A stretch of DNA of 39,726 bases from positions 1-39,726 of the IMG/VR virus record IMGVR_UViG_3300032241_002195. The stretch is one strand, 5' to 3'. Under the pieces are notes generated by a model that was not told the origin of the DNA, did not search any database, and worked only from the letters and a program-made list of their open reading frames with translations. This document shows positions 1 to 39,726 of this stretch, piece after piece. The translations under genes were made by a program, and so were the position numbers. The DNA is from a virus. Position 1 is the first letter of the stretch; each line of letters starts with the position of its first letter.

Positions 1-95
1 AGATGAAGCCTCTGGTACGACGTAGTCTAAGACTACGAAGTGATGGTTCTACATCTAAATTTGATGTATGTACTGATTGTGATCCTTCGCTATAA
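1..95 (+). CDS. 3' end of an upstream gene (partial), zinc-ribbon-like tail
   Basis: One frame (codons from base 3) stays open from the window edge to the TAA at 93-95, giving about 30 C-terminal residues. The end reads FDVCTDCDPSL, a CxxC pair like the many other zinc-ribbon ends in this window. The TAA overlaps the ATG of the next gene (TAATG), the junction style used throughout the region, which supports this as a real gene end. The rest of the gene lies outside the window, so no function can be given. Confidence 0.6.
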   Translation, partial: MKPLVRRSLRLRSDGSTSKFDVCTDCDPSL

Positions 96-505
96 TGAAC
101 TGGAACCTTAGATATAGTAAAGAAGCTAGCGTAGCTGATTTTATTAATAAACAACGTACTAAGGGCATATCTAAAGAGTTCCAGTCATTGGCGGATCTAG
201 ATACTAGAAATACTCTCTCCCATGCTATGGGTCATCATTTAAAGCAATGTGAACACCACAAAGAGCTTAGTGAATTTTATACTAATGCTGGTGAACATGG
301 CATTGCATCTGCTCACGTATTTGCACACGACCTGCACGCTCGTGCCCATGACGCTAATAGACTAGCACTAATGCTACACGATCCTGGTGCTCCAGTAGAA
401 GCAAAACTCGATGCTGTTGAACACGCTAAAAATTTAACAGAAATAGCTGACCATTATAGCAAAGAAGGTTCTAATGATACATGGGATCTTGATGAGGATG
501 AATAG
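95..505 (+). CDS. hypothetical His-rich helical protein
   Basis: This 136-residue protein is not recognised. It looks mostly alpha-helical and is rich in histidine (for example HAMGHHLKQCEHHKEL around residues 43-58 and HVFAHDLHARAHD around 74-86), ending in an acidic tail DLDEDE. Such clustered histidines could bind metal, but no known site is evident. The start overlaps the stop of the upstream gene by one base, and no strong Shine-Dalgarno is seen, so translation is probably coupled. It is the last gene before a 121-base gap and the oxygenase operon. Confidence 0.65.
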   Translation: MNWNLRYSKEASVADFINKQRTKGISKEFQSLADLDTRNTLSHAMGHHLKQCEHHKELSEFYTNAGEHGIASAHVFAHDLHARAHDANRLALMLHDPGAPVEAKLDAVEHAKNLTEIADHYSKEGSNDTWDLDEDE

Positions 506-626
506 CCTATATTACATTCTCATTAAAAGATTTAGAAATTTCGAGGATATATATGCGAGCCGCGTTGCCCGCAAAACTGGACTTTTGACACAGATGTAAA
601 TAACATGAATTGTTGACTAAGTAGGT
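506..626 (+). promoter_or_regulatory. leader of the oxygenase operon
   Basis: This 121-base gap separates gene 95-505 from the first oxygenase. It holds the first copy of a 20-bp repeat (521-540), a GC-rich patch at about 555-572 that stands out from the AT-rich surroundings, and TTGACA at 585-590, a good sigma70 -35 hexamer without a convincing -10 at normal spacing. TTGACT recurs at 613-618. It probably carries the promoter of the 627-7331 operon, but no transcription start can be assigned from sequence. Confidence 0.35.
521..540 (+). repeat. 20-bp direct repeat, left copy
   Basis: The 20-mer CATTAAAAGATTTAGAAATT is identical at 521-540 and 7829-7848. The flanking bases differ on both sides, so the match is confined to the repeat. 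The two copies sit just before the first oxygenase gene and at the stop codon of gene 7403-7834. They therefore bracket the whole oxygenase cassette. They could be a recombination scar or target duplication, or a shared regulatory element. Confidence 0.7.
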
Positions 627-1301
627 ATGGAATTATTTAATTACGACAAAATCAAATCACACCCTAATTATCTACAAGTTGAAGAGAATATATGGGTGAT
701 AAAGAATCTTATCTCAGATGAGACATGCGACCTGCTTGTCAGCTTTGCTGAGTCTGTCCCAGAGGAACAATGGTGGGAGAGAAACAGAAGAGAGTGGTGG
801 CATGGTAAGTTCTTATATACCGTTGACAACGAAGAGATCAATGAGAAGAACAAAGAGATAAAAGCGGCAATAGCTACGCTATTTACAGACGATTGGTTTC
901 TGAGTGATCCTGGCTCCATCCACAGGATACAAAAGGGTCAAGGGATGTTTGAACACTCCGATAACCCTACAGAGGGTATGGGCAAGAACAATTTCGTTCA
1001 GCTAGCCTTTACTATTTATCTAAGTGATTTTGAAGGTGGAGAGATCTATTACCCTAAGATCCTAAATCCAACACCACTACAGTATAAAGCATCAAAGGGT
1101 GACGTATTGATTCACCCAGGCGTGGGAAGATACGAACACGGAGTTAGACCAGTAACAGGCGATAAGGTTCGCTATGTAACAACAACCTTTGCGTACGATC
1201 CTAAAGTAAAAGAACTAATAGACGTGGGCGTAGTATTCCAAGATGTAGAGTCTGGTCAACCAATGTTAAACGACCTTACCGTAAGCGACTGCATCGAATA
1301 A
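627..1301 (+). CDS. 2OG-Fe(II) oxygenase, prolyl 4-hydroxylase type (1 of 10)
   Basis: This is a 224-residue protein of the Fe(II)/2-oxoglutarate dioxygenase superfamily (P4Hc-like), which couples oxidative decarboxylation of 2-oxoglutarate to hydroxylation of a substrate. The facial triad is visible as FEHSD (H110, D112) and YEHGV (H171). The 2OG-binding basic residue is R182 in VRY. Between them are the family strands LSDFEGGEIYYP and KGDVLIHPG. The N-terminal 100 residues are variable and probably set substrate choice. It opens a tightly spaced operon; the next gene starts 5 bases after its stop. The substrate is unknown: protein, nucleic acid and small-molecule hydroxylation are all possible for this fold. 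Confidence 0.88.
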   Translation: MELFNYDKIKSHPNYLQVEENIWVIKNLISDETCDLLVSFAESVPEEQWWERNRREWWHGKFLYTVDNEEINEKNKEIKAAIATLFTDDWFLSDPGSIHRIQKGQGMFEHSDNPTEGMGKNNFVQLAFTIYLSDFEGGEIYYPKILNPTPLQYKASKGDVLIHPGVGRYEHGVRPVTGDKVRYVTTTFAYDPKVKELIDVGVVFQDVESGQPMLNDLTVSDCIE

Positions 1302-1306
1302 CATAT

Positions 1307-1882
1307 ATGAAACAACCATTAATAGTAAAAACGCTATTCGATATTGAATTCTATAAAGAACTAGAGAATGAATTACGTTCAAAAGTTATTAGCCATGGAG
1401 ATAGTAGTATCTTGCCAGGTCGTTGTATTATAAATACTAACCAAAGTTCTTTATTAAAAACTGCGCATGACAAAACAATAGACATAGCGAAAAAACTTTT
1501 TGAAATTCCTGACTTATTGCCAAGCTACGCGCTGTTTGCCCATTATGAGACTATAGGAGATGTAGTACCATACCTTAGGAAGCATAAGGACACCAATGCC
1601 TGCACCTACATAATAGATATGTGTCTATATCAGTCAGAACCTTGGGACATATATATTGAAGGTACACCTTATACTCTCCACCCTAATCAAGCATTAGCCT
1701 TCTATGGAGAAGACCAAGAGCATTGGCGTGGTATATTCCCCGACCCTTCTTTTGGGTTTGTTGGCATGGTTTTCTTTTGCTTTGTTAAAAGTGACCATTG
1801 GTTCTATGCCAAAGGTAAAGAATATATTAAAGTTATAAATGGAGATATGACAGAAGAAGAATGGGTTGCGAGTCATCAATGA
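1307..1882 (+). CDS. divergent 2OG-Fe(II) oxygenase-like protein
   Basis: This 191-residue protein is more distant than its neighbours but shows a beta-helix oxygenase pattern: RKHKDTNACTY with H93 and D95, the strand segment PWDIYIEGTPYTLHPNQALA, and a distal EHWRG with H139. From memory it resembles a bacterial family with an HRD...PWPIY...EHWRE pattern that is grouped with 2OG oxygenases. The 2OG-binding basic residue is not obvious after the distal histidine, although R141 is close. It overlaps the next gene (ATGA, 1879-1882). It could be a different subtype of Fe(II) enzyme, or a non-catalytic partner. Confidence 0.7.
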   Translation: MKQPLIVKTLFDIEFYKELENELRSKVISHGDSSILPGRCIINTNQSSLLKTAHDKTIDIAKKLFEIPDLLPSYALFAHYETIGDVVPYLRKHKDTNACTYIIDMCLYQSEPWDIYIEGTPYTLHPNQALAFYGEDQEHWRGIFPDPSFGFVGMVFFCFVKSDHWFYAKGKEYIKVINGDMTEEEWVASHQ

Positions 1883-2451
1883 TATCAATAAACCCTAACT
1901 TTTTAACACCAGAAGAAATAAGCACTATTTTAAACTATGTTAAGAATGAATCTCAGAAACATTGGAGTATAGATGAAAATAATCAAAGACGAGTACTCAA
2001 TTTAAATTATTATAAATCGCTTGAACCAAAAGACAAGTTGATCTTGGAAATGATTATAAAGATTAGGATTCGTATTGAGCAACACATAAAACAAACTTGT
2101 GGACTTTCTGTACCAATCTATGCAGAATGTGCTAGTGTAATACGTTGGCCTGAGGGTTATGAACAAGAACCTCACGCAGATAGTGAACAGAATAATCCTG
2201 ACGATGGTGAACATTCATACCCACACCGTTTTTATGCAGCTGTTTGTTATCTGAATGATGACTACGAAGGTGGAGACCTTTATTTCCCACAACATGGTCT
2301 TGAATTAAAACCAGCGCCAGGGGTTATGATTCACTTCCCAGGAACCCGTGAATACCTGCATGGAGTTCACCCTGTGACCAATGGAGTTAGATATGCCATT
2401 ACAGCTTTCTATACCAAAGATATAAATAAAGCCGATGGATTACCAGCATGA
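1879..2451 (+). CDS. 2OG-Fe(II) oxygenase, prolyl 4-hydroxylase type
   Basis: The ATG at 1879 overlaps the TGA of the previous gene and is chosen over an in-frame ATG at 1861, giving 190 residues starting MISINPNFLTPEE. The iron and cosubstrate ligands are clear: EPHAD (H99, D101), YLHGV (H161) and R171 in VRY. The signature YLNDDYEGGDLYFPQHG is followed by KPAPGVMIHFPG. It is close in sequence to the product of 3211-3891, and the two look like diverged paralogues. Fold assignment is very sure; the substrate is unknown. Confidence 0.9.
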   Translation: MISINPNFLTPEEISTILNYVKNESQKHWSIDENNQRRVLNLNYYKSLEPKDKLILEMIIKIRIRIEQHIKQTCGLSVPIYAECASVIRWPEGYEQEPHADSEQNNPDDGEHSYPHRFYAAVCYLNDDYEGGDLYFPQHGLELKPAPGVMIHFPGTREYLHGVHPVTNGVRYAITAFYTKDINKADGLPA

Positions 2452-2504
2452 AAACAATAAAGATTATTGAATGGCCATATTAAACCACAAAAAGAAAAAT
2501 AATA

Positions 2505-3209
2505 ATGATAGAAAATTTTATTGCTTATAGAAATTACAATGGCTTTGCCGATATAGCTCCATTGAATGTAAAAAGAGAATGGATGGATGATACGGTAAAC
2601 AGCCATGCCTATAAATGTTTTCCAGTTAGCCTTGCCAATGGTTTAGGTTGGGGTATATTCTTCCCAGAAGATATTACTTTTATTTGGGATGGCATAACTG
2701 ATACGACATCAGATCATGTTAAAATTTTAGCTGGTGAAAAGTATGTTCATGCACAAAGAGGTAATGCAACTATAAGTTTCAATACTGGTCTTATTTTTAA
2801 AACACCAGACGATTACACTCTCCTAACTATGCCAGTCCCTAACCAACATATAGCTGGTGTTTCTCCGTTTACAACATTAATGAGTACTTCTTTTTACAAT
2901 AGCGATTTGCCATGCGCCTGGAGAATAACAGAATCTAATAAAGAAATAACTATTAAAGCAGGCACTCCAGTCATAGCAGTGTTTCCAATATCTTTAACTA
3001 ATTTACAGAATACAGAATTGCATATGAAACACCGTAATGATATACCAATTTCATATAGTCAAGATTATATAGGTTATCACGAAGTAATAGGTCAAATTAA
3101 TCAATCGGGTAGATGGTCAGATTTTTATAGAGATGCTGTAAACCATGAAGGTAAAACTGTTGGTGAACACGAAGTTAAATTAATAAGACTAAAAGTTATG
3201 GAAGGATAA
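2505..3209 (+). CDS. DUF6065 family protein
   Basis: This 234-residue protein matches my memory of the DUF6065 family, whose function is unknown. The diagnostic features are the N-terminal MIENFIAYR, REWMDDT near residue 25, PVSLANGLGWGIFFP near 41-55, FNTGLIFKTPDDYTLL near 92-107, and a C-terminal HRNDIP segment. It looks mostly beta-stranded. It lies inside the oxygenase operon, two bases before the next oxygenase gene, so it probably acts in the same process, perhaps as a binding or scaffold protein or an enzyme of unknown chemistry. No catalytic residues can be named. Confidence 0.7.
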   Translation: MIENFIAYRNYNGFADIAPLNVKREWMDDTVNSHAYKCFPVSLANGLGWGIFFPEDITFIWDGITDTTSDHVKILAGEKYVHAQRGNATISFNTGLIFKTPDDYTLLTMPVPNQHIAGVSPFTTLMSTSFYNSDLPCAWRITESNKEITIKAGTPVIAVFPISLTNLQNTELHMKHRNDIPISYSQDYIGYHEVIGQINQSGRWSDFYRDAVNHEGKTVGEHEVKLIRLKVMEG

Positions 3210-3210
3210 C

Positions 3211-3891
3211 ATGGAAGAACAGATAATTGTAAACAAAGATGAGGATCAGAGAGAATTTGTATCGCTTATACCTTCTGGTTATTTTGGTGACTCAGCAGAT
3301 AACATTGTAGAAGTTTCAGACTTTCTTACACCAGAAGAACAAGAAACACTTAGAAACTTTGCTATCAATAATACGGTTTGGGATATTACTGAAACTAAAA
3401 CTAATGAGAATGGAACAGTTACTTACAATGCAGATTTTTGGGCAGATAGGGTAGCAACGTATACTTCTTTACAAAGAGTAGATCCAACAATTTTGCCTTT
3501 GATTGAAGACATGCAAAGAAGACTTAAAGTTAAAGTAGATGCACACTTCAATGTCAATGTTAGAGCAACAGGGCCTGCAGTTGTTAAATGGCCTGTAGGA
3601 ACTGAACAAACTCCACATGCTGATAAAGAACTGCATGAAGGACCAGATGCCGGTAAGCCAAACGCTTTCCCATATTATGACATAGCATCAATCTTTTATT
3701 TTAATGATGACTACGAAGGTGGAGAATTATATTTTGTTAACCAGGGTGTACGTATAAAACCAAAAGCAGGTTCTGCATGGTTTTTCCCAGGTGACATGAA
3801 TTATTTGCATGGAGTCTCAACAGTGACTTCTGGACTTAGATTTACTTGCCCATTCTTTTGGACAGTGGAAGAAAATTTTAATACTAAATAG
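3211..3891 (+). CDS. 2OG-Fe(II) oxygenase, prolyl 4-hydroxylase type
   Basis: This 226-residue oxygenase has an acidic N-terminal extension of about 30 residues before the shared SDFLTPEEQETL helix. Metal ligands are TPHAD (H136, D138) and YLHGV (H200), with R210 in LRF as the likely 2-oxoglutarate anchor. The conserved strands read YFNDDYEGGELYF and KPKAGSAWFFPG. DNA coding for NDDYEGGE is almost identical to that in genes 1879-2451 and 3899-4555, which points to recent duplication or gene conversion. Substrate unknown. Confidence 0.9.
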   Translation: MEEQIIVNKDEDQREFVSLIPSGYFGDSADNIVEVSDFLTPEEQETLRNFAINNTVWDITETKTNENGTVTYNADFWADRVATYTSLQRVDPTILPLIEDMQRRLKVKVDAHFNVNVRATGPAVVKWPVGTEQTPHADKELHEGPDAGKPNAFPYYDIASIFYFNDDYEGGELYFVNQGVRIKPKAGSAWFFPGDMNYLHGVSTVTSGLRFTCPFFWTVEENFNTK

Positions 3892-3898
3892 GAACTAT

Positions 3899-4555
3899 AT
3901 GGATAAGAAAATACTACACGACAAAATTTACTATTATGAAAATGTAATGCCAAATTTTGACGATTTCAATAAGGCTTTAGAACATTATAATAATTGGGAA
4001 GAGTGGACTGCATGCGGTGATGTACCTTATCTTTATGGAGAACAAAAATCAATAATCCCGAATGAGAGCGATGAACACAAAACATACGTTTATAATGCGA
4101 TTAAAGATGCTTTTTATAATGTTAGTAAAGACTATGCAGAATCTTTAGGTGACTACGATGAACCAAAATTATTTCCAACATATAAAATAAAGAAATACAT
4201 GACTGGAGCATCTATGGGTGCTCATTACGATCAATCATTCGGTGACACAAGTTTAAGATACTCTTTTGTTATGTATCTAAATGATGACTACGAAGGTGGA
4301 GAGATTTCTTTTAAAATTGTAAATTATTTTGAACCTAGTGAAAGACCTGACGTAGATCCAGATTATAATGAAGCTATAAGGTTAAAACAAATTGATGTAG
4401 GAATTAAACCAAAAGCAAACAGTATTGTTATATTTCCATCCTCTGCTCCATATTTTCATACTGCTCATATTATTAAATCTAATGTTAAATATATGATTCC
4501 AGGTCATTGGATACACAACAATATGGAATTTAGTTTAAATGAAATGATGTCATGA
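3899..4555 (+). CDS. 2OG-Fe(II) oxygenase, tandem duplicate copy A
   Basis: This 218-residue oxygenase is one of two tandem copies. Ligands are AHYD (H109, D111) and the distal histidine in YFHTAH (H187 or H190). The 2OG anchor is lysine (K197 in VKY), as in collagen prolyl 4-hydroxylases, where the upstream paralogues have arginine. An insert of about 25 residues (around 140-165) lies between the EGGEISF strand and KPKAN. Its first 16 residues are nearly the same as in the next gene, at the DNA level too, so the pair arose by recent tandem duplication. Confidence 0.88.
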   Translation: MDKKILHDKIYYYENVMPNFDDFNKALEHYNNWEEWTACGDVPYLYGEQKSIIPNESDEHKTYVYNAIKDAFYNVSKDYAESLGDYDEPKLFPTYKIKKYMTGASMGAHYDQSFGDTSLRYSFVMYLNDDYEGGEISFKIVNYFEPSERPDVDPDYNEAIRLKQIDVGIKPKANSIVIFPSSAPYFHTAHIIKSNVKYMIPGHWIHNNMEFSLNEMMS

Positions 4556-4558
4556 GGC

Positions 4559-5218
4559 ATGGACAAAACAATATTACACGACAAAATTTACTATTACGAG
4601 AATGTAATAGAAGATTTTGACAATTTCAATAAAGTTTTAAAAAAATTAAATGATGATTGGATAGTGTGGCATTCTTCTGACAATGAAGATCATATTTATG
4701 GAGAACATAAATCATTAGATTTAAAGATAATTGGTAAAGCAAAAGGTCAATTAAAAGAAGACATGCTATACGTTTATAATTTAATTATAAATGCTTTTTT
4801 AAATGTTGCCAAAGACTATGCGGAATCACAAGGCGATTACGAAGAACCAAAATTATTTAAATTGCTTAATATAAAAAAATATAACGCTGGAACATATATG
4901 GGTTCTCATTTTGATCAATTACAAGGCGATATGAGTTTGAAATATTCTTTTGTTATGTATTTAAACGATGATTATGAAGGCGGAGAACTTTCATTTAACA
5001 TTATAGATTATGATGAAGCTTTTGACGAAAGGCCTCGCACAGATCCAGATTATGATAAAGCTTTGAAATCAAAGTTATTTGACATAGGTTTTAAACCAAA
5101 GGCTAATAGTACAGTTATATTTCCAGCATCTGCCCCATACTTCCATACTGCACATATTGTTAAAACTGGTTTTAAATATATGATTACATCTCACTGGATA
5201 CATGATGATCATCAATAA
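4559..5218 (+). CDS. 2OG-Fe(II) oxygenase, tandem duplicate copy B
   Basis: This 219-residue protein is the second copy of the tandem pair with gene 3899-4555: both start MDK-ILHDKIYYYENV and share MYLNDDYEGGE, KPKANS and PYFHTAHI. Ligands are SHFD (H117, D119), the distal histidine in FHTAH and lysine in FKY as 2OG anchor. It differs from copy A mainly in residues 30-65, where substrate-facing N-terminal segments usually lie, so the copies may have split in specificity. All catalytic residues are kept, so it is not a decaying copy. Confidence 0.88.
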   Translation: MDKTILHDKIYYYENVIEDFDNFNKVLKKLNDDWIVWHSSDNEDHIYGEHKSLDLKIIGKAKGQLKEDMLYVYNLIINAFLNVAKDYAESQGDYEEPKLFKLLNIKKYNAGTYMGSHFDQLQGDMSLKYSFVMYLNDDYEGGELSFNIIDYDEAFDERPRTDPDYDKALKSKLFDIGFKPKANSTVIFPASAPYFHTAHIVKTGFKYMITSHWIHDDHQ

Positions 5219-5246
5219 AATATACAATAATATTTATGAGAAAGAT

Positions 5247-5936
5247 ATGGGTTCAACTTCAATGCAAAAAACAGCTATAGTTACAGGAGCCAGCAAAGGC
5301 GTAGGCCGAGCTACGGTCAAACTCTTGGCTAACAATGGATATAAAGTTATCGCTGCATCAAGAAATTTAGATGCTATGAAAGATCTAGAGTCTGATAATG
5401 TTGAAATAAATAAACTAGACGTAACAGAACCAGAACAGATCAAATCGTTTTTTGAAAAATACAAAGAAACTACTATAGATTTATTAGTTCATAATGCTGG
5501 TGGTGGCTCTGCACCCAAGCAAATAATACATGAAACTATGGAAGATTTTAGAAGAGCTTATGATATAAATGTAACTGGTCCAATGTATATATCACAGTTG
5601 TTTGTTACTTCAATGCAAAAATCTGATTCTCCAACAATTATATTTATTTCTTCTTTGTGTGGACAAATTCCATTTTTTGGATCAGGCAATTATTCTAATG
5701 CAAAAAGAGGCCAGATGGGTTTAGTTGATACCATGAGGTTAGAGTTCCCAGCGTATGGTATTAAAATAACAGAAATTTGCCCAGGAACTATTGATACTCA
5801 AACAGAAAAGAAAGAGAATGCATTGACTGCAGAAGACATGGCAGAAGCTATCCGATGGGTGGGTTCATTACCAGGACATGTAAATATAAACCATGTAGAA
5901 ATAGCACATATAAATAGTAGCAAGTACGTGATATAA
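5247..5936 (+). CDS. short-chain dehydrogenase/reductase (SDR)
   Basis: An NAD(P)-dependent oxidoreductase of the classical SDR type. From the ATG at 5247 (229 residues) it shows the cofactor motif TGASKGVG at residues 13-20, the NAGG motif near 83-86, an active-site serine in FISSLCG and the catalytic YSNAK (Y149, K153). An in-frame ATG at 5202 would overlap the previous gene and add a tail not typical of SDRs, so 5247 is preferred; 5262 is also possible. Inside an oxygenase operon it could oxidise a newly made hydroxyl group to a ketone or reduce a carbonyl. The substrate is unknown. Confidence 0.9.
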   Translation: MGSTSMQKTAIVTGASKGVGRATVKLLANNGYKVIAASRNLDAMKDLESDNVEINKLDVTEPEQIKSFFEKYKETTIDLLVHNAGGGSAPKQIIHETMEDFRRAYDINVTGPMYISQLFVTSMQKSDSPTIIFISSLCGQIPFFGSGNYSNAKRGQMGLVDTMRLEFPAYGIKITEICPGTIDTQTEKKENALTAEDMAEAIRWVGSLPGHVNINHVEIAHINSSKYVI

Positions 5937-5937
5937 T

Positions 5938-6660
5938 ATGAATAAAATAGATTATAAAAATGACATTGTTGTTTTTGAAGAATTCTTAAGTAAAGAAGAA
6001 TGCAATGCAATTATTAAATATTGGGATCATTCAGAAAAAAATGGCAAACTTAAATGGAATAGAATTGGATTCTATGGATCATCTGCAGCCAACTTGCCAG
6101 TAGGCGATGATATGGTTGATTTTGGATTACCTAAAGATCTTGTTGAATCTTTGAGTTCTAGAATGAAAGAAGCTGCGGAGCTTGCTCGTGGTAGTGGTCT
6201 AAAGCCAATTGGTTTCCCACATGCACAAATATGGGCTACAGGAGGTTTTACAAACCCTCATTCAGATAATAGTACAGATGGTAAGTACAATGAATTCGAA
6301 AGAAGCAAATGGGCAACGTTTATATATTTGAATGATAATTTTGATGGTGGAGAATTATTCTTTCCTGATCATGGTGTTTCAATTAAACCAAAGACTGGTC
6401 TATTAGCAGCATTTGATGGTGGACATGATAACCAACATGGTATATCATTGATTACGTCCGGAGAAAGATTTACTATTGGTCAATTTTGGGATTATGAAGA
6501 ATCAGAATATACTCAAGAAAAAATAGATGAATGGGCTGAGAGCCTTAAAACCGTTAGAGCACAACAAGCTGTACAATTAAAAGGTTGGGAAGAAGCAGAA
6601 TCCAAGGGAGAAAAGGTTCTGCCAGATCCCAACCTAGAATATAAAGGAGAACCGCGATGA
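5938..6660 (+). CDS. 2OG-Fe(II) oxygenase with a charged C-terminal tail
   Basis: This 240-residue oxygenase starts one base after the SDR stop. Ligands are NPHSD (H108, D110) and NQHGI (H167), with R177 in ERF as the likely 2OG anchor. The strand signature is YLNDNFDGGELFFPDHG, then KPKTG. Unlike its neighbours it has a tail of about 55 residues after the catalytic core, charged and probably helical, ending NLEYKGEPR, which could mediate partner binding. Its end overlaps the start of the next gene by four bases (ATGA). Confidence 0.9.
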   Translation: MNKIDYKNDIVVFEEFLSKEECNAIIKYWDHSEKNGKLKWNRIGFYGSSAANLPVGDDMVDFGLPKDLVESLSSRMKEAAELARGSGLKPIGFPHAQIWATGGFTNPHSDNSTDGKYNEFERSKWATFIYLNDNFDGGELFFPDHGVSIKPKTGLLAAFDGGHDNQHGISLITSGERFTIGQFWDYEESEYTQEKIDEWAESLKTVRAQQAVQLKGWEEAESKGEKVLPDPNLEYKGEPR

Positions 6661-7331
6661 ATATGCAAGAAGGAATGGTTTTTGAAAAAACCTGGAGTTC
6701 TAAAGAAGATCTTGGTAATTGTATTACACTTTATAGAGATGTAATCAAACCAGAGTGGAATATTATAAAAAGGTTAGAAAAAGTATTGGATGGGAATAGC
6801 CATTATAATTGGCAACCAGCCTATGTTGGATACCAACAAAGAATGCCAGAATACCGAGACTGTATCGATTTTAAATTTAAGAAAAGTGATATAGAAGGAG
6901 ACCTGAGCCAAGAGTCAAAGGAACTACAGCAGATCTGGCAAGAATGCTATGATGCACAAAAAGCAGCAGTCGATGATTATTCAAGAACAAACAATATACA
7001 CAATTTAAGGTATTGGGAAGCTTTTAACTTTGTTCGTTATGGTGAAGGCCAACACTTCATGGAGCACCATGACCACGGTTTCTCGTACAACTGTACAGTA
7101 TCTCTTGTAGCGTATCTAAATGACGAATATGAGGGCGGAGAGATCTACTTTAGACTCCAGGAACTAAACATAAAGCCAAAGGCTGGAGATTTAATTGTAT
7201 TCCCATCTACGTTTGCTTATCCACACCGAGCCATGCCAGTTAAATCAGGAGTCAAATACTCTTTAGTAACCATGTTGGATTATAGTGATAAATATCACAA
7301 GCCAGAGTTCTACCAGGAGACTGGTTCCTAA
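6657..7331 (+). CDS. 2OG-Fe(II) oxygenase, last gene of the operon
   Basis: This 224-residue oxygenase has ligands in FMEHHDHG (H137, D139), a distal histidine in AYPHRAM, and lysine in VKY as 2OG anchor. The strand signature is YLNDEYEGGEIYF followed by KPKAGDLIVFPS. The N-terminal 115 residues, with several aromatic stretches (HYNWQPAYVGYQQ), resemble none of the other copies, so it is probably not a recent duplicate. It closes the uninterrupted operon; a 71-base leader separates it from the next gene. Confidence 0.9.
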   Translation: MNMQEGMVFEKTWSSKEDLGNCITLYRDVIKPEWNIIKRLEKVLDGNSHYNWQPAYVGYQQRMPEYRDCIDFKFKKSDIEGDLSQESKELQQIWQECYDAQKAAVDDYSRTNNIHNLRYWEAFNFVRYGEGQHFMEHHDHGFSYNCTVSLVAYLNDEYEGGEIYFRLQELNIKPKAGDLIVFPSTFAYPHRAMPVKSGVKYSLVTMLDYSDKYHKPEFYQETGS

Positions 7332-7375
7332 AACAGTGTAATTCTATAGGTATTTTGCAATAGTTCATGTAAGAG
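7329..7375 (+). promoter_or_regulatory. conserved leader element (copy 1), possible promoter
   Basis: The bases after this oxygenase stop align without gaps to those after the stop at 31277-31279. Shared blocks are TAAAACA, TGTAATTC, ATA, ATAGT and ATGTA at identical spacing over about 45 bases. The downstream genes are unrelated in sequence, so the conservation points to a DNA or RNA signal such as a phage promoter. The ATAGT block resembles a -10 element. No classical -35 is present. Confidence 0.4.
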
Positions 7376-7402
7376 TCAAATGCACTATCAAGGACTACTA
7401 TT

Positions 7403-7834
7403 ATGACATTCAAATACTCAAATGAAGACGAAAACATGGATTTAAATATCGATGCCAAACTAGAAGGCCTTGATAAACTTGCAGAACGAGTAATGTTGAT
7501 GCAAAAATTACATAATTACATGAAAGAAACTGCAGGGTTTGCAAAAGCTCACCATGACTTTACGCAAAAAGCACTTGGTCATCATCAAAAGATCACTACA
7601 GAGCTGGAAAGACAAAAAGCTCTGGGACCAGATATGGTCGATTGCAATTGCCCAAAATGTCAAGCTCACAACCCTCAGCCTCCAGTTTCTTCATGGGTTG
7701 GCGGAATAGTTAGTGGCCCTAAAGACGACTGGATAAACAACCACGATGCAGAATGTTCAACGTGTGGAGAACAACACCCATTAGGTTCTCTAAGCATGAA
7801 TGGTGAATGCCTTAACTGCGCAAAACGGCATTAA
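7403..7834 (+). CDS. hypothetical protein with C-terminal zinc ribbon
   Basis: This 143-residue protein has a helical, His-rich N-terminal half (LHNYMKETAGFAKAHHDF) and a C-terminal half with CNCPKC near residue 92, CSTCG near 124 and CLNC near 137, a probable zinc ribbon. The start has an upstream AAGGA. Its stop codon lies within the second copy of the 20-bp repeat. Its build resembles the many other helix-plus-zinc-ribbon proteins of this phage and not the oxygenases. Function unknown. Confidence 0.75.
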   Translation: MTFKYSNEDENMDLNIDAKLEGLDKLAERVMLMQKLHNYMKETAGFAKAHHDFTQKALGHHQKITTELERQKALGPDMVDCNCPKCQAHNPQPPVSSWVGGIVSGPKDDWINNHDAECSTCGEQHPLGSLSMNGECLNCAKRH

Positions 7835-7848
7835 AAGATTTAGAAATT
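7829..7848 (+). repeat. 20-bp direct repeat, right copy
   Basis: Exact copy of the 521-540 sequence. It starts within the last codons of gene 7403-7834 (CAT TAA are its first six bases) and runs into the leader of the next gene. With the left copy it brackets about 7.3 kb containing all the clustered oxygenases. Confidence 0.7.
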
Positions 7849-7894
7849 AGGATTACTTTTATAAGTAAACTCCACAATAGCAAGGTACGTAAGA

Positions 7895-9307
7895 ATGACA
7901 AAATTTAATAGCAGAGCTGCTGCCAAAAAGAAAAGGCAGAACAACGATCAATTAAGCATTGTTCATCACCAAGTAGGAAACGATACTTACAAGTTCCATG
8001 AAGAAGACCCTAACGCTGGGCACATGGATCGTGAAGCAGCGCTTATGTCAAAACACTACCTTAAAGGTTGTGGAAATAAGTGCAAACCAGGTTGCACAGG
8101 AAGTTACAGAGATCAAGGTCTTAAAAGACCAGATCCAGTAGCAGTAGAATTATTTGGTCTTGCTCCAGATGACCCAAAGAACCTCGATGGTGAATGGCAT
8201 CACGACCCTAGCTTAACTAAAATGGCTAGACTACGCACCCTTACAGATATTGCTGACATTCCTGTTACAGTGAATGATTTTGAAGGTGAAGAAAAAGTTG
8301 CTAAAAAAAGAAAATTTTCTGATTTTCTATTATACCCTCAAATAAAAATTACTAAAGGTAAAGGTAAATTTGATAGAGGCATCTCTGCTGGTCAATATAT
8401 CGATGAATCTGGCAATAAACGATTCGGTGCACCTATGGAAAAAATTGGACTAATCCATGGTTATGCACAAGCTGGTTACAATCGATTAATTGAATCAGGC
8501 AGTACAAAACTCGCTGATTATTTTAAAGTAGCAAAAGTTGCTTCGGCACTTTCTGATGGAACAACTATTTCAGCAAAAGATTCACGACCTAGTGAGAATC
8601 GTAAATTTCGTCGGCTTTCAAAAAATGGTGTTCCAGCAAATGCTATGACTGAATTGAATCATGTTGTAAGGCATATTGCTAGTCGTATTAGCCCAGACTT
8701 TGTACACCATGAAGATCCGGATGTTAAAGAAGCTTTAAATCAATCACATCGTGAAAATCATAATGCAGCAAAAACTGCAGAATTTGCAATGTGTTTTTGT
8801 CCACACTGTGTATTAGACCAGTCATCGACCCCAACGAATACAATATTTGATATTCAAGATCGTACTCGTGCAGCAAAACACCCTGCAACGTCAGACTCTT
8901 TCTTTGCAGGATCACCTCAGTTTCATCACCCAGATCTTGGAGAAGGTCTAGAAGGAAGAACTTCCGATCTTGGTAGAACTGGTAAGCAATCTCCTCATAA
9001 TGGTTTTTGGATTAGAGATGCAATTAAGTATATAACTGCTGCTGTCCGTGGTCGTAAAAACGAAGAGAATCCATTCCACCCAGGACCTTCTGCTCTGCTC
9101 CAAGATGCTCGACTCCATGCTATTGATCCATCAGAATTTGAAAATGGTGGTGGTGTTTCACCATTCGTACGGAATTACGACTACGAAGGACCTACCGAAG
9201 AACCTGAAAGCACACCAAAGCCAATTAAGAGAAGAAGACCAGAAGTCATTTCTGAAGAACTTACTAAGGTTAAAGAAAAAATTCTCAATCCTAAGGAAGA
9301 AAATTAA
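7895..9307 (+). CDS. hypothetical, probable virion-associated protein
   Basis: This 470-residue protein is not recognised. It starts with a basic segment (FNSRAAAKKKRQNN), has a Cys cluster GCGNKCKPGCTG near residues 59-70 and CFCPHC near 298-303, and ends in a lysine-rich tail. A KVAKVAS segment near residue 210 matches a short motif seen in many proteins of this window. The basic N-terminus and Cys pairs recall the zinc-knuckle proteins at 24709-30882, so it may belong to the same virion-linked set. A different-frame ORF at 9048-9323 on the same strand is a shadow of this gene. Confidence 0.7.
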   Translation: MTKFNSRAAAKKKRQNNDQLSIVHHQVGNDTYKFHEEDPNAGHMDREAALMSKHYLKGCGNKCKPGCTGSYRDQGLKRPDPVAVELFGLAPDDPKNLDGEWHHDPSLTKMARLRTLTDIADIPVTVNDFEGEEKVAKKRKFSDFLLYPQIKITKGKGKFDRGISAGQYIDESGNKRFGAPMEKIGLIHGYAQAGYNRLIESGSTKLADYFKVAKVASALSDGTTISAKDSRPSENRKFRRLSKNGVPANAMTELNHVVRHIASRISPDFVHHEDPDVKEALNQSHRENHNAAKTAEFAMCFCPHCVLDQSSTPTNTIFDIQDRTRAAKHPATSDSFFAGSPQFHHPDLGEGLEGRTSDLGRTGKQSPHNGFWIRDAIKYITAAVRGRKNEENPFHPGPSALLQDARLHAIDPSEFENGGGVSPFVRNYDYEGPTEEPESTPKPIKRRRPEVISEELTKVKEKILNPKEEN

Positions 9308-9334
9308 TGTTAATAAAAATTAATTGGATAAGCC

Positions 9335-9365
9335 TTGACACGTACTCCTGTCAATCTCCTATAGT
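9335..9365 (+). promoter_or_regulatory. candidate sigma70-like promoter with inverted repeat
   Basis: TTGACA at 9335-9340 and TATAGT at 9360-9365 form a host-type promoter with a long 19-base spacer. The -35 hexamer is also one arm of a perfect 6-bp inverted repeat with TGTCAA at 9349-9354, which could be a repressor site overlapping the promoter. A good Shine-Dalgarno (AAGGAAA, 9373-9379) and the ATG at 9382 follow. Confidence 0.45.
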
Positions 9366-9381
9366 ATAACTTAAGGAAATC

Positions 9382-9807
9382 ATGAATAATCCTTGTCAAA
9401 ATAGTTGCAATATTAATGCTTGTATTTGCGAAAATAATACAAAAAATGATGAAAAACAGCTAAAAATAGCTGAATTTAAGGAAAAAACCGACAAAATACG
9501 TCATTTTTTATCAAAAAACGTTAAAAATACGTCATTTTTACACAAAAAAGACAAAAAACCATTAAAAGCTAAGAACTACCATATTACCATAGTTGATGCT
9601 AGCAATGAAGATGGTTACTACATGGAATACTCCAAGGACATCAACCTTGTTGAGTTTGCAATGATCCTTACCAATATTTTTGGCATAGATATGCATGTTG
9701 GTTACGACGAAGATAATGATGAGTCACTTCAGGAAAATGTTATTTTCTTTAAAAATTTAGATGAAGTCATTGATTTCATTCAGAATAGAAAAAAGGAAGA
9801 AGAATGA
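9382..9807 (+). CDS. hypothetical small protein
   Basis: This 141-residue protein is not recognised. The first 18 residues contain four cysteines (NPCQNSCNINACICE), then a lysine-rich linker of about 40 residues, then a compact alpha/beta domain from about residue 58 (YHITIVDASNEDGYYMEYS) ending in EVIDFIQNRKKEEE. The linker DNA contains a 16-bp direct repeat. It has its own candidate promoter and strong RBS, and overlaps the following oxygenase gene by four bases, so it may regulate or precede it in one transcript. Confidence 0.7.
   Translation: MNNPCQNSCNINACICENNTKNDEKQLKIAEFKEKTDKIRHFLSKNVKNTSFLHKKDKKPLKAKNYHITIVDASNEDGYYMEYSKDINLVEFAMILTNIFGIDMHVGYDEDNDESLQENVIFFKNLDEVIDFIQNRKKEEE
9493..9539 (+). 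repeat. pair of 16-bp direct repeats inside a gene
   Basis: AAAATACGTCATTTTT occurs at 9493-9508 and again at 9524-9539, start to start 31 bases (about three helical turns). Each unit is also a near-palindrome around ACGT. The two copies are read in different frames (one as RHF, the other as TSF), so protein repetition does not explain the conservation. An operator or protein-binding pair is possible. Confidence 0.45.
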
Positions 9808-10580
9808 CAAATAATCGTGAGTTCACATCATTTGAACTAATGCCAAATGTAAGAATTTACCAAGGGTTGCTACCAGATGCAGATGAATTATATAAAACTA
9901 TAAAAGAATCTGAATTTAATAATGAAGGTAAATACTTTTTTGATAAATGGACACAATGGGGTCTATTTGGGACTTATGCAAACATAAATTGGGAAAAATA
10001 TTTTTCTGATGAACTTGACGCAAAAACAAAAGAAGAAAAATATGTATACGATAGTGTGCTTGAGGCAAATGAAATTGCTACAAAACATTATAAAGAAGAA
10101 TACAAGATTGATTATCCAGAAACAGCATTTCTTGATAAACCAAAGTTTCATAAATACGATATAGGTGTTGACAACATGGATAATGATTTAACCATGCAAT
10201 ATCACACAGATTTTATTATCTCTGAACGTGATCATCCGGGTCCCAAATTCTTATTGACATGCACTACATATATAAATGACGATTATGAGGGCGGAGAAAT
10301 TGAATTTTATGTAGGGGATGACTTTTATCCATATAAACCAAAAGCTGGAGACATTTTAGTATTTCCATCTAATGAACCATATTACCATGGTGTAAAAACT
10401 ATATTAAAGACCAATAAGTTTTTTACTACTAACTTTGTACGTTATACATATGATGGTCATCCAGACTGGCTTGAGAATCAAAGGAAGTACGGTGCTCATC
10501 ATTGGTCAAAAATGGAAATTGAAAGAGTTGACAAAGAGAACCCAACTAATATGAGATACGCAAATAGAGAATCAAAATGA
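9804..10580 (+). CDS. 2OG-Fe(II) oxygenase, detached copy
   Basis: This 258-residue oxygenase lies 2.5 kb beyond the main cluster. Ligands are QYHTD (H134, D136) and YYHGV (H195); a lysine in NKFFTTNF is the probable 2OG anchor. The signature YINDDYEGGEIEF and KPKAGDILVFPS place it with the 3899/4559/6657 lysine-type group. It has a longer N-terminal half and a basic C-terminal tail (ENQRKYGAHHWSK). Its stop overlaps the start of the HNH gene. Confidence 0.9.
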   Translation: MTNNREFTSFELMPNVRIYQGLLPDADELYKTIKESEFNNEGKYFFDKWTQWGLFGTYANINWEKYFSDELDAKTKEEKYVYDSVLEANEIATKHYKEEYKIDYPETAFLDKPKFHKYDIGVDNMDNDLTMQYHTDFIISERDHPGPKFLLTCTTYINDDYEGGEIEFYVGDDFYPYKPKAGDILVFPSNEPYYHGVKTILKTNKFFTTNFVRYTYDGHPDWLENQRKYGAHHWSKMEIERVDKENPTNMRYANRESK

Positions 10581-10999
10581 CCATAGAGGAGCACGATGCA
10601 AATACTACTCACCACTATACTATTCACTATCCTGCTCATCCTGAGCGCACCTCCGATCCACATTACAAAGACTTTGATTCTTACAGAAGGCGAACGAAAA
10701 GCACTGCTCAGTGCAGCGTTGGTTTGCATCGTAATGATTTTAGTGAATGTTCTTTAGATAAACCGTTAGAACTTCACCATAGCCACATCGAATTTTCTCT
10801 TCAAAATGGTGTAGATCTCAAGTGGCTTGAAGTTGACTACCCTGGCGTCTCGGACCCAGATTCTGTTGGTGCATGGGTGGAATCAGCAAAGAATCTAGTA
10901 TGGTTATGCGAATTTCACCATAGAGGACATGGGGGTATTCATACCGCCGCCGCTGCTGATTACGAAGCAGAGAAATACGTCCGAGGATTAATCAAATGA
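10577..10999 (+). CDS. HNH endonuclease-like protein
   Basis: This 140-residue protein carries an HNH (beta-beta-alpha metal) core: LELHHSH with H67, H68 and H70, N106 in AKNLVWLC, and H114/H115/H118 in FHHRGHGG. C46, C58 and C111 could hold a structural zinc. HNH nucleases cut DNA in a metal-dependent way and in phages serve in packaging or as homing enzymes. This one is free-standing and resembles, from memory, small HNH proteins of actinobacteriophages. The first 60 residues overlap a second ORF in another frame (10596-10757). A later start cannot be excluded. Confidence 0.75.
   Translation: MTIEEHDANTTHHYTIHYPAHPERTSDPHYKDFDSYRRRTKSTAQCSVGLHRNDFSECSLDKPLELHHSHIEFSLQNGVDLKWLEVDYPGVSDPDSVGAWVESAKNLVWLCEFHHRGHGGIHTAAAADYEAEKYVRGLIK
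10596..10757 (+). CDS. possible overlapping two-helix membrane peptide
   Basis: A 53-codon ORF lies in another frame inside the 5' part of the HNH gene. Its ATG at 10596 is preceded by GAGGAG, a better ribosome site than that of the HNH start itself. The product would have two hydrophobic segments, about residues 3-18 (ILLTTILFTILLILS) and 37-53 (LLSAALVCIVMILVNVL), joined by a short polar hairpin, like small holins or other phage membrane peptides. It may be a chance reading, but ribosome site, size and topology make it worth listing. Confidence 0.35.
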   Translation: MQILLTTILFTILLILSAPPIHITKTLILTEGERKALLSAALVCIVMILVNVL

Positions 11000-12327
11000 A
11001 ATGCACAATTAGCGACTGCAATGCACCGCACCGTACTTTTATACGACTTCCTGGGCAAGACAAGTCTAAACCATTTTGTGGACCACATACTTTAGAGATG
11101 AGAAGCAGATTTAGTCAAACAACCCCTGAATCTGAAACATTAGCTCCAGTAATCGATATAAAGACTAGAGAACGAATTGCTTCTTGGTCACAAAGATATG
11201 CTAATGATGTGGATGCGACTGATGACGGACTTTCTACAATGGCTACTGATCTTAACTCTCATATTTTTAGTTACACTGGTCAATCAGGACAAAGCCCTAC
11301 CGATCGTATGTATAAGGGTATGGGTGGTGCAGACCTAGACAATCAACCACAACTATCTAGTCTACGTAGTAAGTATAATGATTCCTCCCCCGGTTCTATA
11401 GGAAAAGCAGTACAGCAAATAAAACTATTTACTGGCAAAGATTCATATGGTAGTGACATTCGCACTAATAGAGAAAAATTTCCAGAATTTCATGGTTTAA
11501 TGGATCAAGCTAGTCCCATTGCTGGAGGTCTTAGCAGGGGAACAGTTTTAACAGATGTTCGTCATGGAACTTCCGGGTCTCCAATCGATATATCCCAACA
11601 CTATAAAGTTGGAGATAAGATGATCACTAAAGTAACGAGTGCTACTAGTGATCCAAATTTAGCTAAGAGTTGGGTTCTTGATGATAAACAACGTTTTGAT
11701 AAAGCTAAAAACACTGGAGATAATAGCGTTCTAGATACAAAATATAATGGCGCTCGGCATGGTGCTTTTGTAGTTCAACACTTTCCAGCGGGAATAAAAG
11801 GTTTACAGGTAGCACCACTTTCTGCTGTTCCAGAACACAATGAAGTAGTCCCACAGGCTGGTCAAAAACTTAGAGTTTCTAAAGTAACAGGGCCTGATGA
11901 GAGTGGTGTACATCATGTGTACTACGAACACGATACAGAACGAGTTGCTTCTTGGAATGAACGTTATGCTACTACTGTAAGGCCAGACAAATGCAGACTA
12001 TGCGGTCAATCTGATGATGGGACTCGCACCATTGTTAGCAATGGTACTTGCAAAGACACTCAAGAGTGTGCAGAGACCCAAGAAGGCCTTGCTAATAGAA
12101 CACTTACTGTATTAGAACCAGTTAAAAAGCCTAGGAAAAAGCCTATAGTAGATAGGAAAGGTACAGCAGCTTGTACCCATCCAGACTGTTTAGAAGCAGG
12201 TAAAAGATATCCTGCTACAAGTTTATCATGGGACAAGTCACCCATGGGTAACCCAGTTTGTAGAGATCATTGGCGACCTGGAACCACTGATTACAATTCT
12301 TGGAAAGGCGAGTACAAAAGAAGATGA
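10996..12327 (+). CDS. ADP-ribosyltransferase-like protein with zinc fingers at both ends
   Basis: This 443-residue protein has a probable R-S-E class ADP-ribosyltransferase domain, which would move ADP-ribose from NAD to a target. Visible elements are LSRGTVL (R181), KVTSATSDPNLAKSW (TSAT at 214-217, the STS element) and HNEVVPQAGQKLRV (E283, catalytic glutamate candidate; the usual Glu or Gln two residues earlier is H281). The domain is flanked by a repeated segment, RIASWSQRYA at 60-69 and RVASWNERYA at 316-325. Each end of the protein has a CxxxxC...CxxH finger (C3, C8, C28, H31; and a C-terminal CTHPDC...CRDH), and a CRLCG ribbon follows the second repeat. T4 Alt and ModA are precedents for phage ARTs. 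Confidence 0.65.
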   Translation: MKCTISDCNAPHRTFIRLPGQDKSKPFCGPHTLEMRSRFSQTTPESETLAPVIDIKTRERIASWSQRYANDVDATDDGLSTMATDLNSHIFSYTGQSGQSPTDRMYKGMGGADLDNQPQLSSLRSKYNDSSPGSIGKAVQQIKLFTGKDSYGSDIRTNREKFPEFHGLMDQASPIAGGLSRGTVLTDVRHGTSGSPIDISQHYKVGDKMITKVTSATSDPNLAKSWVLDDKQRFDKAKNTGDNSVLDTKYNGARHGAFVVQHFPAGIKGLQVAPLSAVPEHNEVVPQAGQKLRVSKVTGPDESGVHHVYYEHDTERVASWNERYATTVRPDKCRLCGQSDDGTRTIVSNGTCKDTQECAETQEGLANRTLTVLEPVKKPRKKPIVDRKGTAACTHPDCLEAGKRYPATSLSWDKSPMGNPVCRDHWRPGTTDYNSWKGEYKRR

Positions 12328-13055
12328 TAAAAGAACGTAAAATAGGTAAATTAGGTAAACTAGCACCTCATAGACCAAATGGTTTACACATGTTGGCATT
12401 CTATCAACAGGATCCTCTACCTACTCCTCCAGTATCCATAGGTACTCCTAATGTAGCTGAATGGGAAATGCTTGGCAATGATCAATATGGCGATTGCACT
12501 TTTGCCGGTATTGCTCACGCAAAAATGGCTACAGCAAAAGTACTTGGGTTGAATGAATTGCCACCAACGACTGATGAAGTTGTAAAAGCTTATTTAGCTT
12601 ATACAAATGGCCAGGATGCCGGTGCTGTAGAAGCAGATTTGCTTAAACATTGGCAACAAAATGAGATATTTGGCGGTAAAGTTGCGGCCTATGCACCAAC
12701 TGATCATGCTGACTTTGATGAACTTAGAAGCGTAATAGCATTCTATGGTTTAGCATACATTGGAGTTAGACTTCCATCAGTATGCGAAGAACAATTCCAG
12801 AATCACCAACCATGGGCACTAACAGGAACACCAGCTGATAATAACATTATTGGTGGACACTGCATTATTCTTGTTGGATACGATGAGAAGTGTTTTTATG
12901 GTATTACTTGGGGTGAAGTCCAAGCTATTGAACAAACATGGCTACAAAGTTACATGGATGAATCATGGGCAATTATTACTCCAGAGATTGTAGAAAAAGG
13001 TCAGTATGGGAACATGCGCTTAGAAGACCTACTAGCAGATATTGGTAAATTATAA
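12324..13055 (+). CDS. papain/C39-like cysteine peptidase-like protein
   Basis: The start is the ATG at 12324, which overlaps the previous stop (ATGA), giving 243 residues. QYGDCTFAG holds the candidate nucleophile C58, with an upstream Gln/Asn (N52, Q54) as possible oxyanion residue, and NIIGGHCIILVGYD holds the candidate base H179; ITWG follows. This Cys then His order fits papain-like and C39-like folds. No signal peptide or membrane segment is present. It could process a phage or host protein, cleave an isopeptide bond, or be an amidase. It is coupled to the ART-like gene before and the GNAT-like gene after. Confidence 0.6.
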   Translation: MIKERKIGKLGKLAPHRPNGLHMLAFYQQDPLPTPPVSIGTPNVAEWEMLGNDQYGDCTFAGIAHAKMATAKVLGLNELPPTTDEVVKAYLAYTNGQDAGAVEADLLKHWQQNEIFGGKVAAYAPTDHADFDELRSVIAFYGLAYIGVRLPSVCEEQFQNHQPWALTGTPADNNIIGGHCIILVGYDEKCFYGITWGEVQAIEQTWLQSYMDESWAIITPEIVEKGQYGNMRLEDLLADIGKL

Positions 13056-14563
13056 TGACTATTCCAAAGAGAACAGAAGAAGTATTAGAAGAAAATAACA
13101 AAAAAGTTATTTATTTAGCTAATACTGGACAAATGAGATACAAGACAGGCGGAACTTTCCAAGGACTCTTGGTTGAAGCTATGTCTGGGCCAGAACGTAT
13201 TGGATACTTAACTGCTGAAAAACGTCATGATGGTAACTATGTTCTTGATGGTGTATTCGTAGAAGAAAGTTATAGAAACAACGGTATTGCTACAGATATG
13301 TTGCGTAAAGCACAAAATTCTGTGCAAATGACACCATACATTACTACTGAGAATCAAGTTTACCAATCAGAAGCTGGTAAAAGACTTGCTGAAAAAGAAT
13401 ACAGAATGATGACTGCTAATACTTTTGTCACTGCAGGCCCTCTTTTAGCTGTGCCAGAAATCATTGGCGCAGGAGAAGCTGCAGGAGCTGCTGCAGGAGC
13501 AGGAGAGGCCGCTGCAAGTGGAGGTGGAGCCCTTAGCGGACTTGGTGGTCAGGCTATTAAATCATTAGGCATAAACAGCCTTCTAAACGGTCTTAGAGGC
13601 CCTGGTGTTAATAGTCAACAACAACCGCCATCACAGAGTTCTGGTTCTGGAGGGAGTTCTGGTTCTGGAGGTGAAATACAAACGCCTGATGCAGCACACC
13701 CAGATTTTACTGCTAGCTCTAAGATTTCAACAACAGTTGCATGGCCAGAAAAAACTCATGTAATGCCATGGGAAAATAATAACATGACAGGAATGCCAAC
13801 TTCTAAACAATTTAACTCTAAGTACAAGAATAAAGTAGTTCAACCAGGAGTTAGCCTAACTAGAAAATTTGTTAAAAATTTAGCAGAGGCAGAAACTGTA
13901 ACAGCACCTGCTGATGAAATCCCAATAGTTGATGGGATAGACGCACTAGAAGCCGCCGGTAAAACAATTATACAAAACCCATTACAAACTAAAGAATTGA
14001 TACAGGGTATTGGTGAAAGAATAAAAGCTTTAAGACCAGAAACACCAACCATAGAACCTATGCATACGCCAGAAACAGAACCTATGACATTGCCAGGTCA
14101 CAGACCACGTCGTCCAAAAAGCATTCACATAGAAAAACCGACAGCAGAACCGGTGGAACCAACAACATCAATAGAAGCTCAACCAGAAATGCCAACTTCT
14201 TCAGAAGGTGTTGATGTTGCAAAGCCAAATGAAACTTCTATGAGCACAAGTGAACAACAAAAACCCAATGGATTAAAAGGTTTTTCTTTACCATCTTGGG
14301 GTGGAAAATTAAAATTAAACGTTCCTCACACAACAGTACAATCGTATGATCCAGCACGACCAAGGTTTTCCAGTGCTAATGACACAAGACTTTTAAATCT
14401 TATTGGTGAGCTTTACTATGCTAAGAAAAATGAATGGTCACCAGAAGATGAAACTGTTGAAGAAAAAGTAGAGGATCACGATGAATGGGCTGGAATAACA
14501 AACCATGGTGAATATGATATGCCAGGGCCAAAGAAGTCGTTGCCGCCAACAACTTGGGAATAA
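13055..14563 (+). CDS. GNAT-like domain fused to a low-complexity region
   Basis: This 502-residue protein starts on the stop of the previous gene (TAATG). Residues about 35-120 look like a GNAT acetyltransferase: VLDGVFVEESYRNNGIATDM contains the acetyl-CoA loop RNNGIA. Next is an Ala/Gly-rich stretch (about 130-180) with a hydrophobic lead-in, a Ser/Gly linker, and a long Pro/Thr/Glu-rich tail including RPRRPKS. The C-terminal part has RFSSANDTRLLNLIG, a segment like the ASW-type motifs of neighbours. The tail suggests an unfolded linker or a packaged protein. Catalytic activity is unproven. Confidence 0.55.
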   Translation: MTIPKRTEEVLEENNKKVIYLANTGQMRYKTGGTFQGLLVEAMSGPERIGYLTAEKRHDGNYVLDGVFVEESYRNNGIATDMLRKAQNSVQMTPYITTENQVYQSEAGKRLAEKEYRMMTANTFVTAGPLLAVPEIIGAGEAAGAAAGAGEAAASGGGALSGLGGQAIKSLGINSLLNGLRGPGVNSQQQPPSQSSGSGGSSGSGGEIQTPDAAHPDFTASSKISTTVAWPEKTHVMPWENNNMTGMPTSKQFNSKYKNKVVQPGVSLTRKFVKNLAEAETVTAPADEIPIVDGIDALEAAGKTIIQNPLQTKELIQGIGERIKALRPETPTIEPMHTPETEPMTLPGHRPRRPKSIHIEKPTAEPVEPTTSIEAQPEMPTSSEGVDVAKPNETSMSTSEQQKPNGLKGFSLPSWGGKLKLNVPHTTVQSYDPARPRFSSANDTRLLNLIGELYYAKKNEWSPEDETVEEKVEDHDEWAGITNHGEYDMPGPKKSLPPTTWE

Positions 14564-14581
14564 GAGTTAAAATGACTCTTA
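14561..14581 (+). terminator. terminator-like stem-loop
   Basis: TAAGAGT (14561-14567) and ACTCTTA (14575-14581) form a 7-bp perfect stem with a 7-base loop, starting at the stop codon of the GNAT-like gene. No U-run follows, so it may be a weak terminator, a pausing site or a stabilising 3' hairpin. Confidence 0.35.
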
Positions 14582-14598
14582 ATATGCAGTAGTTATTG

Positions 14599-15495
14599 AT
14601 GAAATACGCAGATCAAGGCAATGGTAACCATGGTGAGGATGCTTCCTTAGATGGTATTGAGCACGCCGAAGAAGGCGAAGGCTTTGGAATACCTGGTCAA
14701 TCTACCAAAGGTGTTATCGGAGCTTTTAGATTTATTGCAGATCGTGGCAACGAAGATGATAATTCTACTGAATTAGTTGCCCCAAAGCGTGTAACAAGAC
14801 TAGACGTAACAAGTGAACCAGGAACTATAGAAAATGAAGGACTGAGCAGCGTAAGCCCAGGTTCTTTGTCTCCCATAATTGGAGGAAATACAATGAGTAC
14901 ATCAGCGAGAATCGCTTATATCATGGAGAACGGTGAACCGTTCTGCAACCACTGTAAAAATAATTTTATACCGACTACTATTAGTCCACGTATTGCGTGC
15001 TCCACTTGTGGATGCGGTCGTCCCAATGATGATCACAAGCTTGGCGATGAAAATTTTGATAATGTTGAGGGAGCCAATGCACAAGACCTTGCTGGCAATA
15101 AAAAAATTGTTAAGCAAGAGACTCGTCTAGTTGATACAGATGATTATGTAACTGCTTTTAACAAAATTGCTAATGACTCAGAACTTTACTACAAGGGTTA
15201 CACTGACGCAGAGACTGGTAAGCCACTTGATGAAGACCTAGCTCTTCTAAGCAAAGACTACTACAATGGTTACGAACAACGTAAATTTTATCACCAGTCT
15301 CCACAACAGAGCGAAGGACAAAAGTTGTTTGACATTAAGCCAAATAGCAATGAAATCCCACGCCAAGGTGTCATGACGCCAGAAGAAGCTGATCGTGGAC
15401 CGCTTCAACTTACTGATGGTACTAATCGTGCAACTGCTTCTAAAATTGCTTCTATTTATCCAATTGATGTAATCCAGAAGTTCTTTGAGGTATAA
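14599..15495 (+). CDS. hypothetical protein with central zinc ribbon
   Basis: The first in-frame ATG is at 14599 (298 residues), with no strong ribosome site; a TTG at 14596 is directly before it. A very strong site lies inside, before an in-frame ATG at 14893. After that internal start come ARIAYIMENGEPFCNHCK and CSTCGCG, a four-cysteine zinc ribbon near residues 115-140. The rest is acidic and mixed, ending ASKIASIYPIDVIQKFFEV. Function unknown. It is close in style to the proteins at 15497 and 24709. Confidence 0.65.
   Translation: MKYADQGNGNHGEDASLDGIEHAEEGEGFGIPGQSTKGVIGAFRFIADRGNEDDNSTELVAPKRVTRLDVTSEPGTIENEGLSSVSPGSLSPIIGGNTMSTSARIAYIMENGEPFCNHCKNNFIPTTISPRIACSTCGCGRPNDDHKLGDENFDNVEGANAQDLAGNKKIVKQETRLVDTDDYVTAFNKIANDSELYYKGYTDAETGKPLDEDLALLSKDYYNGYEQRKFYHQSPQQSEGQKLFDIKPNSNEIPRQGVMTPEEADRGPLQLTDGTNRATASKIASIYPIDVIQKFFEV
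14881..14895 (+). promoter_or_regulatory. strong internal ribosome site and start
   Basis: GGAGGAA at 14881-14887 precedes an in-frame ATG at 14893. It would give a 200-residue product beginning MSTSARIAYIMENG, just before the zinc ribbon. Either this is the true gene start and 14599 is wrong, or two nested products are made. Confidence 0.4.
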
Positions 15496-15496
15496 T

Positions 15497-16177
15497 ATGG
15501 AAAAATGCCCCGTTTGTCTAGATGGTCGTTTAATGACAAAGATTAGTAGTGCTGGCGAAGAAACATTTTGCCTAGACTGCCGTCGCATTACAGCAAGTTC
15601 GACTCTTGGATTCCAATTCACAGCAGCTGCTGCTGATGAAGGCATCCAAGCTTGCATTATTAATGGTCGTTCTGGATTTAAAGGCCCTGGAGATAAAGCT
15701 AAGTGCTGGCTCTATGACGATGGTAATGAACAACAGAAGAAAGATGCACAACGTAGGGCACGCAACTCAGCTTACAGTGCTCAACACAAAAAAGCTGCTT
15801 CTAAGATTGTAAATGCAGTACCGTATTTCACTGGTGGGCCTGCAGCCGCACAAGCACCTACTGGAGCTGCTGCTAATGCTGTTAAAAATGCACCAAACCC
15901 ACAATTGCAATCAGCTATGATGCCTGGTGCTCAATCAAATCCTCAACCTCCACAACAAGCACAAACTTTTTCTCAATCTTCTATTGGTGAAGTAACAGCA
16001 CCAGATGGAATGCAACCAGGCAATTTGAATGGCCCTAACCCATTGAACAGTGGTACTACTGCTAGTACAAGGCTTGCTGAACTAATAAATGATGACATTA
16101 GAGCACACATGGGCGCAGGTTTTTGTACAGAACATGGCATTGTTGATGGATGTAATCAAGACCAAAACTCGCATTAG
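15497..16177 (+). CDS. hypothetical protein with N-terminal zinc ribbon
   Basis: The start is the ATG at 15497, one base after the previous stop, with GAGG upstream; it gives 226 residues. MEKCPVC and FCLDCRR form a zinc ribbon in the first 35 residues. The middle has a Cys-containing basic stretch and the segment KKAASKIVNAVPYF, followed by a Pro/Gln/Asn/Ala-rich linker (about 115-185). It ends with TRLAELINDDIRAHMGAGF. No known domain is seen. The linker and small ends look like a flexible virion or interaction protein. Confidence 0.65.
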   Translation: MEKCPVCLDGRLMTKISSAGEETFCLDCRRITASSTLGFQFTAAAADEGIQACIINGRSGFKGPGDKAKCWLYDDGNEQQKKDAQRRARNSAYSAQHKKAASKIVNAVPYFTGGPAAAQAPTGAAANAVKNAPNPQLQSAMMPGAQSNPQPPQQAQTFSQSSIGEVTAPDGMQPGNLNGPNPLNSGTTASTRLAELINDDIRAHMGAGFCTEHGIVDGCNQDQNSH

Positions 16178-16204
16178 TGACTAAGGAAACAGAAAGATTC
16201 CAAC

Positions 16205-16915
16205 ATGAACTACGAAAATATTGAATTAGAAGCTAAGACAGCAGCAGCAGACAACCGTTGGTTTAACGGTTCTTCAGAGAGCATCTTGACTAGACTTGAC
16301 CGTCTTCAAGAAATCCTAGACGGAACTCGCATGGCTGCAAGTAATCCTAATGTAAACCCTAATGATCTAGAGCGTTACGCTAATATCATTACTGAATTGG
16401 GTGCTGAAAAAGAACAACTCGAAAAGCTTGCCTCTGAGTATGTTGACTTTGACACAGAAGATTACCTAAACAACCTACCTGGTGGCACAATTGCCAAGGA
16501 ATACCGTGTTAGCAGTGCTGGAACCAGCGATTTGGGCGAAGATGATGGAAGTCTACTCTACCGTACTGCTGCTGCGATTGAAAATGAATACGAAGATGCC
16601 GATTGGATTAACTTTGTAACTGCCGGTGCTGAAGTTTGGATCGAAGATCAGAACAGTCAACTCCTTAAGAGTCAATTAAACACTCGTGAAGCTGCTGTTT
16701 ACTTCGTAGAAAAGAAGACCCTTCCAATCCTAGATTCTGTTAAGCGTGCGTCAATTATTGAAAACTTTGTAGACAATGCTGAGATTTGCCGTCGTGCTAA
16801 GAACGAAGTAACAAGTTTCCGTGGCATCAAGAGCGCAAGCGCAAACAAACTTGCTGCTACATTTGTTCAGGATGCTATTGAAGAATCATTTGGAGAAGGC
16901 CTAAACTGGCTATAA
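16205..16915 (+). CDS. hypothetical helical protein
   Basis: This 236-residue protein has a good ribosome site (AAGGAAAC upstream). It is mostly helical and acidic, with heptad-like stretches at about 20-80 (LDRLQEILDGTRMAA, ELGAEKEQLEKLAS) and Ala/Ser patches. Short motifs KLAS, SSAGTSD, RTAAAIENE and KSASANKLAAT match the [KR]-x-A-S theme. It directly precedes the Dps gene by three bases, so it may be co-expressed. A structural or scaffold-like role is possible but unproven. Confidence 0.65.
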   Translation: MNYENIELEAKTAAADNRWFNGSSESILTRLDRLQEILDGTRMAASNPNVNPNDLERYANIITELGAEKEQLEKLASEYVDFDTEDYLNNLPGGTIAKEYRVSSAGTSDLGEDDGSLLYRTAAAIENEYEDADWINFVTAGAEVWIEDQNSQLLKSQLNTREAAVYFVEKKTLPILDSVKRASIIENFVDNAEICRRAKNEVTSFRGIKSASANKLAATFVQDAIEESFGEGLNWL

Positions 16916-16918
16916 TCC

Positions 16919-17416
16919 ATGAGTGATAACTTAAATGGATTTAGACTCGTTGGTGCTGTTGAAGACGACACACAAGAAACTAATCTGTTGCAATCTTTAA
17001 AAAAGATGCTTGCTGAAGCATATGTTCTTTACCACACTATCCATGGATTCCATTGGAATGTTAAGGGAAATGACTTCTATGAATATCATAAACTATTCGA
17101 TGAAATAGTTGATGATATATATGAACACATTGATCCAATCGCTGAAAACATTATTAAACTTGGCGGAGAAGCTCCATTCATGATGAGCCAACTTGTTAAA
17201 ATAAGTGGCATTGAAGAGTCTGGACTTATCAGTAAGAACACTGTAGAGTTAACTAAGAAATTCTACGACATGAACCAACAATATATTCAAAATATTAAAG
17301 AAGCTTTTAAAGTAGCTAATCAGAACAATGAACAAGGCGTAGCCAACTTTATTGCTGAACGTATCGACCAACACCAAAAATGGAGTTGGTTCCTTAAAGC
17401 TTCTATTGAGGGATAA
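16919..17416 (+). CDS. dps: Dps-like ferritin
   Basis: A Dps family protein of typical size (165 residues). Dps proteins form 12-subunit shells that oxidise Fe(II) with peroxide and store iron, and some bind DNA. The ferroxidase ligands are complete when aligned to E. coli Dps: H45 (FHWNVKG), H57, D61, D72 and E76 (DPIAENIIKLGG). A short N-terminal extension of about 20 residues is acidic rather than lysine-rich, so DNA binding by that tail is doubtful. In a phage that encodes about ten Fe(II) enzymes it could buffer iron, or protect DNA from Fenton chemistry. Confidence 0.9.
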   Translation: MSDNLNGFRLVGAVEDDTQETNLLQSLKKMLAEAYVLYHTIHGFHWNVKGNDFYEYHKLFDEIVDDIYEHIDPIAENIIKLGGEAPFMMSQLVKISGIEESGLISKNTVELTKKFYDMNQQYIQNIKEAFKVANQNNEQGVANFIAERIDQHQKWSWFLKASIEG

Positions 17417-17646
17417 TGAATTCTGCTGCAGAACACATAGGAAAAGTAATTGGTATATTGACCGCTATTCTTAGCGAGCAAGAAGAATTAGCCTATGAAA
17501 TCGTTTTAGAGAGCGATCCAGTTGAGCTATTTAGCGCAATAACTGGTGTTACATTAAGCTTAATTAATAGCTTATCAGAAATCTATGGTATTACTGTAGA
17601 AGAATATATTAAAGATTTAGCCATGCAAACATTAAGTAATGAATAG
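17416..17646 (+). CDS. hypothetical small helical protein
   Basis: A 76-residue acidic helical protein, starting on the stop of dps (TAATG) and so probably coupled to it. It has a mildly hydrophobic middle (ELFSAITGVTLSLINSLSEI) that looks like an amphipathic helix pair, not a membrane span. It could be a partner of Dps. Not recognised. Confidence 0.6.
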   Translation: MNSAAEHIGKVIGILTAILSEQEELAYEIVLESDPVELFSAITGVTLSLINSLSEIYGITVEEYIKDLAMQTLSNE

Positions 17647-17941
17647 TTCAGAATTACCAGAAGGAATAACTTTTAACCAATCACAAGACGATTCGGTAGA
17701 GTTAGAAGCCTCAGAAGAGGTAATCAATACCACAGTATGCAGCATTTGCAACGCATGTTTTGAAAGTGTTCTCATTAATTATAATGGTAGGCATGAAGGA
17801 AGAATACAAATAGTTGGTGGCAATTACAAAGTAATTTGGAAGAATTCTCTTCCAAAAGACCGAGTAAGATCCATCAAATTATTAGATGAAAACCTTATTA
17901 CCAAAATCAACACGCATAAGGAAAGACACAAAAATGATTAG
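17639..17941 (+). CDS. hypothetical small protein with one CxxC pair
   Basis: This 100-residue protein overlaps the previous gene by eight bases. CSICNACF near residue 36 gives three closely spaced cysteines, followed by a beta-rich stretch (HEGRIQIVGGNYKVIWKN) and a basic end. It could be half of a zinc ribbon or a redox site. No family recognised. Confidence 0.55.
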   Translation: MNSSELPEGITFNQSQDDSVELEASEEVINTTVCSICNACFESVLINYNGRHEGRIQIVGGNYKVIWKNSLPKDRVRSIKLLDENLITKINTHKERHKND

Positions 17942-18104
17942 ATACAGCAACAACCCAACTAAGAGTCCTAAGACCTTGACAGATAGTCCAACATCACCTA
18001 TTATTACGACAAAGGATGTTAAAGGTTTAAATGGCATCAATGATCAAAGCGAAAGCAAAGAAGACTTGCAAGATCTAGATGCACAGGACCAAAACGACAA
18101 TTAG
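17934..18104 (+). CDS. hypothetical small disordered protein
   Basis: The ATG at 17934 overlaps the previous gene and has AAGGAAAG just upstream, so it is preferred over an earlier in-frame ATG at 17886. The product is 56 residues, rich in Ser/Thr/Pro at the start and Asp/Gln/Asn at the end, and probably unfolded. No function can be inferred. Confidence 0.5.
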   Translation: MIRYSNNPTKSPKTLTDSPTSPIITTKDVKGLNGINDQSESKEDLQDLDAQDQNDN

Positions 18105-18111
18105 GGGAAGC

Positions 18112-19002
18112 GTGCCGAACAAAAAACCCGATCTTAAAAAAGAAACAGAGCCTGTTGTACATATAGTTATACCAGATACTCAAGCAAAAGATGGGGTACC
18201 TACAGATCACTTGAATTGGATCGGTATGTTCATTGTTGAAGAATATCGCAACAAGAACATCAAAATTATTCATCTTGGTGATCACGCAGATATGCCAGCT
18301 CTTTCAATGTACGATAAAGGCAAGAAGTCAATGGAAGGTCGTCGCGTAAAAGCTGACATTGATGCTGCTAATGAAGCATGGCGAATCCTTAATCAACCAA
18401 TTTATGACCACAACCTACAACAACGTAAGACCAAACACGCAAAATGGAATCCAGAACGTCACATTCTTTTAGGTAACCACGAAGATCGTATTAATCGTGC
18501 AACTGAGAACGATGCTCAGATTGACGGGCTGTTTAGCACAGATGATCTTGATTATGCTCGTACAGGTTGGAAAGTATCTCCATTCAAAAAGATACTTTGG
18601 CTTGATGGCGTAGCTTATAGTCACTTCTTTTATAATCCAATGACGGGTAACCCTTATGGTGGAACAATTGATGGTCGACTTAAAAGCATTGGCCACTCAT
18701 TTACTATGGGACACCAACAGACTCTTCTCTATGGTCTGAGATACGTAAATGGTGATAATAGAGATGGTGGAGCACGATCTCAGCACGGTCTAGTAGCAGG
18801 TGCTTGTTACCTACATGATGAAAATTATAAGGGTCCACAAGGCAATGCTCACTGGCGTGGCATTATTGTAAAACATCAGGTAAGCGATGGAAGCTATGAC
18901 CCAATGTTCGTTTCCCTTGATTATCTATGCCGCAGGTATGAGAATTCTTCACTTAGCAACTTTATGCTTAAAAAGTACCCTAATCTAAAAATGGACGAAT
19001 AG
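18112..19002 (+). CDS. calcineurin-like metallophosphoesterase
   Basis: The GTG at 18112 is preferred because AGGGGAAG lies just upstream, giving 296 residues; an upstream ATG at 18079 lacks a site. Metal-binding motifs of the metallophosphoesterase fold appear in order: PDTQ near residue 21, LGDHAD near 56-61, LGNHED near 120-125, and later histidines including MGHQQ (H201). Such enzymes hydrolyse phosphoesters in nucleic acids, nucleotides or proteins using two metal ions. In phages they are often DNA-repair or 2',3'-cyclic phosphodiesterase-like enzymes. The exact substrate is unknown. Confidence 0.8.
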   Translation: MPNKKPDLKKETEPVVHIVIPDTQAKDGVPTDHLNWIGMFIVEEYRNKNIKIIHLGDHADMPALSMYDKGKKSMEGRRVKADIDAANEAWRILNQPIYDHNLQQRKTKHAKWNPERHILLGNHEDRINRATENDAQIDGLFSTDDLDYARTGWKVSPFKKILWLDGVAYSHFFYNPMTGNPYGGTIDGRLKSIGHSFTMGHQQTLLYGLRYVNGDNRDGGARSQHGLVAGACYLHDENYKGPQGNAHWRGIIVKHQVSDGSYDPMFVSLDYLCRRYENSSLSNFMLKKYPNLKMDE

Positions 19003-19065
19003 TCAATTGGTATGTAATAAACCTGTAACGGTTTAAACTCTTAAAGTATCTGCATAAGTGGGTAT

Positions 19066-20139
19066 ATGAGCTCTGCAAACACTACCCAACGAAAGAATTA
19101 CCGATGTGTATTCAATCGTTATGTAACGAAAGAAAACCAAGAAGCAATTATTCTTTCTATCATTTCTCAATTTGAGGGATACTTTGCAGAACCTGAAGTA
19201 ACTTTAACTGATGAAGGCTTTATAATTAGCCTCATAGTTGGAGATAATCTTTCACCAACTTCAGTTCGTGACAAAATCCTTTGGAATCAATTCGTAGAGA
19301 GCGTTACCGCTCAAGATGCTATCCGTAAGATTCAAATCATTCGTCTACCTAAAGCAGGAATTATGAACTTTGGTGAACGTGCTACAGGTGCAGGTAGCGT
19401 TGGCGCTTTTGCTCCAGAAGTAGACCCAATTGAAGGAAACACTGGCGTGGATGAAAAGCTAAACGTACCAAGAACCACTAAGCCACCAAAATACCAGATC
19501 GATGGCGTTCAAGATGACCCACTTGGTCACTTTGCTAGTATTCATATCTCAGATAAAACTGACCTTATTTCAGAAGATCAGTCTTTCGTCAAGGGATTGA
19601 CCCCAGAGGGCCTCCACAGCGATTCTACATCAGTAGAAGAAGATCCACACAGTGATCTTGAATCTGGCAAAAGAACTATACCACGAGTCTTCAACGCAAG
19701 TTTTAAAGTTATTGCTATTGATACCGACACAAATGGCACTTTTTCACCTACATGGGTTAATAAGTATAATGATACTCTTGATGGAGCAGATAAAGGTTCT
19801 CCAGAAGGACCACGTGGCAATGGTGGATTTTTACCAAAAGGTAATTGGTACAACACCAACTTAGGCAACGAACGTGGAACTATGACTGGTGTAGAATCAG
19901 AAAAACGTGGCGATGAAGCTAGCGCTGCCCCCTTTGCTGGTATTGTAAGCGTAGGAAGTATGCAAAAATTAAAAGAACCAGAAGTAGAAGACGTTGAGAG
20001 TGCCGTAGAAATACCACAAGCACGTGGGGGAAGCCAATCAGTACCCGGTGAGCCAATAGAAGGCTGGTTCGCTAGTGCAAGTTTTGGAATAAATGAAACA
20101 TATGATTATGAAGGCGATGTAGATGACGACTACCTATAA
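19066..20139 (+). CDS. hypothetical protein
   Basis: This 357-residue protein is not recognised. The first 110 residues look alpha/beta (IILSIISQFEGYFAEPEVTLT, FIISLIVGDN). The rest is long, Gly/Asp/Pro-rich and probably extended, ending with an acidic tail YDYEGDVDDDYL. Segments HFASIHISDKTD and WFASASFGINE fit the A-S theme of the window. The end overlaps the next gene by 17 bases. The preceding 63-base gap holds a small inverted repeat, AAACC with GGTTT, at about 19019-19034. Confidence 0.6.
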   Translation: MSSANTTQRKNYRCVFNRYVTKENQEAIILSIISQFEGYFAEPEVTLTDEGFIISLIVGDNLSPTSVRDKILWNQFVESVTAQDAIRKIQIIRLPKAGIMNFGERATGAGSVGAFAPEVDPIEGNTGVDEKLNVPRTTKPPKYQIDGVQDDPLGHFASIHISDKTDLISEDQSFVKGLTPEGLHSDSTSVEEDPHSDLESGKRTIPRVFNASFKVIAIDTDTNGTFSPTWVNKYNDTLDGADKGSPEGPRGNGGFLPKGNWYNTNLGNERGTMTGVESEKRGDEASAAPFAGIVSVGSMQKLKEPEVEDVESAVEIPQARGGSQSVPGEPIEGWFASASFGINETYDYEGDVDDDYL

Positions 20140-20665
20140 GGTATATCAAGCAGGATCAGTACCAGCAAAATTTAACCCAGGTGATTTTATTTTAGTTAGC
20201 ACAGATGGCATCCTAGCTAAATTTATACGTTTTGGTCAGTTTATACGTTATCATGGTAAAATGAAACCTTTTTCTACATGGAATCATGCTGCAATGATTG
20301 TTGATGAAGAAGGAACAATTATTGAAGCAGTTGGCCGTGGTGTCCGTTATGCTCACATTGATGAATACAAGAATGTAGAGTATTATTTAGTAAATACAAA
20401 ATTAAACAGTCAGAGTCGTAACCAAACTGTTGCTGCATGCAAAAGTTTTATTAAGGATAAATATGGATGGTTCACTATTATTTCTATAGCAATTGAACTT
20501 ATCACAGGAATTAAGTTGCAATTCTCATTGAATAACTCAATGATCTGTAGCGCAGTAGTAGGACAAAGTCTATGGGCTGGTGGTGTCATATTTGACCGCA
20601 ACCCATATCAAATGATGCCAGCGGATCTTGCCGCAGCATTCAATATCATTCAATTTGGCAAATAA
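20123..20665 (+). CDS. permuted NlpC/P60 (YiiX-like) papain-fold hydrolase
   Basis: This 180-residue protein shows the order typical of circularly permuted NlpC/P60 enzymes: FNPGDFILVS near residue 17, WNHAAMIV (H near 55), an acidic EAVGRGV segment, and a cysteine late in the chain in NSMICSAVVGQSLWAG (about residue 140). The family includes cell-wall and lipid-linked amidases and thioesterase-like enzymes. No signal peptide is seen. In a phage it could help degrade the cell wall at entry or lysis, but substrate is not set. The N-terminus overlaps the previous gene by 17 bases. Confidence 0.7.
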   Translation: MTTTYKVYQAGSVPAKFNPGDFILVSTDGILAKFIRFGQFIRYHGKMKPFSTWNHAAMIVDEEGTIIEAVGRGVRYAHIDEYKNVEYYLVNTKLNSQSRNQTVAACKSFIKDKYGWFTIISIAIELITGIKLQFSLNNSMICSAVVGQSLWAGGVIFDRNPYQMMPADLAAAFNIIQFGK

Positions 20666-20678
20666 TTAAAAAAACGTC

Positions 20679-20701
20679 AAAAGTGTTGATTTATCACTTT
20701 T
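20679..20701 (+). terminator. terminator-like stem-loop
   Basis: AAAAGTG (20679-20685) and CACTTTT (20695-20701) form a 7-bp stem with a 9-base loop, 13 bases after the hydrolase stop. An A-run precedes and a short T-run ends the stem. This is compatible with a weak, possibly bidirectional terminator. Confidence 0.4.
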
Positions 20702-20721
20702 AATCAATTATTGTAGATTTT

Positions 20722-20895
20722 ATGAAAAAGAAAATGACCATAGTTATTAGCTATGATGCCATGAACAATCAGAGTGATGAATTGGCTAGCCAAGAAATCA
20801 ATGAGACCATTGCTGGTCTAATGAATAGTTTGCGGACTCAAGTTAACAACGCACAAGTATCTGTAAAATTCCAAGATAATAAGGAGGCCAAATAA
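20722..20895 (+). CDS. hypothetical 57-residue protein
   Basis: A short ORF fills the gap between the hairpin and the next gene. It starts MKKKMTIVISYDAMN and ends KFQDNKEAK, with its stop overlapping the next ATG (TAATG at 20893-20897). It contains the AAGGAGG that serves the next gene. The sequence looks like a small beta-then-alpha fold. The coupling to the next gene supports it as real. Not recognised. Confidence 0.6.
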   Translation: MKKKMTIVISYDAMNNQSDELASQEINETIAGLMNSLRTQVNNAQVSVKFQDNKEAK

Positions 20896-21224
20896 TGGCA
20901 TCAAGCATTAATAACCCGTTTCAAACCACCGCAGTGCGTACTGCTGTTCGTGGTGCTGTAGCAAGTATCGTTGGTGCGCTTGTAGCATGGGGAACAACTA
21001 AGTGGGCTAGCCTAAACACTAGTAGCCTTTCTTACTTGACACCTGCATTCTCAACTGCCTACTTTGCTGCTGTGCACTTCTTACAGGCTAAGTACCCTAA
21101 GTTTGGTTGGTTGCTCGGTGTACTTCCTCAAAAGACGACTGTAGTACCTACACCTACACCTGCTCCAGTTAAGGCTGCTGCTAAGAAGGTTGCTGCAGCA
21201 AAGAAAGCTGCACCGAAGAAGTAA
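20895..21224 (+). CDS. small membrane protein with Ala/Lys-rich tail (holin candidate)
   Basis: This 109-residue protein has an excellent ribosome site (AAGGAGG). It shows two moderately hydrophobic stretches, about 17-36 (VRGAVASIVGALVAWGTTKW) and 44-62 (SYLTPAFSTAYFAAVHFLQ), then a Pro/Thr linker and a tail of AAKK repeats. Two short spans with a cationic tail suit a class II holin or another small membrane protein, and the hydrolase nearby is compatible with a lysis cassette. The AAKK tail also recalls histone-H1-like nucleic-acid-binding tails. Confidence 0.55.
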   Translation: MASSINNPFQTTAVRTAVRGAVASIVGALVAWGTTKWASLNTSSLSYLTPAFSTAYFAAVHFLQAKYPKFGWLLGVLPQKTTVVPTPTPAPVKAAAKKVAAAKKAAPKK

Positions 21225-21232
21225 TTCTTCGA

Positions 21233-21309
21233 GGCCTTGTAGCTCAGTTGGTTAGAGCACTGCCCTGTCACGGCAGTTGTCGTGGGTTCAAGTCCCATCA
21301 AGGTCGCCA
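21233..21309 (+). tRNA. tRNA-Asp (GTC)
   Basis: A complete cloverleaf: acceptor GGCCTTG pairs with CAAGGTC (one G-U), D-arm GCTC...GAGC, anticodon loop CTGTCAC with GTC, T-arm GTGGG-TTCAAGT-CCCAT (one G-U), discriminator G and an encoded CCA at 21307-21309. Confidence 0.95.
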
Positions 21310-21328
21310 TCTATAAGAAAGAAAGAAT

Positions 21329-21943
21329 ATGTTTAAAAAAGTACTAACAATCGCTGCAATCATTGCTGCTACAGTAGCTATCATTGCTAATACTAGTAAC
21401 AATACAAAAAATGTAGGTATTAAACTGCATCAATACAATGATCTTCCTTATGCACTTTGTGCAGCTAGTGGGACTAAGCCCATTAACCAACATATTATAA
21501 TCAATGGTGTTAGATATCGACTAGGTCTTTCAGAATGTCCAATCATCACTACAGGTGCTTCATTTGCTAATCTAGATTTAACTAATGGTAAATTAACTCC
21601 AGATGGAACATTTGCAACAGTATGGTCGTTGTTTGGAGTACCAAGCACTTTCCCTATTAAGCAAACTGATGGTAGCTGGATTAATATGACTCCGGTACAC
21701 CGTAACTTTAAAAATACAAAGACTCCCGGCGGCGGAAGTAGCAACCAATGGTCTTTTCCTTGTGTAGTTGAACCTAGAACATTAACTGCAACTGATGGCA
21801 CTACATTTAGAGTTGCAATCTGTAAAGGTCCTATGATGGAGAATGTTAACAACAAACCAATTAAGTTTGGCACTAGAACTTGGACAGAAGCACCAAAAGG
21901 TATACCTAACCCAATTGTAGCTCAAATTCTTTCTAATTCATAA
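21329..21943 (+). CDS. secreted or membrane-anchored protein
   Basis: This 204-residue protein begins with a signal peptide or membrane anchor (MFKKVLTIAAIIAATVAIIA, lysines then a hydrophobic core). The rest is polar, beta-rich and has four cysteines, in ALCAAS, LSECP, FPCVV and AICKG, spaced like two disulfides, which suits a protein outside the cytoplasm. It sits between tRNA-Asp and tRNA-Asn. It may be a superinfection-exclusion or surface protein, but no family is recognised. Confidence 0.65.
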   Translation: MFKKVLTIAAIIAATVAIIANTSNNTKNVGIKLHQYNDLPYALCAASGTKPINQHIIINGVRYRLGLSECPIITTGASFANLDLTNGKLTPDGTFATVWSLFGVPSTFPIKQTDGSWINMTPVHRNFKNTKTPGGGSSNQWSFPCVVEPRTLTATDGTTFRVAICKGPMMENVNNKPIKFGTRTWTEAPKGIPNPIVAQILSNS

Positions 21944-21957
21944 AGGATAAGCTTTGA

Positions 21958-22029
21958 TCCCTGGTAGCTCAACGGCAGAGCAAGCGACTGTTAATCGCTA
22001 GGTTATAGGTTCGAATCCTATCTGGGGAG
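21958..22029 (+). tRNA. tRNA-Asn (GTT)
   Basis: Acceptor TCCCTGG pairs with CTGGGGA (with two G-U pairs), D-arm GCTC...GAGC, anticodon stem GCGA/TCGC with loop CTGTTAA, T-arm ATAGG-TTCGAAT-CCTAT, discriminator G. CCA is not encoded (CAA follows), in contrast to the other three tRNAs here. Confidence 0.92.
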
Positions 22030-22038
22030 CAAGATAAA

Positions 22039-22836
22039 ATGACATTATACAATAACTATGTAGAAAATATCGTGAACCGATTAAAAAAATGTTCCCCAAT
22101 CGATGATTGGTCAATCAACCCATTCGGTCACATTGTTATTGATAATTTTCTTGATGAAGACTTAGTCAATGCTCTTTACGAAGAAGCAATGAAAGTACAA
22201 AAAGATGAAACCAGTTGGAATAAATATAATAATCCATTGGAAAAAAAGTTCTCTCTTAGTAAGTGGGACCAATTACCCAAAAATGTTTATTCATTCCTGC
22301 TTGCTCTTGGAGATGTAGCTGTAGTTGAACAAATAGAACTTTTATCCGGTATCTACGGTATTGTACCTGATGCTGGCTTGCATGGTGGTGGCATCCACAT
22401 GCATAAAAAAGGTGGTAAATTGAACCTACATCAAGACTATAGCATCCATCCAAAACTTGGCCTACAAAGACGACTTAACATAATATTTTATCTAGGTAAA
22501 GAATGGAATAAGTCATGGGGTGGTGGGTTGGAACTTCATGAACATAATCCAGAAAATAACAGACCAAAGTATCTTGTTAAAACAGTAGACTATACATGGA
22601 ATAGAATGATATTGTTTGATACTATTGAAAGCTGGCACGGTTTCCCAGATCCTATTACACCACCTGATGATAAGTACCGTTTATCATTAGCCTACTACTA
22701 TACATCATCACCATTGGAAAAACACTCTGAGAAACAAGCTGTTTTTTATGCACCTAGCAATGAACAGATTGGTGATGCAGAGATTGAAAAACTAATCGAA
22801 TTGAGATCTAATCCAGGATCTGCCAAAAAATTATAG
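22039..22836 (+). CDS. 2OG-Fe(II) oxygenase, Tpa1/proline-hydroxylase-like
   Basis: This 265-residue oxygenase differs from the main cluster. Ligands are LHQDYS (H131, D133) and SWHGF (H200), with R214 in YRLSLAYYY as 2OG anchor. Strands RRLNIIFYLGKEW and WGGGLELHEHN are typical of oxygenases found in glycan and O-antigen loci and of Tpa1-like prolyl hydroxylases. The N-terminus (INPFGHIVIDNFLDEDLV) is also typical. It is followed after ten bases by a methyltransferase and then a glycosyltransferase-like gene, so a glycan or natural-product-like modification is the best guess. Confidence 0.88.
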   Translation: MTLYNNYVENIVNRLKKCSPIDDWSINPFGHIVIDNFLDEDLVNALYEEAMKVQKDETSWNKYNNPLEKKFSLSKWDQLPKNVYSFLLALGDVAVVEQIELLSGIYGIVPDAGLHGGGIHMHKKGGKLNLHQDYSIHPKLGLQRRLNIIFYLGKEWNKSWGGGLELHEHNPENNRPKYLVKTVDYTWNRMILFDTIESWHGFPDPITPPDDKYRLSLAYYYTSSPLEKHSEKQAVFYAPSNEQIGDAEIEKLIELRSNPGSAKKL

Positions 22837-22846
22837 GAGAAATAAA

Positions 22847-23344
22847 ATGACTAAAAGTTTAGATCTTGGTTGCCATAGAAACATTAGGAATACATTTAAC
22901 GCAGATGAAGCATATGGTTATGATATAGTTGATACTGGCGTTGATAATCTTTTTGTATCTGATATTATTCTTGATGGTATACCATGTGAAGATAATTACT
23001 TTGATTATGTAACAGCTTTTGACTTTCTTGAACATATACCACGTACATTGTATATTGATGGGAAAAGGGTGAATCCTTTTATAGATGCAATGAATGAAAT
23101 TTGGAGAGTATTAAAACCAGGTGGAATTTTTTATGCTGTTACTCCTGCTTTCCCAAGCCCGGAGGCATTCCAAGATCCTACTCATGTCAATTTTATAAGT
23201 GACCAAACTTATAAATATTTTACTATTGATTATCATCAACTAGGTAAAGATTATGGATTTGATGGTCTTTTTGAATTATTAGAACAAAAATGGGGAGACC
23301 CATGGTCACACAATCTTGAATGGACAATGAAAGCAATAAAATGA
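22847..23344 (+). CDS. SAM-dependent methyltransferase (class I)
   Basis: This 165-residue protein is a short Rossmann methyltransferase. KSLDLGCHRN near residues 3-12 is motif I (DLGC, without the usual GxGxG), YGYDIVDTG is the acidic motif II region, DYVTAFDFLEHIP near 47-59 is motif IV and VLKPGGIFYAVTP near 89-101 is motif V/VI. A strong ribosome site (AGGAGAA) precedes it. Neighbours suggest it methylates a glycan or a hydroxylated product. Its stop overlaps the next start. Confidence 0.85.
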   Translation: MTKSLDLGCHRNIRNTFNADEAYGYDIVDTGVDNLFVSDIILDGIPCEDNYFDYVTAFDFLEHIPRTLYIDGKRVNPFIDAMNEIWRVLKPGGIFYAVTPAFPSPEAFQDPTHVNFISDQTYKYFTIDYHQLGKDYGFDGLFELLEQKWGDPWSHNLEWTMKAIK

Positions 23345-24042
23345 AATTTTACGTATTCCATACAGATAATATGCCTACTCATGAGTGGGGTGCAAAGATA
23401 ATCGAAGATCAAAAGAAAGTATGCGAACATCTTGGTATAGAAATAGAGTATGTCACTGCTCCTTATGTTGATTTCAAAACCGCTGGTGATGACCATGGTC
23501 GTATCGTTACTGAAGTTATTAGAGATTCAAAAGATGTTGTTTGCTTTTTAGATCTTGATTGTTTACCATATGATATAGAAATACTTCAAGATATTTACAA
23601 TTGGGTAGAAGAAAACAAAAGCTTTGCCGGTAATGCTCAAAACATTTCTCATATACCAGAAACACGTGAGCAAATTTTTGCTGCACCAAGCATGCTTATG
23701 GTCCATAAAGATGCATGGGTTAATTTAGGTTGTCCTGATATGGCTCAAAAGCATCGTGATAGTGATGGACAAGTTTATATTGATGTTGCTCAACAATTGA
23801 CAATGAACGCAAAAGAACAGGGTCTACAGCATGCAACGCTTATGCCACTTGGATGTGATTATGTTCGTTGGCGCACACCAATCACTAATGCTCCTGACTT
23901 TATTTTAGGAGCAGGAACAAAATACCCAGGATCATGGCATTATTTCCAAGGCTCTATCAATGTTGCTGATGATAAAATTTGGGATTTAAGAGTTAGCCAA
24001 ATATTAGATAATCAACCAATAACCCCACATATAATATTTTAA
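23341..24042 (+). CDS. glycosyltransferase-like protein
   Basis: The ATG at 23341 overlaps the methyltransferase stop (ATGA) and is preferred over one at 23320; it gives 233 residues. The fold is GT-A-like: an N-terminal KFYVFHTDN strand, then VVCFLDLDCLPYD near residues 67-79 with a DxD-type motif that binds the nucleotide-sugar metal, and later SMLMVHKDAW and CDYVRWRTP. Donor and acceptor are unknown. With the methyltransferase and oxygenase before it, it may decorate a virion protein or alter host surface glycan. Confidence 0.6.
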   Translation: MKFYVFHTDNMPTHEWGAKIIEDQKKVCEHLGIEIEYVTAPYVDFKTAGDDHGRIVTEVIRDSKDVVCFLDLDCLPYDIEILQDIYNWVEENKSFAGNAQNISHIPETREQIFAAPSMLMVHKDAWVNLGCPDMAQKHRDSDGQVYIDVAQQLTMNAKEQGLQHATLMPLGCDYVRWRTPITNAPDFILGAGTKYPGSWHYFQGSINVADDKIWDLRVSQILDNQPITPHIIF

Positions 24043-24045
24043 CAA

Positions 24046-24119
24046 TCCGGGGTGGTGTAAAGGCAGCACAAGAGACTTTGAATCTTTCAGTCTAGGTTCG
24101 ACCCCTAGCCCCGGAACCA
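24046..24119 (+). tRNA. tRNA-Gln (TTG)
   Basis: Acceptor TCCGGGG pairs with CCCCGGA, anticodon stem AGAGA/TCTTT with loop CTTTGAA (TTG), T-arm CTAGG-TTCGACC-CCTAG, discriminator A and encoded CCA at 24117-24119. It starts four bases after the glycosyltransferase-like stop. Confidence 0.93.
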
Positions 24120-24120
24120 A

Positions 24121-24196
24121 AGGACTGTAGCTCAGTGGTAAGAGCAGGGCACTCATAATGCCTTGGTCGTGGGTTCGATCCCCACCGGTCCTACCA
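24121..24196 (+). tRNA. tRNA-CAT (elongator Met or Ile2)
   Basis: Acceptor AGGACTG pairs with CGGTCCT, D-arm GCTC...GAGC, anticodon loop CTCATAA, T-arm GTGGG-TTCGATC-CCCAC, discriminator A and encoded CCA. It begins one base after the tRNA-Gln end. CAT may mean elongator methionine or, if lysidine-modified, AUA isoleucine. The TTGGTC variable region resembles tRNA-Ile2, and many AUA codons occur in this window. Confidence 0.9.
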
Positions 24197-24235
24197 TTTA
24201 AAAGTACCAATGAACCACAATAGGTAGTGTCCAGC

Positions 24236-24249
24236 GTTCCTAATGGAAC
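24236..24249 (+). promoter_or_regulatory. short hairpin before gene 24269
   Basis: GTTCC (24236-24240) and GGAAC (24245-24249) form a 5-bp stem with a TAAT tetraloop, after the tRNA pair and 19 bases before the next start. It could mark the processing end of the tRNA transcript. No U-run follows. Confidence 0.25.
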
Positions 24250-24268
24250 ATAACCAAGGAGTAACACG

Positions 24269-24676
24269 ATGACCTCGATGTTCGATTACGATGATTCAAT
24301 TAACCTAGCATTTGATGCTAAAATTGCCGGTAAGAGCCTCGTTGCTGCTAAGCACGAACTGCTCACCAAGACTGGTGATTTCCTATTCCTCGCTCACTCA
24401 GATCGTGAGCTAGCCCTTCGCATGCAAATGGTAGAAAAAGACATTGAGAAGGTTGCTTACCGCAAACTCTCAAGCATTAGTGACTCCAAGGCAAAACTAG
24501 TACGTGCTGTTTTTGACGAATGGGAACTTCGTCACGCTAGCTGTGAAATGTGCAAAGAAGCACACGCTGGTGTAAAAGACACTAACTGTGATGAGTGTGG
24601 AGCAAAGCTTACAGCAGGTGCAAGAGCAGATGATGTTCGTGGACACTTAGATATCTGTAGCAAGCACCTGAAGTAA
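24269..24676 (+). CDS. hypothetical protein with C-terminal zinc ribbon
   Basis: This 135-residue protein has a strong ribosome site (AAGGAGT). It is helical through about residue 90, with KIAGKSLVAAKHELL near the start, then CEMCKEAHAGVK and NCDECG form a zinc ribbon near residues 93-112. The layout (helices then ribbon) resembles gene 7403-7834. Function unknown. Confidence 0.65.
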   Translation: MTSMFDYDDSINLAFDAKIAGKSLVAAKHELLTKTGDFLFLAHSDRELALRMQMVEKDIEKVAYRKLSSISDSKAKLVRAVFDEWELRHASCEMCKEAHAGVKDTNCDECGAKLTAGARADDVRGHLDICSKHLK

Positions 24677-24677
24677 T

Positions 24678-24708
24678 ATTAATCTACCTTATCTAAAGTT
24701 AGGTTAAT
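24678..24708 (+). promoter_or_regulatory. hairpin abutting a start codon
   Basis: ATTAATCTA (24678-24686) pairs with TAGGTTAAT (24700-24708), nine pairs with one G-U, loop of 13 bases. The right arm ends at the base before the ATG at 24709 and covers the only AGG-like ribosome site. It could hold translation of the zinc-knuckle gene in check. Confidence 0.35.
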
Positions 24709-25794
24709 ATGGCTTACAATTCTAAGAATAGTAGCGTCATTGCTGCAAAAAGTAATTCTAATAGTGATCCTTTGTCACGTCCAATGATGACTGTAAAACA
24801 AGTTATGCAGGAATATATCAATAGAACTGTAACTGAACCTGACAAATTCCCTATTAAAATTAAAGATGCACGCCCACCTCTTTCTGAAAAGACTGAGGGT
24901 GAAGATAAGACTGTTAGACGACCTTGCAATAACTTTGAGTTAGATGAAACCAAAGGTACACCGACTTGTAAACATTGTGGTGTTCAAAAAACACAACACC
25001 GAAAAACAGCGGCTTTCAATGCACGCAACGCTGGTAAAAAGTTAGCTTCCGAAGAATCAGAAGCATTCGATGATTATGATGAGAATTATTCTGAATTATT
25101 TGAGAATGACCCTGACGAAGAACAAGAAACTTATAACCACGCACCACAAATTTGCCCAGATTGCAAAGGCAAATCATTAATGAATAATCCAGAAACTCCT
25201 AAATATACTGGTAATCATTGTGATTCATGTGATGAAAAATGTGGAAGCGATGAAACTAATCCACATCCTCATTGCAAAGGTTGTAAGCATCAGAATACTA
25301 GTTGCAAGGGTAGAGAACAAGAATTCTGGAATAATGATAAAAATGATTTTTGTGAAACCTGTGATAACAAAGGTATTATTGATGAATTCAATGCAATGCC
25401 TAAATACAATTTCAAAGATGAAGACGATGAACCAGAAGAAGATGGTTTTACAAGGATCTACGAAGATGATGATGATGATTATGAACCATCTCCGGCATCA
25501 TCAAAAATAACTCCAGTATCTGTAGCAGAAGATGAAGATGAAAAACTCCCAGTAAAAAAACAACCTATTGTTAACGAAGTTTATAAACCTATAGAGGTTA
25601 ACGAGCATAATCCTAATTGCAGTAAATGCGAAGGCACAGGCATTGTCAATGACCCAAGTGAGATTGCTAAGATACATGACAGCGAAGAATTTAAACAAGG
25701 GATAAAGGCCATCAAAGCTAAGAAAATAATTCCAGCAGCAAAAAGAAGTGAACAGAATCAGTTCATTGCCGATCAATATGGGTGTAAAGGTTAA
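24709..25794 (+). CDS. acidic multi-zinc-knuckle protein (DnaJ-type CxxCxG motifs)
   Basis: This 361-residue protein is not a known enzyme. It has an N-terminal polar segment, CKHCG near residue 86, the segment AAFNARNAGKKLASEES near 99-115, then a series of Cys pairs: CPDCKGKS (148), CDSCDEKC (170), CKGCK (188), CETCDNKG (214) and CSKCEGTG (303). The last is the DnaJ cysteine-rich consensus CxxCxGxG. Between knuckles it is very acidic. DnaJ knuckles bind zinc and contact unfolded proteins, but no J-domain is present. It is the first of three knuckle genes before the head module. Confidence 0.7.
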   Translation: MAYNSKNSSVIAAKSNSNSDPLSRPMMTVKQVMQEYINRTVTEPDKFPIKIKDARPPLSEKTEGEDKTVRRPCNNFELDETKGTPTCKHCGVQKTQHRKTAAFNARNAGKKLASEESEAFDDYDENYSELFENDPDEEQETYNHAPQICPDCKGKSLMNNPETPKYTGNHCDSCDEKCGSDETNPHPHCKGCKHQNTSCKGREQEFWNNDKNDFCETCDNKGIIDEFNAMPKYNFKDEDDEPEEDGFTRIYEDDDDDYEPSPASSKITPVSVAEDEDEKLPVKKQPIVNEVYKPIEVNEHNPNCSKCEGTGIVNDPSEIAKIHDSEEFKQGIKAIKAKKIIPAAKRSEQNQFIADQYGCKG

Positions 25795-25796
25795 TT

Positions 25797-26324
25797 ATGT
25801 CTGTTGCCTCATTTATATCCAGATTCGATCCTAGAAACATTTTTGTTGGACGTTGCGATATGCACGTATATAAAACATTGTTAGATGATGATTCATTCTC
25901 TCTTGCTTTTGGTCCTAAATCAGAAATAGGACCATGCCATTTTAGAAATTTAAGTGCTAAACAAGATGATGATGAATCAGAAAACCTAGCTGTGCCACGT
26001 TTTAATGCAGGTGGATCGGAAGATCAAGGTCAAGAATTCCCTTATGCACAACATCTTATTACTGTTGCAGGAGGAGGAGTTGGGAACCGTTCTTGTACTA
26101 ATCATATGAAATTTTTTCATCAAAATCAAAAACGATCAATCTATACACAATCAAATATACGCGGTGGAGAATTAAACCCTAATGAGCCAGTTAATGCTCA
26201 TAATCTGGTTAAAGAACGTGAAGAAAAATTTAAAGAACGAAGTAGAAATACTCAAAGAAGAACTGTACTAGATCGAGCAAGAGCTCGTTTTAATAGTGGT
26301 ATTGTAGATGAGAACCAAGGTTAA
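25797..26324 (+). CDS. hypothetical basic protein
   Basis: This 175-residue protein starts two bases after its neighbour's stop. It has a folded-looking N-terminal half with scattered Cys/His (GRCDMHVY, GPCHF, SCTNHMKFFH), the segment RFNAGGSED near residue 63, and a basic helical C-terminal third (KEREEKFKERSRNTQRR) ending RARFNSGIVDE. FNA/FNS segments recur in the knuckle proteins on both sides. Not recognised. Confidence 0.6.
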   Translation: MSVASFISRFDPRNIFVGRCDMHVYKTLLDDDSFSLAFGPKSEIGPCHFRNLSAKQDDDESENLAVPRFNAGGSEDQGQEFPYAQHLITVAGGGVGNRSCTNHMKFFHQNQKRSIYTQSNIRGGELNPNEPVNAHNLVKEREEKFKERSRNTQRRTVLDRARARFNSGIVDENQG

Positions 26325-26327
26325 CGT

Positions 26328-28655
26328 ATGAGAGTTTTTTCTTTTAAAAATAAAGAGCAACGTAACTTAAAGGTTTCTGCACGTAATAAGCAAGAAGTTG
26401 ATTACGAAAGATCACGTAAACAACAACTTGAATCTGAATATCAACGTAGGTTACAAATCGAAAGTGATAAGGATGAACTTCACGTACCTATTGCTATCCG
26501 AAGTGGCGATCCTGATTTCAAAATATCAAACAACCCTAATGCTCAACCGCTTGAATGGCATTTTATACACCATGATCAATTAGGTCGTGACGAGCGTGGT
26601 GAATCTATCGCTGCTAATATTAAACAACACATAAAAAACAATCCACACCTTTACCGTGAAGTAGATCTTGGTACAGAACAATATGGTGATAACGAGGAAA
26701 TGCTCCGTGCTGCCCCTGGTGGTATGAAGGGTTATATTCCATTGGCAGGAGTTAGTCCTTCTAGAACAAGAACAACCAATACATCGATTGAAGAACTATC
26801 TCGTTTAATGAACCTTAGCGAGACTAAAAAACGTTTAAAGAGTACTATAAATAGATCTACTAGCGCGAATCTTCCTGAATTTGATCCAGAACATCCTTTG
26901 AATCTTATTGCAAACCATGGTGGAAAAGCATTTAAATTCTTATTTACAGATCAAATGCCGTACACCCCAGCAAAACCTGGAGAAGATCTTTGTATTTGTG
27001 GTAGCTCACCAGAGATGCATACAGACTCTGAAACTGCTAAACAACGTTCATTAGCAACTGGTGAAACTATGAGAACACATCGTTTTACACCACAAACAAT
27101 TTATAACAAAGATGGTCAACCAATCAATGCAGATAAATTTAGATTAGATCGATCACCATTGAGAAGAGCAGCAGTGCCTGATGGTGATAAACTATCTACT
27201 AAGATAGTTGACCAGGGTTTAGACAGATTTATGATGCCAGTCGTTGAAGTCGGTGCTGGTCCACGTGAGTTAACGGCAATACGTTCTATAGAAAAACTTA
27301 AGCCAAATGGCAGTATACAAACTCGTGGTCCAGGTGGGGAACAAGAAGTAGCATGCACACACTGCGTTAACGGTAGAACAAACCCATTCCAATCCAACCA
27401 TGCTATAGGTTGTAGAGACTGTGCATTCGGTCAACACACATATAAAGAAGACTCGGATGAACAAGGTAATAAAATTTACACACCAATAACTGTAGGTCTT
27501 GGTGATAGTAGAATGAAGTATCTCAATGCTGAAGACTGCCCACCATGCCCAGAGTGCAATGGTAATAAAGTTGTTAACGTAAGAAACGTTTCATCAGCAC
27601 ATGATGAATTGCCATGTGGTGCTTGTGAAGGTACCGGTAAAGATCTTAGTAAGCTAAATGGTTTTAATTGTAATAATTGTGCAACAGAAATGCCTAACGT
27701 AGATTCACAAAAATCTATGATTTATACCACACCAGATAATTTTTGTCCTCACTGTCAGGGTAAAGCCCATACTACTAAAAGGGTAGAGCTTACAAAAAAA
27801 CCAGGAGTTGGACAAAAAGGCGTAACAATATACGAGCCTAAAGAAAATAACGACATTAAGTATATGCCTCATGCAAATACTTTTGTAGGCAATCCATCAT
27901 ACCTTGTACCAATGGGTGATCTTAGTGCACACCAAACTGGTAGCGGTATGGTTGGTTTTAAAGCACACGGTGACGCTAATTGTACAGAATGTCACGGCAA
28001 TGATGAATATCGTACTGCCAGTACCAACAGACCATGTTCTAGTTGTAGAGTTACTGGTTTTGATGACCCCGACCACATAATAATGCCAAATTCATTCCAA
28101 ATGGATCATGGTGACCATTTTAAAATACCTTTATTCATTTATCAAAAAGCTATGAAAAAAGCATTTCCAGATGATGATACAAACCCTCATAACTTTCTTG
28201 ATAAGAAACATATGAGCAATAAATATGAAGGAGTTGATTTTTATGACCACGAAGGTAAAACAATTCCCAATGAACATTTAATTGGTTTAATAGAAAATGG
28301 TATTCAATTACCACAAAAACACATTGATGAATTCCGTAGAAGGTCTGCAATAAACCACAGCAGTAGAAACGCAAAATTCTGCGCAGCGTCTGCAGATGCA
28401 GAAGACATGGCAGACATACTGAGCACTCATTTTAGAGAATTTCCTATGATAGTACCTGGTCTAAATATAAAGCCTAAGTCTACTCCAAGCCTACCAAGTG
28501 GCGAAGAAGAAGGTAATGCATTTGGTACATACCAGAGATCTTTGGAAGATATTGGCTCTGCTATAAACAAAACAGATGATGAGCGTAAGAAGACTACACA
28601 GACTCCACAAGAAATAGCTGATACTTCAGCGGTGAAAGAACTTACTAATGAATAG
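26328..28655 (+). CDS. large multi-zinc-knuckle protein (DnaJ-type)
   Basis: This 775-residue protein starts with a basic region (SFKNKEQRNLKVSARNKQ), then a domain with CICGSSPEMH near residue 221. Paired cysteines follow at about 342 (CTHC), 361 (CRDC), 403 (CPPCPECNG), 429 (CGACEGTG), 447 (CNNC), 473 (CPHCQG), 551 (CTECHG) and 569 (CSSC). Several match DnaJ-type CxxCxGxG. No J-domain or catalytic motif is seen. The C-terminal part is polar. It overlaps the next gene by eight bases. It may be a virion-associated zinc protein or packaged protein; that is inference. Confidence 0.7.
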   Translation: MRVFSFKNKEQRNLKVSARNKQEVDYERSRKQQLESEYQRRLQIESDKDELHVPIAIRSGDPDFKISNNPNAQPLEWHFIHHDQLGRDERGESIAANIKQHIKNNPHLYREVDLGTEQYGDNEEMLRAAPGGMKGYIPLAGVSPSRTRTTNTSIEELSRLMNLSETKKRLKSTINRSTSANLPEFDPEHPLNLIANHGGKAFKFLFTDQMPYTPAKPGEDLCICGSSPEMHTDSETAKQRSLATGETMRTHRFTPQTIYNKDGQPINADKFRLDRSPLRRAAVPDGDKLSTKIVDQGLDRFMMPVVEVGAGPRELTAIRSIEKLKPNGSIQTRGPGGEQEVACTHCVNGRTNPFQSNHAIGCRDCAFGQHTYKEDSDEQGNKIYTPITVGLGDSRMKYLNAEDCPPCPECNGNKVVNVRNVSSAHDELPCGACEGTGKDLSKLNGFNCNNCATEMPNVDSQKSMIYTTPDNFCPHCQGKAHTTKRVELTKKPGVGQKGVTIYEPKENNDIKYMPHANTFVGNPSYLVPMGDLSAHQTGSGMVGFKAHGDANCTECHGNDEYRTASTNRPCSSCRVTGFDDPDHIIMPNSFQMDHGDHFKIPLFIYQKAMKKAFPDDDTNPHNFLDKKHMSNKYEGVDFYDHEGKTIPNEHLIGLIENGIQLPQKHIDEFRRRSAINHSSRNAKFCAASADAEDMADILSTHFREFPMIVPGLNIKPKSTPSLPSGEEEGNAFGTYQRSLEDIGSAINKTDDERKKTTQTPQEIADTSAVKELTNE

Positions 28656-30882
28656 CAAAAAGTTCAATTCAAAAAAAGCCGGGTTTGATGACGCAACCAG
28701 TCGTTATGAACTAAACCCAGTTGATTTAGACGGTTTTAGTATTATCAATACTAACATACTTGATGATCTTGCTGATAAAGATGATGAAAGAGCAAAATCA
28801 AAGAATGGTCCAGTTCGTACTATTTATGTAGATCCAAAAACTATGGATGCGTCTGGGCCTGGTAGTAAAAGTTCTCAATACTTTGCTGAAGATTTAAATA
28901 ATAAGAGGCGTATCTTTGGTGCTTTAGCATCAATACCACGTATGTTACGTGAAACAAAACACAAATGTAAAACTTGTCATGGTGTTAGACAAGAATATGA
29001 TCCAAAACGTCCAATGGAAGAAAGAATAGTTTGCCCAGACTGTTTAAATAATGGACATGAATTAAGCTCTCCAGAATCTGGAATGATGGATAGAGCTAAT
29101 TATGCTTGGAAGAAAAATCGTATGGCAGACTTCCATGAAAGAGCTTGCGGTACTTTACAGTGCAATCCTCATTGTGCTCACAAAGATTTTTTTGATAAGA
29201 TTAGAGCTAGTTTTTCCGGTGGGCCTAACAAAATAAGAACAAGGGATATTAAACTACGTCCTAATACTACTAACCCTGATATTGTTGATAGATTAACTCC
29301 TGAAATAGTAGAAGATAATTATAAACCAATAGCAAAAATTCTACAAGCTATGGGCGGTCGTGAAGACGAACCATTGCAAAAACATGATGTCGTTTATACA
29401 AACTTTACTGATACTGTTAATCCAGGCAGTCACCTTCAAGCTGATTATGATGATGAAGGCTTTCACGCATTTCAAGAAACATATGAACAGCCCGAAAGAG
29501 GAGCTACACCTTTTGAAATACGTAAACCATGCCCAACATGTGGTTGCAAAGAGTGTAATGCTAATGGTATAAAACTAAATGAGAATGGTGATTATGTTGA
29601 TTGTGAATTTTGCAAGGATGGTAAAACGCATACCGGTTGCAAAGAATGCAATGGGACTGGTAAAGAACCAGACATACAGACTGACCAAGGCACAGTAGAA
29701 TGGCCTGTTGTTGTTCCTGAGAATGTAAAGCTTTGGGAAGCAGAAGGTCGTAAGGGTCCAAAACCTGAGCAGGCTCCAGCGCAAATGCGTATGAACTCGC
29801 CAAAGCCATTAGATGCCTGTGCAAAATGTGGTAAAAGTAGCTCGGATACTAATCACACTAGAAGACAATTTCGAGTTACTCAATCAGAATCACAACAAGC
29901 GCAAGGACCTAAAGATAATGGCGCTTTTGGTATTATTGTTAATGCTAACCCTGAAGGCACACGTGGGGATAGAATTAGTTTTTATACACCTGTAAACGTT
30001 GCAAGAGAAGATCGGAATGAAATTCTAGGCAATGGTGCCCACCCAGAAAGAGGCATTAGTTTAGATACCGGTGATTTTTTTGATAGAGACCCTGATATTT
30101 ATGACTCTGAAGACAAAGGTGTAAGAAAGCATATAGAAAGTACAATGGCAGACATTCTTCCACTTATTGGTGAAAGATCTGATTCTAAAAAAATGAGAAT
30201 TACTTATGAACAAAACGTTCCACTTACTAATTCTGCAAGAATTAGTCCAGTAACTGCACCGCTAATGGCTACAGCTGGTAAAAGATCATTGATTAGACGT
30301 TTGAAAGATGTTAAGGGTAGCCTTTTGCCTAGAAATTCAACAGAAAACGATAAAAAAATAAGGACTACTACTCTCTTTAGAAAAGGAACTGGCCTTGATG
30401 AAGCAACATTAAGAGCACCAGAATTATCGACTGGTCGAGGCGATAACCTAGAAAAAATTAACGATTATATCAAAAATAGCCTAGAGCCTGACTACGCAAA
30501 ATTACAATCTAATAATCCTGAATTGCCACCATTGGAACAAGTAAAACTAAGTTCTCCTACATATGGTTTGGAAGCTCCTTCACGTGATGAGTCAAGAAAA
30601 CGCCCATCGGCACCTAAAGGTAAAAGTCAAATTAATGAGGATATTAGAAGTAGTTTTGACATGCCAAAAGCAGAAGTACCTGATATGGGTAACTTTGATC
30701 TTAGCAACCCTGAAAACCAAAAAGATGCTATAGAAACTTTTGAAGGCAATATAGGTAGAAAACTAGAACCTGAAGAGCATGCCAAAGTTATTGAAGGCAT
30801 TACAAAGCATAACCATATCGATGGTGGCTACAAAGCACTTGGTATGAAAACCCCAGAAGAGGAAGAAGATCATGAACAATAA
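28648..30882 (+). CDS. large multi-zinc-knuckle protein (DnaJ-type), paralogue
   Basis: This 744-residue protein starts MNSKKFNSKKAGFDD, echoing the FNS/FNA segments of neighbours. Cys pairs lie at about residues 106 (CKTCHG), 128 (CPDC), 294-303 (CPTCGCKEC), 318 (CEFCKDGK), 330 (CKECNGTG) and 390 (CAKCGKSSSDTNHTR). The last resembles CICGSSPEMHTDSE of the previous protein, so the two are probably distant paralogues. The C-terminal half is charged with Pro-rich linkers. No enzyme motif is seen. The end overlaps the next gene by 11 bases. Confidence 0.7.
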   Translation: MNSKKFNSKKAGFDDATSRYELNPVDLDGFSIINTNILDDLADKDDERAKSKNGPVRTIYVDPKTMDASGPGSKSSQYFAEDLNNKRRIFGALASIPRMLRETKHKCKTCHGVRQEYDPKRPMEERIVCPDCLNNGHELSSPESGMMDRANYAWKKNRMADFHERACGTLQCNPHCAHKDFFDKIRASFSGGPNKIRTRDIKLRPNTTNPDIVDRLTPEIVEDNYKPIAKILQAMGGREDEPLQKHDVVYTNFTDTVNPGSHLQADYDDEGFHAFQETYEQPERGATPFEIRKPCPTCGCKECNANGIKLNENGDYVDCEFCKDGKTHTGCKECNGTGKEPDIQTDQGTVEWPVVVPENVKLWEAEGRKGPKPEQAPAQMRMNSPKPLDACAKCGKSSSDTNHTRRQFRVTQSESQQAQGPKDNGAFGIIVNANPEGTRGDRISFYTPVNVAREDRNEILGNGAHPERGISLDTGDFFDRDPDIYDSEDKGVRKHIESTMADILPLIGERSDSKKMRITYEQNVPLTNSARISPVTAPLMATAGKRSLIRRLKDVKGSLLPRNSTENDKKIRTTTLFRKGTGLDEATLRAPELSTGRGDNLEKINDYIKNSLEPDYAKLQSNNPELPPLEQVKLSSPTYGLEAPSRDESRKRPSAPKGKSQINEDIRSSFDMPKAEVPDMGNFDLSNPENQKDAIETFEGNIGRKLEPEEHAKVIEGITKHNHIDGGYKALGMKTPEEEEDHEQ

Positions 30883-31279
30883 ATTATCTTTTACAGATCC
30901 AGCCGATGCACTACCAGGGAAACCATGCCGTGGGTGCGATATCCCAGGTACTCCAGAAAGACCAGTAGTATTTCAAGGATATGCTCCAGATGGAAGGCCA
31001 TTGTTTGGCCACGAAGGATGCCAATCTCTTATGGGTTCTGATGACAAGACCTCTGGCCTACCACTTGCTGTAGCAGGTAACTTAGGTTTAATCCCAGGGT
31101 ACAAAGAAGAAAAAGAAGATATCTGGGCTTTTGCATCTATAAATAAGATAGATCCAGAACCAAGTGAAATACAAAGTGCTTTGGAAAATACTCCAGCAGT
31201 TGATCCAGCCACACAAACCAATGCATCATCAGAATACGTTGGCAATGGGACAGGGGCAACAATCCCGCCAAGCCACTAA
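30872..31279 (+). CDS. hypothetical protein with one CxxC
   Basis: This 135-residue protein has CRGC near residue 19, then a small mixed region (VVFQGYAPDGRPLFGHEGC) and a Pro/Thr/Asn-rich tail. AFASINKID near 86 fits the A-S theme. It ends the knuckle-gene operon; a 59-base leader follows. Confidence 0.6.
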   Translation: MNNKLSFTDPADALPGKPCRGCDIPGTPERPVVFQGYAPDGRPLFGHEGCQSLMGSDDKTSGLPLAVAGNLGLIPGYKEEKEDIWAFASINKIDPEPSEIQSALENTPAVDPATQTNASSEYVGNGTGATIPPSH

Positions 31280-31323
31280 AACAATGTAATTCAATATGAT
31301 ATGTACCATAGTGTATGTATCCA
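31277..31323 (+). promoter_or_regulatory. conserved leader element (copy 2), possible promoter
   Basis: This matches 7329-7375 without gaps, with shared blocks TAAAACA, TGTAATTC, ATAGT and ATGTA. It lies just before the first gene of the head module, a natural place for a late promoter. CATAGT could be the -10 part. Confidence 0.4.
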
Positions 31324-31338
31324 AGTACAGGAGAAATC

Positions 31339-31878
31339 ATGGAACCACGTTTTAATATCAAGGTTGCAGAAATGGGAACACCGGACGATAACTTCCAAAA
31401 CCCAAACGAGCAATGGATTGGTGACTTTATTGACACCGACAGCAACCACTTCGAAAAAAATATGCAAGCTTATATGGAGCAACGTCAAGGGTTGGGCGAC
31501 CAAATCCAACGTTACGTTGACGAATCACACATGCACGCTCAGGACGCTAACCCTGCTCAGGACCGTGCTTTGATGGTTATGGAGCCAGAAGTTGCTGGCA
31601 CAGGCGACCTTCAACTTGCACCTGTTAAGGCTTCTAAGCTAGCTTCACAGGTCAATGGATTCCGTAATGCTCAACCACGTGTTGACTTTACTTTTGGCAT
31701 CGTTGCTAAGAAAGACAATGGAACACTTGTTAACTCACGAGTAGTTGCTGAAACACCTACTACAAAGATTGCCGGAACTGTTCTTGCAGTTGGCGATGCT
31801 GAGTTTGCTGTCCTATGGGATGACAAGACTGCTTCAGTAGAGCGTAAGGCTGATTACGAACTCGTTTTTTCTAACTAA
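31339..31878 (+). CDS. hypothetical, first gene of the head module
   Basis: The ATG at 31339 has AGGAGA upstream and is preferred over 31315, giving 179 residues. The N-terminal half is helical and polar (KNMQAYMEQRQGLGDQIQRY), followed by KASKLASQVNGF near residue 102 and a small beta-rich C-terminal domain (TKIAGTVLAVGDAEFAVLWD) that looks like an SH3- or KOW-like barrel. Function unknown. Confidence 0.65.
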   Translation: MEPRFNIKVAEMGTPDDNFQNPNEQWIGDFIDTDSNHFEKNMQAYMEQRQGLGDQIQRYVDESHMHAQDANPAQDRALMVMEPEVAGTGDLQLAPVKASKLASQVNGFRNAQPRVDFTFGIVAKKDNGTLVNSRVVAETPTTKIAGTVLAVGDAEFAVLWDDKTASVERKADYELVFSN

Positions 31879-31900
31879 AGGTACTATAAACTAAGTAATT

Positions 31901-32503
31901 ATGTTTAGATCACGGAAAACTAAGATCGTTTCTACTCCGGTAGAAGAGATCCTTGAGGTTGAAGTACCATTTATTAACGAAGAGCCCGTTGCACAAACCG
32001 TAGCAAACATAGAGTTCTTATCAATTACATCCCAGGATGATGAAACATCTGTTGGAACACTAACTGATTATGATGATAATGTTTATTATTATGCATGGGA
32101 TTTTAAGTCAAAAAGAATAATTAGGTTAACTGGAGAAAGATTAGATTCTTTAACTTGGTCATTGTGTGATCAAGTTCTTCAGAAGTACTATAACAGACCT
32201 GCAAAGCCAGTTGAAGAACCAATTGGACCACAGATCGAACAAGCAGTAAATAAGGTATTGGCTCCTCTTACTAATTCTGTAAAAAATGTAGAGGGAAAGA
32301 TTGACAAAGCATTGACTGTAAAGGTTGCTCCGGCACCTGCTCCTGTACAAGCACAGACAACGCCTAGGCCTCAATCAGTCCAGTCAGCACCTATTGATGC
32401 GCCAGCAGTAAACGTTGCTGATAACGATATCAGCACAAACGCTTTGAGGTTCCTACAAGATTCCAATGTAGATGACCTCGGTATAGATTATATGAGCCTC
32501 TAG
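31901..32503 (+). CDS. hypothetical protein with Pro/Ala linker
   Basis: This 200-residue protein has a beta-rich domain in residues about 30-85 (FLSITSQDDETSVGTLTDYD, NVYYYAWDFKSKRIIRL), a helix (QIEQAVNKVLAPLTNSVKNV) and a Pro/Ala/Gln-rich linker (VAPAPAPVQAQTTPRPQS), then a short acidic end LGIDYMSL that could be a docking peptide. Not recognised. It lies between the first head-module gene and the decoration-like gene. Confidence 0.6.
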   Translation: MFRSRKTKIVSTPVEEILEVEVPFINEEPVAQTVANIEFLSITSQDDETSVGTLTDYDDNVYYYAWDFKSKRIIRLTGERLDSLTWSLCDQVLQKYYNRPAKPVEEPIGPQIEQAVNKVLAPLTNSVKNVEGKIDKALTVKVAPAPAPVQAQTTPRPQSVQSAPIDAPAVNVADNDISTNALRFLQDSNVDDLGIDYMSL

Positions 32504-32511
32504 GAGATATT

Positions 32512-33249
32512 ATGCAGGCAGCAGAAGGTAAAGGCCCTAAGCAAATAAAAAAGCCATACGTGCTTGGTCAATTCGTTACAATTTATGGGAATGATGGTAC
32601 GCCGGGAACACTTAACCCAGCAAATCCTCCATACACCCCTGTTGTAGGAACGCTTAGCACTGTTAGTGGTGGATCTAAATGGTCTAACGGTACAGTAGGA
32701 AGTTTGAACCCTGGACTTAATCTAAACGTAAATGGGAACGGTGCAACAGACGTTAGCCCAATTTGCTCACCAGACCCTTCAATTACACCAACTGACCTTG
32801 AAACGCTTTATGCTGGTTTTTGGGCAGAAACAGGTTTTAGTGGAACTTGCTTTCTACAATTGCAAGGTAGCAATAATAGATACTATGGCGCTACTGACTA
32901 CAATTCCACAGCTTGGATTACTATAATTACTGGAACGCTTACTGCTACCAGTGGTAACGTTACATTCACGTTGAACAATACTTCAGCTACACAAGAGACT
33001 CCAAAAGTAGCTTATCGTGTCACAGCTAGTGGTGGAACAGGAATTATTGATTGGGCTATCCCAGGTCTATTTATTGATCTTAATGCTAATGGTGTTGGAA
33101 ACAATGCATCCGATGCTAATGGAAACATTGGTCAAATGAGTATTCAAGATCCTGTTAGTTATACTATCTCTGGTGGACAAATTACTTCAACTGTAAATGG
33201 AACTCCACCATATGCAGCTACTCGCAATAACTCAGACTACATAGGATAA
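32512..33249 (+). CDS. beta-rich protein, possible head decoration or fibre protein
   Basis: This 245-residue protein is rich in Gly, Asn, Thr and Ser and poor in Lys and Glu after the first 15 residues, with repeated beta-strand-like stretches (TFTLNNTSATQE, AWITIITGTLTATSGNVT). This is typical of capsid decoration or fibre proteins. It has a GAGATATT-type ribosome site and precedes a small gene and the portal. The middle part could be an immunoglobulin- or jelly-roll-like domain. The role is inferred from composition and place. Confidence 0.45.
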   Translation: MQAAEGKGPKQIKKPYVLGQFVTIYGNDGTPGTLNPANPPYTPVVGTLSTVSGGSKWSNGTVGSLNPGLNLNVNGNGATDVSPICSPDPSITPTDLETLYAGFWAETGFSGTCFLQLQGSNNRYYGATDYNSTAWITIITGTLTATSGNVTFTLNNTSATQETPKVAYRVTASGGTGIIDWAIPGLFIDLNANGVGNNASDANGNIGQMSIQDPVSYTISGGQITSTVNGTPPYAATRNNSDYIG

Positions 33250-33258
33250 GGGCTTGAC

Positions 33259-33447
33259 ATGGATAGACAACAGAATATAAGATTAAGTAGCACTCGTAGA
33301 GTTGGTGCTAACTTTGATTTCAATGGTAACCCAATTACTCAGAATAAGTCAGGCGGGATCGTCCGATTCAGTGGAGACATTGGGATGTATGGATGTGGGC
33401 ACCAATCAATTCCTGGTGTTGACGTTTGCAGTTGCCAAGCTTACTAG
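33259..33447 (+). CDS. hypothetical small protein
   Basis: A 62-residue protein with a basic, beta-like first half (NIRLSSTRRVGANFDFNGNP) and a Cys-containing end (GCGHQSIPGVDVCSCQAY). CGH and CSC could bind metal. AAGGG lies upstream. It is placed between the decoration-like gene and the portal. Confidence 0.55.
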   Translation: MDRQQNIRLSSTRRVGANFDFNGNPITQNKSGGIVRFSGDIGMYGCGHQSIPGVDVCSCQAY

Positions 33448-33459
33448 AAAGCCTTATTA

Positions 33460-35844
33460 ATGTCACAAAAAGACTGGAGTGCCTCTGCGGAACTTAACCG
33501 TATGAAGACAGCCGGTATTACCCTTCCTAAGAACCCTATTGCAGGCCGTGTAGCCGCTAGGGACATGTTGAAGCGTGCAGCAACTCCTGGAGCTATGCTT
33601 AACGAGATTGGCCCTATGGCGGCTGCTATGGGTGGTACGACTCAAGGTCGTGACAGGCTTAATAAACTTGGTAGCAGTGGCCATTTAAATATGGAAGGTA
33701 TGGCAAATACTGTTGGTCGTAGAACTGCCGCCGCAACTGGATCAGACGCTCAATGGGCATTGCCTAAGTTGCATGACCCATTTGAATACTGGCGTGAACG
33801 CACGTGGTGGTTCAACATGGAGGATCCTGATGAACAAACGAGAAAGATCCGAGACTGGGCAAGACTTCTCTACACGACTCATCACTTGGTTCCTGGACTT
33901 ATTGATATCTATACGAGATTCCCGCTCCTAGACATTGAATTAGTTCATCCAGATAAAAGAATTAGTGACTTCTACAATGATCTTTTCTTTGACGGACTAA
34001 ATTATAATGAATTTCTTTATGACCTTGGTCGTGAACATTGGACCGTTGGTGAAGCTTTCGCTATGGGTTCTTGGCACGATGGTATTGGTGCTTGGGAAGA
34101 AGATGAAATAATCAACCCTAACGATGTTATCGTTGCAAAGAATCGTGCTCTAAGAACTTATCAATATCACGTAAAAGTTCCAGAAGAAATTAAACGTCTT
34201 ATTGAACGTCGCGATCCTCCTCAAGAGTATGCAATGCTTATGCAACTTTATCCAGATGTTGTTGCTTGGGCTCGTCAAGACAAAGAAATTCCTGTTTCAG
34301 ATGTGATCATGAAACAAATTAAGTTTAAGACAAACCCATGGAGTGAGCATGGTACTCCTATACTTCTCCGTGCATTCCGTATGCTTATGTTGGAGGAAAG
34401 TCTCAATTCTGCTCAAGATGCTATTGCTGATCGTCTATACAGTCCACTTATTTTGGCTACTCTCGGTCTACCAGACGTTGACCAAGATGGACCGTGGATC
34501 CCAGATGCACAAGAACTTCAGTCATTACGTGACGACTTGGCCATGGCCATAAACTCAGACTTCCGTCTGATGACCTATCACCATGGTCTAACAATTCAAA
34601 ATGCTTTTGGTCGTGAAACAATGCCACGACTTGACCAAGACTTCCTACGCGTTCAAACTAACGTCATGGGTGTCTTTGGTATTGGTAGTGACCTCATCCA
34701 AGGTGGACAAGGCGGTACATACGCTTCTGGAGCACTTAACCGTGAGTTGATTACCCAAATGCTTTCTACCTATCAACACAAGATTGAAGACTTTATCCGT
34801 TCACGTATGGAACCTGTTGCTGAACGACAGGGACACTACGAGATGCGTAACGTTGGTGGTCAAATGGTTCCAATAATGGAAACAGTGTTGATGGTCGATG
34901 AAGAAACTGGCGCCGAATACGTTGAAGAGCGTCCTAAGCTAGCCATACCGGAAGTTCGCTTCCGTAGTATGAACCTACGTGATGAAACGGTGGAGCGTGG
35001 GTTCTTGCAACAATTGAGTGCATCAGGATTCCCAATATCATTGGGCACTCTTGCAGTCAACATCCCGATTGACTTCGATGATGAAATCGATGCGCGTCGT
35101 GAAGAAAAGATTAAGACAGTTGTTGCAGAACAACAATTTAAGAGGGATTTGTTTAATCGCCTTCTTACTCTGCAACTACCAATCCCACCGGAATATGTAC
35201 AGGAATACCAGGCCTACCTTGCCATGCTCGAAGATCCTTCACTAGGAGCACAACTTGCTCCTGGAGCCATGGCTGGACTTGTAACACCTCCAGCTGCCCC
35301 TAATATGACCGGTAATCCTATCGGCAACAGTGATGCTGCAGCTGGAGCACAAGTTTACCCAACTATGAACCAGATGGCTGCAAACGATATGCAGCGTCAA
35401 CGTCCTGAAGAAAGCTACGAACAACGTAAAAACCAACCTAAGCCTTCTAAGAAAGGTCCAAAGAATGGACCTCAAAAGAATAGGAAGACTTCATCAGTGT
35501 CAGGTTGGGAAGAATATGATGATGAGCCATTCGAGACGGTTACTTACGGTGAACGTATGAAATTTGCAGTACCTTTTGAGCAGAAGAAACGTAAGCGTAT
35601 GAAACTTGCTAAAGGTATGAAGATTATTTCAGACGGTAGTTATGAAAAGTTTAATGAAGATGAATTCAAACAACATCTAGCTAACGCACTTGATGGTGAT
35701 GATGCAATGATACCTACACCAACAAACCATGCTAATACTGGGAACCCAATTGCTGATAGTGCAGGAACAGGCAGTCCAGGCGGTGGAACCGCTATGAGTG
35801 AACCAGCTATTACTCAAATAGATCCAACAAAAGAAACAAAATAA
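33460..35844 (+). CDS. portal protein
   Basis: This 794-residue protein has the marks of a phage portal, the 12-subunit ring through which DNA enters the head. DEQTRKIRDWARLLYTTHHL and VPGLIDIYTRFPLLD near 125-160 are typical of the clip/stem entry region. WTVGEAFAMGSWHD near 195-210, the Asn/Asp-rich INPNDVIVAKN, and the long RVQTNVMGVFGIGSDLI...ALNRELITQML...YQHKIEDFIRSRMEP helix near 400-450 are typical core elements. The last 200 residues are Pro/Lys-rich and probably unfolded. Large size fits myovirus portals. A basic N-terminal extension precedes the core. Confidence 0.85.
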   Translation: MSQKDWSASAELNRMKTAGITLPKNPIAGRVAARDMLKRAATPGAMLNEIGPMAAAMGGTTQGRDRLNKLGSSGHLNMEGMANTVGRRTAAATGSDAQWALPKLHDPFEYWRERTWWFNMEDPDEQTRKIRDWARLLYTTHHLVPGLIDIYTRFPLLDIELVHPDKRISDFYNDLFFDGLNYNEFLYDLGREHWTVGEAFAMGSWHDGIGAWEEDEIINPNDVIVAKNRALRTYQYHVKVPEEIKRLIERRDPPQEYAMLMQLYPDVVAWARQDKEIPVSDVIMKQIKFKTNPWSEHGTPILLRAFRMLMLEESLNSAQDAIADRLYSPLILATLGLPDVDQDGPWIPDAQELQSLRDDLAMAINSDFRLMTYHHGLTIQNAFGRETMPRLDQDFLRVQTNVMGVFGIGSDLIQGGQGGTYASGALNRELITQMLSTYQHKIEDFIRSRMEPVAERQGHYEMRNVGGQMVPIMETVLMVDEETGAEYVEERPKLAIPEVRFRSMNLRDETVERGFLQQLSASGFPISLGTLAVNIPIDFDDEIDARREEKIKTVVAEQQFKRDLFNRLLTLQLPIPPEYVQEYQAYLAMLEDPSLGAQLAPGAMAGLVTPPAAPNMTGNPIGNSDAAAGAQVYPTMNQMAANDMQRQRPEESYEQRKNQPKPSKKGPKNGPQKNRKTSSVSGWEEYDDEPFETVTYGERMKFAVPFEQKKRKRMKLAKGMKIISDGSYEKFNEDEFKQHLANALDGDDAMIPTPTNHANTGNPIADSAGTGSPGGGTAMSEPAITQIDPTKETK

Positions 35845-35863
35845 GATTTATAAACATCTATAG

Positions 35864-35890
35864 AATGCATTAATTATTAGATAATGCATT
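35864..35890 (+). terminator. 9-bp inverted repeat after the portal gene
   Basis: AATGCATTA (35864-35872) and TAATGCATT (35882-35890) form a perfect 9-bp stem with a 9-base loop, in the 67-base gap between the portal and the next gene. ATTTATT follows, a weak U-rich tail. It could be a terminator or an operator for the small genes downstream. Confidence 0.45.
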
Positions 35891-35911
35891 ATTTATTCAT
35901 CGGAGAAACAT

Positions 35912-36103
35912 ATGAGCACTCTCTTTAATAACGAGACTCCTCGCATACTTCCTAAGGTTTCTTTCAATAAGAAAAGCTTCCTTGACATTGTAAGCCCACT
36001 AGTTAAGCTAGACATCATTAAAGAAGGTGAAGGCAATACATGCAGAAATGCTCACAAGCTCGACTTAACCGATAGTATTTATGAAAAAATTGATGCGGAG
36101 TAA
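35912..36103 (+). CDS. hypothetical small protein
   Basis: A 63-residue protein with GGAGAAA upstream. LPKVSFNKKSFLDIVSPLVK and TCRNAHKLDLTDSIYEKID are compact, mixed segments with no known motif. It follows the hairpin and precedes two membrane-protein genes. Confidence 0.55.
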   Translation: MSTLFNNETPRILPKVSFNKKSFLDIVSPLVKLDIIKEGEGNTCRNAHKLDLTDSIYEKIDAE

Positions 36104-36105
36104 TA

Positions 36106-36444
36106 ATGTTTGCATCAACATTCTTTAACTCTTCAAACGTATGGTTTGGCTATATAGCAAATGCATTTTTTACAGTTGGTGCTCTTGCAGCACTAGCTAA
36201 AGTAGTGCAAAAATATTTTACTCGCCACAGTTCAAAAGAACTAAATCGCATTGAAGAAGAACTAGCCGCTACTAAAGCAGATATGGACGACAAGCTAGAA
36301 CAGCTACTTTCCCAACACCGAAACAATGGTGGTTCCAGTGCCAAAGACCAATGGGATAGGCTTGAACAAAAAGTTGACGGCATTGGCCGTGACTTAAACC
36401 GTCATCTAGGTTACCACGAAGGTTTGCTAGATGCGGACGATTAA
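36106..36444 (+). CDS. small membrane protein with coiled coil
   Basis: A 112-residue protein with one membrane span at about residues 13-34 (WFGYIANAFFTVGALAALAKVV), then a basic turn (KYFTRHSSKE) and a long helix with heptads (LNRIEEELAATKADMDDKLEQLL). The polar part would face the cytoplasm. This layout is seen in many small phage membrane proteins. It overlaps the DUF1003 gene by 14 bases. Confidence 0.6.
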   Translation: MFASTFFNSSNVWFGYIANAFFTVGALAALAKVVQKYFTRHSSKELNRIEEELAATKADMDDKLEQLLSQHRNNGGSSAKDQWDRLEQKVDGIGRDLNRHLGYHEGLLDADD

Positions 36445-36820
36445 AAAGGTAAGTCATTGGGACTTTCACCCAGAGGTAAGATCTGGTAACGATAGAACAT
36501 TAGGCGAAAAAGCTGCTGATGCTATGCGACACGGAATGGGTTCGTGGCCTTTTGTATTTGCTTTCGTAGTTCTAATGACCGCATGGATGCTTTACAACGG
36601 ATTCTCACATCACCCTTTTGATGTTTATCCGTTCATACTGCTTAACCTTATGCTTTCAACATTAGCAGGATTGCAAGGAGCAATACTTTTAATTGCTGCT
36701 AAAAGAGCAGATCGTATTGCTGCAGAATTAGCTGCGTACCACTTAAAGGTAAGCGAAGACCACCAAGTTATGCTCAAAGAATTAAAAGAATTACTAGAAA
36801 AAAAATTAACACAATCTTAA
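36431..36820 (+). CDS. DUF1003 family membrane protein
   Basis: This 129-residue protein matches DUF1003: LGEKAADAMRHGMGSW near residues 25-40, then span 1 (PFVFAFVVLMTAWMLYNGF), the hallmark FDVYPFILLNLMLSTLAGLQG near 64-84 (span 2), and a charged helical tail with KRADRIAAELAAYH. Function of the family is unknown. It is common in bacteria; here it lies between the portal and the protease, where T4 has small head genes. It could prepare the membrane site of prohead assembly or be an accessory gene. Confidence 0.85.
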   Translation: MRTIKKVSHWDFHPEVRSGNDRTLGEKAADAMRHGMGSWPFVFAFVVLMTAWMLYNGFSHHPFDVYPFILLNLMLSTLAGLQGAILLIAAKRADRIAAELAAYHLKVSEDHQVMLKELKELLEKKLTQS

Positions 36821-36823
36821 ATA

Positions 36824-36837
36824 TTACAACGATGTAA
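36824..36837 (+). promoter_or_regulatory. small inverted repeat before the protease gene
   Basis: TTACA (36824-36828) and TGTAA (36833-36837) pair around ACGA in the 48-base gap before the protease. The TGTAA half recalls the TGTAAT block of the two conserved leaders, so it may be a related control site. Confidence 0.25.
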
Positions 36838-36868
36838 CGCAACTTCTAGCTTACAAAAGGTTTCGAAG

Positions 36869-37528
36869 ATGATAAAATTTGGTGCACCAACTGTAACCCT
36901 TATGGGACGTGAAACTCTTGCTGGCAATAGCCAGCCTATTGAGCTTCATGACGTTAAGCTTGCAGACTTTAATTTTAATCCAGAACCTGGATATGTCTAT
37001 GCAGTTTCTCGTGCTATTAGTAGCCGAGTTAATGCTAATTATGATGGTTGGCCTGTAGACCAAATAAAGAAAAGTTACAAAACTTTTGTTGGCCGACCAA
37101 TTTACGTAGAGCACAATAACTCCGATCCAGACCGTGCTCGCGGTGTAATTCTTGATGCTGTTTACAAAGAAAGTAAACTAGCAAGTGGTATTATTGACGC
37201 AAGTGTTTATTGCTTGATGGAAGTAGATGCCCAAACTTTTCCCAAGCTAGCTAATTCCATTATGGAAGGCCAGTTAAATGCAGTCAGTATGGGAGCTGAC
37301 GTAGAGGGTACTCAATGTAGTGCTTGTGGTAAGTATGCTAGCAAACCTGCTGAATACTGTACTCACATTCCTCGTCTTAAAGGCCGTACTGTAACTGTTT
37401 ACAAGCAAGGAAAACGTATTGAAAGCCTTGTTTACGAAAGTTGCATTAAGCCAAACTTTTTCGAATTAAGCTTTGTATTTGAGCCTGCTGACGAAAGTGC
37501 TTGGCTACTTGATAAGAAGCGTTTCTAA
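36869..37528 (+). CDS. probable prohead (maturation) protease
   Basis: This 219-residue protein has the size and order of caudoviral prohead serine proteases, which trim scaffold and capsid proteins during head maturation. VGRPIYVEHNNSDPDRARGVI near residues 72-92 contains the probable catalytic His. LNAVSMGADVEG near 135-146 contains the probable catalytic Ser. A CSACGKYASKPAEYCTHI insert follows, likely zinc-binding. NFFELSFVFEPADESA near the end is typical. The place between portal and scaffold/capsid genes supports this. The gene starts with ATG and has an AAGG upstream. Confidence 0.75.
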   Translation: MIKFGAPTVTLMGRETLAGNSQPIELHDVKLADFNFNPEPGYVYAVSRAISSRVNANYDGWPVDQIKKSYKTFVGRPIYVEHNNSDPDRARGVILDAVYKESKLASGIIDASVYCLMEVDAQTFPKLANSIMEGQLNAVSMGADVEGTQCSACGKYASKPAEYCTHIPRLKGRTVTVYKQGKRIESLVYESCIKPNFFELSFVFEPADESAWLLDKKRF

Positions 37529-38202
37529 TGCCTATTTTGAAGGTATCTAGCGATATTAAAAAGTATGCATTGGAATTAATTCGTGTCCCTATCACTGTTC
37601 TTGGTGACTGTCCGCAGTGCCGAAGCAATGGTTTTAGAGATGGTATTTGCCCGGATTGCAATTACATTGATCCACGTGTTATGGAAGCCATTCAAGAATG
37701 GCAGCAAGCACAAGGGATTCAACAAAAGGCTGCTTTCAGAAGCTTATCTTTTGTGGACATGATGCCAAATAATTTTAATGGTATTGATCTTAGTGGTCCT
37801 TCGACTGGTAAGACCAAATGCCCAAGATGTGGTGATTTATCATTTGAGAATGATTCACTCAAAAAGGGTGAATTATCAGGTTCTTGCACTAATCCTGCAT
37901 GCGGTCACGAAATTGCTGGAGCTTTAGGATTTAAAAGACCTAAGTTTCTGGGTATAGATCCTAGGATGGTAAAAAAGATTCAAAGAAACTTTTTGAGTCC
38001 TGCAGGAAAAAAGATCGAAAAAACAAAAAAGCAGTTAAAAAAGAGTGCCAAGGACAATACTGATCTTGGTGCTTTACAAGATGATTCAATGAACGCTAGC
38101 ATGGATGCAACGACTCGCATGAAGAATATGCTCCAGCAAAGTGCTCAGATGGATGCACAAAATAAAAACGACGAAAACGCCGAAAGCAAGGAGCTACAAT
38201 GA
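37528..38202 (+). CDS. zinc-ribbon protein of the head module
   Basis: This 224-residue protein overlaps the protease stop by one base. It has two zinc ribbons: CPQCRSNGF and CPDCNY near residues 29-46, and CPRCGDLSF and CTNPACGHE near 97-126. AAFRSLSFVDMMP lies between. The rest is basic then acidic and coiled-coil-like, ending in a Met/Gln-rich helix. It could be a scaffold partner. Not recognised. Confidence 0.65.
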   Translation: MPILKVSSDIKKYALELIRVPITVLGDCPQCRSNGFRDGICPDCNYIDPRVMEAIQEWQQAQGIQQKAAFRSLSFVDMMPNNFNGIDLSGPSTGKTKCPRCGDLSFENDSLKKGELSGSCTNPACGHEIAGALGFKRPKFLGIDPRMVKKIQRNFLSPAGKKIEKTKKQLKKSAKDNTDLGALQDDSMNASMDATTRMKNMLQQSAQMDAQNKNDENAESKELQ

Positions 38203-39560
38203 GCCGTTTCGATGATGAGCTGGTCAAGCAGGCAGACAATGCCTACCAACAGCGTGTAGGAGAGGGTGCAGTAACAACACCTCGCCAAGTACCTTATAAC
38301 CAAGTTGACACTATCAATCTTGACAGTGGATTCGGTGCTGCTGAAAAAGCACCAGATCCTGTTGATGAAGTTGCAGAATGGGTTGCTAATCAACCTATGA
38401 TGCGTCAAATTGATGTTCAAGACCTCGATGCTGCTGACGAAGGTGAAATTATCGGTGGACCTGGTTCCAGCGCTGTATACGCCGAAGGAGGCCCTGTGTA
38501 CGCTAAGAAAGACCCAATCGATGAGAGTCTTTACAACGTTTACAAAGCTTCACGTGAAATCCGTGACGCTATTGAAACTCAAGTAGACTTTGATTTCTCT
38601 AACCTAGTTACTGCTTCTAATGATGCAGCTACTGTACTACGCTTTGCTAGTGCCGACGATGACGTTAACCAAGTAATTGGTACTGTTGCTAGCATTGTTC
38701 TTGACATTGAGAACGACCTTGCTACTACTGGTGACTACCGTCAAGCCTCAGCTGACCTTGAAGCTCTTGAAGGGCTTCTTGATGACATTAACAAAGTTGC
38801 TGCTTCAAAGTCTAAAAAAGAAGATGAAGACGAAGAAGAAGAGTGCAAGAATTGCAAGGGCAAAGGTTGCGACAAGTGCAAGAAGAAGTCAAAGAAGAAA
38901 GCTTCTGCAGAAGACAAGCCAGACTGCACCATTGAAAATTGCGACGGTGGAGCAGGTTGTCAAAAGAAAAAGACAAAAGAAGCTACCAATGGTAACCAAG
39001 AAACACTCCAAATTGTAGACGTTCGTGACCTCGATGACCAAGCTGGTGTCTGGGACCGCGACGAGCTAATGGCTGCTGACCACAAGACTGACGTTCAGGT
39101 TCCTGAAGAAGTCAATGGTGAAGACGCTGGATACGTACCATTCTACAACGATGGTGCAGAAACAGGTAAAGTTCCGCAGCAAGATGACGACAACAATCCA
39201 TGGCCTTACGATGCTACTAACCCAGCACTCGTTGGATACCAAGGAACTGTCGCTGCTGTACAAGCTTCACGTGAGAAGATCTTTGAAAGTCTTCAAATCG
39301 TAGAGCGACTCGAAAAGCTTGGAATGGTCAACAATGATGACCGTGCTAAGCACATCGCAAAGTTTGAGCAAATGTCAGATTCAAAGCTTGCCGGTTTCAA
39401 GGCTAGTTTGGACATGCTCGAAGAATCTGGGGCACGTCAACCCCGGAGCCAAAAAGTGGCAAGTGGAAATAATCGTTTGCCCGAAATGGGTCGGTTGACA
39501 ACGGCCTCAGCAGTTACTCGTCAGGACATTCAGTCTGACGATTGGCTGATGACACTTTAA
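38199..39560 (+). CDS. acidic scaffold-like head protein with Cys cluster
   Basis: This 453-residue acidic, mostly helical protein lies directly before the putative capsid gene, where a scaffold (prohead core) protein is expected. It has a very charged middle (KSKKEDEDEEEE) followed by CKNCKGKGCDKCKKK, a DnaJ-like CxxCxGxG plus CxxC knuckle near residues 218-232, and CTIENCDGGAGC after it. The C-terminus has KVASGNNRLPEMGRLTTASA. No tail or enzyme motif is seen. Scaffold is the best guess by place and composition. Confidence 0.55.
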   Translation: MSRFDDELVKQADNAYQQRVGEGAVTTPRQVPYNQVDTINLDSGFGAAEKAPDPVDEVAEWVANQPMMRQIDVQDLDAADEGEIIGGPGSSAVYAEGGPVYAKKDPIDESLYNVYKASREIRDAIETQVDFDFSNLVTASNDAATVLRFASADDDVNQVIGTVASIVLDIENDLATTGDYRQASADLEALEGLLDDINKVAASKSKKEDEDEEEECKNCKGKGCDKCKKKSKKKASAEDKPDCTIENCDGGAGCQKKKTKEATNGNQETLQIVDVRDLDDQAGVWDRDELMAADHKTDVQVPEEVNGEDAGYVPFYNDGAETGKVPQQDDDNNPWPYDATNPALVGYQGTVAAVQASREKIFESLQIVERLEKLGMVNNDDRAKHIAKFEQMSDSKLAGFKASLDMLEESGARQPRSQKVASGNNRLPEMGRLTTASAVTRQDIQSDDWLMTL

Positions 39561-39586
39561 CAGTCCCTAACTAAGGAGAAAGAAAA

Positions 39587-39726
39587 ATGCTGCAACTAAA
39601 TAGCGTAGCCAACGTTGGGGTTCACCGTACGTGTACTCCATTGTACGAAAAGTACGAGGCTACTCCATACAACACGTTCCTGGACCCATCAGACACAACC
39701 AATATCTATTCAGGTATGGTTATGTA
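39587..39726 (+). CDS. probable major capsid protein (5' part)
   Basis: The ATG at 39587 has AAGGAG upstream (39573-39578), the strongest kind of site in this window, as expected for a capsid gene. The visible 46 residues begin MLQLNSVANVGVH, and the frame stays open to the window edge. Its place after the protease and scaffold-like gene is that of the major capsid gene in T4-like order. No capsid-specific motif is visible in this short stretch. Confidence 0.55.
   Translation, partial: MLQLNSVANVGVHRTCTPLYEKYEATPYNTFLDPSDTTNIYSGMVM

Follow-up and report, generated by a model that had tools for sequence, protein, structure and literature searches.

The window analysed here, that is, the whole stretch of 39,726 nt, covers part of the genome of an actinophage-like freshwater virus (IMGVR_UViG_3300032241_002195). 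All ten of its oxygenase-like ORFs are carried by a single strand (Table 1), and the original prediction of such an array was correct in its coordinates. When analysed with the Pfam profile PF13640 (2OG-FeII_Oxy_3; gathering cut-off, 27 bits), nine of the ten ORFs (627, 1861, 3211, 3899, 4559, 5938, 6657, 9804 and 22039) score above the cut-off, and a six-frame search of the window confirms these nine matches. ORF 1307 has no Pfam match in the profile search; it matches phrog_2954 (3e-12), and neither its H-x-D motif nor its second H varies among 12 homologues. Alternative ATG starts exist for the third oxygenase ORF, at 1861 or 1879. As had been claimed, the HxD...H set is present in every one of the ten ORFs and the EGG strand in most of them: it reads EGG or DGG in eight ORFs, appears as the variant GGG in 22039 and is absent from 1307.

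Table 1. Genes of the oxygenase array and its surroundings in the window.
Feature	Position	Strand	Evidence or remark
Small gene, MNWNxRY... N-terminus	95..505	+	Left border of insertion
2OG-Fe(II) oxygenase, Arg type (HSD...H...R), accessory	627..1301	+	PF13640, 31.2 bits
Divergent 2OG-oxygenase-like protein, accessory	1307..1882	+	phrog_2954; conserved HxD and second H
2OG oxygenase, Arg type, accessory	1861..2451	+	PF13640, 47.2 bits; tree sister of 3211 group
DUF6065 protein, module hallmark	2505..3209	+	PF19541, 105 bits; predicted fold dUTPase-like
Core oxygenase group B, Arg type	3211..3891	+	Profile nearest prolyl 3-hydroxylase 1 and bacterial P4H
Core oxygenase group E, Lys type, tandem copy 1	3899..4555	+	Profile nearest PKHD hydroxylase and PBCV-1 P4H
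Core oxygenase group E, Lys type, tandem copy 2	4559..5218	+	Pfam, alignment, tree
SDR oxidoreductase, accessory	5202..5936	+	PF00106, 144 bits
Core oxygenase group C, Arg type	5938..6660	+	Profile match prolyl 3-hydroxylase 1 (5.7e-11)
Core oxygenase group A, Lys type	6657..7331	+	Predicted structure similar to peptidyl-prolyl hydroxylases
Core oxygenase group D, Lys type	9804..10580	+	PF13640, 38.9 bits
Distant 2OG oxygenase, second variable region	22039..22836	+	PF13640, 48.7 bits
Methyltransferase and possible glycosyltransferase (DLDC motif)	22847..24042	+	Adjoins 22039

The array spanning positions 627–7331 is an insertion which most close relatives lack, and no known role was found for the set; in relatives, a small gene of the MNWNxRY type lies directly 5′ of the homologue of ORF 7895. 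Judging from two features, the common strand and the tight spacing, the eight oxygenase genes of this array may form the operon that had been proposed. The oxygenase encoded at 22039 does not belong to the conserved module, with the adjoining methyltransferase and putative glycosyltransferase as its possible partners. Pfam profiles confirm the identity of the SDR and of the DUF6065 protein (PF19541 cut-off, 26.6 bits). The predicted fold of the latter resembles dUTPases (TM 0.40 by query length). We found for DUF6065 no papers, no PDB relative by sequence and no match in cultured phages; in bacterial genomes it was found at one locus, on a Chitinophagaceae MAG contig of 5.3 kb which may itself be phage.

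The core oxygenases fall into five groups, A (6657), B (3211), C (5938), D (9804) and E (3899/4559), each of which forms one branch in the tree (support 97–100/92–99); the view that the array is not one recent expansion is borne out by these groups. The tandem pair 3899/4559, about 60% identical, is the sole recent one. The iron triad HxD...H is invariant across groups A–E. The typing of the enzymes by an arginine or lysine anchor was also right, the anchor residues being invariant in the groups of 6657 (K200), 3211 (R210), 5938 (R177) and 9804 (K205).

For all five core groups, prolyl hydroxylases stand at or near the top of the PDB profile matches, PKHD enzymes and LH3 being also among them; PDB coverage of PF13640 is skewed to prolyl hydroxylases, so that the nearest match says little about the substrate. 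ORF 6657, the only member folded, gave a model of the double-stranded beta-helix fold with a pLDDT of 91. The 50 structural matches listed for this model are mostly PPHD, P4H and PHD2, the best being Pseudomonas putida PPHD (4iw3, 1.7e-10); PBCV-1 P4H is also matched (5c5t, 2.5e-9). A match to a CRISPR-associated 2OG protein (PADLOC PDLC01653) is probably a generic domain match, and no cas gene was noticed among the window genes scanned.

We used as comparison set the best 80 DUF6065 loci in IMG/VR. At all 80, 2OG genes adjoin DUF6065, mostly four to eight of them, and the gene order 6657-DUF6065-3211-9804-5938-3899/4559 is frequent. The combination of DUF6065 with a 2OG array is not private to the window phage. 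Some loci include in addition genes for a sulfotransferase, an Asp/Asn hydroxylase, an APS kinase, a collagen or a glycosyltransferase, while an SDR is present at 14 of the 80, mostly from window-type phages. Upstream sequence of 3 kb or more is available for 40 of the non-window-type loci, and in every one of them the array is located 3′ of a tail-region gene ending in a (F/Y-F-P-P)n tract. A regular expression detected the FFPP-type tract within 5 kb upstream at 39 of these 40 loci; the remaining one also has such a tract, missed by the expression. A collagen-type Gly-X-Y substrate was rejected as a general rule: the tract is (F/Y)FPP, and a Gly-X-Y run is present at 1 of the 80 DUF6065 loci. 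The original prediction had suggested a dedicated modification pathway of the oxygenases together with the SDR and DUF6065. DUF6065 and the five orthologous oxygenases do travel together in many phages and are tied, both statistically and by position, to the FFPP tail protein as candidate substrate; the SDR is accessory.

The association was also searched for in the reverse direction, with loci drawn solely by the codon pattern of the FFPP tract and, for comparison, loci drawn by a control repeat pattern (120 loci each). The control is a glycine-proline (collagen) repeat; as it is palindromic and many of its matches are probably due to chance, it serves as background only. The tract is in frame at 113 of the 120 FFPP loci. 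2OG genes are present at 84/120 FFPP-tract loci and at 7/120 controls, and at least three of them at 50/120 and 0/120, respectively, the control set differing in GC content (53% vs. 39% for FFPP loci) and being unmatched in habitat. Upon removing near-duplicates, the figures are 53/84 and 7/118 (p ~4e-19). The 2OG genes lie mostly on the strand of the tract (72/80 loci), and the nearest one is downstream of it in 52 of 53 loci, at a median distance of 640 bp.

The window ends 5′ of its own tail genes. A candidate tail contig of the window phage (L214) shows matching divergence and comes from a sample that also contains window-type array contigs. In a sister species, two array contigs (G020 and G021) overlap two contigs with the FFPP tail gene (G009 and G001) by 25–32 kb at 99.98–99.99% identity, and array and FFPP gene thus belong to one phage. 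The two are far apart there: the array precedes the head genes on the left, and the FFPP gene is one of the tail-region genes. Among 39 relatives, the FFPP tract is confined to the four long records with a tail-region 2OG gene; as G001, G009, G017 and G034 are apparently a single species, this within-family contrast represents one phage population. In two relatives (G005 and G006), the homologous tail protein has a Cys/Gly/Tyr-rich tract in place of FFPP, and both records are devoid of oxygenase, sulfotransferase, Asp/Asn-hydroxylase and APS-kinase genes.

We propose, with a probability of about 0.7, that the array supplies the enzymes, one half of a phage system by which the FFPP tract of the phage's own tail protein is hydroxylated. 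The core oxygenases (6657, 3211, 9804, 5938 and 3899/4559) would be peptidyl hydroxylases of the prolyl-hydroxylase type, and their substrate the long (F/Y-F-P-P)n tract of the tail-fibre/adhesin protein of the same phage, with the prolines as probable target. DUF6065 and its relatives would regularly accompany them, perhaps in a non-catalytic role. Further steps may be added in some phages by Asp/Asn beta-hydroxylase-like enzymes, sulfotransferases, APS kinase or glycosyltransferase, and the finished tract would provide the phage with a tail element that is stiff, hydrophilic or adhesive. Virion protein, DNA and surface glycans had all been named as targets beforehand; the evidence favours a virion protein.

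Against the proposal, a simple repeat serving as substrate for five enzymes would call for five reactions, which we cannot name. A partial form of the proposal, overlapping with it, is that only one or two of the enzymes hydroxylate the tract and the others act on Phe/Tyr, Asp/Asn, Lys, the Hint-like domain or other fibre proteins, for instance a collagen-like neighbour. The deep divergence of the groups, with their two anchor types, the collagen-like protein gene at locus L141 and the weak matches to the Lys hydroxylase LH3 are consistent with it, but the rank of prolyl hydroxylases in the PDB matches of all five groups is against it, and we consider it rather unlikely. It is clearly less probable that the oxygenases act on a host surface glycan or lipid, a free amino acid or other virion proteins, their proximity to the FFPP gene being incidental because both merely lie within variable tail/host-interaction regions. 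Such regions are often filled with 2OG, sulfotransferase, methyltransferase and glycosyltransferase genes, and the window cassette does not adjoin the tail; however, array and FFPP gene are retained by the same phage in the window lineage even though far apart, the glycine-proline control loci have few 2OG genes and never three or more, and both gene order and downstream position are conserved.

Modification of DNA or nucleotides by TET/JBP- or AlkB-like activity is in our opinion very improbable. It could be suggested by weak, sub-threshold Tet_JBP and Oxygenase-NA matches, by the DNA repair role proposed for cyanophage 2OG proteins (PMC3037559) and by the PHROG label "DNA endonuclease". This label, like "ferrochelatase", was rejected as an apparently inherited mislabel, Pfam and structure pointing to a 2OG oxygenase; the best score with the TET/JBP profile (PF12851) is 18.4 bits against a cut-off of 34.9, the 6657 model matches structures of peptidyl hydroxylases, and the link to the tail protein is strong. 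Just as little probability is given to a manipulation of host 2-oxoglutarate/nitrogen signalling, as proposed for cyanophages (PMC3037559): 2OG is the co-substrate and the copies are many, but bulk consumption of 2OG needs neither five orthologous groups with DUF6065 nor a linked repeat protein.

2OG oxygenases are abundant in phages, but for most of them no substrate is known. Those of cyanophages (PHROG 61) belong to the same superfamily as the array; up to five per genome appear in a gene table (PMC3037559), and EGLN3-like structures have been reported (PMC12774648). Among cultured phages, the best matches of the array are partial, with an identity of about 46% at most, and DUF6065 is unmatched there. 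The virus-encoded peptidyl P4H of PBCV-1 (vCPH), a structural match of 6657 and a profile match of the 3899/4559 group, is active in vitro on proline-containing peptides, but no hydroxyproline was found in PBCV-1 virions, which weighs against our proposal, and no part played by the enzyme in virus replication is known (PMC7019647). PBCV-1, an alga virus, has one enzyme, whereas the tailed phages described here combine five or more paralogous groups with DUF6065 and a linked candidate substrate. P. putida PPHD is likewise a single enzyme, acting as prolyl hydroxylase on host EF-Tu, unlike the multi-enzyme phage array. Eukaryotic collagen modification is alike in that several 2OG hydroxylases serve one repetitive extracellular protein, and the profile matches include P3H1, P4H and LH3; it differs in that the phage substrate is FFPP and not Gly-X-Y, the enzymes are small and single-domain, and there is no secretory compartment. 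Bacteria and viruses have been stated to be without prolyl hydroxylases for collagen-type hydroxylation (PMC3368898). Literature searches for tail-fibre hydroxylation and "FFPPFFPP" returned no description of the module.

The results provide phage 2OG oxygenases with a conserved multi-enzyme set, a DUF marker and a specific candidate substrate. If confirmed, they would show that a phage tail protein is hydroxylated after translation, would explain gene islands labelled "ferrochelatase" or "DNA endonuclease" and would offer materials research a family of small hydroxylases together with a repeat substrate. A bolder version, to which we give somewhat less than even odds, is that tailed phages of a widespread freshwater class encode an entire hydroxylation line, directed at an adhesive-like tail tract of the (F/Y-F-P-P)n type. 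In such a line, distinct orthologous enzymes would act one after another, for example in proline 3- and 4-hydroxylation to dihydroxyproline; aromatic hydroxylation is possible, and sulfation or glycosylation might follow in some phages. We know of no phage that finishes its own tail fibre chemically in the collagen manner; if the bolder version is true, multi-step protein finishing resembling that of collagen or mussel adhesive would take place in bacterial viruses.

The window is the whole of its IMG/VR record (39.7 kb). Its portal gene matches the PHROG profile phrog_2833 (1e-159), and relatives of the portal are encoded on 76 IMG/VR contigs, many of them more than 80% identical. Among cultured phages the closest are those of Mycobacterium, Gordonia and Rhodococcus (36-40% identity), and an actinobacterial host can reasonably be inferred; from the source samples of its relatives, the virus is presumably of freshwater origin. 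A Ferritin/Dps-like protein (PF00210, 1e-23) is kept in nearly all relatives compared. The short motifs MNWNxRYA, FNSxxAA and ASWxxRYA recur, at the N-terminus or close to it, in many structural-region proteins that have no other relationship, and are possibly a processing or packaging signal.

Ten oxygenase-like genes had been claimed in the original prediction, and all ten are present in the window. The PF13640 cut-off is passed by nine of them; ORF 1307 (genes are named here by start coordinate) falls below it, and its HxD and second histidine are invariant across 12 homologues. The arginine- and lysine-anchored types and the EGG strand that had been described likewise match what was found. 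A second variable region, flanked by tRNA genes (for Asn at 21958, for Gln/Met at 24046-24196), carries a 2OG oxygenase, a methyltransferase and a possible glycosyltransferase, and is common, in part, only to the sister species among the relatives compared. PHROG 274, 2297, 2954 and 3531 are 2OG-oxygenase families labelled 'DNA endonuclease', 'DNA endonuclease V' or 'ferrochelatase', labels which mislead annotation of these enzymes.

The array of the window is a cassette. In relatives including G002 and G022, the homologue of gene 7895 is preceded at a distance of about 100 bp by a small gene of the 95-505 type, with nothing between them, and 33 of the 39 relatives searched have no PF13640 gene. 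Beyond the insertion site, relatives have two leftward genes whose products look like a MoxR-type AAA ATPase and a VWA protein. The sister species (records G020 and G021), in which many of the stretches shared with the window are about 83% identical at the nucleotide level, has the array too, with turnover: orthologue identity is 96% for 5938 and 6657, 86% for 3211, 80% for DUF6065, about 60% for 3899/4559 and 41% for 1861, and orthologues of 627 and 1307 are absent from the part covered by these records.

DUF6065 and the oxygenases form a conserved module. A search of IMG/VR with DUF6065 gave 240 relatives. Each of the best 80 of these loci has at least one 2OG gene, and most of them between four and eight; a few show just one or two, and in these the sequence is short or stops close to the match. 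The recurring order is 6657, DUF6065, often a second DUF6065-like gene, 3211, 9804, 5938 and 3899/4559, with roughly 30-70% identity to the window genes. In a maximum-likelihood tree each of these five oxygenase groups is one side of a branch (support 97-100/92-99), and most loci with a full array have one member of each. As the 116-kb phage record G049 has 13 PF13640 matches, some below the curated cut-off, the ten of the window are not the extreme. The second DUF6065-like family (ending ...AGTP...PFKREDW...), often placed between DUF6065 and the 3211 orthologue, is present at 18 of the DUF6065 loci and at 33 of the FFPP loci; the two members scanned have no Pfam match.

Profile searches against PDB returned bacterial P4H (3.6e-6), then PiuC and, weakly, LH3 for the 6657 group; P3H1 (1.4e-6) and P4H (2.6e-6), besides some spurious hits on designed proteins, for 3211; P3H1 (5.7e-11), P4H (2.3e-6) and, weakly, EGLN1 for 5938; P3H1 as sole match (0.011) for 9804; and PKHD (1e-4) and PBCV-1 P4H (6e-4) for 3899/4559. 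The AlphaFold2 model of 6657 (pLDDT 91) matches the structures of three complexes, P. putida PPHD with EF-Tu, Chlamydomonas P4H with (Ser-Pro)5 and PHD2 with HIF peptides, as well as those of PBCV-1 vCPH and human C-P4H-II. The DUF6065 model (pLDDT 86) weakly resembles dUTPases (9e-5, TM 0.40 by query length).

A tail-region gene is located upstream of the module. It frequently encodes fibronectin-III domains and adjoins Mtd_N or other fibre genes, and the C-terminal part of its product is a (F/Y-F-P-P)n or (FFxPPx)n tract. Among 40 DUF6065 loci of non-window type with at least 3 kb of upstream sequence, a regular expression recovered such a tract in 39, and in the fortieth, L196, it was recognised by eye. 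The search was also run in reverse, with 120 loci picked solely by the codon pattern PP[FY]FPP[FY]FPP and 120 control loci. 2OG genes were present in 84 pattern loci versus 7 controls, three or more of them in 50 versus 0, and DUF6065 in 59 versus 1. After clustering at 85% identity, 2OG genes remained in 53/84 versus 7/118 (p about 4e-19, with clusters not fully independent and a control set that differs in GC). The nearest 2OG gene is downstream of the tract in 52 of the 53 clustered loci (median 640 bp), and among the 80 loci having both 2OG genes and an in-frame tract there are 72 where most of the 2OG genes share the strand of the tract. In some loci a Hint-like domain follows the tract; this C-terminal stretch (C-x-x-x-DT..., with ...HN as its end in L158 and L196) suggests that the tail protein cleaves itself or becomes attached. 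The FFPP protein of L158 has no match in Pfam or NCBIfam.

Features in the window, its relatives (G) and other IMG/VR loci (L)
Record	Coordinates	Feature
Window	95-505	N-terminal motif
Window	7895-9307	N-terminal motif
Window	10996-12327	N-terminal motif; middle part like ADP-ribosyltransferase-type domain, by eye
Window	26328-28655	N-terminal motif
Window	28648-30882	N-terminal motif
Window	16919-17416	Ferritin/Dps-like protein
Window	22039-24042	Second variable region
Window	33460-35844	Portal
G022	10171-12554	MoxR-type/VWA-like pair
L107	785-2178	Second DUF6065-like gene
L141	8680-9420	Second DUF6065-like gene
L200	8662-9387	Second DUF6065-like gene
L196	8650-9375	Second DUF6065-like gene
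L158	4585-6066	Tract followed by Hint/intein-like stretch
L175	1720-3318	Tract followed by Hint/intein-like stretch
L196	1362-2771	Tract followed by Hint/intein-like stretch
L207, L231, L232		Tract followed by Hint/intein-like stretch
L446 (G006)	4639-6135	Tail protein, Cys/Gly/Tyr/Asn-rich tract

In the window's own lineage a long distance separates the array from the tract, and neighbourhood alone therefore does not explain their co-occurrence. The array is carried by G020 and G021, and a tail region with a IPPPFFPPFFPP...YFPPC tract by G009 and G001. Array contigs overlap tail contigs by 25-32 kb, and the two tail contigs overlap each other by 74 kb, all at 99.98-99.99% identity, and the four records were therefore taken as one population. 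In G009 the tail locus further contains genes for a sulfotransferase, an APS kinase, a methyltransferase, another 2OG oxygenase and an Asp/Asn beta-hydroxylase-like protein, together with two whose products are similar to that of the second DUF6065-like gene. In the relatives G005 and G006 both the repeat protein and its neighbours have homologues, with a long Cys/Gly/Tyr/Asn-rich tract (GCTAYGCTSSGCC-like) replacing FFPP; their tail locus is without these modification genes, and PF13640 has zero matches anywhere in either record. Of the 39 relatives, four show the tract pattern; each of these records has a 2OG gene in its tail region, and the four, being probably one species, count as one contrast. 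The window record ends before its tail genes. A candidate tail contig, L214, has an FFPP tract in the same layout as G009 (82-87% identity over the longest tail-region matches), and window-type array contigs were recovered from its source sample too; it is likely, but unproven, to be the counterpart of the window species' tail region.

A single viral P4H is already known from PBCV-1 (PMC7019647), as are multiple 2OG oxygenases in cyanophages (PMC3037559) and EGLN3-like phage structures (PMC12774648). In the open-licence literature we found no description of a conserved locus with multiple hydroxylases that is linked to a proline-rich repeat of a phage tail. The enzymes can be assigned to a known superfamily and have a prolyl-hydroxylase-like architecture; the system itself would be a new variant, of putative function. 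The core hydroxylases would act on the FFPP tract late in infection, before or during assembly, drawing on host 2OG, Fe(II) and O2, with DUF6065 perhaps presenting or holding the substrate. As two residue classes, Pro-Pro and Phe/Tyr, recur in the tract and the enzymes include P4H-like and P3H-like groups, stepwise proline hydroxylation is our first guess. The hydroxyls may then be decorated in phages having sulfotransferase or glycosyltransferase genes. The modification, we speculate, could benefit the phage by promoting adhesion, adding stiffness, making soluble a tract that is otherwise very hydrophobic, or influencing receptor choice.
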